Shown piece after piece: positions 1 through 64,000 of a stretch of 64,000 nt of DNA. The notes beneath the pieces were generated by a model, which did not search any database, was not told where the DNA came from, and worked only from the letters and a program-made list of their open reading frames with translations. The number at the start of each line of letters is the position of its first letter. The stretch's first letter is position 1. The stretch lies in the NCBI RefSeq assembly GCF_000208745.1, contig NC_030851.1, positions 21,083,511 to 21,147,510 on the forward strand, read 5' to 3'. The DNA is from Theobroma cacao (lineage: Eukaryota > Streptophyta > Magnoliopsida > Malvales > Malvaceae). A program made the position numbers and the translations under genes.

Positions 1-2021
1 AATGATTAGTGTAGTAACCTTAAATATAGATGAATAACATTGATTAAGTAAACTCCAACAGCCACCATGCCGCGGTGCTAAGAACACTTCATGTATAGGA
101 CGCATGAATAAAATGAGATAGATGTGAAGTTGAACTTACGAGTTGACCTAAAGTCATTGAACTTGATTCTAAGTTTTGTTAACTGGAGTTTTAAGGTTTT
201 GGAAGGTATCGATATGAATGAGCAAAAGCTGAAATGGTTAAAGGCGTTCCCTTCGAGGGGGAGTAAAAGGTCTGGGGTTCGAAACTTGGAGAGAAGGTCC
301 TGCAGGGCCTGTCGTGCCGCCCTTAGGCGCGGGGTTCCGAGTAAGTCAAGTGATGGGGATCTAGACATAACAATACCTTGGAGTGGGCCCCGAAGGGGAT
401 GCCACACAAACGGTTAAGTCACGAGTTAAGTGATCACCTGCTGTGAGACATAAGTTTAAGATAGATATCCCCAAGGAAATACTCAAGAGAAGTTCTACCA
501 TGGATCTCGTGAAAGCAAGCACTAAGTTATGTGGTTATAAAAAGGAAGCTGTAAGCTGTAAGCTGAGAGTGATATTAGTATTAATATTGAAAAGTACTTG
601 AGGAGAATCTAGTTTCAAGTTTTACAATTTCAAGTGCAATTTATAAATTGGCTAAGGGAGAATGATGTTATATTCGTATGAAAGAGTGGAACAAAGGATG
701 ATTGAAGTTGACCTTGATAATGAAGTCAAATAATGAAACTTTCCTAATATATTATGGAAAATTGGAATTCGAAAATGATTGAGGCATACATGATTCAAAT
801 CGGTCTAAGTCTTAAGTGACAAATCAATATCGAAATGCAATAAGGATACAATATATGTAAGAGGCATGAAAGATAATCGAGGAATAAGGATGACTTTTAG
901 GAATTATGGTATTGCATAAGATGTAGTGATCAAGTCAAGGAAAATTTTTGAAGCATCAATGACATTATAAAGCATACACGCATAATAGATTATAATTTAA
1001 TGTAGATGACATTATGATGCAATGATATATAGTACAAGGAAAATTAAGCATATAATTGGAAATGATAAGAAGAGAGTATAAGTATGTAAATGATGTAGAA
1101 CTATGCACAAGCATGATGAGAATTTGTATGAATTATGAAGATTATTCTATTGAATCTTGGTTATGGATGGGAATGAACAAAGAGAAATTAGTCTAAAGGT
1201 ATTTGAAAATAGAGACTCATATACTTAATGAGGAATATGGACATTTGAATGTGTGTGTATACGTGTGTGTGGAGTTAGTGATGTACCCAACTAAAATGAA
1301 GAATGGTTTTAGTGGTTGGAGATTTGAACTCAATATATTTGATGAGTGTATAGGTAATGTAACGATCAAGAATCTTATCAGAAGTCAATTTATGGTAACC
1401 TAAGGAATTTTGAGAAAATAGTTAAGGGAATGTAATATATAGTGCAATTAAGCCATATGAGATGGATTAATAGGATTAAGAAGATTGAAATTTCCTAAAT
1501 GCAAGGTAAACATGAAGTATGTGAAAATAATTGAAGCCATTAATCCTCCCTAATGCTGAGGATATGTACAGGAATGAGTATGGAATGTTAATGATACTGT
1601 AAACTACACAATATTGTATGAAGATGGAATGAATGAATGAATGAAAGTCGAGAAGTTTGAAATGGAATGAAGTAATTAGTGATTGGTATACCTAAATAAG
1701 TATAAAATGCGATCGAAATTGGTATGATTGAGATAGAGTTATGGTTCAAGTTTAATGATAGTAATAGAAGCATGCTTGGTGTCTCGATATAGGAGATCAT
1801 AATTGTAAAGGTTACTGTTGATATGATTTTAAAGGATAATAATAGACATAAGTGAAGTACTCAAGTTGAATTGGAGGTAAATGAGGTGAACAAATCGAAA
1901 TTCCCTATAAAAGAGAAGGACATAAGAAGTCGAGCATTAGATGAGAAAACAATACCCTTACCTTTTCTTTGAGTTCAGTAAATGAAATTTTGAGGTCAAA
2001 ATTTTATTTTAAGGGGGGTAG
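1..2021 (+). mobile_element. Gypsy element J, 3' internal non-coding region
   Basis: This stretch lies directly upstream of a polypurine tract and LTR. Its last ~500 bases resemble the reverse complement of the 3' untranslated part of the TR-GAG element at 10079-10538; for example AATACCC..ATCTTTTCTT and GAAATTTTG.GG.CAAAATTTT are shared just before the tract. I read it as the 3' internal region of a same-family gypsy element whose 5' LTR lies left of the window. No reverse transcriptase, RNase H or integrase reading frame is visible. A GC-rich block at about 250-420 contrasts with the AT-rich remainder; its short ORFs on both strands show no family signature. Confidence 0.7.
2011..2021 (+). 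promoter_or_regulatory. Polypurine tract of gypsy element J
   Basis: AAGGGGGGTAG directly abuts the LTR start TGCTATCAAG. The same tract, inverted, abuts the 3' LTR of the TR-GAG element at 10068-10078. In LTR retrotransposons this tract primes plus-strand DNA synthesis. Confidence 0.8.
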
Positions 2022-2281
2022 TGCTATCAAGCCCGGCTCTACAATATGTTTATTATGCCATTCCTACAAAAGAATGCATGTTTACTTACTTGGGTACCTC
2101 GAAAATCGTTAAATGACGGTATTGTACCAAATGGTACAATTAAGTTGACTTAAGCCTTGAACTAGTCCAAATAGAGATTTTATGATGAAATTGAGAATTT
2201 TAAAACCCCAGAATAACTTAAAATGGTGATTCGGAGTTCGAGGACCGATTTGGAGTCAAATTGAAATTTTCATGACCTAGG

Positions 2282-2437
2282 GGCAAAATGGTCATTTTGC
2301 TACCCGAGGTTAAGATGTGAGTGTTGGATGAAATTTTTGATTAAGATTGATCATTTGGAGTATAATTTGAGTTTGAGAAGTGAAAAATTTTAATTTCGTC
2401 ATTTTTTCAAGCATAAGGGCAAAATAGTCATTTTGCC
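2282..2437 (+). repeat. Two copies of the GGCAAAATGGTCATTTTGCC palindrome in LTR J
   Basis: At 2281-2300 and 2417-2437 the LTR carries a self-complementary motif, nearly perfect around a two-base centre. LTR H has both copies at equivalent sites (62363-62383 and about 62497-62517). Related copies occur in LTR families 1 and 2 and elsewhere in the window. Confidence 0.75.
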
Positions 2438-2844
2438 ACGTCAAGGGCAAAATTGTAATTTTACACCACCCAACACTTGTCCAGCACATGAAATTCGCCC
2501 ATTATTATTATGGATAATTGAGGAATTTTAAATGGTGGAGAGAGATTGCTTAATGGGTAAGTATGACACATGGGCCAATGGATTGGTGACATGTGTCAAA
2601 TTTTCATCCATTTATTATTTGGCTTTAAAAATTAGCCCATAGCCCTCCCAACTTATTTCTCTTGGCCAACCAAAGGAAGAAAAGGGAAGAAAAGAAGAAG
2701 AACAAAAACCTAGCTAAGAAATTCAAGAGAAATTCACAAAATTTCAAAGAATCAAGTGACAAAAGGTAAGATTTTTCAATTCTAGCTTGTGATTTACCTT
2801 TCCTATGCATTCTTTTTCATTTTCCATGGTTGAGAATCAAGTTT

Positions 2845-3520
2845 NNNNNNNNNNNNNNNNNNNNNNNNNNNNNNNNNNNNNNNNNNNNNNNNNNNNNNNN
2901 NNNNNNNNNNNNNNNNNNNNNNNNNNNNNNNNNNNNNNNNNNNNNNNNNNNNNNNNNNNNNNNNNNNNNNNNNNNNNNNNNNNNNNNNNNNNNNNNNNNN
3001 NNNNNNNNNNNNNNNNNNNNNNNNNNNNNNNNNNNNNNNNNNNNNNNNNNNNNNNNNNNNNNNNNNNNNNNNNNNNNNNNNNNNNNNNNNNNNNNNNNNN
3101 NNNNNNNNNNNNNNNNNNNNNNNNNNNNNNNNNNNNNNNNNNNNNNNNNNNNNNNNNNNNNNNNNNNNNNNNNNNNNNNNNNNNNNNNNNNNNNNNNNNN
3201 NNNNNNNNNNNNNNNNNNNNNNNNNNNNNNNNNNNNNNNNNNNNNNNNNNNNNNNNNNNNNNNNNNNNNNNNNNNNNNNNNNNNNNNNNNNNNNNNNNNN
3301 NNNNNNNNNNNNNNNNNNNNNNNNNNNNNNNNNNNNNNNNNNNNNNNNNNNNNNNNNNNNNNNNNNNNNNNNNNNNNNNNNNNNNNNNNNNNNNNNNNNN
3401 NNNNNNNNNNNNNNNNNNNNNNNNNNNNNNNNNNNNNNNNNNNNNNNNNNNNNNNNNNNNNNNNNNNNNNNNNNNNNNNNNNNNNNNNNNNNNNNNNNNN
3501 NNNNNNNNNNNNNNNNNNNN
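2845..3520. other. Assembly gap (676 N) inside LTR J
   Basis: This is an undetermined run. The left edge follows GAGAATCAAGTTT and the right edge starts AATTCGACTC. LTR H has both edges at 62925 and 63556, about 630 bases apart. Reading frames reported across the gap are meaningless. Confidence 0.98.
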
Positions 3521-5024
3521 AATTCGACTCCCGAAATAGTGAGTAACCTTACTATCATCTTAATTATCTAAAGTGGTTTTTATCCGATTTTGTGATTTTA
3601 TGGAAAATGAGTTAAATGGTAAATTTTTGTGTTTTGTAATTAAAATGTGATTTAATGAAATGATTTTATAACATTGTCTTGAAATGAAATGATGGTTTGA
3701 AAATAGAGTAATTGGAGACTGTTTTCATGTGTTGTAAATTCATGGTTTGAATCAAATGGCTTATGACAATATTTGCATGAATGGCTGAACTGGTATTTGT
3801 TTTGAAATATATGAACTGTGTATTTAGCCTTGAAAGGCTGAATTGTGATATAATTGCCATGTCATGCGGTTGAGATTTTATTGAATTGGTGGGTTTAGCT
3901 TGCTATAGTGGGCGGGTTCCGTGGACCAGCCTATTAGAGGGGCACAATAACCCCGTTATATTCTTACCTCGGTCAGAAAGGCGTGTAGGGTAACTCTAGA
4001 GGTACAACTTTAGAGTTCACTTCACGTCAAACCACCAAGTGAAGGTGAACTCAGCCAATGCCAAAGAACGGCTATGTTTTCAAAATAAAAATATGATTTA
4101 TGAGTACATGACTTTTTAACAGCCTTGGCGAACTCGGTTGGGATAGGCCCAGGCCAAGGTATCCCTGATAACTGAGTATGAGAATGATTTTGGCACGAGC
4201 CAAAGTTTTAAGAAATTCATAAGCCATGTTGATTACTCGATTTATATGAATTGATTTGATTTGGTTGAAATGAGTTGAAAGGTGATGAATTACAGTATGA
4301 TAATCTATTTTATCTGTCTCCATTTACTCAGCTTTAGATATTTTAGATGGTATTTGTTTACTCACTGGGATTATATAATCTCACCACCCTCCTTTCCACC
4401 CATTTCAAGCTTAGGATAGTCGGTAGATAGCTCACTTTGTTGAGGGCTACAGTTGGACTTGCATCCTCAAAAACTATAGGTTTACCACTTTTGATACTTT
4501 TGGTCGTTCGTGGGCTCATGTGTCACTGTAAATTAAATTTTATACTTTTGTTATCTGTATTACAGTATGTATGAATTTATTTAGCTTTTACGCTACAAAA
4601 ATTATTTACCGGTAACTCTATAAATATTATTTTATAAGAAAATAGAATATTTTATTGAATATTTTTATTATATTCAAATAGTCATAATTTCATTTTAAAT
4701 GAAGGTTTTAGACGTTTAAACTTATTTTTGATTATGAATTATGTGTTTTATACTCTCATACTACATTTGTAGATGGTTACAAAATTTTTGAGGAAAAATG
4801 ACCAAAATGCCCCTGTGAGACAGAAATCATTTTTTTTATTGATTTAAGTTGGAAATAGCTTAAAATCTTTTAGAACATGATATTTGGCAACGGTTACTCA
4901 CAGGGGAAATGAGAAACTGATATTAAAGCCTTGTGGGGTTCCGGTTGACATTCCGGGTAATGAGTGTCGATCGGGGACATAGTGGCGGTTGTCACAAGCT
5001 CGATGGGAGTATCGGGTCGTGACA

Positions 5025-5927
5025 TATAATGCTATGATTTGGTCCATATCTCTCCAATATATATGTAGTCAATTATATTATTCCCAACCACCACGATTCC
5101 AAGCATACATTGAGATATATGTATGTAACATCATAGAATATTCAAAAGAGTTTGAATATTACTCTAACAAAGGATCTTGGATTTAGTGGGAGCATGATGA
5201 TACTGAAAAATGAGTTTCTTTAATATTACATGGTTACATTGGAATCTAACTCTTAAGATTTTGCATAGAGATGTATAATCATATGTATGAGAACTCTATA
5301 GATTTAGTAGGATACATTAGAGATGAATCCACTAACTATGTTTGTCATTGGAGTTATACACTTTGTTCTACTAAATGGGATCTAAAAGGTTGGATTTAAT
5401 AGAATGTACAAGTGTACTGTCTCATACACATGAGGAGGTTAATAGAAGTGAATGCAATTCTTTGGTGATACAATTACATGGGATGCAATGTGTATACAAA
5501 GAAAGTTCCAAATTTTAAAAAAGGCGGATGGCACAATGAAAAGTGACAAATGCATATGATACATACAACATAGTTTAGTTGGAATGGTTCCAAAGAAAGA
5601 AAGCGGACTATGTACATGTATATAATCAAAGTCTTATACAACTTACTAAAGGCTCAAATAGGAGGATATTTAGATCATTAGTTCACGGAACTAATGTAGG
5701 GTTCTAAACATTGTGAATGTAACAATAAAGCAATACTAAGAGAACCCGGGTCTCACTTAGATCTAGATATAGTAATATGATATGATGTGATGCATGGACA
5801 TCATGAAGATATATAAAAGCAATTCATCACATTAAAGGGCACAAGCAAGTCTACATGGAGACATGATTGCTAGATGGATTGGATCCATATACAATGAGGT
5901 AGCAATTAGCTTTGTGCTAGTGGAAGA
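5025..5927 (+). mobile_element. Copia 3' internal remnant
   Basis: This sequence precedes a copia-type LTR and ends in a purine-rich stretch (GTGCTAGTGGAAGAT) of the kind that precedes copia 3' LTRs starting TGTTGGGAT. I cannot read a convincing RNase H frame; the coding part is decayed or already past. Gypsy element J appears to have inserted into it at 5024/5025, so the 5' part of this copia element lies off the left edge. Confidence 0.5.
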
Positions 5928-7238
5928 TTTTGGGATAAGCCTTATAGCCAATTAAGATTAGTTAAGGCTTGATTCCAATCATGCAACAATATCATTCATA
6001 TTAAATGATTAGAGGTTTTCCTTTATCAATAAGACGTTAATTATAATGGGTTGTAAGTTTAATTAGATAAAGTCTATGAGATTAATATGCCTTGCAAGGG
6101 ATCTGTAATGGGTTGCAGTTATGAGATCCCTACGCATCAAAGCATAATTTCTAAATATTCCTAGTCGGTGTATCATTGAGACTGGACATCAATGATGCCT
6201 AAAGACTAGTGCATTCTATGTTTCTTACTTGGGAAGTAAGTAATCGATCTCATAAGTTGAAGTATAGAGATATTTGGAACTAGAATGTAGGTGCTTGCTT
6301 GGGAGAGCAAGTTCACACTAACATGACCCGCTATGAGAAATGTATTTGGTATGTCACTTAAGTGTCTATGAAATACTTCTCATGTGTCAGTTGTGTAAAT
6401 ACTCCTTAGACTTGAGACACCAAGTTATCTTATGTGTAGAGTGCTATGCTTTGATTTCATCACTATGGGTGCCTAACCAAAGATGCCAAAACAAGATGCT
6501 TTTGGGTATAGCATGAAGCATGTGAAGGCAAATTAGTGGTCTAAAAAGGAATCATCTCCCTAAGTGATTTAGGGGACATATCCTAATAGTTCTTGGTTGA
6601 TATTAGCTTGTTGAAATCCTTGGCCAAGGTAACTCGGAGATTATGAAAAAGAGTTTCATAAGTCTCTATAAAACTAATGATCTAACTTCAATAACGAATA
6701 TGGAGATCAATAAGAGTAGACATTGCACCATGTTTTTATCATTTCCAGGACATATGACAAGGGAATGAATTACACTGATAGATTGTACACTAAAAAGTTG
6801 TCAAAGAACCTTTTGGCTTTCTTAACAATTGAGTGGCCATGATGCATTGATAGATGCCAATCTTGATTTATGGAATTGAATTAATTAATTTAATAGAAAT
6901 TATAATTCAATTCCATTGCCAACATACTAGGAACCTAATAGGTCACACACAATAAGTTGCATTATGAATTAAATTGAAAGTGATCATTTAAGTTGGACTT
7001 AAATCATACACTGGGTTTTTAACTTTTAAAGGCTTAATTAAAATAGTTAATTAAGTATAAGGCCATTATTATAATTAGTTATAACATTAAAGCCTTAATT
7101 GCAAACATAAAGTAAATTTAATTTAATTTTAATTTACAATGACTTAATTGAAAAGTTTTAATTAAGTGTTAGGCTAATATTATAAGAGGTCATAATATTA
7201 AGGCCTTATTTGCAATTTTAGAAGTTAATTAACCTAGG

Positions 7239-7247
7239 TATAAATAT
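7239..7247 (+). promoter_or_regulatory. TATA box of the copia LTR
   Basis: TATAAATAT lies about 100 bases before the nested insertion, in the part of the LTR where the U3/R border is expected. The solo copy has a TATATAAG at the equivalent place near 34803. Confidence 0.5.
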
Positions 7248-7333
7248 CACTTTTCAACTACTCCTCACAAACCAAGTGAAACACACAAGTTACGTTTTTT
7301 AGTTGTTAGAAAACTAACAAGAAAACCTAACCG

Positions 7334-7338
7334 CACAC
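7334..7338. repeat. Target-site duplication CACAC (left)
   Basis: CACAC lies immediately before TGTCACGACC and recurs at 15011-15015 just after the other end of the element. Five bases is the usual duplication length for LTR retrotransposons. Confidence 0.8.
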
Positions 7339-10067
7339 TGTCACGACCTGAAACTCCCATCGAGCCCGTGACAACCGCCGCAAAGCCTCGATAGACATTC
7401 TTCCCCCGAATGCTTTTCGAGACCTCGCAAGGCTTTTGTACCAATTTTTCTATTCCTCTCTCTTTTTTCTTTTTTTTTTTTGAATAATAAAATAAAATAA
7501 AAATATTAATTAAAATAATCTATTTTAATGTAAAACAATATATATATATTTTCGAAACATCAAAAATTAATTTTTTGCACATAAAAACAAAATAAATTTA
7601 TACATACTGTAATATAAAAAAACTGGAGTATGCAATTTAAATTACAATGACACGTGAGCCCCCAAATAACTGAGAAGGTTTAAGTCTATAACCTTGCTTT
7701 CTAGGATGCAACTCCGAAATTTACTTCTCGATGCAATTGACAGTCTATTGCCTATTCTGAGCCTGAAAAATGTATAGGAAGAAGGGGTGAGATTATAAAA
7801 TCCCAGTGAGTAGACAAACATCATCAAAATAATCTAAAGCCGAGTAATAGGAGACAATTAAAATAATTCATCTCAACCCATATAAATAATTGGATTTCAT
7901 CTAATTACTCAACATGGCTTATGCACTTTTCAAAAACTTGGCTCTTGCCAAAAATCCATTCTCGGGGATACCTCGCGAAAGCATCTTACCGAGACCGCCA
8001 AGGCTGTTTATTGTCACACACACAAACACATTTCACCTCTGACAACACAGCCGTTCCTTGGCGTTGGCTGAGTCCCAATTTCACGTGGTGGCCAGCGTGA
8101 AGTGTACTCAAATCCTACCTCGGGAGTTATCCTACGCGCCTCTCCAATCGAGGTAAGCTCAATAATTGGGAACCGTGCCCCTCTAATTAGGCTGGCCCAC
8201 GGAACCCCCGTCACTGCAGTGCCCACTTTATAATCCACCAACCAATAAAATCACAATAGTATGACATGGCTCACTTAACACATTCAAGGCAAATCAAAGC
8301 AGTTCACATATTCTTTAAATCATAAAAATAACCAGTCATACCCACATTTATCATAAGCCATTTAATGTAAAATCATGGATAAACAACACAATCATAGTAT
8401 AGGTCTCCAATTACTCTATTTTTGAAATCATTATTAAATTTTCAAAAATTTTATAAAATTATTTTATAAAATCCCATTTTCCCATAAAACACAATAATTT
8501 TCCAATTAAACCATTTTTCCATAAAATCACACAATTAAATAAATCTACTCTAGATAATTAAGACGATAGTAAGTTTACTCACTGTACTAGGAGTAGATAT
8601 ACTCCTATTCTCGGTCCTCGGGTGTAGTCTTTTACCCGTATCAGATAGCTCACCACCTATCCACAATACATGACACAAAAAATTCAATAATTTGTGTCAA
8701 ATCAATATATATTATTTCAGGCTCTTATCCATGCGTATGCACTAGATAGGGTGTGAAATGTTTGGACAATTGCTTAATCACAGTGTCCGACCTAACTCGC
8801 CTATACACGGTGTAAATTTCTAAAATCTCCAATTCAACTCCAATTCCATCCATTTCAATTTCAATTATCCAATTATATCCACAATACCTCAATGACTGTG
8901 AATGTGGTCCAATTTATCAGTTCGGATCACAAATTACGCTTTTACCCCTAGTGGGTAAAAATTTCAATTTTTTTGCACCAAAAATTCCCATTTAATTTCC
9001 AACCTCATAATTCATCATTTTTCCATCTAATTCTCTTAAAATAAAGTCAACCTCATCCTCACACACCATTGGCTAGATTCGGCCTAGAGAAATTCATGGA
9101 GAAAATGAATATTTTTCTTGTTGTTTTACTCATAAACATGCTAAACTAACACTAAACACTAACATAGTTCAAAATCAAATTAATCTAACAACTTTCTCTC
9201 TCTAAACCCATATGATCAGATTTGAATCCATCATCAAAACACATAATTTAACCATGGAAAATAAGGAGAAATGCATGGAAATGATAAATCTTAAGCTAAG
9301 CTTGAAAAATCATACCTTTAAACACTTGATTCCTTGAAAAATCACACTTTTTCTTTGAATTTTCTCACTCTAGGGTTTGTTCTTATTTCTCTCTCTCTCC
9401 TGCTGGTTTTGGCTGACCCTCCCAATGAAGAATTCTGGAATTTTCAAGCCTTTTAATAGGCTTAATAAAATATTATTATTTTATTTACCTTTTGAATATT
9501 TTATTATTTTATTTTTTTCTAGCCATCTTTTTGACTTTCTTTTTCTACCACTCAATCCTCTTCACTTATCCATGTCTTCCATGAAATTTCTAGACTTTTC
9601 CAAAGTTTTGGTGGGGTAAATTTTTAAAAATTACACTTTTACCCCCGTAAAGTGAAAAATTACATTTTTGCCCCAAAAACTGAAAAATTGCCCATAGACA
9701 TATTTTTCATCCCTTATACTCATACCATTCTCCAATTTGTCAAATGTGATCTAAATTCTCTCAAAATCTCAAAATTTATCCGTGAGTGGAAAAATTACGA
9801 TTTTGCCCCTAGATAGTGAAAATTTTGGTTTGACTCCAAATTGATCCTCAAACTCCGAATTACCATTTTGAGTCATCCCTGAACTGTGAAACTCTTAATT
9901 TCACCTTAAAATTCCTATTTGAACTAGTTCGAGGCTTAATCGACTCAATGGTACCATTAGGGGCAATATCGTCTTTTAACAATTTCTCGAACTTCCTAAA
10001 TATACAAACATTCTATCGAGCATGTAAATGACGTAATAATTATTTTACAAAGCAGGGTTTGACAACA
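7339..10067 (-). mobile_element. TR-GAG 3' LTR
   Basis: On the minus strand the LTR runs from TGTTGTCAAACCC (next to the polypurine tract) to CGTGACA (7339). From 7339 to about 9640 it is nearly identical to 12102-14440 of the partner LTR. From about 9640 to 10067, the U3 end, the two differ strongly. Length is 2729 bases. Confidence 0.9.
7970..8230 (-). other. Conserved GC-rich LTR core block
   Basis: This block is the slowest-changing part of family-1 LTRs: recognisable copies lie at about 3895-4180, 12745-13000, 28715-28980 and from 63940. It contains several short self-complementary segments around CCTTGGCGTTGGCTGAG and CCGCCAAGGCTG. A 75-codon ORF repeats in two copies only because the DNA is nearly identical. 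It may be a leader-RNA structure or promoter element. Confidence 0.55.
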
Positions 10068-10078
10068 CTACCCCCCTT
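10068..10078 (-). promoter_or_regulatory. Polypurine tract of the TR-GAG element
   Basis: On the minus strand the sequence reads AAGGGGGGTAG, directly before the LTR start TGTTGTC. It is identical to the tract of element J at 2011-2021. Confidence 0.85.
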
Positions 10079-10538
10079 AAAAAAAATTTTGTCCCCAAAA
10101 TTTCACTTATCAAACTCCAAGAAAAGATAGGGGTATTAGCTTTTATCCAATGTTCAACATCTCATGTCATCTCCTTCGTTTGAGCAGTCTTCCACAATCC
10201 TTTAACTATTGAGATGTTCTTTTCGTTGCTCTACCTACATCACTCATCATACATGAAATTTAAATCTTGAACCACTCAGGATCATTCTTCACTTTAGTTA
10301 CCCATATTACTAATCCCTACACATGTGGGGTTGCACTTTCATTCTCATCAATGCCTCAAAGATTCATCTTTCATGTCTTATGCATTTCTGAACTCCAATT
10401 TCCACAATACATTAAGAAAATTCCATAGCGATATTTTACATAAACTCATTTATTATATTATTCTTAAAAGCTTTATTTACACTCTCAGAACTTAGTATTT
10501 ACATCTCTTATCATTATCTTACATTTCCACCTAACTTT
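10079..10538 (-). mobile_element. TR-GAG 3' untranslated internal region
   Basis: These 460 bases lie between the gag stop and the polypurine tract and show no extended ORF. They resemble the last part of the internal region of element J, so the deletion that removed pol appears to join the gag C-terminus directly to the normal 3' non-coding region. Confidence 0.7.
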
Positions 10539-11900
10539 TCATTCACTTTCTCTAGGTTGGACTCGTGCTTCATCTTCCATTACCGTAAAAACTTTTGTTG
10601 ACGCACGAGTCAGTGGTTTGGAAGGTGGGTATACTGGGGTGTTACTCTCCACATCAGGCCGAATAGCTACTCCCTGTCTCGGTTGTGCTCCAGAGGAATC
10701 TCTCATCTGCAAGTCCGTACGAGTTGATGAAGATAGAGCAGCTACAGTGGCCTGTCCTAACTGTGGACAATTAGTTCTAAAGTGACCCGTCTGGCCACAA
10801 TGAAAACATCGCAAAGGCCCCCAACACACCCCGCCATGAAATCTTCCACATTCTCTACATCTATCAAAACCTCCGAAACTTTTTTCAGAAGTAGTCACTG
10901 CAGATCCGCTGAATCTCGGAGGCCTCTGCTGCATTTGTGAAAATGATGGTCGAGAGGATGTTACCGAAACAGAAGGAGCACTCCCTGAATCAAATGAGCC
11001 TTTGCTCCTCTTTAGTGGCTGACTGGAGGACATATTCGGATTTTTCCTTTTTGCCAACTCAGCTCGCATTCTCCTATTTTCATTTGCGAGCTTCTCAGCC
11101 CTTAAGGCCATTTGTACTACCTCTTTATGGGGCTCCCTACCTGTCACAGTCATTCGCTCTCTTATCTCATTGCGGAGCCCTTCCTCGAAATAATCGGCCT
11201 GATCCTGTTCAGTCCTCACTAAATCAGGCACATAAGACAACAGCTCGTTAAATTGAGTCTCATACTCTTCTACAGTTAAATTCCCCTGCTTCAGACTCAA
11301 AAATTCTCTCTTCTTCTCTTTTTGATGGAAATGGGTATAATATTGACTATCAAATTCCCTCAGAAAGTCTGACCAAGTTAGGAGAATAGTGGAACGGGAC
11401 TTCACCGAATTCCACCATGTACGGGCTCTCTTCTCCAATAACCTCGTAGCCACTATCAGCTTCATCTCATCCTCCAATCTCATATCAGAGAGTGTCTCTG
11501 AAACCTGATTAATCCAATCCTTAGCTGCGGTGGCGTCCAACTCACCCACAAAGGACACGCAACCCAGTTGTCTAGCCTCCTTCAGCTTTTTAGAAATAGA
11601 GACATCATGTGCCAATGGAACTGAAGGAGTAACTGGTGGCACTACAGGTGGGACCTGACTAGTCTGAGCTTGACCAGCCATTGCGGTAAAGAAGGCTGCC
11701 ATTGCCTGGATTACCTCAGAAGACACGGCAGGAATGCCAGTAGGTGGCGGAGGAATCTCTACCGGTTCAGCAGCAAGTGTTGCTCGAAAAGGAGACACAG
11801 TCGATTCCTCTCCTCTAAGGTCTGGCTGACCCTGCCTAAGACGACCTCTGCCCCTCCTAGCTGATCTAGTAGGGAGTGGGCGCTCACGTCGAGGAGGCAT
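10539..11900 (-). CDS. Retrotransposon gag polyprotein (453 aa), TR-GAG
   Basis: This is the only long intact ORF in the window. The N-terminus is Arg-rich (MPPRRERPLPTRSARRGRGR), followed by a Pro-rich linker. Residues ~118-270 fit the Ty3/gypsy capsid domain (Retrotrans_gag family): A..W..., a WW pair within RTWWNSVK, F...Y.......K..EF..L.QG..TV.EY...F..L..Y. A basic linker follows, then a Cys/His cluster CRECGRFHGGVC (~348-359) and a CCHC zinc knuckle CFHCGQTGHFRTNC (~364-377), which binds the packaged RNA. The end (KVFTVMEDEAR...) resembles the gag-protease junction of chromovirus-like gypsy elements but stops before any protease active site. Stop is TGA. Gag would assemble cytoplasmic particles; the lack of stops or frameshifts suggests recent activity or selection. 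Confidence 0.92.
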   Translation of the reverse strand: MPPRRERPLPTRSARRGRGRLRQGQPDLRGEESTVSPFRATLAAEPVEIPPPPTGIPAVSSEVIQAMAAFFTAMAGQAQTSQVPPVVPPVTPSVPLAHDVSISKKLKEARQLGCVSFVGELDATAAKDWINQVSETLSDMRLEDEMKLIVATRLLEKRARTWWNSVKSRSTILLTWSDFLREFDSQYYTHFHQKEKKREFLSLKQGNLTVEEYETQFNELLSYVPDLVRTEQDQADYFEEGLRNEIRERMTVTGREPHKEVVQMALRAEKLANENRRMRAELAKRKNPNMSSSQPLKRSKGSFDSGSAPSVSVTSSRPSFSQMQQRPPRFSGSAVTTSEKSFGGFDRCRECGRFHGGVCWGPLRCFHCGQTGHFRTNCPQLGQATVAALSSSTRTDLQMRDSSGAQPRQGVAIRPDVESNTPVYPPSKPLTRASTKVFTVMEDEARVQPRESE

Positions 11901-12082
11901 GGTAATCTAAAAAGGAAACGAGGCAAGTTTAAGTAATCTCAAACTCTACATACATGCAACTCTACCTAACCCAACTTAACTTAACCTAGTTTAACTCAAC
12001 CCGGGGCCACACAGTGTCAGTGTGAATTCTTAAAATAACTATAAAAATCAAAAACTTTAAAACCATGCTTTGTTAACCAAAA

Positions 12083-12094
12083 GCTCTGATACCA
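12083..12094 (-). promoter_or_regulatory. Primer binding site (initiator Met tRNA), TR-GAG
   Basis: On the minus strand the sequence is TGGTATCAGAGC, complementary to the 3' end of plant initiator Met tRNA. It lies seven bases after the LTR end (CGTGACA), as expected for priming minus-strand cDNA. Confidence 0.92.
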
Positions 12095-12101
12095 ATCGAA
12101 T

Positions 12102-15010
12102 TGTCACGACCCGGAACTCCCATCGAGCCCGTGACAACCGCCGCGAAGCCTCGATAGACATTCTTCCCCCGAACGCCTTTCGAGACCTCGCAAGGCTTTT
12201 GTACCAGTTTTTCCATTCCTCTCTCTCTTTTTTTTTTTTTTTTTTTTTTGAATAATAAAATAAAATAAAAATATTAATTAAAATAATCTATTTTAATGTA
12301 AAACAATATCTATATATATATATTTTTGAAACATCAAAAATTAATTTTCTGCACATAAAAACAAAATAAATTTATACATACTGTAATATAGAAAACTAGA
12401 GTATGCAATTTAAATTACAATGACACGTGGGCCCCCAAATAACTGAGAAGGTTTAAGTCTATAACCTTGCTTTCTAGGATGCAACTCCGAAATTTACTTC
12501 TCGATGCAATTGACAGTCTACTGCCTATTCTGAGCCTGAAAAATGTATAGGAAGAAGGGGTGAGATTATAAAATCCCAGTGAGTAGACAGACATCATCAA
12601 AATAATCTAAAGCCGAGTAATAGGAGACAATTAAAATAATTCATCCCAACCCATATAAATAATTGGATTTCATCCAATTACTCAACATGGCTTATGCACT
12701 TTTCAAAAACTTGGCCCTTGCCAAAAATCCATTCTCGGGGATACCCCGCGAAGGCATCTTACCGAGACCGCCAAGGCTGTTTATTGTCACACACACAAAC
12801 ACATTTCACCTCTGACAACACAGCCGTTCCTTGGCGTTGGCTGAGTCCCAACTTCACGTGGTGGCCAGCGTGAAGTGTACTCAAATCCTACCTCGGGAGT
12901 TATCCTACGCGCCTCTCCAATCGAGGTAAGCTCAATAATTGGGAACCGTGCCCCTCTAATTAGGCTGGCCCACGGAACCCCCGTCACTGCAGTGCCCACT
13001 TTATAATCCACCAACCAATAAAATCACAATAGTATGACATGGCTCACTTAACACATTCAAGGCAAATCAAAGCAGTTCACATATTCTTTAAATCATAAAA
13101 ATAACCAGTCATACCCACATTTATCATAAGCCATTTAATGTAAAATCATGGATAAACAACACAATCATAGTATAGGTCTCCAATTACTCTATTTTTGAAA
13201 TCATTATTAAATTTTCAAAAATTTTATAAAATTATTTTATAAAATCCCATTTTACCATAAAACACAATAATTTTCCAATTAAACCATTTTTCCATAAAAT
13301 CACACAATTAAATAAATCTACTCTAGATAATTAAGACGATAGTAAGTTTACTCACTGTACTAGGAGTAGATATACTCCTATTCTCGATCCTCGGGTGTAG
13401 TCTTTTACCCGTATCAGATAGCTCACCACCTATCCACAATACATGACCAAAAAAATTCAATAATTTGTGTCAAATCAATATATATTATTTCAGGCTCTTA
13501 TCCATGCGTATGCACTAGATAGGGTGTGAAATGTTTGGACAATCGCTTAATCACAGTGTCCGACCTAACTCGCCTATACACGGTGTAAATTTCTAAAATC
13601 TCCAATTCAACTCCAATTCCATCCATTTCAATTTCAATTATCCAATTATATCCACAATACCTCAATGACTATGAATGTGGTCCAATTTATCAGTTCGGAT
13701 CACAAATTACGCTTTTACCCCTAGTGGGTAGAAATTTCAATTTTTTTGCACCAAAAATTCCCATTTAATTTCCAACCTCATAATTCATCATTTTTCCATC
13801 TAATTCTCTTAAAATAAAGTCAACCTCATCCTCACACACCATTGGCTAGATTCGGCCTAGAGAAATTCATGGAGAAAATGAATATTTTTCTTGTTGTTTT
13901 ACTCATAAACATGCTAAACTAACACTAAACACTAACATAGTTCAAAATCAAATTAATCTAACAACTTTCTCTCTCTAAACCCATATGATCAGATTTGAAT
14001 CCATCATCAAAACACATAATTTAACCATGGAAAATAAGGAGAAATGCATGGAAATGATAAATCTTAAGCTAAGCTTGAAAAATCATACCTTTAAACACTT
14101 GATTCCTTGAAAAATCACACTTTTTCTTTGAATTTTCTCACTCTAGGGTTTGTTCTTATTTCTCTCTCTCTCCTGCTGGTTTTGGCTGACCCTCCCAATG
14201 AAGAATTCTGGAATTTTCAAGCCTTTTAATAGGCTTAATAAAATATTATTATTTTATTTACCTTTTGAATATTTTATTATTTTATTTTTTTCTAGCCATC
14301 TTTTTGACTTTCTTTTTCTACCACTCAATCCTCTTCACTTATCCATGTCTTCCATGAAATTTCTAGACTTTTTCAAAATTTTGGTGGAGTAAATTCTTAA
14401 AAATTACACTTTTGCCCCCGTAAAAGTGAAAAATTACATTTTTGCCCCAAAAATTTAAAAATTACCAAAATGCATAATTTTCACTCCTTATACTCATATC
14501 ATGCTCCATTTAATCAAATTTGATCTAAATTCTCTCAAAAAATTCAATTTCGTCCTCGGATGGTAAAATTACCATTTTGCCCCTATACTTCAAAAATATC
14601 GAAAATTCATATATTTTCACTGCTAAATCTTCCAATTGTACTTCAATACTCATATCATACTCAAATATGCCAAATGGGTCTAAGAAAATATTTTTTTAAA
14701 AAAAAATTCCCATTTTGTCCTCATATTGCAATATGACCATTTTGCCCTATAACCGGTCAATTTTCCTGATTGATTCCAAATTGATCATCGAACTCCGAAT
14801 CACCATTCCAAGTAGATTTTGGGGTTTCAGAACTCTTAAATCCCTTTTAAATTTTTCATTTGAACTGAGCTTGAGGTATAAATCAACTTCACAGCACCTC
14901 TAGGGGTAATACCGTCTTTTGTCGATTTCTTGGGCTTCTTCAATATACAAATATTTTATCGAGCATGTGAATAATATCATAATTATTTTACAAAGCAGGG
15001 TTTGACAACG
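12102..15010 (-). mobile_element. TR-GAG 5' LTR
   Basis: On the minus strand the LTR runs from 15010 down to CGTGACA at 12102, next to the primer site. The outermost base is C where the 3' LTR has T (CGTTGTC against TGTTGTC), a single transition at the terminal dinucleotide. The outer ~570 bases (14440-15010) belong to a clearly different sequence variant from the 3' LTR and are about 170 bases longer; the rest is nearly identical. Length is 2909 bases. Confidence 0.9.
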
Positions 15011-15015
15011 CACAC
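15011..15015. repeat. Target-site duplication CACAC (right)
   Basis: This is identical to 7334-7338. The copia LTR resumes immediately after it. Confidence 0.8.
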
Positions 15016-15435
15016 TTTCTTAAGTGACTTGAAAAATAGTTTTCCAACTTTGTGGTTCGGCTAGGAGGAGTGTGATTATGTGGAAGACAAGTTATTATCC
15101 ACCTTGCCAGCACAAAGGCATAGTTGAGAAAGCCCCCACTTGTGAAAGTTCAAGTGCAACCGTGTATGCAATCGTTGGAGGCCAACCATTCGAATGGCCC
15201 ATATTCTTTGCTCCCTTTTTGGTGTTCATGGGTTGGACGAGGAAGATGTACCATCATGATAGCCATATCACTTGGTAAAAGTAATGTTATTTTTTTTATT
15301 ACTTCTCTTATAGTTTTGTTTGTATTAAAACCATCAAGGTGATCCATGGGTGGTGGCATGGCATGGTATGTTGAAATTTTTTATTTACCCCTGCGTATGA
15401 TAATTGTTATCTCTGAGTTTCATGCCATTCCAACA

Positions 15436-15837
15436 GCCTCCTCCTCTTAGATGGTTGTCCCCAGCTCCCTTAAAACTATCACTAGGATACATTGCACTGA
15501 ATCCACATTTCGAGCATATCTTACGGCTCTATTCCTTCCATGGCTTTGAGGAGAGGACGCTCGTGGTCTCACAATAGGCTCAATCGAGCTATCATGCTCA
15601 CCCGTTGCCCTTGAGGTAGCTCTTGTCTTAAGCAACGTCCTGCACCAAGATGAAGTAACACCATATTCAAAATTCCAAAATTTATGGTCCAAAAGGTTTA
15701 GCTTACTAAAACCTTGGGAATTCATGCAACCTCTCACTCATGACCTGTGCTACAGTCACAAACCATGAACAAGACTCTACACTAATTCTAACACTTTGAT
15801 GATAGACACAAAACAACTTAGGATACTCTAGTACCTA
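15436..15837 (-). pseudogene. Gypsy gag N-terminal stub (element K)
   Basis: This lies just downstream, in minus orientation, of a primer site and LTR, where gag begins. A 96-codon frame at 15447-15737 contains a basic/Ser-rich stretch (RPRASSPQSHGRNRAVRYAR) but no capsid signature, so the assignment rests on position. The sequence is cut at 15435/15436 by the copia LTR; the remainder of the element is not present in the window. Confidence 0.4.
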
Positions 15838-15850
15838 GGCTTTGATACCA
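15838..15850 (-). promoter_or_regulatory. Primer binding site of gypsy element K
   Basis: On the minus strand the sequence reads TGGTATCAAAGCC, one base different from the usual TGGTATCAGAGCC initiator-Met site. It lies four bases after the LTR end GTTGTGATA. Confidence 0.75.
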
Positions 15851-16744
15851 ACTTTATCACAACCCAAACCAGGGAGTCGCGATGACACAAGAGTCTTACA
15901 GGTAGGGCCCACAAGACTCAAGCAAGCCTCAAAATTTTCATATCAAATTAGATCATACAACAATTATATCCATAATATAACTTAAGTTTGAATATGTAAA
16001 AGGTACCTTTTTGGTACTTAGTTCATACATAATATTGAACATATACACAAGCCATATGTTGGCTAATAGAATGGATTCATACCATATAACCCTTAATCAA
16101 AACATTAGCAATACATTGCCTACATATTCTGAAATGAAACATAATTCAAAACTAAACCAAAAGCGAAAGAACCCGAAATAGGACTCAGCAAAGTGGACAT
16201 ATCAAACGAAGGATGCCTTTCGGATGCCAAAATTGTATGTCCAAAAGACAACACTTGCCATGGAAGTCCTGTAGCCTATTTATCTATACATGGTACAAAT
16301 AAATGGGTGAGTCATCTAATACTCAATGAGGGTGGCATATAAATCAAATATAATAGTGTAGATAAACATATGTATAATGCATTCTTGAGGTCAACAAAAT
16401 ATTCTAGCAAACATATCCAACATTAGGGTATATCAAATCACCTCAAAAGGGTATTCCCCAAATCATCACAAATCACATTCACGTCATTTTGTCTTCATAA
16501 GTAGTGCATATCAAGTTAGGCTTACCACAAAATCCATTACAAAACTAATATCCATAAGCACACCATAATTGCCAAAGATTAATATCGATTTCAAACTCAT
16601 TTCTACTTACTTCGAAGTTATGTCATCATATACTAATCATATTCATTTACTTCTCAATAATTAGAAGATCATATTTTTATAACATATTACTCATCATTCA
16701 AATCATAATCATTGAGTGGTCCTCATTGGACTTAAATCAAATCA

Positions 16745-16995
16745 CATACGATGGCCAACGGACTGAGTCAGATCACGCACGACACCGAAGTGATCGACGG
16801 AGAGTTCAAATCACACTTAGGGCTGAGGCCACTAGCGAAGAATCAAATCACGCATAGTTCCTAAGAAATTGGTGGAGAATCAGATCATGCTCAAAGTTGA
16901 AACATGAGGCGAAGAACACATCATGCTTAGTGCCTAAGTAACTAGTAGAGAATCAAATCACACTTTTAGCTAAAGCATCCGACGGAGAACAAATC
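16745..16995 (-). repeat. Degenerate ~50 bp tandem repeat in LTR K
   Basis: Spaced variants of GAATCAAATCACGC / AGAATCAGATCATGC recur about every 50 bases, separated by short GAGG..AC...CGAAG segments. The related fragment at 61420-61650 has the same pattern on the opposite strand. Confidence 0.55.
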
Positions 16996-17184
16996 ACAAA
17001 GATAGGACTCCACTCAACTTCAAATCAAATCAACATCTAGAATCTCTCATCGTTGGATGGAATACAAATCCACAACTAAGAACATCATGCCTTTGATACC
17101 ACATATATACCATTTCACATCAAAGATTATACTTAATGAGCTTCAATCACTGACTAGCTCAATATCATTTCTAAGTGCGCTTTA

Positions 17185-17189
17185 TCCTC
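17185..17189. repeat. Target-site duplication TCCTC (left of LTR D)
   Basis: A perfect match lies at 19951-19955 after the other end of solo LTR D. Confidence 0.75.
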
Positions 17190-17334
17190 TATCACAGCCC
17201 AAATCCTGAGCCATGACCAAGGGATGGCCCCAATGGGCACAGCCCATTAAGCCCAAGCAAGTCTCTTTATGTGATCCTGTTCCTTATTCTATCAATCACA
17301 CATCATCATTCCTAAGGCCACATTTCGTAATTCT

Positions 17335-17438
17335 CAACTATAAGTATTTCAGTAATATACTATGGCAACCAAATACTTACATTGTTATCATCCCAAAATA
17401 ATGTCATCCATTGCCAACTCATAGTGGCATCATCGATC

Positions 17439-17486
<48 letters not shown>

Positions 17487-17595
17487 TATANCAACTATAA
17501 GTATTTCAGTAATATACTATGGCAACCAAATACTTACATTGTTATCATCCCAAAATAATGTCATCCATTGCCAACTCATAGTGGCATCATCGATC

Positions 17596-17639
<44 letters not shown>

Positions 17640-17640
17640 T
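17335..17640. repeat. Near-identical duplication across a single N, with (AT)n
   Basis: Segment 17335-17490 (CAACTATAAGTATTTCAG onward through an AT microsatellite) recurs at 17492-17640 after one N at 17491. This is most easily explained as two contig ends, both dying in the AT run, joined without merging their overlap. Confidence 0.85.
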
Positions 17641-18051
17641 ATAACATAAATCTTAGCAATTTACATCAAGTGTACATGTACACATGCAAAAGACCCTTGA
17701 CTACCAGCGGAGTGCCTTTGGGTACGGAACTGCTACTGAATGTCATGGTACCTACCAAAAGGCGAGTATATGTGGACACCTCAGTCTAGGTCTCAACTAC
17801 CTCCGAATCTGAAAAACATGAAGTTGAAAAGAGTGAGTATAAACTTAGTGAGTGAACATAGGAAGGGAATAAGCAAACGATATGAAAAATTTTAGAAAAC
17901 ACGATGCACTTATGTTAAAAATAATGCAATTTAGCTTAATTTCTTGTTAAAACCCCTCAATTCAGCCCTTGATTATTTAATACCTTAGTGTTGAAGGATC
18001 CATGATCAACAATGAAGTTAAAGAGTGAGAACTATAGTAGATTTCCAAACA

Positions 18052-18300
18052 AGACAGAGAGTTTCTCACTACGGCGAGAATCAAATTTGGCTGCGGCGAG
18101 AATAGTGACTCCCCAAGGTAGAAAGTTTCTCGCTACGGCGAAATCAATTTTGCTGCGACGAGAACAGTAACTCCTAAGGCAGAAAGTTTCTCACCACGGC
18201 GAAAATCAATTTGGCTGCGGCGAGAACAATAACTCCAAAGGTAGAAAGTTTCTCGCCACGACAAAAATCAATTTGGCTGCGGCAAAAATGAAGTTCTTTG
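18052..18300 (-). repeat. Four-copy ~62 bp tandem array with CTCGC..GCGAG motifs (LTR D)
   Basis: Units at about 18052-18119, 18120-18180, 18181-18242 and 18243-18300 each read AGAAAGTTTCTCGCTACGGCG...GGCTGCGGCGAGAA.A.TAACTCC. Each unit holds two facing GAGA/TCTC-flanked motifs. It is a diverged version of the CTCGCTGCAGCGAG palindromes in LTRs A, B and C. Confidence 0.8.
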
Positions 18301-18540
18301 TAATGCCCTTATTTATATTCGATTTATATATATTGGCTAACCCCTAAAGCAGTTTATATATTATAAACAAATCTAATGCTATGTGTAAACATGTATACAA
18401 GAATTTATACGAGTTTATATATCTACTTTATATATTTATATATGTATCGATATGTAACTTCAAACATACATCAAGGACATTCGACTCACCCCCAAAATAG
18501 TCGACATGGTTCAGCGCATACAACTACCAACGTCACCCTA

Positions 18541-18660
18541 GCTCATGTGCACTCCCACACCACACATAGCTAATACTATCATGTGCACTCCCACACCACA
18601 CATGGCAATTCATCATCATCACCCTCATGTGCACTCTTACACCGCACATGCACGATTGTA
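18541..18660 (-). repeat. Minisatellite CATGTGCACTCCCACACCACACAT (3 copies, variable spacing)
   Basis: Three copies occur at about 18544, 18580 and 18626. It occupies the same place in the LTR as the different minisatellites of A (44940-45065), B (52100-52280), C (58795-58862) and E (55578-55857). Confidence 0.7.
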
Positions 18661-19578
18661 GTTATCATACAATATCACCTTTCAAGGCATAACATACATA
18701 TCAACATAATATAAAAAACACATGAATTCATCACATTACACATTTCACAACGTAAGGACGTTTCATCAAAGGCTTGTTCCCATGCATGTTTTAAAGAAAA
18801 GACAAATAAAAGTTTTCAAGTGACTCATTCAAATGCATATGCATTCATCCCAAAACATTTTAAATGCAAATTCACTCACTTTTCTTTGTTGATTCTTTAA
18901 TTGAGTCCAACTTCCACTAATGCTCTAAGTGGAGATGTGGGGTCTCGTTGGAACCTATCACATATAATAGCATCACAACCAACTCAATTTACATAAATAT
19001 TATTCCAAAAGTTGTTTCCTAAATCAAACTTTACTAGTAATTCCTAACTAGTTTCCAATTACCATTTGACTAGTCATTAGTTTGCACTACTTTAGTCACA
19101 CTAGAAATAAATAAATAACCTTCAATAATAAAATAACCCACAATTCTAATTATTGGCCATTCATCAACAACATAAAAATCAAACCTAACTCATTACTCAC
19201 CTTGGTGAACTTGTAGTTGAATCCTTTAGTAAAGATTAAAGAGGGAAATTCTTTTAAGGCTTTTCTCAAGCTAATTTGAAGAGTTTATCTCTCTAAAATG
19301 TTCAACTAGTGAGAGAAAGTGCAAAGGAAAGACTTTTGAGGATCTTTAAGGTGAAAAAGTGAAAGAGCACAAAGAATCCTATGAAAAAGTGTACAAAAGC
19401 ATGAGAATTGGAGTTAATTTGAGAAAGTTATGGAGGTTTCAAGGGTGGCCTCCATGGAAGATGGAAAGTTTAGAATTGAGAAAATGGATGGGAAGAATAA
19501 GAAGAAGAAGCTACTGGAAGTGAGGAGAAAGTTGCTGGAAAATTAAATATTTATTCCTAGGGTTGACTAAAGTTTCAC

Positions 19579-19587
19579 CTATTTATA
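19579..19587 (-). promoter_or_regulatory. TATA box of LTR D
   Basis: On the minus strand it is TATAAATAG, at the position equivalent to TATA boxes in A (44121), B (53163-53171) and C (57922). Confidence 0.6.
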
Positions 19588-19950
19588 AAAATACCATTGC
19601 ATAGTTGACTTTGCCTTCTACTTTCCTTTGGCTCAAACTTTTTACTCTTTTAACACTAAGAAAAGGTCCACAATAGATTAGAGGTACTCGAGTTCATGAA
19701 AACTTAGAAATTTAGACTCGAGACCCAAAATGATCATTTTGCCCCTATTATGGAAATTATCATTATTTCTATTTTCTTCGTTTATTTCATTATTATATAC
19801 ATCATTCATTTATTCCTTAGGCCTACTTAGACCTTAATAATATTAGAAAAACCCACTTCTAGGAGCTCACTAAGAAAATGATAGAACTACCCTCAATCCA
19901 CGTCATCGTGTCTACCTCCACTACACGTCTATGAAGGTTGAAGTTTCACA

Positions 19951-19955
19951 TCCTC
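19951..19955. repeat. Target-site duplication TCCTC (right of LTR D)
   Basis: This is identical to 17185-17189. Confidence 0.75.
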
Positions 19956-20819
19956 AAAGGCATCAAACACTCATAATCCTCCAAGAAGTTATTTGTTTAA
20001 AGTAACTACTCCTAGACATTCATCATCATAATCTCACATCACCAGATTCACTAGACCTCCTAGTCTAGGCTCAAACAGGTGGCACTAGGTGGCTTACCTT
20101 AAGGCACATACACAGATTCACATATAACCATTTAACTAGCCTAGTCATATTCATCTAGGCAGTGTATATAAATATATATATATATATCTCTCATTTAGGT
20201 ACCATGGCAAGGCATTTAACAATGCATCATGCATCATATGCATTTATTCAAATAATAAACCCCACTCATAGTGACAAGCGAAGACTTCTCCACAACCAAT
20301 TGAGCTTTCTTTCCTCCAATGGCTTTCCAACTCACCATCATGCCAATAGCTTTATTTCTCCCTTGAACAAATCAAAATAATAATTTTTTCGTCGTTTTCA
20401 AAAGTTTCCAACATTTCAAACTAGGTTTAGTTCCACCACTCTTAGATACAAAACCTAGGTTTCAAATTCTTAATTCAAAAGGCTTAAATCCTTACCTTTA
20501 ATACTAGGTTGTTCAATCTCAACTCCAAATTCCTAGCAAACTCAAGAAAAAGTTACCCCAAAGCTGGAGTAAATAGATTTCAAACTTACAAACCGATTAA
20601 ATCAAAAATCAATTGGTAAAAAGGTAATCTTACCTTAATAATGGTTTTCCAAGCTCGAATCTACTCCGGACGAGCTTCAAATTCCATTAAAGGGTTAGTG
20701 TTTTCGTAGGGCAAATAATGGGAAAGGTTTTTCTTTTATTTTTAAACTGGTGAACTGCCCTAGGTCCTTTTTATTTTTGCAAATGCCTAGGGATGTACGG
20801 ATATATTTTCACGAATTTT

Positions 20820-21028
20820 CTTTAAATTTGTCGATACATGAGGCAATGTCTCGATAAAATTCAAGTTGAATACTCTTTGCCTTAAATGATCGATAGATTG
20901 AAAAATCTATCAATACAAATTTCACATAATGTCCTCCTTGTTCAAATCTATCGATACATTTTAGATGTATCAATAGAAAAATCACAAAATGCCTCTTATT
21001 GTTCTTCCTGTCAAGAATGTATTGATAC
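20820..21028 (-). repeat. Array of ATCTATCGATA-type palindromes (LTR K)
   Basis: About every 60 bases a pair of near-palindromes appears: GTCGATACATGAG..ATGTCTCGATAA, GATCGATAGATTG..AATCTATCAATAC, CTATCGATACATTTTAGATG and AATGTATTGATAC. The array is cut by the LINE at 21031 and a further TATCAATACATT lies beyond it at about 23457. Confidence 0.7.
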
Positions 21029-21030
21029 TG

Positions 21031-23445
21031 TTTTTTTTTTTTGAAAAGTGAATTTATTGGCACTAAGCTACTATGCCATATAAAATCTCCAGCCTTTTTG
21101 CTAAAGACTTCTACTAACATAAGGATTTTAGCTTGTGCAAAAAAGAGTAAATGTACACTTACAAAGGCAGACTACTTCCCCCAAATCAAAAAGTGTTATC
21201 GTCCCTAATCTGAGCTAAAAACAATAAGTAGCTTTCAACCCTTTCCCAGTGACTTGCTCTGAACGTTAAGCACGCCTCTCAATCCCAAATTCCAATAAGG
21301 CTTGGCTGTCGCAAGAACAAATAGCCCCAAGCGAAACACTAAGCACACCTCTCTTCCCAAATCACTCCCAGACCACATGTTGAAAGATGGAACCTAAAGA
21401 AAACCTATCGAAATCCTCAAGCAAAAATGGAACCTCAAGAAAGCCAATCGAAATCCAAAAGCAAAAATAAAATCCTGCAGAGGAGCCACTAGACATTGGA
21501 GACAGGACCAAACTCTTCTTAGGTGTGACGACCTATCATCCTGGCAGACTAGCAATTCGAGACGCCTCCATGAAAGTTCAACATGGAATCATCACCACCT
21601 AAAAACAGGAAACTCTTCCAGCAAAAGAAGGCATCATAGACCAACCTTTGAACCAACACCGCATGCCAACCCAAGGGTTAACCCGCGCTTTGCAATACAC
21701 GACCTTTCCTGGTCAGGTCAACAATTCCATTCTGTACAACTGACACCCTGTCTCCCCCTCCCCACTCCGTCATCACACCCCCAAAGAATGGTTCCTAACA
21801 TTGAGAACCATGTCCCTTATTCCCTTCACTCTCTGCCCCTTCCTTCATTGGTAACATACAATTTCCTTCTTTCAGCCATGGAAAAGGTAACCAAGCGGGT
21901 CTTCAGGGAAACATCCGCTAAGTAAAGGCCAAAAATATGTTTTGAGTAAAACACTAACAAAATACTAAACAAAAAGAGATATTGGAAGAGTACCATCTCT
22001 CTTAAAAAAGGATTCAAGGATCTTTTTCTTTCATTTCCATTTTTTTTAATTTTTGTACTTTCTTTTCTTTTCTTTTCTTTCTTCTTTATTCTTTTCTCTT
22101 TTTTCCTTTCTTCTTTTTCCTTTATCTTCTTTATTCGTTTTTCTTCTTTTTTATACTTTTATTTTTATTTTTATTATTTTTTCCCAATAAAAGCTTTCTT
22201 GGAAAATAGCATCAGAGTGACAAGGACCAAAAGAATGCTAATGAAAACAGTCCAAACCTAGCAGAAACCACCCCACCTTGAAAACATTAAGAGTCAAGGA
22301 GACTCTCTTAAGCAAAATCAGCAACTACAAACAATCACTTGCCTTAAGGTCCAAACAAAAAGAATAAGGTGAATGAAGAAACAAATACATACAATCAACC
22401 TCCCTCGAAACAAAAGAGAGAAGCACAAGAAAACAAAGACCAAGTCAAGAATTAAAAATACAAAGGAAAAGCACTCGACTCACCACTTTTACTTTAACTC
22501 CTGAAATAAACTAAAGCAAAAAAGAAAGAGAAACTAGAAGAAAGCAAGGGAAGGTTCAAAGCGCAAATAAGTTACCTTGTTCCTTTCCTACCAAACCCTT
22601 AAATGGAAAAGCAAAATGCACTAAAGAAAGTAGAAGACAAAGAGAACAAAACTCCACTCAATCATAGAATAACACCCTACCCTCGCTTAGCTCCTTTGAA
22701 ACTCGACTGCACGAGTAATTACCCAAAAAAGATATTGCACCCACAACCACCATGAATGAAAATCAAATTTCTCCCACTTTTTTTTTCTTGTTTTTTTCCA
22801 TTTTTGTATTTCTTCTCTTTTTTCTGATTTTCCTTTATTTTCTTTTTTCCTGTGAGATCATCATTCCCTTTTCTCCACTACAAATGGAACAGAGTCAACC
22901 CCAAAAAAGCTTTAAGAAGAAAAACAGCTCCAACTACAACATAGAAGACAATTCCATAAAGATAAAAACTGAAATGACTAGAAAAGTTTTACCTTCGCTT
23001 GACTTGGCGTGGTCACACAAATTCAACCATGCTCAATCGTGGCTCACAATACCTTACGCTACCTCCTCCTAATCCAAGACTATTAGAACATCTTCAGTCC
23101 TACGTAACCCTGACTTGGTAAGTTCATCCACCATCTCATTGATCTCTCTTGGAATCTTAGTGACTTTCCACCTCTCAACTAACCCTTTCCATCTTTCTAG
23201 GCCCATGATCTCCTTTCTTAACTTCCAAGGTGCTTTTTCCGGGTCAAGGATCCATTGGACAGCATTGCTAAAACCACTTTCCACCTCTAAGCCATAAGTA
23301 CCGACCTAGCTAGAGCTAAATCAAATCCTAAAGACTTCCTTAATAGCAAGAACTTCTGCCATGTTGGCATCTTTAGCCATTATCGCTTTCGAGAACCTTA
23401 TTCTGTTTGCACCATCCGTATCCCTCAAAACCACCCTAAGGACCC
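21031..23445 (-). mobile_element. 5'-truncated LINE
   Basis: The low end is an oligo-T run (21031-21042), which is the poly(A) tail of a minus-strand insert. The high end holds a decayed LINE-type RNase H domain. Between them (21043-23068) is an untranslated-like region with long pyrimidine tracts at 22018-22188 and 22778-22850 and a two-copy ~40 bp repeat near 21385-21470 (GGAACCT.AAGAAA.CC.ATCGAAATCC). No reverse transcriptase domain is present, so the copy is 5'-truncated. I found no clear target duplication. Confidence 0.65.
23069..23440 (-). pseudogene. LINE RNase H domain (RVT_3-like), frameshifted
   Basis: On the minus strand, upstream part: VLRDTDGANR..FSKAI..KDANMAEVLAIKEVF; downstream part: ESGFSNAVQWILDPEKAPWK ... 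ERWKVTKIPREINEMVDELTKSG. These match the plant LINE RNase H pattern (LRD..G, AE..A, ESDS..AV.W, PRE.N..AD.LAK.G). Frame changes and stops between about 23290 and 23330 break the reading. Acidic residues at the D, E and D positions are still visible (RDTDG, AEVLA, ESGF where the D has changed, MVDEL). It is a non-functional remnant. Confidence 0.75.
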
Positions 23446-23974
23446 ATTAGTAAATATATCAATACATTTTCTCAAGAATGAACATTTTCAACATTCCAAA
23501 CTTCAAAATCCAAGTTTTAAACTCCCAGATCATTTCTTGTTTAAGTCACACTTCAAAATGACTATTAGAATTCATAATGCTTATACATATACTCAAATGT
23601 AAGATTAAATCTTAATCTAGACATCAAACTTGAAGATTCATCAATCATTTTTTCAAGAATTTGGCTAAATGTCATACGTAAGTGTAAGTGCCAAACATAT
23701 ACACAAATCCATTAAGGACCTTCAATTATGCCAATATTCATAGTCATCCACCTATGAGCATAATCATATTCATCAAAGTTCAAATTAGCTCATCAATTAA
23801 CTTAGTTATTTCTAAGTATCATCAAAAGTCCTCAAATACATTATAAATTCAAAGTCATCCTCTATATACACACAAGCCTTTCTTAAGTCTTCAAGCACAT
23901 AAAGCAAAAACATAATTTAACTCCTCATATGGTTAATGTCACATATGGCTAATATCAAGGCTAGGGGTGTTACA

Positions 23975-25369
23975 CCTAAAGACCTATGGATCGATTCCTA
24001 CAGCTTAGTTTTGAAAATTACTTTGTTTTAAACCATTTACATACCAAAACACTTTCACACTTTTAAATTCCAGTATTTAGGGATTTTCATATTTATCAAA
24101 ACTCATTTCAAAAATTTATTTAAACAATTTTGATCATTTAATTTTATCATTTCGAACTAGCATAAATTATAACGTTAAGAGAGCATTTGTCTTTGGATCA
24201 TTTGTATATCCATAGACGAGAAGTACTTCATGACTTCTAGACCTCAAAGAAAATTTGGGGTCATTTGTATATCCACATTCCATAGAGGTACCGCATAATA
24301 TATAGAATTTAGAGAAAGTTGAGATGGATTGTGAAATTTGTCTTGTGGTTGAAAATATTGCGTGATCAACAGTTGGCGTAGCATAAGTGAAAGTGGGTTA
24401 TATAAGCTCCACGTACATCTAAACTACAAGGAAAAAAATAGACCAAAAGAAATACTACCAAGGAAAAATGATACCTGAGTCTAAATAGAACCGAGACTGT
24501 TTATTGTAGGGGTTTTGGAGGAAAAATTATTGAATCAGTTAGTAATCCCGATAACAGAGAGTTGTGGCATGAGATAATTTGGTGATAAATTTGGTTGGTA
24601 GATTTTGGAGAGCGTTTGTAAATTTCACCGATTAATTGACCGGATGATTTTAAGAATTTAAGTGGTTGATTGGTTATAACATAATTTGGATAATCCTTCG
24701 AAGCTTGGAGTATCCTCTCGTATTCTGAAAGGATTTAAAGTCAACTTGGGAATGTAATTACATTCACTTTGTCTTTGTTTCTGACTTACTAAGACGAAAA
24801 CTTCCGTTGCATTCTCCAAAATCTTATCTTCTCTGCCCCAAAATTTGTGTCCAAGATTTGTATTGTCAGTTGGGTCCCTTTCCCCCTTCACTTCTGACTT
24901 TAAGAGACATTTGCCATACATAAATTCTCTGATGAAATACTCTTTAATATTCAATTTAAAAGTGAGCTATACTTGAAACCACTTCCCCTATGCCCCTCTT
25001 GCATAGAAATGGCTAAAATTACCATTGTTTGATGTATAATGGATTACACACCCTTTTATATCTTTTACCTACTTGAGGACCCTTCTTCATCTTCTGATTC
25101 CAAATTTCCAATATTTCCATTGTTTATGTGACATGATACAAGCTTCCACAACGCTTGAAAACTCCAGCACTGCTATTATTTAAAAATCACAACGACATCG
25201 AAGACCATGGCAAGGACAATGAATCTCGTAAAACAAAAAAGTTTTCGGAAAGGGAGAGCCAAATAATGATAAGAACTATAGAGGAAAATCATAATCACAA
25301 ATATAAAAGGATGAAAACCAACCTGAATCAAAGTGGGGAAGTTAGCAGAAACCCAAGATAGGACAAGTA
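23975..25369. other. Non-TE or unrecognised sequence upstream of the MIR482-like hairpins
   Basis: I recognise no element or gene here. A 98-codon minus-strand ORF at 24658-24954 has no recognisable domain. TATA-like sequences at 25034-25039 and 25055-25060 lie about 310-335 bases before the first hairpin and could serve its plus-strand transcript; that is inference. Confidence 0.4.
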
Positions 25370-25506
25370 GGGAAGGGGAGCAACGGTTAGAAACCAAGGG
25401 TATGGGAGGTGTTGGGAAGAATTGCCCCTTTGATTTAGCAAAGGTCATAATACTGCCCAATACTCCCATACCTATGACTCCCAACACCACTCTCTGCCTT
25501 TCCCTC
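25370..25506 (+). ncRNA. MIR482/2118-like precursor hairpin 1
   Basis: The 5p arm is 25399-25420 (GGTATGGGAGG...GGGAAGA) and the 3p arm about 25451-25472 (TACTGCCCAA...CCCATACC). They pair over the whole arm with a single bulge; an inner stem (CCTTTG/CAAAGG) closes a short loop near 25431. The 5p arm has the P-loop-like GG.ATGGG..G.GT.GGGAAGA pattern and the 3p arm the T..TGCC.A..CTCCCATNCC pattern known from the miR482/miR2118 superfamily, which guides cleavage of NBS-LRR mRNAs at the P-loop and can trigger phased siRNAs. Flanking stem pairing is weaker than in hairpins 2-4, so this copy may be diverged. Expression is not shown. Confidence 0.7.
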
Positions 25507-25569
25507 TCACTCCTTTAACTTTTCCACTCAAAAATATTTAAAGAATTTTTCATATGTGAGAGAAACAAG

Positions 25570-25704
25570 GGATAGAGAGAGGCAGAGGAAATGTTTGGAA
25601 TGGGCGGAGCGGGCAAAGAAAAGGAATTGATGATTACAAAAGAGTGTTTTGCCGATCCACCCATGTCCAAAAACTTCCCAGATCAGTCTCTACCCCTCTC
25701 TCTC
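25570..25704 (+). ncRNA. MIR482/2118-like precursor hairpin 2
   Basis: The 5p arm is 25597-25618 (GGAATGGGCGG...GGGCAAAG) and the 3p candidate 25647-25668 (TTTTGCCGATCCACCC...). The 3p arm closely follows the miR2118/miR482 core TTGCCGATTCCACCCAT. The stem extends outward through GGAAATGTTT / AAAAACTTCC and a GAGAGAGG / CCCCTCTCTC base. It starts 198 bases after hairpin 1 on the same strand, so one primary transcript could hold both. Predicted targets are NBS-LRR transcripts; no target is in the window. Confidence 0.8.
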
Positions 25705-26848
25705 ACGTATCAGATGACTGACTGTTGATGGACGGGTGACCGAAGTGGTAAATATAAAGGGAGAAAACGAGTGCGGATTAGGATAAGGAAACCGCGTTGT
25801 GTTGACGTCACGTGGAAAAAGCAGAGGAAGGTGAGAAGAAAGGGCAGGTGTGGGAAGTGATAAAGCTTCTGAGATAGGACAATTCACCGACTACGGACTG
25901 CATTTATTGGTTTTCGTACCAATGGGAAGAGATTAATATTTAGGTACGCGTCTCCATTTAAAAAGTTAAGCTTGGTTTTATTTTTTTAGTAATTATTGCA
26001 TAAATTTAAGGGGAAGTTTGGTAAAAGCAGCTTTTCACGTGGCCCCATATCTTACTTTGATTTCATGTTTTTTTTCTTCTCTTTAAGTGCTGCGTGTCTC
26101 ACAGGCTTACAAACTTAAATTACTCACATCTTACGGTCTTGGACTGATCACTTCACTAATGTGTGCTTAAATTAATGTTTGAACCCCTCACACAAGAGAA
26201 TCACTTGAGCAAAGTGTGTATTCCCGCATTGAGAGGGACTCAATGTATTGCTTGCAAACACACTGTTGCACAAATTAGAGGAGACACAATGTTGTCCAGA
26301 ATTGCTAAACATGCTAGACATTATCGAAAAAGTCCATAAAGTCGGCTACTAGTTTCGTGCTTCTGGTATCCTCTTCCAATGCCAAAATGCTGATAAAGAA
26401 GAAGAAAACAAAAAGGCAAAAGGGCAAGTTGTCAATGTTAGAAGCCCATTGGTAGCGTGAAGAAGGAAAAGGACATGCCACCATTATGGTAAGGGCGATC
26501 ATTGGAGATGAAATTGCAAAGTTTATTTGGTTGGCCTAAGGAGAAGAAGTTTATTAAACCTTCCATCACTGGCAATTTTCTGATCGAGCTAAACTTATCT
26601 ACTACTACTACTATTAGAAAATTAGAATAAGAAATGAAAGGTTTGAGATGTACTGTAACACATTTTCTTTAAAGAGTTGTTTATTATAGAGATTTGCAAA
26701 CAATGACTCTTCAAGATACAACAAACTTATTTAAAATGCTTTTTGAATGAATTTTGGTTTGTAAGTACGTTTTTTTCATAGACAGTAAGAGGTTATGTCT
26801 ATTATCTTTTAAAAGATGCTTCTTGTTAACTTTCAACAAATGTGTTCA
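25705..26848. other. Non-TE or unrecognised sequence after the hairpin pair
   Basis: No gene or element is recognised. GTTGACGTCACGTGG at 25801-25815 superimposes a W-box core (TTGAC), a TGACG motif and a G-box (CACGTG); another CACGTGG lies near 26036. These are plant promoter motifs, but what they would drive is unknown. ORFs of about 60 codons around 26314-26502 look random. Confidence 0.4.
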
Positions 26849-27011
26849 TATTGTTTTCACACATATGTCTATTGTATTTCAACATACGTAACTACAACTT
26901 TCAATAGTTGTGTTTGTTGTAAATACTTATTTTATTTTAAAATTTATATTTATTCTTAAATAATTACGCCTAAATAATTATCTTCCAGTAAATATTACAA
27001 ACTATTCAACA
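26849..27011 (-). mobile_element. Short copia LTR (element L), partial
   Basis: On the minus strand a boundary TGTTGAATAGTTTG follows a purine tract CTAGTGGGGGAT (27012-27023 inverted), typical of a copia 3' LTR start. The same sequence recurs at 32968-33130. The outer LTR end is not identified; only the part shared between the two copies is listed. Confidence 0.55.
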
Positions 27012-27556
27012 ATCCCCCACTAGTTTGTAATATTAATAATACTATGCATAATAGAAAGTATCTTGAAGATTTAAACTTTCTATTAGTGTAGAAATTTTAA
27101 AGTTAAGACAAAGTTATTGGTATCACAAGGATTGAACCTAACTCCTTATGTTATAATCTAAAATATCACACACATAGTATTGTTTAATCGTTTTAAGATT
27201 CTACCAACTGCTTCAACACTTATATGGCATTGTGCTAATTCTGGTTTCATGAATATTTACAAGAATAAACCCTTGTAATTCTTGTTTGAAGCAGCACCAC
27301 TCCAATATTCATATAAATGAAATTTGTAATTATGCCCATGTTACTACAGGCATTTGATATTTTCATTAAAAGCCTTTTGCTCATCCTCTCCTCGTAACAG
27401 TCACACTGAATATTTTAGAATGAGGTTATTTGAATATTCTAGAATGAGGCTATTTAATATAAAAAATTTAATGCATAATGATAGCATATAGTAACTTGTT
27501 ATTAACTGTTGAACTTTTATTGGTAATTTTACTAACTCAAAGTTAAGTTCCCATTA

Positions 27557-27885
27557 CTAGTGCTTTTGAGTCAAGGGTTTTAGCCCCATTCCACTAGAAA
27601 TTGACTTCACAGCCTCTCTTGGCAAAGCTTTGGTAAGTGGATCAGCCAAATTCTTGCAAAATTTAACATAAACTATCGTTACAATGCCATTTGAGATCAA
27701 TTTTCTTATGTAGACATGTCGCAGACTTATGTGTCTAGACTTTTCATTATAAATTTTATTATAAGCTACACACATTGTAACCTTACTGTCACAATTTATG
27801 GAAATGGCTAGCATTGGTTGTGGCCATAACTTTATATCTAATAACAAATTTCTCAGTCATTCTACTTCTTTTCTAGCAGCTGTTA
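27557..27885 (-). pseudogene. Copia RNase H, C-terminal part
   Basis: The frame 27557-27847 reads LLDIKLWPQPMLAISINCDS ... HISLRHVYIRKLISNGIVTI ... NLADPLTKALPREAV. This is the standard end of Ty1/copia pol: a CDS catalytic Asp region, the H(I/V).. RH...R..I motif and the terminal ADPLTK motif. It is cut from its upstream half by the solo LTR at 27886. Confidence 0.85.
27881..27885. repeat. Target-site duplication TGTTA (left of LTR N)
   Basis: The partner at 30983-30987 is TGCTA, one transition different. Confidence 0.6.
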
Positions 27886-30800
27886 TGTCATGACCCGGTA
27901 CTCCCCTCGAGTCCGTGACAATCGTCGCGACGTCTCGATCGACACTTCTTATTCCGAATGTCAACCGAAACCCCGTAAGGCTTTAATATCAGCTTCAACA
28001 TTTCTCCTATGAGTAATTGTTGCCAAATACCACGTTTTAAAAGATTTTAAACTGTTTCCAACTTAAAACAAATAAAATAATAATTTTCATCTCACAAGGG
28101 TATTTTGGTCATTTTCCTAAAAATTTTGAAACAGGCTAAAATGTAATTTATAAGTACAAAACACATAATTTATAATCAAATGTGTTTAAAAGTCTAAAAT
28201 CTTCATTTAAAACGAAATTATGGTTATTTGAATATAATGAGAAAATAAAGGAAATATTAAGTAAAATATTCTATTTTCTTATGAAATAATATTTTTAGAG
28301 TTATACGTAAATAATTTTTGTAGCTTAAAAGATAAATAAATTTATACATATTGTAATACAGTAAGCCAAAATATTTAATTAAATTGACAATAACAAGAGG
28401 GCTCTCGAATAAATAAAAGTAAAGAGGACTTTGAACCTACGGTTTGAAAAATGCAGATCCAATGGTAGTCCTCGATGAGATCAGCTATCTACAGTCTATA
28501 CTGAACTTGAAATGGGTGGAAAGGAGGGTGGTGAGATTATAAAATCTCAATAAGTAAACAGACATCATCATAAACATCTAGAGTTGAGTGCATGGAGACA
28601 ATAAAGTAAATCATCGTAAATTGGGTTACAGCATTAGAACACATTTCGTTCAAAATACGTAAAGAGGCTTATGAATCTCATAAAAACTAGGCTTATGCCA
28701 TAAATCCATTCTCGAGGATACCTTGGCCGAGGCATCCTACCGAGACCGCCAAGGCTGTTAAAAATTCACATTTTCACGTAAAACACATTTTTCGTTGGAC
28801 ATCACAACCGTTCCTTGGCGTTGGCTAAGTTCTCCCTCACGTGGTGGTTTAGCGTGAAATGAACCCTAAACTTTACCCTAGGAGATACCCTACGCACCTT
28901 TCCGTTCGAGGTAAGAATATAATGGGGTTTACCGTGCCCCTCTAAAAGGCTGGTCTACAGAAACCCCCTACTGCAGTGATTAATTAATATATAATCCACC
29001 ATACAACAAAACTTAATAACATGATATGGTAATTTTTGTAATTCGCAGTCTTTCAAAACAACCAAACAATTCGTATTTCAATACAATTGCCAACTAGCCA
29101 ATTATGCTCGATTTATCATAAGCCAATCAATATAAACAATTGAATTGCAACAATTAACAGTCTCCGTGTACTCTATTTTCCAAAATCACTATTAATTTCA
29201 AAACAATTTATAAATTAATTTCATTGAAACACATTTATTCATAAAACATGAAAATTTACCTTTTTAAATCCTTGTTTTCATAGAATTCATGAAATCATCT
29301 AAAAACCACCCTAGATAATTAAAATGACAGTAAGTTTACTCACAATGTTTAGAGTGCAGATTCTCAAAATACTCAAACTATTGGTCCTCGGGTGTAATTC
29401 CTTTGCCTTTATCGGAGGACTTACCACCTTGACATAGTACAAACTAGAGAAATTCAACACATTGGTACTAAATTGAAATTAAACTAATTTAGACTACTAA
29501 TGCATGATATGGAATGCAAAAATGCACTGGTAACTATCTAAACCCGATATTGGCCTAATTCGTCTTATCACCCAATTAAATTGCTAACGTGTCCAATTTA
29601 ATCTCAAATTACTCCAAATTATTCCTATTCTTTTCCAATATCTTAATTCACCAAACTTAAATCAAATAACCTAAAATTTGGCAAAACTATCTTCACTTTT
29701 CTTCTTAAAAATTTCGACCAATAATGGTGCATTAACACCGTGATTTTTTCTACTACTTTTTCCACACCATAATTNNNNNNNNNNNNNNNNNNNNNNNNNN
29801 NNNNNNNNNNNNNNNNNNNNNNNNNNNNNNNNNNNNNNNNNNNNNNNNNNNNNNNNNNNNNNNNNNNNNNNNNNNNNNNNNNNNNNNNNNNNNNNNNNNN
29901 NNNNNNNNNNNNNNNNNNNNNNNNNNNNNNNNNNNNNNNNNNNNNNNNNNNNNNNNNNNNNNNNNNNNNNNNNNNNNNNNNNNNNNNNNNNNNNNNNNNN
30001 NNNNNNNNNNNNNNNNNNNNNNNNNNNNNNNNNNNNNNNNNNNNNNNNNNNNNNNNNNNNNNNNNNNNNNNNNNNNNNNNNNNNNNNNNNNNNNNNNNNN
30101 NNNNNNNNNNAAAACATGTAATTTAAGCATGAAAAATAAGGAGAAATGCTTAAGGAAAATAGATTTCAAGCTTAAGTTGAAAAATCCTACCTTTTTCACT
30201 TGTTTTCCTTGATTTTCCACACTTTTTCTCTTGAAATTCTTCACCTAGGGTTTGTTCTTCCTTTCTTTCCCTCTCTTCCTTGCTTGGACGAATATTTGGA
30301 GAGATAATGGGCTGATTTATGCTGATTTTTAAGTTAAATAATAAAATATCCTAAGCTTGACACATGACATTTTCTTATTGGTCTATTTTTAAAACTTTAA
30401 AAATTTAAACTTTTTATCTCCACCACATGATTAGTCAAAGGTAAAAAATGAGGATAAAGAAAGACCATGTGCTGGACAAATGTCCTAGTGGTGGAAAATT
30501 ACAATTTTGCCCCTGAGGTGGCAAAATTACCATTTTACCCCTGAGGTGACAAAATTACCATTTTACCCCTATACACCAAATTATACTGGAATTAAAATTT
30601 TTCACTTCTAAACCTCAAATCATACTCCAATACTCAAATCATACTCCAATAAGTCAAATGGGGCCAAAAAAAATCTTTTCTAAAATTCTCATTTTTTCTC
30701 CAAGTGGCAAATGACCATTTTGCCCCTAGATAGTGAAAATTCTAGTTTGACTCCAAATTGATCCTCAAATTTTGAATTACCATTTTGAATCATCCATGGA

Positions 30801-30982
30801 CCGTAAAACTCTCAATTTCACCTTAAAATTCCTATTTGATCTAGTTCGAGGCTTAGTTCAACTTAGTTATACTATTAAGTACACTATCGGCTTTTAACGA
30901 TTTTTCGGGGCTTTCCTAGCATGCAAACATACTATCATCACATGTATGTCATGACAAGTATTTTATAAGGTTAGGCTTTACA
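27886..30982 (-). mobile_element. Solo LTR N (gypsy family 1) inside copia L
   Basis: It starts TGTCATGACCCGG and ends GGCTTTACA on the plus strand, with TGTTA/TGCTA on the two sides and copia RNase H coding sequence continuing on both flanks. It is homologous to the TR-GAG LTRs and to J, with the conserved core near 28715-28980. It contains a 336-base N gap. Length is about 3.1 kb. Confidence 0.85.
29775..30110. other. Assembly gap (336 N) in LTR N
   Basis: This is an undetermined run. Its right edge (AAAACATGTAATTTAAG) lies at about the same LTR position as the left edge of the gap in LTR J. Confidence 0.98.
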
Positions 30983-30987
30983 TGCTA

Positions 30988-31320
30988 ATGCCAAAAACGC
31001 TAAAAATTTCGTTTGCATTATGGAATGCATAATACAAGTATGCTTCTTAGATACCCAACTAATGGCACCACCTTCTAAAGTAAAAATCCATCATGATGTG
31101 GATTTATTGTTATCAATACTGGTTATCCAACTAGCATAAGATATTCCTAGAAAGTACTAAGAAAACCACTGCAATAAATTTTCAAATTTTTTATTTGCTT
31201 TAAATATCTAAGTACTTTAGTAATAGCCTTCCAATAATCCTTGCTAGGTATACTTGTAAATCTTGAAAATTTGCAAATAGCAAAAGCTATATTTGGTCTA
31301 GTAATATCAAGAAAAGACTT
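30988..31320 (-). pseudogene. Copia RT C-terminus / RNase H N-terminus
   Basis: The minus-strand reading gives LDITRPNIAFAICKFSRFTS ... DYWKAITKVLRYLK, then YASWITSIDNNKSTSWWIF ... EGGAISWVSKKHTCIMHSIM. These are classic copia motifs (TRPDI..AV...R....P...H......RYL and G..ISW.SKKQ...A.ST.E.E). Stop codons are present. The 3' half continues at 27885 beyond the solo LTR. Confidence 0.8.
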
Positions 31321-32530
31321 GATTCTTAAATGAAAAGAAAGTAAAATTTATTTTTTGATTACAAGAAGAATCGATTCTAGAGAAGGAGAAATCAATTCTT
31401 AATCAAAGATCAATAGTAAAGAATCAATTCTAAGAAAAGAAGAAATCAGTTCTTGAAAGATAAAAGCTTTAGGATTTGTGAAGAGCTGACACCTCAAAGA
31501 CAAAGAATCAATTTTGGAGAGACAAAATGCAAAAGGTAGAAAAGCAAAGAAGAAAGAATCAATTCTACATGGAGAAGATATTGATTCTTGAAGCACTAAA
31601 AGTATAATTCAGAAACTTGGTGACTAAATAAGAGATGGTACAACAAGAAAAAATTGGAACGGTAAAAATAAGGCTTAAATTCAAATTTTTGTGCTAGATC
31701 ACAATAAAGAACTGACACCTTAAGGCAAAAGAATGGATTCTCCAAGATTACAAAGGTTTCAACTTTGAATCCAATTGTAGAAAAACCAACACTTTAAAAT
31801 AGAAGAATTGATTATTTAGAGAAAGAAAATTACTAACTGCTTAAAGAATTGACTTCTTAACAACAATGAATCAATTCTACAAATGTGACAGAATTTTGTA
31901 AGCTGGCTAAAACGTACAAAAAATTATTCAATTTTCACTTTAATGGGCAGAAAATCACGGAGGCTATAAATATTCACCCTTAAAACGTTACAGCAAGGAC
32001 TTTGAGAGATTTTGAATGAGTTTGAATCATCTTTGAAAAAGAGAAGAGAGGAAAAACAAGAAAAAAAGCAGTGAGCAAAAAGTTCCTATCTTTGAGCAAG
32101 AGTAGAGCCTAAAGATCATATTTTTATTCTTCAGCTAATTCTTCTTGAGTACAAACTTTCTTTGATCATCCATATCTTAGATAAAAGCTCTCACCTTTTT
32201 TATAATAAACTTCTTTATTTTTGATCTTATAAAAATAAGATCAAAAGGCCTGATTCTACAAAAGGCACGTTGTAGCGGTTACGTATGATCTTATAAAAGG
32301 CATAATGTAAAAGTTACGCCTGACCCTATTTAAAAGCTAAGTTTATAATGAATTCAAACTCCTTGTGTTATCAAGAGAGAGTAGGCATTGGAGAGCCAGA
32401 CCTTTATAAAAATCTTGCTAAATACTTTTTATTTTTCTGTTCTTTACTCATTCATTTTACATTCTGTTTTGCTATTTTTGCTTTATCTTTAAAGATTTTT
32501 GAAAAATGGGGAATTTTTATTTAACAACCA
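31321..32530 (+). mobile_element. Probable copia LTR remnant with AGAATCGATTCT array
   Basis: No coding potential is present. A TATA box (TATAAATATT, 31965-31974) is preceded by many copies of AGAATC.ATTCT (31368, 31422, 31505, 31553, 31860 and diverged ones) and followed by a leader-like region with AAG repeats and splice-like sequences. The arrangement is like the copia LTR at 47650-48858, but I cannot define both ends. Confidence 0.45.
31365..31885 (+). repeat. Spaced AGAATCGATTCT palindromes
   Basis: AGAATCGATTCT at about 31368 is a perfect 12-base palindrome. Variants AGAATCAATTCT, GAAATCAATTCTT, AGATATTGATTCTT, AGAATTGATT and TGAATCAATTCT recur at irregular 20-90 base spacing up to about 31880. 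Confidence 0.7.
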
Positions 32531-32967
32531 CCCCCTTTTGGTAGTTTTACTTTCACATTATATTTCCAACAAAAATTATTTAAAAAATATTATCAATAAT
32601 AAAATATGAAAAATAAATTTTTAATCATTTTTAATTTCTTTATTTTTTTTCTTGTACATATTGTAACCTATATAATTATTTCAAAAAAGGTTAATTAGGA
32701 ACAATAAAAATTATAAAAAATAATAAAAAAAGTCTGAGTTTCTGTCAAAGTGTTAGAAAAACTCAAATAATAATTCTTAATTTTCTTCAAAATGTTGGAA
32801 AATTCAAGAAAAGTTTTAACAAAAAACAATAATAAAAAAACTTAATTTTCGTCACATTATTGGGAAATTTAAGATTGTTTTCAATATAAAAAATTCTTCT
32901 AATTCCAATTTCAATAAAGTTTACCAATATCAATAAATTTTTTGAACGATAATATAACTATTAAGAT
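32531..32967. other. AT-rich sequence, nothing recognised
   Basis: The sequence is low-complexity AT-rich, with a two- to three-fold repeat of TTCTTAATTTTC.TCAAA.TGTTGG.AAA / CTTAATTTTCGTCA near 32730-32880. No gene is seen. Confidence 0.4.
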
Positions 32968-33466
32968 ATCATATTGTTTTTACAGATGTGTCTGTTGTAT
33001 TTCAACAGACGTATCTACAACTTTCAATAGTTGTGTTTGTTGTAAATACTTATTTTATTTTAAGAGTTATATTTATTCTTAAACAATTACGCTTGAATAA
33101 TTATCTTCCAATAAATATTACAAACTATTTAACAATCCCCCACTAGTTTGTAATATTAATAATACTATGCATAATAGAAAGTATCTTGAAGATTTGAACT
33201 TTCTATTAGTGTAGAAATTTTAAAGTTAAGATGAAGTTATTGGTATCACAAGGATTGAACCTAACTCCTTATGTCATAATTGAAAATATCACACACATAG
33301 CATTATTTAATCGTTTTGAGATTCTACCAATTGTTTTAGCACTTATATGGCATTGTGCTAATCTTGGTTTCATGAATATTTACAAGAATAAACCCTTTTA
33401 ATTCTTGTTTAAAGTGGCACCACTCCAATATTCATATAAGTGGAATTTGTAATTATGCCCATGTTA

Positions 33467-33471
33467 CTACA
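33467..33471. repeat. Target-site duplication CTACA (left)
   Basis: This is identical to 35319-35323. The unoccupied paralogous site is ATGTTACTACAGGCATTTGA in element L (about 27340-27356). Confidence 0.92.
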
Positions 33472-35318
33472 TGTTGGGATTAGCCCTACAGCCAATTGGG
33501 ATTGGTTGAGGCTTTATTCCAATCATGCAACAGTATCATTCATGTTGAATGATTAGAGGTTTTCCTTCATCAATAAGACATCAATTATAATGAGTTATAA
33601 GTCTAATTGGATGAAGTCCATGAGATTAATATGCCTTGCAAGGAAATTGTGATGGATTGCAATTATGAGATTCCTATGCATCAAAGCATAATCTCAAAAT
33701 GTTCCTGGTCAATGTATCATTGAGACTAGACATCGATGATGCTTAGAGATTGGTATATTCTATGTTCCTTACTTTGGAAGTAAGCAATCGATCTCATAGA
33801 TTGAAGTATAGAGATACTTGGAACTAGAATAAAGTGCTTACTTAGGAGAGCAAGTTCACTGAACATGACCCGCCATGAAAAGTGCATTTAGTAATACACT
33901 CTAGTATCTATGCAACACTTCTCATATGTCAATTGTGTAAATACTCTCTAGATTTAAGACACCAGGTTGTCTTATGTGTGGAGTGCTATGCTTTGATGTC
34001 ATCCCTACGGGTGCTTAACTAATGATGCCAAAACAGGATGCTTTTGGGTATAGTATGAAGCATGTGAAGGCAAATGAGTAGTCAAGATAGGAATCATCAC
34101 CTCAAGTGTTTTAGAGGACATATCCTATCAGTTCTTGGTTAACATTAGCTTATTGAAGTCCTTAGCCAAGGTGACATGGAGATTATGACAAGGTTTCATA
34201 ACTCTCTATAAAGCTAATGCTATAATTGCAAAAAAAAATATGGAGGTCAATAAGAGTAGACACTGTACCAAGCTCTTATCATCTCCGGGATATATGATAA
34301 GGGAATGAATTACATTGATAGACTGTGCACTGAAAGGTTGTCAAAAAAACCCTTTAACTCTCCTAACAATTGGGTGGCCATGATGCATTGCTAGATGCCA
34401 ATCTTGGTCTATGGAATTGATTATAAATTAATTGATTGAAATTTATATTAATCAATTAAGTCATTAATCAATTCCATTGCCAACATGTTAGGAACCTAAT
34501 AGTTCACACACAATAATTGCATTTGAATTAAATTGGGGGAGTGATGATTTAAGTTAGACTTAAATCACATGCCATGTAATTAACTTCTATAAACTTAATT
34601 AAAAAAGTTTAATTAAGTTTTAGACATAATTATAAATAGTTATAATTATAAGACCTTGATTGTAAAATATAAAAGAAATTAATTTTGATTTTAATTTTCA
34701 ATGACTTAATTAAAAGAGTTTAATTAAGTAATGGGCCAAATATTATAATGTGTTATAGTATTGAGGGCTTAATTGCAAAATTGAAGTTATTTTAACCTAA
34801 CTATATAAGTCACATTTTAACTATTTTTCATATGAGAGTTTTTTATAATTGAAAAAAACATAGTTTTTGTTAGAAAAGAAAAATGTTTTCTTTCTTTGCC
34901 ACCACTCCTTTTGTGTGAAAGAGAAAATTGCTTATGAAGTAATTTTCAAGAGAGGTTCAAACTAAGATTGTGAAAAAGAAGAAAAGGACAATTGTTGTCC
35001 TCTTTGCTAGCACAAAGTATAATTAAAAACTCCCTCATTCGTTGAAGGTTCAAGTGTAATCGTGTGTACAACCATTGGAGGCCAAACACTTGATTGCCTA
35101 GGGTTTTTGCTCCTTGTGCTGTTCGCGAGTAGTGCCATTGTGATTAGAAATTACTTGGCAAAGTAACTTTCTAAATAATAATTTATTTTATGCTTTTATA
35201 TATTAAATATCACCGAGGTGATCCATGGGTGAAGGCATGTTTTTGTTGTTTAGTTATAAAGTTTTAATTTTCTTTCTGCTGCGTATTTTGAGCATGCCGT
35301 CCATAGCCAAACCCATCA
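33472..35318 (+). mobile_element. Copia solo LTR (1847 bp)
   Basis: It starts TGTTGGGATTAGCCC and ends AACCCATCA, flanked by perfect CTACA repeats, and is absent from the paralogous site in element L. It is the same family as the split LTR at 5928-15435. The TATA-like TATATAAG lies near 34803. The GTGATCCATGGGTG block near 35219 and a CTGCTGCGTATTTTG block near 35276 are shared with the other copy. Confidence 0.93.
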
Positions 35319-35323
35319 CTACA
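35319..35323. repeat. Target-site duplication CTACA (right)
   Basis: This is identical to 33467-33471. Confidence 0.92.
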
Positions 35324-35690
35324 GGCATTTGATATTTCCATTAAGAGCCTTTTGCTCATCCTCTCCTTGTAATAGTCACACTGAATATTTTAGAATGAGG
35401 TTATTTGAATACTCTAGAATAAGGCTATTTAATATAAAAAATTTAATGCATAATGATAGCATATAGTAACTTGTTTTTAACCATCGAACTTTTATTGTTA
35501 ATTTTACTAACTCAAAGTTGTGTTCCCATTACTAGTGCTTTTGAGTCAATGGTTTTAACCCCATTCCACTAGAAATTGACTTCACAGCCTCTTTTGACAA
35601 AGCTTTGGTAAGTGGATCAACCAAATTCTTGCAAAATTTAATATAAACTATTGTTACAACGTCATTTGAGATAAATTTTCTTATGTATAA

Positions 35691-37200
35691 AAATAATCAC
35701 ATCATTTTATCACAATTTGTATAAAATTCCATATGTCTATTAAAACTATGCACCTACACTAACACGATATGACATGGCACTAACTTATTCATTTTCGTCA
35801 ATGGAGGAATAACATCATATGATATGACAGGCTCCCCTATTGAGTAAAAAATTCAATGTTTGATTTGACAAGGAGAACCATTAGACATTTTGATATGGTT
35901 TTTGATGTAATTAAGAAAATTTGTTAAATTGCATTATAACATTTCTATTATTATCTATATTAATATGGAATTGGTATAACCATTAATGTGATTGTAATTT
36001 CTATTATGTAGTGCTGGACATCACTAGCATGACTAAACATCCAAAATTACTACAATGAAATCACTTTTTGTAGTTGAAAATCACTTGTGCAATGTTGTGC
36101 AAAAAATTGACACAACTTATTTTGAATACCTTATACAAATCCAAATTTACTCTAATTTTTTGGACAACATGATATTCATCATTGAATACAAAACAATTTT
36201 TTATACATTTTGTATATCTTAATACATATATAAAACAATGATTTACAAGATAAAACTAAAATTACATATATGATATCCAACATTGCTATGATGTGTAATA
36301 TTGTTCACAATACTTATTATCAAATTATGATAAAATCAATCAAACATAGATATCCCCTAATTTATTTATTACGATGAAAAGAAGTGAAAACAAATAAATA
36401 ATTATAAAAAACAAAAGGAAAAAAAAAAGCAAAACAATGGTCAAGACTTGCACTTACTCCGAAAAGACGTTTTCGTCATTGCAGCATTTTCATCGTGGCA
36501 TTGTGAGAAGGCCAATAAGAAGCATCCAAGTTCAACGCATTTAGATGACATTTGATACTTTGCTGAGAATAACATTGTCGGTTTGGTATTCAGGAGAATA
36601 TGATGTTGCCAAAAAGCATAACACAATAAAAATAATATATTGTTTAAATATTAAAATATATAGAATAATTAAATATGTATTTTTATAATAATATCTATAA
36701 ATATTAAAAATTATAATTTTTATAATAATGTTTAAAATTATCACCCTAATAATAAAAAACATTATTTAAAAAAAATCTTTGCTTTTTAAATCTTTGCAAG
36801 TAACGCTCATTGCAAAATTTTTCTTAATTGAGAATTATGGAAAAAGAGAGGATTTTTCAGCTTGAGAAGGTTGTATTTGTCCAACCCGTTTTCTTGACTT
36901 TCCCTCTTTCATGGGAAGGTCACTTTCCCTCTTGCCCAAGATAGAATCATATTCCCTCTTGGGCGACAATGTCATTCCATTGAAAGAGTAACCTTCCCAT
37001 CAAAGTACCATCCCAAAGGTGGTAAGGGCATTACATCTAATTAAATTCTATACAAACTACTTAACTTCCGCAATGCCAAACAGGACCTTAGACATTAGAC
37101 ACAAAGGCCGTTGTCCCAGTTAGATGATCCACTCACAGCAAAATTGTTCCATGGAAGCCTTGTCAAAAGAGGGACGTGGTGTGATCAGCTACAACCGCAC
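35691..37200. other. AT-rich non-TE sequence
   Basis: No gene is recognised. At 36880-37010 a small block repeats CTTTCCCTCTTTCATGGGAAGGT / GTAACCTTCCCATCAAAG and CCCTCTTGCCC / CCCTCTTGGGC, partly as inverted repeats, and CAATGCCAAACAGGACCTT near 37070 resembles a MITE end. Two ~61-73 codon minus-strand ORFs at 36441-36762 look random. Confidence 0.35.
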
Positions 37201-37210
37201 AATTGAGCCA

Positions 37211-37513
37211 TCAGTTGTTCAGTAAACGAAACGATGATAGCAAACACTGCTGCAACTCTATTAGCTTAACATGACTGAAGGGGTTTGAAATCTTAGCTAC
37301 CCATTTGGTTGGAAAATTGAGGCCCGGATCGTTTGATTTGAACCAATCGTTTGGCAACCCCCACCTAAGGCGATTATCTTGTGCTAATTTCCAAATATAG
37401 CTAATGCTGGTATACCTAACCCCATTATCACCGTTAAATTCAACGACGGCACAAACCAACCGTTTGGCAACACTCACGTCAAGCGATAACCTTGAACTAA
37501 TTTCCTGCGGCAC
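37211..37513 (-). other. 100-codon open frame over a short duplicated unit, function unknown
   Basis: The minus-strand frame is open for 100 codons but matches no family I know. It overlaps a ~60 bp unit present twice in the same orientation (37330-37391 and 37437-37503): AACCRAYCGTTTGGCAAC..YCACST.A.GCGATWAYCTTG...TAATTTCC. Because the two units are read in different frames, the ORF is probably fortuitous. Confidence 0.25.
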
Positions 37514-39103
37514 GCCTCACGCCACATCATCACCATTTGTTTTACCCTCCGCGTTACGAAATAGGAAAAAGGAGTCCCTCGTTGACCATTTTTTTCAATC
37601 TTTTATCATAATAAATAATCAATCACATAAGTAAATAAATAACTACAACATTTTAATATATAAAATAAACTAATAAAAATAATTTATTAGCAAACAAATA
37701 CTCTTATAATTTCATATATTATAGAATTAATTATGCAAATTTAAAATTCCTCTTATAGTATACTAGAGTGGTACCCCGTTTCGTGGGTGTTGAATTTTTT
37801 TAAAAAAATTATTTTAAATCACATAGTATTATAAATACTAATAATAATAAATTAAAAAATAATTATTTTAACTGTCATTGTTTTTAAAATATTTTTTTCA
37901 TGCCTTACTAAGTAAAATTTTTTATTTAAATAAATTTTTAAAATATTTAATTTTTTATATTTTAATATATATTATTATTAATATAATCATATTTCGTTAA
38001 TTACATAATTCTAACAACAAAATCTAATCCATATTGAGTAAATATAATAATTTAAAAATAATTGTTGATAGCTTACCTAATTGATATAATAAAATTTTTA
38101 AAATAAAATAATTACTTTTTAAAAGTCCAATAAAATAATATTAATTACAGTTTGTCAAATTTTTTTAATTTTAATGATGAAATTTTCGTAATTATCTTCA
38201 ATTTTAATTAATATTTTTTTATTTTATGTCTTTATAATTATTTAAAATTAATCCACCTTGTGACAAGGATCATGCCTTATTGAAAATTAAAAATTTATTT
38301 CACTTCAAATTTAGATAAAATCCACAAATATTCACCCAAATCTTTTATTTTACAAAATACATATATATATATATATATATTCCCTAAAGGGTACCATAAT
38401 GCATGCAGTGAAAATCTGTGTGCAAGTGTTAAAAGAAGAGATCAACCTTTATTTTTTATACAACAAAAGACTACCAATCACTAACCAGACTCTTAAAAAA
38501 AAAAAAAAAAAACAGATAAATAATCCACATCGTGTTCCAGGCGAGTGACCAACACTCTCCAATCACCATATGTCGGCTAAATGAGGAAAAGTATGTAGTA
38601 GATTTTCAAGTGTGCAATAGATTTAAGGATTTGAAATATTTTATTTTCCGAGTTTTTCCCTTTAGCAAAAATTATAAATTAATTTTCAACAAGGACTGTA
38701 AGCTGAATTCAAGGGTCGACGATGACTGCTGTGAAATCATCTCCGGCCTATGAAACAACAAAGCTTTCTCAACCGAACTCTCAGAAAATTGATTCACTAA
38801 GAAAAAACCATAACGTATATCGGTATCCCCCACGCTAATCCACGGAAAGTTGACAAATATTCAGAGTAAGGATCAGAAAAAAAAGAACAAAAAATGGTAA
38901 CGCTCATGAAATTACATACAGATCTATGAAAATCGGTATCCACCAAGTAGATCCGTGGAAGATGACAAATATTCAAAGCAAAGAAGATACAGATCTATGT
39001 AACAAAAATACCCACAACAAAGAAGAGTAAGATTTACCGATTTATCTCACCAAGTGAGTGCTATCAGACCACGATCAAACAAAGGATGTTAAAAAAAGTA
39101 AGA
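37514..39103. other. AT-rich sequence upstream of the second hairpin pair
   Basis: 37640-38350 is very AT-rich and 38362-38382 is an (AT)n run. 38815-39000 holds a two-copy repeat (GGTATCC.CCA...GATCC.TGGAA.TGACAAATATTCA) in tandem. No coding gene is recognised; the promoter for the hairpin transcript may lie here. Confidence 0.35.
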
Positions 39104-39250
39104 AAATGGAGAGGAAGAACTGGAAATCAGTGGAATGGGGGGAGTTGGAAAGATTTTCTTCATCCCTTGTTTTATTTTATTTCAAAGAGACAATACTAAT
39201 CTTTCCACCCACCCCACTTCCAAAAACTTCCAGTAACTCTCTCTCCCTTT
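39104..39250 (+). ncRNA. MIR482/2118-like precursor hairpin 3
   Basis: The 5p arm is 39132-39153 (GGAATGGGGGG...GGAAAGA) and the 3p candidate 39200-39221, 22 bases, beginning TCTTTCCACCC and ending CCACTTCC. This fits the miR482 pattern TCTTTCC.A..CC.CCCA..CC. Pairing continues outside the arms (CTGGAAATCAGT / AAAAACTTCCAG and GGAGAGGAAG / CTCTCTCTCCC), giving a stem of about 50 pairs with a ~45 base loop. A 22-base length is the size class associated with secondary siRNA triggering in this family. Expression is not shown. Confidence 0.82.
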
Positions 39251-39328
39251 CCCTCTTCAGTACTGTTTAACGTATAACATAAGCTGCGATCTTGTTAAAG
39301 TTTTTTTCTTTTCCAGTGAGAGTAAAGT

Positions 39329-39464
39329 GGGGAGAAAGAGGAACTAAAGGAAATCATAGGCATGGGCGGACTCGGCAAGAAAAATTAACACCTCGGATGA
39401 AGCATCCTTTGCTTGCCGAATCCACCACAGCCAAAGACTTCCTCAGATTTCCTCTCTTTCCCCC
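39329..39464 (+). ncRNA. MIR482/2118-like precursor hairpin 4
   Basis: The 5p arm is 39359-39380 (GGCATGGGCGG...CGGCAAGA) and the 3p candidate 39411-39432 (GCTTGCCGAATCCACCAC...CC). TCGGCAAG / CTTGCCGA pair perfectly and the middle has mismatches near the GCATGGG end, typical of this family. The outer stem is long: GGGGAGAAAGAGGAA against CCTCTCTTTCCCCC. It starts 227 bases after hairpin 3 on the same strand, the same spacing style as hairpins 1 and 2. Confidence 0.8.
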
Positions 39465-40081
39465 TTCTCTCTTTTCTCAATGTTCTGTAGAGGCATTACC
39501 ACCGTAAGTTATCTTTAAAAAGCAGGTGCTAACAAAAGGGACAAATCAATCCAAAAACAAAAAAAAGGCCAATGGTGACGAATGCCCTAGTGGCAATTTC
39601 GTATATAAGGTAAATTCTTTGGTGTCGGTAGATCAAATAATTTCCTAGATGTTCGTGTGTGGAGCGTGTTTTGTAAAAACATAAAATATGTTAAATAGGA
39701 TTATCATAAAATTAATTACACATACAAAACGGATTAACATGTTCAACATGATTGACTTATTTAAATTCTTTCATAATAAAATAACTTATTGACATAAAAA
39801 TATTTTTTATTAATATTTTAATTTTAACATATATATATAATATAACTTCATTATTCAAATTTAAAACTCATGATAATAAAACATTTATAACAAAAAATAA
39901 TATTCGTCAAGCATGTTAAAAATCTCCAAATAAGCCCATCAACATTAATATAAGCATAATAAAATCCAACATCAATATCTATAACTATATATTAAATTTA
40001 TCCCTAAATGGGGCAATTGTTTGACATGTAGCAGTCCTAATTACTTGACACATTGCTTCATCTATTTTGTTTAATTTTGAC
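39465..40081. other. AT-rich sequence after the second hairpin pair
   Basis: No gene, RNA or element is recognised. Confidence 0.4.
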
Positions 40082-40600
40082 AAAATGCTCAAATAAGTTC
40101 CTAAATTGTTTTAAAAAAATTTAAACAAGCTCTTATTATTTATTACATTCAATAAGTCTATATATTTTTATTTTAGATTAAATAAACTCTTATGACTAAT
40201 AATTGATTAATTCTCATTAGTCAAAATATCACTTGTCATTTTATATCCACAAGACGCTAACACAGTGTTATTGTGAATAGTGAAAAAAGCTATATAGTTA
40301 TTTTATCATGCCAAATTAGCATGTTTTGCCATAGTCAATTATTATATGTTAATATGTCACATTATTATCAATTATGATATGTTAACATATTACATCAGCA
40401 CCATGTGGTATAAAATGACAAATGATATTTTAATTAAGTTAATCTTTAGTTATAAAGATTTATTTGATTGAAAATAAAAGTATAAGGCTTATTTGACTCA
40501 AAATAAAAATATAAGAGCTTGATTGAATGTAATAAAAGTATAAAAGCTTATTTGAATTTTTTTGAATAATTTAAGGGCTTTTTTTGGATATTATGCTTTT
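40082..40600. mobile_element. Foldback MITE with long terminal inverted repeats
   Basis: The left arm (about 40082-40255) and the reverse complement of the right arm (about 40405-40600) match over more than 150 bases with scattered changes. Paired blocks include CTCTTAT..TTTATTACATTCAAT near 40130, TATTTTTATTTT near 40165, and AAATATCACTTGTCATTTTA near 40224 against its complement near 40415. The whole unit could fold into one hairpin. No transposase is present. Boundaries are approximate and the target duplication is not determined. Confidence 0.65.
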
Positions 40601-41645
40601 AATTTTTGGGACCTAGCTAGTGTTTTGGAGAAAGTTGAGGTCATTTTTGGAATTAGACCTAGTTAGGGTGTTTCATGGTTTTCATTTAATTCAAAAGGTA
40701 TTTCTGTCTTTCTCGTTGAGCATATCTGCTATCATAGCATTTGTGTTATTTTTTCATTTGTTGAGGGTATTTTTTACTATTCATCTTGACTTCTTACATC
40801 GTGCTAAAGATAATTTTGGCTTCCTATAATAAGATGAGGGCATTTTTGTCTTTTTATATTGTTAAATATAGAGATTTTTTTTTGTATTTTGTAAACATTA
40901 GGGGGCATTTTTGTTTGTTGCTATTAATGTTGTCTTCCTCTTGAGGGTATTTTCAAGTTTCTAATATATCATCATTTTATTTTCGTCTTTTCAATCCTCC
41001 TATCTTTTGAGAAATTTCTTCTTTCTTTCTTTCACTTTGGTCTCTTCATTCTCTCTTTTCTTGCTTCCTTCTCTTGTTTTGTTTCTTCATCTATTGATTG
41101 TTCTTCTATTATTTGTTATTAGGAATTTGAGTATATGGTGTCCTGAAAAACAAGTATACTTTCATATTCAATTTCATTTATTTTATTTGTAGTGAAAGTA
41201 TATTTTAATAATAAAACGAAGAGTTTATTTTATGTAAGCATTTATTATCTAGTTATAAAAGTGCCAAGATTATAATGAGGAATTAAATTACATTGGTATG
41301 AAGAGGCATACATAAGAGACATGTATTTTAATAGAATCTAAACTTGTTTACAATTAAATAATAAAGCTGGTTACTTTATTATATTAAGATTGTAGTGTCC
41401 AAATTACTTATAACAAAAAAATATAATTCACTTCAAGGGAATAATGAGTCTCAAAGCATTGGAGTAGTTGATTTTGAGTAATGACATTATAAAGTGAAAT
41501 AGAATCACATAAGACTTAAATTTAAGTTAGGTCGTTTCCTTAAATTTTAATCTCACACTTATGCATTTGCTTATGGTAAAACTGTAATTTTGATGGTTAA
41601 TGGACTCATGCTTTATCTCCTTTTATTATAGACATTCCATGGGCA
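40601..41645. other. T-rich sequence with repeated GAGGGYATTTTTGTCTTT
   Basis: Variants of GAGGG(T/C)ATTTTTGTCTTT recur at about 40696, 40764, 40837, 40900 and 40943, giving a diverged repeat with ~45-75 base spacing. 41000-41100 is pyrimidine-rich. ORFs in this region are Phe/Leu-rich products of the T-rich DNA. No gene is recognised. Confidence 0.4.
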
Positions 41646-43730
41646 CTATAACATCCCACCCTTGGGATGTTAATCTAATGAAAATAATTTTGCTAATTAA
41701 GGTGAATTATGAGTGTTGGTATGTAATAAGATATATGTGAAATTGAAAGTGGTGATATGGAAAGTAAATTAATATTTTAATAATATATAATAATACAAAT
41801 AATATTAATTCTTATGTTAAGTACGAAAAGATGGCATAATGTCGAAAGACGATTTTAAGGAGTTAGGTTTGATCAAAGTGGGGTAGACTAAGAAGAATTT
41901 TAAGGAACGGAGTATTGTTGGGAGTCCACATGTTGTTATTAATTAAAGTATAAAAGTAAATATATATTTAAATATTATGGATATAATTTTGTGGAATGAG
42001 AATTTGATACTTTATTCGTATATGAGTTAAGGATGAATAATATAAGGAAATTTAAGTTAAAGAAATATTTGAAGGATTTAATTGCAAGGAAATAACAAGT
42101 AGAGAGATGAAATTTGGATTAATTGAAGTAGGAGAGCCTTTGTACAAATAAACCATTTCCAAGGTTAAATAAATATATTAAAAAGAAAACTTGAAATTTT
42201 ACATGTGCTATTGGACTAAAGCATGAAACCATGGGTTAATGCCCATTAGAAACTTATTTAAACCAACAAATATGGGTTAGTGGGGGACATATGGGTCCCC
42301 CACCATGTGATGGGATTTAACATTCAAAGAAATTTGCAGAATGGAGGCATAGGAATTGACTAATACACAAAGCTTGAGACTTGGGTAGTTTCGCCTGCCT
42401 TGAAGGTGCATTGCATGGCTTTCCTTTCATTTTCTTGCCAACTCGAGAGCCTTCATATCCTTTTCTTCAAGGCTTTTGCCACTAACATTTTCAGAGGAAA
42501 ACCTGAGAGCAGTTCTTTAAAGCCGATATCAAGGAGAGATTAAAGATGGAGGTAGGAAGAACTAGGAAAACCCTTGACATTTTTGAAACCTAAGGCCTCC
42601 ATTGAACGGGAGCAAGTGAAGAATGGTAAAGCTAGGCAAGCCCCAAGCCATGGCTGTAATTATATTTTGAAGAAATTCAAGCTTGAAGCTGGAATTTTTG
42701 TAAGTTTTAGAGTTTTGTTAGAGCAATGCATAAATTGTTCTCTGAACGAGATTAATCCATATCAAGGTAAGACAATTAGTATTTTATTTCTTAAATTGAT
42801 TACTTAGTTACTTATGGATTGAAGATGATGATTGTGTGGTTGAACTTACAATTTTAATATACATGTATAATGTTGTTAAGGTGTCTCAAGGAGGTGTGGA
42901 AATTTTTCTGAAAATTTGTGAAACCGAGGCATAGAACTGAATAATTATTGAGTTGATATATATAATTTTGAAGTTTGATTAGTAGCTTACTGTTGGACAA
43001 AATGTACAAGTTGAGTAGCATTAGAAATGTGCCAAGCTAATGTGGAATGTGAACATTTTGAGGGACTGTTGAAATGATGTTCCTATTGCTAAGAAAGGTT
43101 GTTGGACAAATGGTAATTAGCATAAGCCGAGGCTAAGGGATTCCTTAAAGGTTTGGATGATCGTATTTTGAAAGTGCAACCGTCCTTGGTTGAATCAAGC
43201 TTAAGTTAAGGAAGATTGCTTAGTGATATTGGTGAGAAATCCCACCATTCAAGGTAAGTGGGCGCTAAATTTCAAAACTATATTCCTATAATATATTATA
43301 TATGTTACATTTGATAGTTGACGAAATTATGGATAGCATAAGTTGGTAGAAAGCCCTAGGTTATTTGTGATTGTGACAAGGATTTTAAATCTGTTTTTTT
43401 TTATATTACACATAAGTATATATTTACATGTTTTTAATTATGGGGAAACAAACCTTTGACTAGCTTTTCATTTTGAAATTATGCCTTGCAAAATTGTGTG
43501 ATGTTTAGGCCAATGTCCATTACTTGATTCATGGGATTTGATGATAAATTATCGATTTCACTTAGCATGCCGATTTGATGGATATGTCATGCTTTGAAAT
43601 AAATTATGCACAACATTCGATTTATGATTATATTGTTTTTGATCTATCATGTTTTGCAAATGCATTTAAATTGCAATGATTTTCATTTTAATGTGATTTA
43701 GATACTCGGGGGGGGGGGGGGAAACCTATT
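41646..43730 (+). mobile_element. Probable gypsy LTR O, interrupted by LTR A
   Basis: It starts TATAACATCCCACCC, a common style of gypsy LTR start. It carries leader-like signals (AAGGTAAGAC near 42764 and TTCAAGGTAAGTGG near 43249) and ends at LTR A. Sequence on the far side of A (46293-46520) would be its continuation. Start and family are inferred; no second copy in the window aligns fully. Confidence 0.4.
43708..43721 (+). repeat. G homopolymer (14 G)
   Basis: An uninterrupted G run lies 10 bases before LTR A. It is a likely site of length errors. Confidence 0.9.
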
Positions 43731-44120
43731 TGTGAGACCTTGACCTTTATAGACTCGTAGATAGAAGTACACGCGATATCCCTGATCAGGGGTAAATTCG
43801 TCATTTCCTTAGTAAGCTCCTAAAAGTAAGTTTTAAACAATATTATGGTATAAATAGGCCTAAGACATAAATGGATGATTAAATAAGGGTAAAATGACAA
43901 AAGAAATCAAAATGGTGATGATTTTCACGGTAGGGGCAAAATGGTCATTTTTCACCTTAGATCAAAATTTTTAAGTTTTCATGAACCTGAGCATTTCTAG
44001 ACCAGTGTGGACCTTGTCCCAGTATCAAAAGAGTAAAAGATTTCATAAAAGATTGAAGGAGAATAAGCTAATTTGTGGAGGGGCATTTAGGTAATTTAAG
44101 TGGAGTGGATAAGCATGGGC

Positions 44121-44129
44121 TATAAATAT
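44121..44129 (+). promoter_or_regulatory. TATA box of LTR A
   Basis: TATAAATAT is followed by a CAG-rich, TCTTC-rich leader start. Equivalent boxes are found in LTRs B, C and D. Confidence 0.65.
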
Positions 44130-44939
44130 CTCTTCCTTTCAGCAGCTTCTACATTCTCTAGCAGCTTTTTTCCTTCTTCTTCTTCCATCTCACGTTGCTT
44201 CCATCCTCCATGGAAGCTTGGTATGAAACTTTCATAACTTTCTCTCTCTAGCTCTAATTTTCATATCTTTGTGCCCTTTTGACTAGAACCCTTGTGCTTT
44301 TTCACTTTCTCACTTTAAAACCCTTGAAAAATCTTGTTTCCATACTCTCTCTCACTAGTTAGGTGTTTTAGAGAGAGAAAGAGGAAGCTTTACAATAGTT
44401 TGGAGAATTGTTGGAAAGAATTTCAAAGCTACAAAGCTATTAAGGTGAGTAGTAAATTAGAGTTGAAATTTTAGTGTTGAGAATGACTAGAGATTTGACT
44501 TGTGAATACTTTGTAGTTGAGATTGTTAATTCACTTTGAAGTGATAGGATAGTGAAAATGGATAGCCATTTAATGGCAAATGGAAGCTAGCTAAGAAAAA
44601 GCTTTTAGAATTCATAAATATGTGGCTTGACTTAATGGTGATGCTAATGTGATAATAGGTTTCAACGAAGCCCCATCGCCCCATTTGGACAATTAGAGAA
44701 GTTAGAGTTGACTAAAGGATTTAACAAATACCAGTGAGTGAACTTGCATTTCAAAATAGTTTTGGGAATGTAAATGACTTATTTAATCTTTCTTAAAACA
44801 CAGATGCCTTGGGAACAAGCTTTTGATAAATTGTCTCTATGTGTGACATGTGGCTGTTATGGATTGTTGTATTACTACATTATATTGATACATATATATA
44901 TATATATATATATATAAATAATGTTGTGTAATGATATTA

Positions 44940-45065
44940 ACCCGACTATGTGCGAGTAGGAGTGTGCATAAGCTGATGCTGACCCTCCTATGTGCGAGTG
45001 GGAGTGCGCATAAGCCGATGCTGACCCGACTATGTGTAAGTGGGAGTGCACATAAGCCGATGCAT
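44940..45065 (+). repeat. ~46 bp minisatellite in LTR A
   Basis: Three units of CTATGTGCGAGTGGGAGTGCGCATAAGC-type sequence, each followed by CGATGCTGACCC. Each unit contains the inverted ends TGTGC / GCACA or GCGCA. Confidence 0.8.
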
Positions 45066-45101
45066 ATGAGCTGATGATGATGGGAGGGTGTGTATGATGA
45101 T

Positions 45102-45138
<37 letters not shown>

Positions 45139-45139
45139 N
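45139..45139. other. Single N inside an (AT)n run
   Basis: It follows an AT microsatellite starting near 45105 and probably marks an unresolved contig join. Confidence 0.8.
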
Positions 45140-45279
45140 TATATGGTATATGGTTGTAATGAAATGCATATGAATTTGGCATGTTGAACTTTGGAAACCT
45201 TTATGTGTTTTATGTTGATTTTGTCATTTCAGTAGGATGGCTTTTTCTTGAAAGGAAGGAAAATTTTTTGTCATTGCTC

Positions 45280-45460
45280 TGTTTCTCGCTGCAGTGAGAA
45301 TGAATCTTGCTGCAGCGAGAAACTCTCGGGTTGAAAGGGTAAGGCTAGCCGAAAATCTCACTGCAGCGAGAATGTTACTGTAGCTTCTTGCTGCAACGAG
45401 AAACTTTCTGTTTTGAGACAAAAAATTTCGCTGCAGCGAAAAACTTTCTATTTTGCTCCT
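45280..45460 (+). repeat. CTCGCTGCAGCGAG palindrome array in LTR A
   Basis: About eight motifs such as TCTCGCTGCAGTGAGA, CTTGCTGCAGCGAGAAAC, CTCACTGCAGCGAGA, CTTGCTGCAACGAGAAAC and TTTCGCTGCAGCGAAAAAC are spaced 25-45 bases apart. The consensus CTCGCTGCAGCGAG is a perfect 14-base palindrome around a PstI site. Confidence 0.85.
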
Positions 45461-46292
45461 CATTTGGTTCGATTGCTGCCCTATTTTCCATTTCTTTGGT
45501 ACCATAGTTGAGCATGGACTTCCAACATTAAGGAATAAATGAATTAAGTTTAAAATGAGGAGGTTTGGTGAGAAACCCTCAGCCAGTTAAGAAACCCTCG
45601 GTTAGTTGATAATTTAAATCAAGTGTCGTTGCAGTAAAAATTCATTCTCGCTGTAACTAGCAAGGACCCGTTATTTATTTGACCTGATTCGCATGAATGC
45701 TATTAAAGTTTTCACTCTCCAAATCCTTTGTTGAGCATGGACCCTTTTCATAAAATGATTTACTCATGTGGGTTTACATAAGGGACTTTAATAAGAGCTA
45801 AAACAAATTGCATTGTTTTGAAAAATGAATGCATCATGATTTCATTAAACATTCCTTATGGTATGCTTGTTCCCTTCTTGTTCACTCATTGGGTTTATAC
45901 TCACCGTTTTCAACTTTATGTTTTCAGATCATGAGGCAGCTGGTAACTAGGTCGAAGTGTCTTCGTATATTCGACCCTTGGTTGGTGTCTTGGCATTCAA
46001 TAGCTGTACATTCGTCCGAGTCTCTCTGTTGGAAGTCGAGTACTCTTTTGTTGTGTATAGACAAACCGATGTAAATTATTAAATTATGTTTAGATAATAT
46101 ATGTACTCTTTGATTAGTATGCCACTATGAGATGGCAATGTTTAGTATTATTTTGATTCAAAGTTATAAAATGTGACTTAACAACTTTTAATGGAATGGT
46201 GAAAAGGTTATATTAATAGGCTTGTTTGGGCTTAGTGGACTACATCCATTGAGCCCATGTGGCGGTCATGGCCCGAAATTTGGGTCGTGACA

Positions 46293-46522
46293 CTAATACC
46301 ACACTAGGTTAAGTGTGATCTTTGTGCACAAAGTAGTGATTGTTGATTATCGATATTTGATTGTAAAGGGAGACTTGAAGCCTCGATTCATATTAGGTGG
46401 CGTGGGCAGTTTCCACGAGTAAGTAAAAGGGGGACCTGAAGCCCCGATTCGTATTTGGTGGCATAGGTAATTCCCATGAGGTAAAGGGGGACTTGAAGCC
46501 TCGATTTATATTTGGTAGTGTT
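46293..46522 (+). repeat. Continuation of LTR O with a ~59 bp tandem repeat
   Basis: Units at 46363-46422, 46423-46480 and 46481-46520 share GTAAAGGGGGACTTGAAGCC and TCGATT.ATATTTGGTGG...TTCCCA. The assignment to LTR O is positional. Confidence 0.5.
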
Positions 46523-47649
46523 GTTCAATTTTCTACTCACGTAAGTGCACGCATCGCAAAGATAATATAGAGATGAGTAGAGTGTCGATCCCATAGAGAA
46601 TTGATGTAATCTTTATTGCTAACTACTAAAATTAACACGCCCTAATTTTATCTAAACAATTAAAAAGAAAGATTTGAAACTAATAAACTAATAACTAAAA
46701 CTAAAACTAATATAAAATCTATGCAAATTTACTTTATTAAATTTGAGTGATCACCAGACCTAAGATTATGATATCCCTCAATACTTCATCTGATTATTGT
46801 CTCTCTCTCTCTTAACTCAGTTTAATGGATTAAGTTGCTAATCTAGAGTCCTAAATTATTTACAAGTCTCTGTCGAGTTTCTTATAAAAGTACCTCTCCC
46901 AATTAATTTCCTATATGCTTATGCAAATTATATTGAAGAAAGATTCATTAAGTTTGTGCTCTAATTTTGGTTACGTATGGCTTATAGGTGTATGTCTACC
47001 CTATATGCAAATCAAACCACCTAATCAACTAAGTGTATTCGACCATAGGCTATTCTATTCAAGATTTACCTAAATTTCCTTCGTCAAGATTTAACCTAGG
47101 TTTCCAATTCAATCTAATTGGTGGCTAGTCAATTAGAAGCATTAAGAACAGAATAAAATAAACAACCTAAATCTATCAAACATAAGTAAAAGAGAGATAA
47201 ATAATTTAGACTACATATTGAGTTTAATCATAATCTTAGATTAATAATTTAGTTCCCTATCAAGTCATACATCATCATTGAATAAAATTTAAACATTAAA
47301 ACCAAGAGAATAAAAAAATAACAAAAAGATAGAAAAAACCAAGGATTATATTCTTGATCTCCAAATCTCCTTGAATCCTTCAAATTCCTTCAATGACTCT
47401 GTAACTTGACTCTCAGATGTCAATATGGTATTTTCTTCGCTCTCGCTTAAGTCCTTCGAAAGGTTATTTTTATAGGCTTTGAAGTTAGGCTAAGTTGGGT
47501 GGAAAAAGAAGTCAATTTCAGCTAAAATTTCCACACCAGACTATGTGAGTCGCAGCTTTGCCCAATTAATTAACATAAATCATAATTGCTCTAGGACTAC
47601 TTAGTGCGTCAACTTCGACAAGATTTTTGACTATCTTCTAGGCCGAACT
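46523..47649 (-). mobile_element. Unclassified repeat-like sequence before copia P
   Basis: It begins with TTCTACTCACGTAAGTGCACGCATCGC and GATGAGTAGAGTGTCGATCCCA, a motif combination common at one end of plant retroelement-derived repeats. The rest has no coding frame. Ends and class are not defined. Confidence 0.3.
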
Positions 47650-47896
47650 TGTTGGTTCCATTAGTTTTTGATGATAATAAAACATTTCCACTCATTTATG
47701 TCTAACTATACTACTTAAGTGTGCAGGATGAAAATATATGTCAATAATAAATTAATCACTAAAAAGCAAATATCAAAACTCACAAGAATAAGGAGTTACA
47801 AATGAGCCACAAAACAGACGCCTCTTAGTCAAATAACCGAGGGAGTTAGTCAGCTAAAATTCAAAAGTGAAGTTGGTTGATTCAAGGAGATTGTGA

Positions 47897-48120
47897 GACA
47901 GAGAAGACTTAGTCGACCAAGAAGCATGGTTAGTCAACTAAGAGCACACTACTAAAGATTTTAATTTCAAGACAAAGAGAACTTAATCGACTAAGAAGCA
48001 TGGTTAGTCAACTAAAAGCTCACTACCAGAGATTTCAATTTCAAGATAGAGAAGACTTAATCGACTAAGAAGCATAGTTAGTTAACTAAGATCACTCTGT
48101 CTAAAAATTTGAATTTGAAT
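47897..48120 (+). repeat. Three 74-76 bp tandem repeats with TTAGTCGACTAA palindromes
   Basis: Units are 47897-47970, 47971-48044 and 48045-48120. Each reads GA.A.AGA..ACTTAGTCGACTAAGAAGCATGGTTAGTCAACTAAGA and so contains two near-palindromes about 20 bases apart. Two earlier single variants lie at 47826 and 47846. Confidence 0.88.
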
Positions 48121-48210
48121 GCTAGAAGATAGACTAATAGCTAGAATTGACTCCAAACTATTTCCAACAGTCTGAAGCTGTCAAACATCCATCAGAGTTG
48201 GTTTTTCAAG

Positions 48211-48220
48211 TATAAAAACC
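48211..48220 (+). promoter_or_regulatory. TATA box of copia P LTR
   Basis: TATAAAAACC lies about 90 bases after the palindrome repeats and ~650 bases before the LTR end. Confidence 0.6.
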
Positions 48221-48860
48221 TTCCTCAACAGCTAAGAAGTAGTTCAAATGCTTTCAAGATAAAAAAGAGCTAAAAAATAGCAAAAACTCTCTTCATTTTT
48301 CTTGCACTTCACTCCAATCTTTGTAATGAAGTTAAGCATTTCATCTTGTACCATTCAGATCAGGTTGGTGATCATATTTACTTCTCTATATCTTTTTCCT
48401 TGATTACTTAGAGTGTGCGAGTCACTCTAAAGGGATTAATCAGGCTTGGGTTAGCTTGATTGGTTGTATAGGTTATTACTCAGCCTAGGACAAGTTAGTT
48501 TTAGGTTTTGGTTGATATCGGAAAAAACCATTGTTAAAGGTTGTGGCTGAGCTTGTGAAAAGCCATTGTGAAAGCTTGTTGGAAGCTTGTGAATTGCACC
48601 GTTTATAGTGATTTGGTTTGAAAAACCTTTGTTGAGAAATCAAAGTAGTAGATGTAGGTTTTTGACCGAACCACTATAAATATTTGTGCATTATCTGCTT
48701 TATTTTATTTTTCATTTCATTTTTTGTTAAATCATTCTTTCATCTTGCATTTAACTTCTCATAATTGACTTTTAACTTACCCCCAATTTGAAGTCAATTT
48801 TAGTAACATTCACAAAGTACTATTCACCCCCTTCTAGCACACTTATTTGGGATCAACAAG

Positions 48861-48872
48861 TGGTATTAGAGC
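48861..48872 (+). promoter_or_regulatory. Primer binding site of copia P
   Basis: TGGTATTAGAGC has one change from the initiator-Met complement TGGTATCAGAGC. Confidence 0.85.
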
Positions 48873-48915
48873 TTATCCGTCATTCTTAAAGCTTAACATC
48901 CTAAGGGAGATTCAA

Positions 48916-50150
48916 ATGGATCTTCAAAAATATGTAGTTGCTGAGGGATAGTCCCTAAACCAACTACCTCTATTTGATGGATCAAACTACCCCAAATGGA
49001 ACACTAGAATGTCAATCTACATAAGGGCAATAGATTATGAAATATGGGATGCCATTACTGATGGACCTTTCATCCCCTCGACCATAAATGTTGTAACCAA
49101 TGAAATGATTCCTAAGCCAAGGTTTGAATGGATTGAAGCTGAAACCAAAAAGATTTAGACAAACTTTAAGGCAATAAACACTCTACATTGTGCCTTGACT
49201 TTTATTGAGTTTAACAAAGTGTCAAGCTGTACCACTGCCAAACAAGTTTGGGACAAACTTAGAATTATCCATGAAGGGACTTCAGAAGTCAAGGAGTCCA
49301 AAATAGCTCTTCTAACTCACAACTACAAAATGTTCAAGATGGAACTTGGTGAAGACATCATTAGCATGCTTGATAAGTTCACTAACATTACCAACAACTC
49401 AACCAATTAGGTAAGCCAATCCCTGAACATGAACTTGTGTAAAGACTTCTTAAAAGCCTACCTAAAACTTGGAAGCCAAAAATGACTACTATTCGAGAAG
49501 CTAAGGATTTAAATGTCATCGGTCTTGATGAAATATATGGCTCTTTTCTCACTCATAAGTTGGAGCTTAAAGAAGAAGAAGAAAAATATAAGAGAAAAGC
49601 AAAAGAAAGGATAAAAAGCATTGCTTTAAAAACATGTACTCTTGAAGAAGAATTAAATAATTTATCATGAGATGATGATGAAGAATTGGCAATGGTAACA
49701 AAAAGATTTAGAAAACTTATCAGACAAAGAGATAGGAGACTGGCTAAGAAAGGATATAAAAGAGATCAAAGTTCTTATTGGAAAATCAAAAATAAAAATG
49801 AGTCTAACAATAAGGAAGATGTTACATGTTTTGAGTGCAAGAAACCTGGACATTTTAGATCAGAATGCCCCTTGCTGAAGGAGGAAACTCAAAAAAAAAA
49901 AAAAATCAAAAAAGGCTATGGTGGCTGCAACCTGGTCTGATAGTGATGTTTCAAGTTTAGATGTTGAAGAAGAGAAAGTGGAAGAAAGAGCAAACTTATG
50001 TTTGATGGCCAAAAATGATGAATCCAAGGTATCTTCCACTTCTTGTGATATTTCAATTGATGAACTCCAAGAAGAATATGAATGTCTCTATGATGAGTTT
50101 GAAAAACTTGCATCAAAATATAAGGCTTTTAAAAGAAAAGACTACATCTC
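48916..50150 (+). pseudogene. Copia P gag with stops and a frameshift
   Basis: Read from ATG 48916, the protein begins MDLQKYVVAEG, then LPLFDGSNYPKWNTRMSIYI, the usual copia gag opening (FDG.NY..W...M). Capsid-like (UBN2-type) text follows: TAKQVWDKLRIIHEGTSEVK and LLTHNYKMFKM. In-frame TAG codons lie at 48949, 49156 and 49408, TAA near 49438 and TGA near 49669. A CCHC zinc knuckle CFECKKPGHFRSEC lies near 49830-49870. An A13 run at 49891-49903 then shifts frame; the next frame (SDSDVSSLDVEE..., LQEEYECLYDEFEKLASKYK) continues an acidic, coiled-coil-like region. The layout suggests the SIRE/Maximus-like side of copia, moderately sure. Confidence 0.82.
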
Positions 50151-50863
50151 TTGAGTTTGAGTTAGAAAAGATAAGACATGATTTCAACTCTATTTTTGAA
50201 CAAAGAAATTTTCTTTAAACTGAATTAGAACATTCAAAAACAAATTTTGAAGTTCTGAAATTGGAATTGGACAACAAAACTGAAGCTTTGCAAAAGGCAA
50301 TAGATGAAAACATTTGTCTTAAGAGTTTGAGAAAAGAAACATCAAGAAGAAACACAAAGTTTAAGAAAAATTCTGATAGTTTCTTATCTAGATGTTATGT
50401 TTATGGTAAAATTGGTATCTTTCTTATGACTGTTATAGGAAAAGAAGCACCCAGAGAACAAAAATGATTTAGGTACCAAAAGGATCTTATGTAGCAATTA
50501 ACCTTCAAACTCCCATCAAGGTATGGGTACCTGTGTAAGAAGAACTGAAAATCTATCTTGTAGGTTGAGCCAAATCGAGAAGACATATGTTCAAAAGCTC
50601 AACTGAAGCAAAAGCAAACATGGTACATGGACAGTGGTTGCTCAAGACATATGACTAGAAACAAAATGTTGTTTGCTCAGCTGGATAAGAAAAAGGGAGG
50701 TAATGTATCATTTGGAGATGATTCAAAAGGCAAAATTCATGGTGTAGGAACCATTGGTAAGAATTCTCATGCTCAAATTAATCATGTGCTGTTTGTTCAA
50801 GGATTAAAGCACAATCTATTAAGTATCAGTCAACTATGTGACAAAGTTTTTAAGGTATGTTTT
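50150..50863 (+). pseudogene. Copia P coiled-coil region and protease, truncated
   Basis: Coiled-coil-like text continues (ELEKIRHDFNSIFEQRNFL, LELDNKTEALQKAIDEN) to about 50330 in broken frames. A frame opening at 50627 gives MDSGCSRHMT, the copia aspartic protease motif (WxxDSGxSxHMT; Trp and Tyr codons precede the ATG), followed by VSFGDDSKGKIHGVGTIG and GLKHNLLSISQLCD, all standard for this domain. The sequence is cut at 50863 by LTR B; integrase, RT and RNase H are missing and do not resume on the other side of B. Confidence 0.85.
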
Positions 50864-51479
50864 TGTCACGACCCAAATTTTGGGCCATGATCGACGCATG
50901 GGCCCAATGGATGTAGTCCACTAAGCCCAACAAGCCTATTAATTTGACATGTTCATCATTCCATCATAAATTGCTAAGTCACATTTCATAACTTAGGATC
51001 AAAATAATATTAAATATTACCACATCATACTGGCATACTAAACAAGTGTATGTACATTGTTTACAACATGTATCTTAGTAATTTACATTAGGTTTGTCTA
51101 TACATCTCAAAAAGAAGACTCGATTTCCAGCGAAGAGACTCGAACGAATGTGTAGCTACTAAATGCCGAGACACCTACCAATAGTCGAGTCTACAAGGGC
51201 ACCTCGACCTAGTTACCAACTACCTCGTGATTTGAAAACATGAAGTTGAAAACGGTGAGTATAAACCCAGTGAGTGAACAATAAGGGAACAAGCATACCA
51301 TAAGGAATGTTTAACAAAATCACGATGCATTCATTTTTTCAAAACAATACAATTTATTTTAGTTCTTATTTAACCCCTCATGTAAACCCCACATGAGTAA
51401 ATCACTTTATGAAAAGGGTCCATGCTCAACAAAGGATATGGAGAGTGAAAACTTTAATAGCATTCATGAAAATCAGGTC

Positions 51480-51890
51480 AAATAAATGATAGGTGCTCGT
51501 TGCAGTGAGAATGAATTTTCGCTGCAGCGACACTAGATTTAAATTATCAATTAACCGAGGGTTTCTTAATTGGCTGAGGGTTTCTCACCAAACCTCCTTA
51601 TTTTAAACTTAATTCATTTATTCCTTAATGTTGGAAGTCCATGCTCAAATATGGTAGCAAAGAAGTGGATAATAGGGCAACAATTGCTCAAGATGTAGGA
51701 CAAAATAGAAAGTTTTTCGCTGTAGTGAAAATGAATCTCGCTGCAGCGAAATTTCTACCCCAAGACAGAAACTTTTTCCCTGCAGCGAAAATGCATTCTT
51801 GTTGCAGCGAGTTTTCGGCCAACCACCTTCTGAAAACCCGATAGTTTCTCGCTGCGGTGAAAATGAATCTCGCTGCAGCGAGAAACAGAG
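51480..51890 (-). repeat. CTCGCTGCAGCGAG palindrome array in LTR B
   Basis: Motifs occur at about 51498, 51520, 51717, 51738, 51780, 51800, 51848 and 51870 (for example CTCGCTGCAGCGAGAAAC near 51870). The order mirrors the array in LTR A. Confidence 0.82.
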
Positions 51891-52099
51891 CACTAAGAAT
51901 AAGGTTTCCTTTCACTCAGTAAAAGGCCATCCTGCTAAACCAACAAAATCAACATAAAACACATGAAAATTCCCAAAATACAATGTATCAAATTTCACAT
52001 ATATGTCAATCATATATCATTTTCATGAGCTTTCATTTCATAAGTATAAATATGCATAATTACATAGATAAACATTAATATCATCATAATCAAACTCGG

Positions 52100-52317
52100 C
52101 TCATGTACATCCCCCCACATCGTGCACATAGCCGGCACCATTGTGTGCATCCCCCCACATCGTGCACAATCAGTGCCATCGTGTACATCCCCCCACATCG
52201 TGCACACTGACACTATCATCATCCATCTCTCATGCCACCATCATCACCGGCATGTGCATCCCTCACATCGTGCAGACACACGGTTACAGTCATCATACAC
52301 AATATCAATCATCATGC

Positions 52318-52360
<43 letters not shown>
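52100..52360 (-). repeat. CATCCCCCCACATCGTGCACA minisatellite plus (AC)n(AT)n
   Basis: Four units of (G)TGTGCATCCCCCCACATCGTGCA-type sequence, spaced ~36-38 bases and with one longer gap, are followed by an (AC)n run (52321-52358) and (AT)n (52359-52372). The unit ends TGTGCA / TGCACA are self-complementary. Confidence 0.8.
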
Positions 52361-52373
<13 letters not shown>

Positions 52374-53162
52374 ATCATAATGCAATAGTGCATGAATCCA
52401 TAGCAATCACATATCACAACATAAGACCATTTAACAAAAGCTTGTTCCCAAGGCACTTGTTTTTATGAAAAACTTGATAATTCATTCAAATGTGTGGCAA
52501 ATACATTATATTCCCCAAAACAAGTTTTGAAGGTAGTTCACTCATCGGTATATTGTTGAGCCTTTAGCTGACTCTAATTCCCCTAATGATCCAATTGGGG
52601 TGATGGGGCTTCGTTAGAACCTACCATCAAATTAACGTTACCTTAGTGTCAATTCATACTTATAAACCCTAAAAGCTATCCCTTAGCAAGATTTCAATTG
52701 CTACTTTAAATGGCTATCTATGTTCACTATCTTAATCACTATAAAATGAATGAACATCCTCAACAATAAAATAACTCATAATCTCGACTACTAGCTATTA
52801 TCCACAGCTAAAAAAAAAACAAGCTTAGTTCATCATTCACCTTAGGGTTTCTTTGTAGTTGAATTCTTTTCCAATAGCTTCCAAACAAATGGGGTAATTC
52901 TCTTTTTCTCTCTCTAGAATGCCCAACTAGGGAGAGACAGTATGGAAATAAGATTTATCAAGGGTTTTGAAGTGAGAGAGTGAAAGAATACAAGAATTCT
53001 ATTCAAAAGGGCACCAAGGTATGAAAATTAAAGCTAGAGAGAGAAAATTATGTAAGCTCCATATCAAGCTTCCATGAAGGTTGGAAGTAACGTGAATTGA
53101 GAGGAGAAGAAGAAGAAGAAGAAGAAGTTGCTGAAATTTCAAGAAGCTACTGGAAGAAGAAG

Positions 53163-53171
53163 ATATTTATA
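53163..53171 (-). promoter_or_regulatory. TATA box of LTR B
   Basis: On the minus strand it is TATAAATAT, aligned with the box of LTR A. Confidence 0.6.
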
Positions 53172-53562
53172 GCTCAAATTTATCCATTCCTTTAAAATTA
53201 CGAAAATGCCCTTGACTAGTTAGCTTGTTCTCATGCAACGTTTTGTGCAATCTTTTTACTTTTTTAACACTAAGACCAAGTCCATAATGGTCTAGACATG
53301 CTCAGGTTTACGAAACTTTTAAAAGTTTTGACTCGGGGTGCAAAATGACCATTTTGCCCTTGTTGTGAAAATTATTATCATTTCTAGTTTTCTTCATGTT
53401 TTCATCATTACACATCATTTATGAGGTCTTATGCCTATTTAGACCTTAAAATATCATAAAACTTTCTTCTGAGAGCTTGTTAGAGAAAATGACGAAACTA
53501 CCCCTGGCCTGTGTTATTGTGTCTATGCCTAGTTACAAGCCTATAGAGGTTGAGGTCTCACA

Positions 53563-54556
53563 TCATGATTGCTGAGTAAGCACGGAAAGCTTTTATTTAA
53601 ACAAGGGGAGCTGTAGAGAAAATCTGAACCTTCCACCATGCAAAAGAGTACGCGTCGAAAAACTCACAAGGCTCTTGAGTATTAAAGTATAATATCAACA
53701 CGTGGACCCTCTTCCACGTAATAATAATCTAGGAGTCTTACTCCATTGGATTCCCATAGCCATGGAAGTCTCATGATGTTGGTCGACATCGGAGAATTAA
53801 GCAGTCGCTACTGCGCACATTCGGGAGTCTCACTCTACCTGATCACTTGTGGCCTAGCCACGTATACATATCACAGGTCGTGGCCCTCGCCACACCTAAC
53901 GGCCCGTTGGCAACCCAAAGGTTCTCTAACTAGAGCTCACTTGTGCACGAGGGTCTCACTTAACCGAAGTGACTGTCGGCCTACTCTCGACGCACTTGGT
54001 TTGTCAAAACCATTGTCAAAAATCAAATCGAGATTTCTAAGTCTTTTGCTTAAAACCATTTGGAAACAAGGTTCCATAACCTTTCAAATTACTTTTCACA
54101 TAAAAAGGCATGGTGTATTATTTTATTCAAAGATCGGACTAAAATCGGTACTCAAAACTTGCATTTAAATCATTTAATTATTTCATTTCAACTATGCATA
54201 TCACCCACAAATACAAGGCACAGATTTTGAATGCAAAACAGTATAAAAGGCTTGTTTCCCGATTTCTAGAACACTTTATGTATATAGATCTATAGATGTA
54301 TCTAAAACAATTTTCAAAACAACTTGCATCCACAATTTTTTACGAGTTCTACCCGCTCATGCTTTCCATAATAACAATGTATAAATCATTATAAATCCAT
54401 TTAGAAATCGCCCATCAAAGCTAACAACTCATGCTTTTCACAATTACATTTAATGAAATAAGGCAACGTTTACAAAACATATAACATTATATAGCTATGG
54501 AAATTTTTGAAATAGGCACCCCCTACTCACCTTACAATGGCGGGATGGTTCGTCGC
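53563..54556 (-). mobile_element. Unclassified LTR-like sequence hosting LTR E (left part)
   Basis: It has GC-rich stretches (CACTTGTGGCCTAGCCACG, CCTCGCCACACCTAACGGCCCGTTGG) of the kind seen in LTR cores, and continues at 57085 after LTR E. A 140-codon plus-strand ORF at 53746-54168 has no recognisable domain and the core-like composition argues against a gene. Class is uncertain. Confidence 0.35.
54552..54556. repeat. Target-site duplication GTCGC (left of LTR E)
   Basis: A perfect copy lies at 57085-57089. Confidence 0.88.
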
Positions 54557-54871
54557 TGTCACTACCTAATTTCCCAGGCCATGATCGGCACATGAGCTCA
54601 ATGAGCATAGCTCACTAAGCCCAAGCAAGCCTATCCATTTACCTTTGCTTAACAAATTTATCATATCATGCATTCACACACACCTTTTCCCGGGTGCGAA
54701 CATAGCCAAAACACAACGGCATTATCAATAATAATATACATGCACTATACTAGTAATGTATTTAGCAATTTACATGCATACACATATTCACATTGGTAGA
54801 TTGTATTCACAATACAAAAGGACCCATGACTTCCAGCAGAGACATTTACAATAAAAAGGGATTACTATCGA

Positions 54872-55002
54872 ATGCCAGACACATACCCAGGAGATGAACT
54901 ACGGGAACTCCTCGATCTAGGGTCCAACAATCACCCNATGCCAGACACATACCCAGGAGATGCACTACGGGGACTCCTCGATCTAGGGTCCAACAGTCAC
55001 CT
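54872..55002. repeat. Near-duplicate 65 bp segments joined by one N
   Basis: 54872-54936 and 54938-55002 are the same sequence with about three differences (GATGAACTA / GATGCACTA, GGGAAC / GGGGAC, AACAAT / AACAGT), separated by one N at 54937. They look like two allelic contig ends joined without merging. Confidence 0.85.
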
Positions 55003-55577
55003 AATTTGAAAACATGAATTTTTATAAAACGTGAGTACAATACTCAGTGAGTGAATATTAGAAGGGAGCAAGCAGTCTCAACCAGGAAATTTGACAATCA
55101 TGATGCACCGATTGAAAATAAGGCCATTTTCATCTAACACTATTCCACACCCTTTTTCCCTTATCTAGAAATTTATTACGCATTCAAGGATTAAACATCC
55201 TTGAATTTACACCGATCATTCTAGCAAAGTAGTAAAACTGACGGTTATTACAAATCGTCACATAATAAGGGTTTCACAACCCATACGATTCATATATGCA
55301 TATGTATCACGTACAATTTCATTCACCAATTGTTCTATCAAGCAAGATAGCAAAATTAACGGTTTATCACAAATCGTCACAAACAAGGGTTTCACATACC
55401 ACACAATCACACATATATACACAAAGATATGAGCAATTATATACACTGCCAAGTCTTCACTGTTCTTGGTGGTACAAAGAAATAACTATCGAGTACTCGG
55501 TAAGGGGTATCACTCAGTATCCCTCTTTGTACACCTCTGAATTTATAAGAAATTGTGGGCGCTACTTATCGCTGTCC

Positions 55578-55857
55578 CCACTTTGCACATGCACGGTAGT
55601 AATTATCACAACCTTTATCATTAAATCGGTGTTTGTACTTTCCACTCCGCACATGCACGGTCGTAATTATCACAACTTTTATCATTAAACAGGCATTTGC
55701 ACTTCCCACTCCGCACATGCACGATCGTAATTATCACAACCTTTATCATTAAACCAACATTTGCACTTCCCACTCCGCACATGCACGGTCGTAATTATCA
55801 CATCCTTTATCATTCAATTGGCATTGCACTTCCCACTCTGCACATGCACGGTTGCAT
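55578..55857 (-). repeat. 64 bp tandem repeat, 4.4 copies, in LTR E
   Basis: Units begin at 55578, 55642, 55706, 55770 and 55833 (partial). The unit is CCACTCCGCACATGCACGG followed by TCGTAATTATCACAACC and TTTATCATTAAA, then GCATTTGCACTTC. It occupies the same LTR position as the different minisatellites in A-D. Confidence 0.9.
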
Positions 55858-57084
55858 CAATTTCACCATAATTTATTACTAATGCATATCAGCATAATAC
55901 AAGGGTACACAGATTCAGTACACTTAATTTCACACAATTTCTCAATAATACATGTAGGCATCATACAGATATACACAGATGCATCGCAATCATATTTAAC
56001 ATCACAGAAATATTTTCAATAAAGGCTTGTTCTCGAGATTCATTTTTAAATGGGAATTAGATATAATCATTCACGCATTTCATTTCAACTTAATTAGAAT
56101 TCCCAAATAAATTTTGAAATGCAAATTCACTCACAAGTGTCAAAAATCTGGATTTCGGGTGCACTCGGACTAATAGTCTTCAGGCGTAATTCCTTTGCCT
56201 TTTTCGGACGTCTCACTACCTAGCTTGTTTCCTTGATTTCTTCACTTTTTCTTTGAATTTTCACCTAGGTTTTCTTGTTTTTCCCTTTGTTCTTCCTTTG
56301 TTCTTGTTGCTGGTTGCCTAGGCCGAATATGGTGAGAGAATTAGGGATTTAATGGGCTGATTTCTATAGAAAATAATAAAATAATCAAGCATGCCACATG
56401 TCACATGCTTATTGGCCTAATTTTTTAACTTTTTGACTTTTTCTTCTTAATTTTCCACCACAAATATTCTGGTATTTATCCAATCCTACCACAATTAAAA
56501 TCCCTTGGTCTTGACAAGTGCTGGGGCAAAAAATTTACCGATTTGCCCCCGGGATAGAATAATTATGATTTTGCCCCTATACTGCGAAATGTATCGAAAT
56601 CACATTATTTCTACTTTTCAACCTCAAATAACACTAATATTGATCAATATTAACCAAATGGGGCAAAAATCATTTTATAAAAATTCCCGTTTAGTCCTCT
56701 AGTGGCAAAATTACCATTTTGCCCTTGTGCTCCAAAAATACCGGGAATCATAATTTTTCACTACTAAACATCATTTTATACTCCAATAATCATAATTATA
56801 TTTCATGTAATTATTCTTGGTCAAATGTGATCAAATCTTGGCTAAAAATTTCCATTTTATCATCAAATGGTTCAATGATCGTTTTGTCCTTAATCGGTCA
56901 ATTTTCTTGATGGACTCCAAACTGGACCTTGAGCTTCGAATCATTATTCTAAGCCATTCTGTGGGTTTCAATATTTTCAAATTCCTTTTAGAATTTTCAT
57001 TTGAACTAGTTCAAGGCTCGATTTAACTTAGTTGTACCACTCGGTACAATATCGTCTTTTAATCGAGCTTGACAGGGTCTCACA

Positions 57085-57430
57085 GTCGCTATTGATTCGG
57101 GCGCGTATCTCGCTATTTCTTCTGGCTGGTTACTCATTACTTTACCCAGCACGCCACCACGGTAAACTTTTCTACTTATATACTTCCTAGCAACAATCCA
57201 AATTCAATAATCTTAGTGGTTATCATTCCCATTTTCCTCATTTTTCAAACATTACCATCATGTTAATAACTCATACTATGCTAGAATTACCACTTTTCCT
57301 CACTTAACCTTGCATATTCATATACATCTTGACACATTTTTACCAAAGTTGCCTTTATCTTTGGCTTGCGTAATTCTTTAAATTATAATTACCAGTAACT
57401 TATTTATGACTCTAATACATATATTAATCC
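57085..57430 (-). mobile_element. Continuation of the LTR E host sequence
   Basis: It begins with the GTCGC duplication and runs on as C-rich then AT-rich DNA without coding frames. It ends where a new LTR-like start (TGTAGTAGCCCG) appears. Confidence 0.3.
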
Positions 57431-57526
57431 TGTAGTAGCCCGTATTTTGATGCGGTGGCTAATAAAGTTTACGGATGTCAATTGAGGTTACTTATTGAGT
57501 TAAAAAAGGTAATTCATAAGTAAACC
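57431..57526 (+). mobile_element. LTR fragment F
   Basis: TGTAGTAGCCCGTATTTTGA and GGCTAATAA, then GGATG.CAATTGAGGTTA, match the start of LTR G read on the minus strand from 61395. Only ~60 bases align well before LTR C begins. Confidence 0.5.
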
Positions 57527-57921
57527 TGTGAAATCTCGAGCTCCATAGACACATAGCTAGAAGTAAACGCGATAATGCGGACCAGGGTAATTTCGTAATT
57601 TCTTTTGGTGATCTCCTACGAGTGGATTTTTTTGATGCTATTAAGCTCTAAATAGGCCTAAGGAATGAATAAATGATGTTTATGATGGTAAATAAATGAA
57701 GAAGATAAAAATAATGATAATTTCCACGGTAAGGGCAAAATGGTCATTTTGCATCTCGGGTCTAAATTTTTATGTTTTAGTGAACCCGAGTATTTCTAGA
57801 CTATTATGGACCTTGCCCTAGTGTCAAAAGAGTAAAAGGTTGCATAAAGGATGAGAGGAAGACAAAGTCACCATGTTAAGGACATTTTGGTCATTTATGT
57901 GAGAAATGGATAAACTTTAGA

Positions 57922-57930
57922 TATAAAAAT
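57922..57930 (+). promoter_or_regulatory. TATA box of LTR C
   Basis: TATAAAAAT is aligned with the TATA boxes of A, B and D. Confidence 0.6.
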
Positions 57931-58794
57931 CTAAAGCTCTAGCAATTTCCAGCAGCTTCCAGCCATTTCTTCTTCCTTTCCCCTCTAACGATTCTTCATC
58001 TCCATGGGAGCCTCCCTTAAAGCTTCTATAACTTTTTCTCTTTAGCTTCAATTTCATGCTTTTGAGCACTTTTTCATAGAACCTTTTGTGCTTTTTTACT
58101 CTCTCACCTTAAAACCCTTAAAAAGTCTTACTTCCATCTTCCTTTCACTAGTTGGACATGTAAAGAGAGAGAGTGATTTCCCTTGCTAGCTTGAAAAATT
58201 TTGAAAGAGAATTCAACTACAAAGACCATCAAGGTGAGTATAAGTTAGGGTTAAATTTCTTTAGTTGTTGATAATGGCTAACAATGGGGTTTGTGAGTGT
58301 TTTATCACTGAGGTCGTTTATTCACTCTTAGGGTGACTAGAGTACTGTGAATAACTAGCCATTTAATAGCAATTGGAAGCTAGTTAGGAATAACTAATGG
58401 AACTTGATTAGGAAAGAGCTTTTGGATTATATTAATGCCAATTTGGGTTGGTTGTGATGTTGTGTGTGTATAGGTTCCAACAAGGCCTCACATGTCCATT
58501 TGGAGTATTAGTTGAGGTTAGAGTCAAGCAAAAGAATCAATAAGACCGGTAAGTGAACTTGCATTTCAAAATTTGCTTTGGGAGATGTAAATGTATTTGG
58601 GTGAAACATTTGAATGATTTTATCCAACCTTTGTTTAAAAATGTGTGCCGAGGAACAAGCCCTTGATAAAATGCTTTGATGTTGTGAAAATGTGAAATGT
58701 GTAAAAGGATGAATCCATGTGCTCCTATAATATGTTGGTATGTATGTATATGAATATACATTGTGCATTGATGAATAATGTTGTGTGAGGATGT

Positions 58795-58862
58795 TGAAGT
58801 GTGCGAGTAGGGAGTGCACACATGATGATGTTGAAGTGTGCGAGTAGGGAGTGCACACATGA
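58795..58862 (+). repeat. ~37 bp minisatellite in LTR C (2 copies)
   Basis: GTGTGCGAGTAGGGAGTGCA followed by CACATGATGATGTTGAA appears twice. GTGTGC and GCACAC at the unit ends can pair. Confidence 0.8.
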
Positions 58863-59026
58863 TAATGAATGCATATGTATATATATATGTGTGTGTTATA
58901 GAAAGTTATGAAAATATTTGTGATTATGTTGCAAGTTGGCATTGTTAATTGCTCTCAAATTGCTTTTCATTTCAACAAGAAAATGGCTTTTGATGTAACA
59001 AGACCCATTTCAATTAAAATGCTCGG

Positions 59027-59350
59027 TTTCTCTCTGCAGCGAGATTCATTTTTGCTGCAGTGAGAAACTCTCCGGTTTTGGGGGTTACACTAGCCTGGTT
59101 TTCGCTGCAACGAGAATAAATCTTGTTGCAGCGAGAAACTCTCAGGTTCTGGTGCAGTGCTTTCACTTCGATGAAGATTTTGACCATCTTTCTGTCCGAA
59201 CTGGGAAAAGTGGTAAACATAAAAGTTGTATCCCTACCTCTTAGCTTTCGAATGGTCCAAAATCAGGTCAATTAGACCTCTTTAGTGGGAGATATGATAG
59301 AAAAACTGAAACATATGCAAACTAAGACTGTTTCTCACTGCAGCGAGAAA
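59027..59350 (+). repeat. CTCGCTGCAGCGAG palindrome array in LTR C
   Basis: TCTCTGCAGCGAGATTC, TTTGCTGCAGTGAGAAACTC, TTCGCTGCAACGAGAA, CTTGTTGCAGCGAGAAACTC and later CTCACTGCAGCGAGAAAC form the array at equal LTR position to A and B. Confidence 0.82.
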
Positions 59351-60043
59351 CTTGCTGCCATGCTTGCTACCTTGCTTGATTTTGACCTATTTTTCACCCA
59401 TTTAACTTCATGGATTGATCATGGGTTTTTTCAACACTATTAGGTTATTGATCAAAGTTTGAAATGAGGGGTTTTTAATAAGAAATTAAATCAATTGCAT
59501 TGTTTTTGAAACAAGTGCATCATGATTTACAAATTCCTTCTATCGATTGCTTGTTCCTTCTTATGTTCACTCACTGAGTTTTATACTCACGGTTTTAAAC
59601 TTCATGTTTTCAGATTCAGAGGCAGGTGGGACCTAGATTGAGTGTCCACATATGCTCGTCCTCTTGGTAGGTACTATGGCATCTTAATAGCTGTACCTTC
59701 ACCTAGAGTCACTCCATTGACGGTCAAGAGTCTGTTATCTGTGAATGAGTTTATGCAATGTAATCCGCTAAGATCCATGTTATAAGTCAAATATGTATAT
59801 TTGATTACTGATGCCACTATGAGTTGGCAAACGGGTGACATTATTTTGACATAATAAAATGGTGAGTATTGGGTCACTATAAAATGTTACTGAAATATTT
59901 TTAGTTGAGAATTACAATATGTGGTTTTAGAAATGATGGTTGGGATTAATGATCGAGATTGCTTAAATAGGCTTGCTTGGGCTTAGTGGGCTATGCCCAT
60001 TGGGCCCATGCGTCGATCATAGCCTGGAATTTGGGTTGTGACA

Positions 60044-61395
60044 AATCCTTTCTAAGGATATTTATCAAGTTTAACCATCATTTCCACAACAATAACCTAG
60101 CATATGGCAGCAACTATAAATTTACTTCCATCAAACATTTTCTAAGTCTACATGTACTACCATTCTTATTTACATGTTGCCACCAAGCATAACATCAATA
60201 TTCATTCATACGCACCAACATCCATAACCTTTTAAGCCTTTCCTAACAACACATATCCACACAATCCATTTTTTTTGAAGCTTCCAATTAATATAATTGC
60301 TTTCCAACCATACCCATGACATCACTATAACACTACATATTGCACACAATCATTCTCACAATATTAAACTAAGCATAGACTTCAAATTGTAGCATTAAGC
60401 TTACCACTTGGTTTTAGCTTGGATTTCACCTAACAAAATTCACAATTTCCTCACACCCATGGCCACTATAGCTGTCACAAAAATACTTACACAATTATCA
60501 ACTCATTTCCAAAAATTTCTCAAGCTAAAAATCAAAATCCTTACCTTATGTCTCTTGAATCTTGAAACCCACTTGATATTCCTTTAATTGCTCTTGAATC
60601 ACTCATACCCAAGCCTTTCACTTTCCTCTCCTTTCTTTCTTTGGCCGATTCTCTCTATTTTTCGTTTCAAATGCATGGTGGCAAGGTGAAAATGGCATGG
60701 AAGTTTGAAAATGGCATGGGAGCTTGAAGGAGAAAATGAAAATATCTTGTGTGTGGAGATAAGAACTGACCGTGAGATAAGAATGAAGAGTCAAAGCTTT
60801 GACCAAACTAATGGCAAAATTACCATTTTGCCCTCCAAGGTTTTTTCCCTTTTTAATTATATCCTCCCACAATCTTTTAATTCTAATTTCTTTCCATTTT
60901 TCTTCCTTAGCAGTTGTATCAATAAAATATTAAGTTTATGCTTCAACGCGGTATCACCGTAATATTTAAATATTTACTTACCCCGCGCTAGATTTATTTA
61001 ATAAAGACACGTGGGCCCTATTAACGTCATTTTTCTTCAAAATTTCCTTATTCTTCTTCTCTCCCACTTAGATTGACCATATACTCATTCTTCATGAAAC
61101 ATTTCGACATTGAATAAAATATTAATATTTTAATATTATTTTATTCCAAAATTTTCACTTATCTCCTTGGCACTCAAAATGTCTTATTATGCCCCAATTC
61201 ACTTCTGAATCACTTTTTACATCGTTAATTCATCCTCGATAAAAATATTCTTACTTAATTACTATTTCTTCGTGTGTGGAATATTTTGTTCCAAACTATG
61301 CCTTTCACTTTTTGTCGCTTTTAAACACTATAATTAACCTCAATTGGCATCCGATAAGCCTTATTAGCCAATGTATCCAAGTACGGGGTGTTACA
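60044..61395 (-). mobile_element. Gypsy-like LTR fragment G
   Basis: On the minus strand it starts TGTAACACCCCGTACTTGG at 61395. It contains a GGCAAAATTACCATTTTGCC palindrome (60813-60833) and leader-like AT/C-rich DNA. It is about 1.35 kb and bounded at the low end by LTR C. No coding frame is present. Confidence 0.5.
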
Positions 61396-62106
61396 AGTAA
61401 GCAAAGACGGTGGTATTAGTCCCGCTTGTGATTCTCGCCTATAGTGCTTTGATGCCACTCACCTGAGAATACTCTAAGTGATGCCATCTATTGGGAGATT
61501 ACTTTAGACGATGACTTTGATTCTCTGCCCACTGCTTTGGCAAGCTTGTGATTTGTGTTTTATTTCTAGCAACTTTGTTCTGAGCATGATTTGACTCTAC
61601 TTGGTGGCCACTGTGCATAATTTATTGATGTCCAGGGGAGGACCACTCTATGATTGTGATTTGATTTGTGTGCATGACATGAAATAGCCTCGGATAGGCC
61701 TAGATAAATTTGATCTGAATCTAATATGATACTCCAATGATACGGTGTGCCGTGGAGGGTAACTTTGAGTGGCTGTGAGGACAAGCCTACTGATATGTAT
61801 GATATTTATGGAGAGTCCTTAGAGATGATGAGTTCCCTTGACATTGGAGATATTTGCTAAAATGTTTGGTTGCACTAGTAGTGCCTTAAATAATTATTTG
61901 TATATATATGTGTGTATTATTTGTCTGCATCTCTTACTAAGTATTAGATGATTCACCCATTTGTTGTACCATTTGTAGATAAATAGGCCATAAAATTATG
62001 TGGCAAGTGTTGTCCAGTGATTGACTAATTTTAACATCCGATAGGTCTCCACTTGACATGTCCACTTTACTGCGATTGTTGTGAGCTTTTTCTCTATGTC
62101 TGGTTT
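61396..62106 (+). mobile_element. K-family LTR fragment
   Basis: It is homologous, inverted, to about 16170-16900; for example AGTATTAGATGA.TCACCCAT and TAGATAAATAGGC are shared, as is the repeated GTGATT-type pattern. It is cut by G on the left and LTR H on the right. Confidence 0.6.
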
Positions 62107-64000
62107 TGTCAAGCCTAGCTCTACAATATGTTTATTATGCCATTCCTACATAAGAATGCATGTTTGCTTACTTGGGTACCTAGGAAATCGTTAAAGGACG
62201 GTATTGTACCAAATGGTACAATTAAGTTGAATTAGGCCTCAAACTAGTCCAAATAGAGATTTTAAGATGAAATTGAGAATTTTAAAACCCCAGAATGACT
62301 TAAAATGGTGATTCGAAGTTCGAGGACCGATTTGGAGTCAAATTTAAAATTTCATGACCTAGGGGCAAAATGGTCATTTTGCCACCCGAGGTTAAAATTG
62401 GAATGTTGGAAGAAGTTTTTGATCAAGATTGACTATTTAGAACATAATTTGAGTTTGAGAAGTGAAAAATTAATTCTTGCATTTTTTTGAGCATAAGGGC
62501 AAAATAGTCATTTTGCCACCCTAGGGGCAAGATTGTAATTTTACACCACCCAACACTTGTCCAGCACATGAATTTCACCCATTATTATCATGGATAAATG
62601 AAGGATTTTATGTGGTGGAGAAAGAAAGCTTAATAGATAAGAATTTAAAAATGGACTAATGGTACGGTGACAAGTGTCAAGCTTTTAATTCTTTATTATT
62701 TTCCTTATAAATTAGCACAAAACCAGCCCATTTCTCTTCATTTTGGTTGGCCTCACCAAGGAGAAGCAAGAAAAAGGAAGAACAAAACCCTAGGTGGAGA
62801 AATTCAAGAGGAATTCACCAAATTTCAAGGAATCAAGCCATCAAAGGTGAAATTTCTTGACTCTAGCTTGTGATCTATCTTTCCTATGCATTCTTTTGCA
62901 TTTTTCATGGTTGAGAATCAAGTTTGCATGAGGATACCCTTGTTGGCCGGACATGGGGGGAGGAGTTTTGATGCTTGATTTGGTTAGATTTTGAGATATT
63001 TTAGTGTTTTTAGTTAGTTAGTGATGTGTAGCATGAAAATCAAACAAGAAAAATTCATTTTCTCCCATCACCCATCATAGGCCGAATCTTCCTTGTAGAG
63101 TGTTGATGGTGGATTGGATTTTATTTCAAGTGAATTGGTTAAAAAATGATGAATTATGGTGAGAAAATCAAGTAGAAAAAATCATAGTGTTGATGCACTC
63201 ACCATGGCCGAAATTCTCAAGAAGAAATGTGAGGATGGTTTTGCTAAATTTTATGTTATTTGACTTGTGTTTGGTGATTTGAAGTATTGGGAGAGAAATG
63301 GAATTATTTGGATTTGAAGTGGACGTATTGGCCAATTAGTCGGGTGATAGATCGAGTTAGGCCAACATCGCATGTAGACGATAATCCGAACAATTCATGT
63401 TCCATATCATGCATTCATATAGAGTTTAGATTAGTTTTATAATGGTTTAGCATCAATGTGGTAAATTGCTTGATTTTGCATTATGTTTAGGTGGTGAATC
63501 CTTCGAAAAAGGGCAAAGAAATTACACCTGAGGATCAATAGTCGGAGTACTCAAAAATTCAAACTCTTGATACAGTGAGTAACCTTATCATCATCTTGAT
63601 TATCTGAAGTGAATTTTAATTCGTTTTTGTGATTTTATGGAAAATGAGCTTAAATGGTAAATCTTTATGTTTTAAAAGCAAAATGTTATTAAATGATATG
63701 ATTTTATAAGATAGTCTTGAAATTGAATGATGGTTTTGAAAAATGGAGTAATTGGAGACTAATTGCTGTGTTGTAAATTATGGTTTGAATTGAATGGCTT
63801 ATGATAATGTGGGCATGAGTGGCTGGATTTGGTAAATGTGCTAAAAATGTATGAACTGTTGATTTGCCTTGAGAGGCTATAAAATAAAATAATTGCCATG
63901 TCTTGCTGTTGAATTTTATTGAATTGGTGGGTTATAAATTAGTCACTGCAGTGGACAGGTTCTGTGGACCAGTCTATTAGAGGGGCATGGTAACGTTATT
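62107..64000 (+). mobile_element. Gypsy LTR H (family 1), running off the window
   Basis: From TGTCAAGCCTAGCTC it follows LTR J (2022 onward) closely without the N gap: CTACAATATGTTTATTATGC is shared, and later the palindromes near 62363 and 62497, the splice-donor-like AAAGGTGAAA (62847) and the start of the conserved core at about 63940. No polypurine tract precedes it, so it is a 5' or solo LTR; the 3' end is beyond 64000. Confidence 0.85.

Follow-up and report, generated by a model that had tools for sequence, protein, structure and literature searches.

Which strand of the Theobroma cacao genome carries a cluster of miR482/2118-type hairpins, and which mature RNAs does it yield? The question arises in a 64-kb stretch of DNA (the window, analysed here as a whole), in which an initial annotation had placed two precursors of this family on the plus strand at 25.4-25.7 kb. 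Both hairpins are present with the arm sequences described, the GG.ATGGG arms starting at 25399 and 25597, 198 bases apart, and the stretch 25350-25720 folds with an energy of -125.2 kcal/mol (z -5.43), a value equalled by 0 of 100 shuffles. The family was recognized correctly, as judged from the mature sequence, the 3p arm and the P-loop complement. The strand was not, and the mature products were misassigned because the strand was. We hold with considerable confidence that the miR482/2118-type hairpins of the window form two pairs on the minus strand, each likely transcribed into one primary RNA, with 22-nt 3p products predicted to cut NBS-LRR mRNAs at P-loop codons. Family, arm, target and tandem hairpins are already known; what is added here is the strand, a second pair and the recognition that two published 'novel' cacao RNAs, Novel-miR1 and Novel-miR2, belong to the miR2118-type hairpins of one four-hairpin locus.

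Two hairpin pairs in the window

A second miR482/2118-type pair (39094-39471, minus strand) lies outside the coordinates annotated initially. Searching the 64-kb window with a degenerate 21-base P-loop pattern at no more than one mismatch yielded four sites on the plus strand and 0 on the minus strand; the pattern was designed after sight of the annotated arms, and only the two sites beyond the first two hairpins, at 39132 and 39359 in pair 2, are independent of those arms. A control set of 60 first-order Markov sequences, each simulated at 64 kb and searched on both strands, gave a mean of 0.0 sites at up to one mismatch, 0.12 at two and 1.12 at three, and in the whole window no site was found outside the hairpins at up to three mismatches. 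A fifth copy was sought throughout the window with a model built from the four hairpins, and none was found at E up to 5, the eight matches being the four hairpins and their four complements; the minus-strand bits of this model favour the minus strand by construction.

Read along the minus strand, pair 1 consists of a miR2118-type hairpin, H2 (25560-25704; -61.8 kcal/mol), followed by a miR482-type hairpin, H1 (25362-25512; -59.3 kcal/mol), and pair 2 of the miR2118-type H4 (39322-39471) followed by the miR482-type H3 (39094-39259). The order is thus the same in both pairs, TTGCC-type (H2, H4) and then TTYCC-type (H1, H3), and the mature 5' ends are 196 bases apart between H2 and H1 and 225 bases apart between H4 and H3. 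All four hairpins fold on the minus strand with z scores from -3.10 to -8.21, carry the mature RNA on the 3p arm and cover positions 1-170 of the Rfam model RF01911 (MIR2118) in full. The 22-nt mature 3p RNAs are located at 25595-25616 (H2), 25399-25420 (H1) and 39357-39378 (H4), and that of H3 is predicted, by homology with H1, at 39132-39153; the folds further predict 5p star strands at 25647-25668 in H2 and at 25450-25470 (21 nt) in H1, and star RNAs of H3 and H4 are expected near 39198-39219 and 39411-39432.

At the Rfam gathering scores (85 for RF01911 and 120 for MIR2118_2), the search gave 0 matches, the best RF01911 score being 61.4 against the required 85. Because they scored below the gathering score, the hairpins are not filed under that Rfam entry, and membership of the superfamily was assessed instead from the mature sequence, its arm and its complementarity to P-loop codons. 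By these sequence features, the four hairpins are of the miR482/2118 kind.

The precursors are probably encoded on the minus strand

The RF01911 scores are higher on the minus strand for all four hairpins: 52.5 bits (E 2.4e-09) versus 20.8 for H1, 31.6 bits (E 0.00029) versus 23.9 for H2, 61.4 versus 44.5 for H3, and 40.6 for H4, which has no plus-strand match at E up to 1. In a scan of the whole window at the same threshold, H3 was the only hairpin with a plus-strand RF01911 match. The MIR2118_2 model gave 33.6 bits on minus versus 26.8 on plus for H4, and 29.7 on minus for H3. Folding energies (kcal/mol) vary in direction: for H1, plus is lower in both a short cut (-39.9 versus -36.0) and a longer one (-56.6 versus -55.1), whereas minus is lower for H2 (short cut, -28.4 versus -26.6; longer cut, -56.8 versus -46.9), H3 (39114-39239; -50.8 versus -41.1) and H4 (39341-39450; -55.0 versus -36.7). 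Folding energy is, however, a poor guide to the strand because an inverted repeat folds on either one. The complementarity to P-loop codons postulated for the arms applies to the minus-strand 3p 22-mers, the in-frame complements of which read GMGGVGK (H1 and H3), GMGGAGK (H2) and GMGGLGK (H4); it does not extend to the plus-strand 3p arms, since in the two tested, those of H1 and H2, the complements in the matching frame read GMGVLGS and GHGWIGK.

Plus-strand precursors that yield 3p products from 25451-25472 and 25647-25668, as initially proposed, would draw on the slightly better plus-strand fold of H1, on the above-zero MIR2118 scores of plus H1 and H2 and on the likeness of the H2 plus-strand 3p arm to legume miR2118. 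Yet these scores fall below their minus-strand counterparts throughout, neither plus 3p arm has an in-frame P-loop complement, and the cacao mature RNAs tabulated in PMC10853554 match the window on the minus strand only, being read from 25399-25420 and 25595-25616; plus-strand precursors are accordingly highly improbable. The supposed plus-strand products overlie the predicted minus-strand star arms (25450-25470 and 25647-25668), and the signature GG.ATGGG.GG...GGGAAGA, described as a 5p arm, corresponds to the mature miRNA in reverse complement and hence to the target sense. On the plus strand, the presence of four in-frame GMGGxGK stretches would also suit inverted NBS-LRR fragments, either pseudogene pieces or a young target-derived hairpin, belonging to no established miRNA family. 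By eye, however, the plus frames lack TT after GMGGxGK in all four cases and have stop codons at most 30 codons upstream of it, again in all four, and the Rfam similarity and the reads reported in PMC10853554 suit an established family. NBS-LRR fragments are therefore rejected, because the likeness stops at GMGGxGK, and we consider them more improbable still. Rfam scores, P-loop complementarity and published reads together favour the minus strand; some extra antisense transcription may occur besides the minus-strand precursors.

A Pfam search for NB-ARC gave no match in the 10 open frames scanned among the 68 listed of at least 75 aa. An open frame overlapping H1 on the minus strand (25179-25514) resembled Inositol_P (E 0.026), with a score of 14.5 bits against a cut-off of 27, and was taken as a chance match. 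The tRNA scan of the window returned 0 genes.

Published cacao small RNAs map to three of the four hairpins

PMC10853554 tabulates the ten known cacao miRNAs of highest abundance together with ten novel ones, and three of these RNAs correspond to the minus-strand 3p products: Tca-MIR482a is identical to that of H1, Novel-miR1 to that of H4, and Novel-miR2 differs from that of H2 by one base. Accumulation of a 22-nt mature RNA starting with U is thereby documented by tabulated cacao reads for three of the four hairpins (H1, H4 and, with one base different, H2); the H3 core 20-mer was not found in the open-licence papers searched. On the plus strand of NC_023624.1, the same tables place Tca-MIR482a at 22810014-22810035, Novel-miR2 at 22809818-22809839 and Novel-miR1 at 22796221-22796242. 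By these matches and positions, the window is most likely DNA of cacao or a close relative, inverted relative to NC_023624.1 at the miR482/2118 locus, and Tca-MIR482a and Novel-miR2 have the same order and 196-base spacing as in the window (5' ends at 25420 and 25616). The distance from Novel-miR2 to Novel-miR1 is 13,597 bases on NC_023624.1 versus 13,762 in the window, a difference that may stem from the 336 consecutive N letters between the two pairs (29775-30110).

Read counts tabulated for the libraries R1, R2, S1 and S2 are 20,440, 950, 8 and 20 for MIR482a, 3627, 117, 0 and 3 for Novel-miR2, and 31,310, 2312, 84 and 128 for Novel-miR1 (PMC10853554). We considered this co-expression as proof of one transcript and rejected it, because tcc-miR403a, with 3260, 212, 3 and 16 reads in the same table, has a similar library pattern. 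For Tca-MIR482a, the target prediction in that paper lists a probable disease resistance gene. As far as its tables and its passages on these RNAs go, Novel-miR1 and Novel-miR2 are not called miR482/2118 and no locus is described, the term 'miR2118' occurring 0 times in the main text. Among the matches listed from the open-licence literature, as represented by titles and the beginnings of abstracts, none describes a cacao miR482/2118 locus or cluster.

The single difference concerns position 25611, nucleotide 6 of the H2 miRNA on the minus strand, which is C in the window and G in Novel-miR2 as tabulated in PMC10853554. The facing codon is GCG in the window and GCC with the published base, both encoding Ala. 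With the published base, the H2 fold improves from -61.8 to -65.9 kcal/mol and the bulge in the duplex closes; from this modelling, the window base is likely derived or an assembly error.

Duplexes, codon pattern and probable duplication of the pair

In the predicted duplexes, the number of unpaired mature positions is 5 in H1, 2 in H2, 2 in H3 and 1 in H4. The predicted lengths are 22/21 in H1 only and 22/22 in H2, H3 and H4; in the cotton study PMC3877274, the 22/21 asymmetry is linked to the triggering of phased siRNAs. An alignment of the four hairpins yields a consensus stem with 93.2% of 88 cells paired and 6 of 22 pairs changed on both sides. Its covariation score was reached by 0 of 500 shuffles, a result that counts as support only, given four related sequences and a structure taken from that same alignment.

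Across the seven codons facing the mature RNAs, third positions vary in six of seven cases and first and second positions in two of 14 (Fisher p 0.003, the four related sequences not being independent). Both first- or second-position changes fall in codon 5 (residue V, A or L), and the sole invariant third position is that of the Met codon, a single-codon residue. Such a pattern would be expected of miRNAs adapted to one protein motif whose synonymous coding varies. PMC3877274 describes variable bases of cotton miR482 opposite third codon positions in the target, and PMC6358896 reviews such variation.

Global alignment of whole hairpins (300 shuffles per pair) gave the highest z scores for H1-H3 (13.2) and H2-H4 (12.4), followed by H2-H3 (10.0), H3-H4 (8.9), H1-H4 (7.8) and H1-H2 (6.1). 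Mature sequences are identical at 18 of 22 positions in H1-H3, 17 in H3-H4, and 16 in both H2-H4 and H2-H3; the pairing of H2 with H4 rests on whole hairpins, because the mature sequences alone single out H1-H3 only. Given that these two combinations are the most similar and that the hairpin order is the same, one two-hairpin unit was probably duplicated to give pairs 1 and 2. The DNA separating the pairs contains long direct repeats (26846-27145 with 32969-33268, and 27343-27642 with 35318-35617), so that insertions may have pushed the two pairs apart.

Surroundings of the locus

The window is plant-type DNA with pieces of retrotransposons. Direct repeats approximately 4.77 kb apart (7339-10066 with 12102-15009) surround a gag open frame on the minus strand (10542-11906; Retrotrans_gag, E 1.1e-18), and the region 7339-15009 has the appearance of an LTR element or of long repeats arranged in tandem. 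A broken inverted repeat (44168-46229 and 50926-53117), roughly 2 kb long and with arms 71-92% complementary, has a Pol_BBD open frame (50564-50887; E 3.2e-22) near its inner edge. Further direct repeats, 85-93% identical, are found 60 kb apart (2027-2844 and 62109-62925), and tandem copies with a 64-base period occupy 55577-55825. The sequence is a draft assembly with 1015 N letters in total, at 2845-3520, 29775-30110, 17491, 45139 and 54937.

Transcription and proposed mode of action

One transcript for both H1 and H2 is plausible by analogy, and we infer one transcript per pair because of the 196- and 225-base spacing and of the cotton and poplar cases. Four independent single-hairpin MIRNA genes, merely close to each other and each with its own promoter, are unlikely: although TATA-like words lie at unequal distances from the two pairs and the read counts differ among the three cacao RNAs (tables of PMC10853554), the mature 5' ends within each pair are separated by so few bases on one strand, and relatives in cotton (PMC3877274) and poplar (PMC3475693) are reported as one transcript. 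A TATA-like word on the minus strand at 25751-25756, 52 bases upstream of H2, is a speculative candidate core promoter; for pair 2, the closest comparable word ends at 39607 and thus lies 136 bases upstream, the DNA being A+T-rich. The position is not conserved (52 versus 136 bases), and no promoter conserved between the pairs was found.

The mode of action that we propose for the two minus-strand pairs draws, for the steps from transcription to phased siRNAs, on the biology of the family as presented in PMC9650292 and PMC3877274. Pol II would transcribe each pair as one primary RNA, DCL1 would process the precursors to 22-nt 3p miRNAs, and these, loaded into Argonaute, would cleave NBS-LRR mRNAs at the P-loop codons. 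Phased 21-nt siRNAs produced via RDR6 would extend the effect, and the combined action of miRNAs and phasiRNAs would keep resistance genes low without infection. After the duplication, the four miRNAs would have diverged mostly opposite the third bases of codons, a divergence by which the set would match one motif in several of its synonymous codings.

Relatives in other plants and implications

Cotton belongs to the same plant family as cacao. In its account of cotton gra-miR482h/miR482h.2 and gra-miR482e.2, PMC3877274 describes two miR482 hairpins that are separated by 164 bp and covered by a single EST consensus, and cleavage of NBS-LRR transcripts by 5' RACE together with phased siRNAs. 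Cotton accordingly has two close miR482-type hairpins with NBS-LRR P-loop targets, as predicted for the window. Poplar MIR482-MIR1448, also two hairpins in one transcript, is called specific to Salicaceae (PMC3475693). Its CUUGCC-type miR482.2 recalls H2 and H4, and its CUUUCCAAC-type miR1448 recalls H1 and H3, with the difference that poplar, as described there, has one two-hairpin unit and the window two. Over nucleotides 2-20 (19 positions), H1 matches miR1448 at 17 positions versus 15 for miR482.2, H2 at 12 versus 15, H4 at 13 versus 15 and H3 at 16 versus 16. With mature sequences alone compared, the miR482-then-miR1448 order of the published poplar unit fits three of the four hairpins, H3 being a tie. 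The published hop miR482b-3p is nearer to H1 (18/19) than miR1448 is (17/19), and poplar-like mature matches could have arisen without common descent, from a shared target constraint.

We tentatively raise the possibility that a unit of a UCUUGCC-type followed by a UCUUYCCAAC-type hairpin is an old module common to the cacao lineage, cotton and poplar MIR482-MIR1448 rather than a Salicaceae-specific one, and that it was copied as a block in the cacao lineage, turning one locus into a source of four miRNAs that read a single immune-receptor motif of seven residues in its various synonymous codings. If the two-hairpin order of the window were shared by descent with that of poplar and cotton, the view of MIR482-MIR1448 as confined to Salicaceae would have to be revised. 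The base at nucleotide 6 of the H2 miRNA, if the difference is real, would be a natural variant within the pairing region, with possible effects on processing and targets. The correction of the strand changes the mature products, on which all target prediction depends. The analysis also joins two 'novel' cacao RNAs to MIR482a as members of a single four-hairpin locus, in a crop that suffers from black pod disease.
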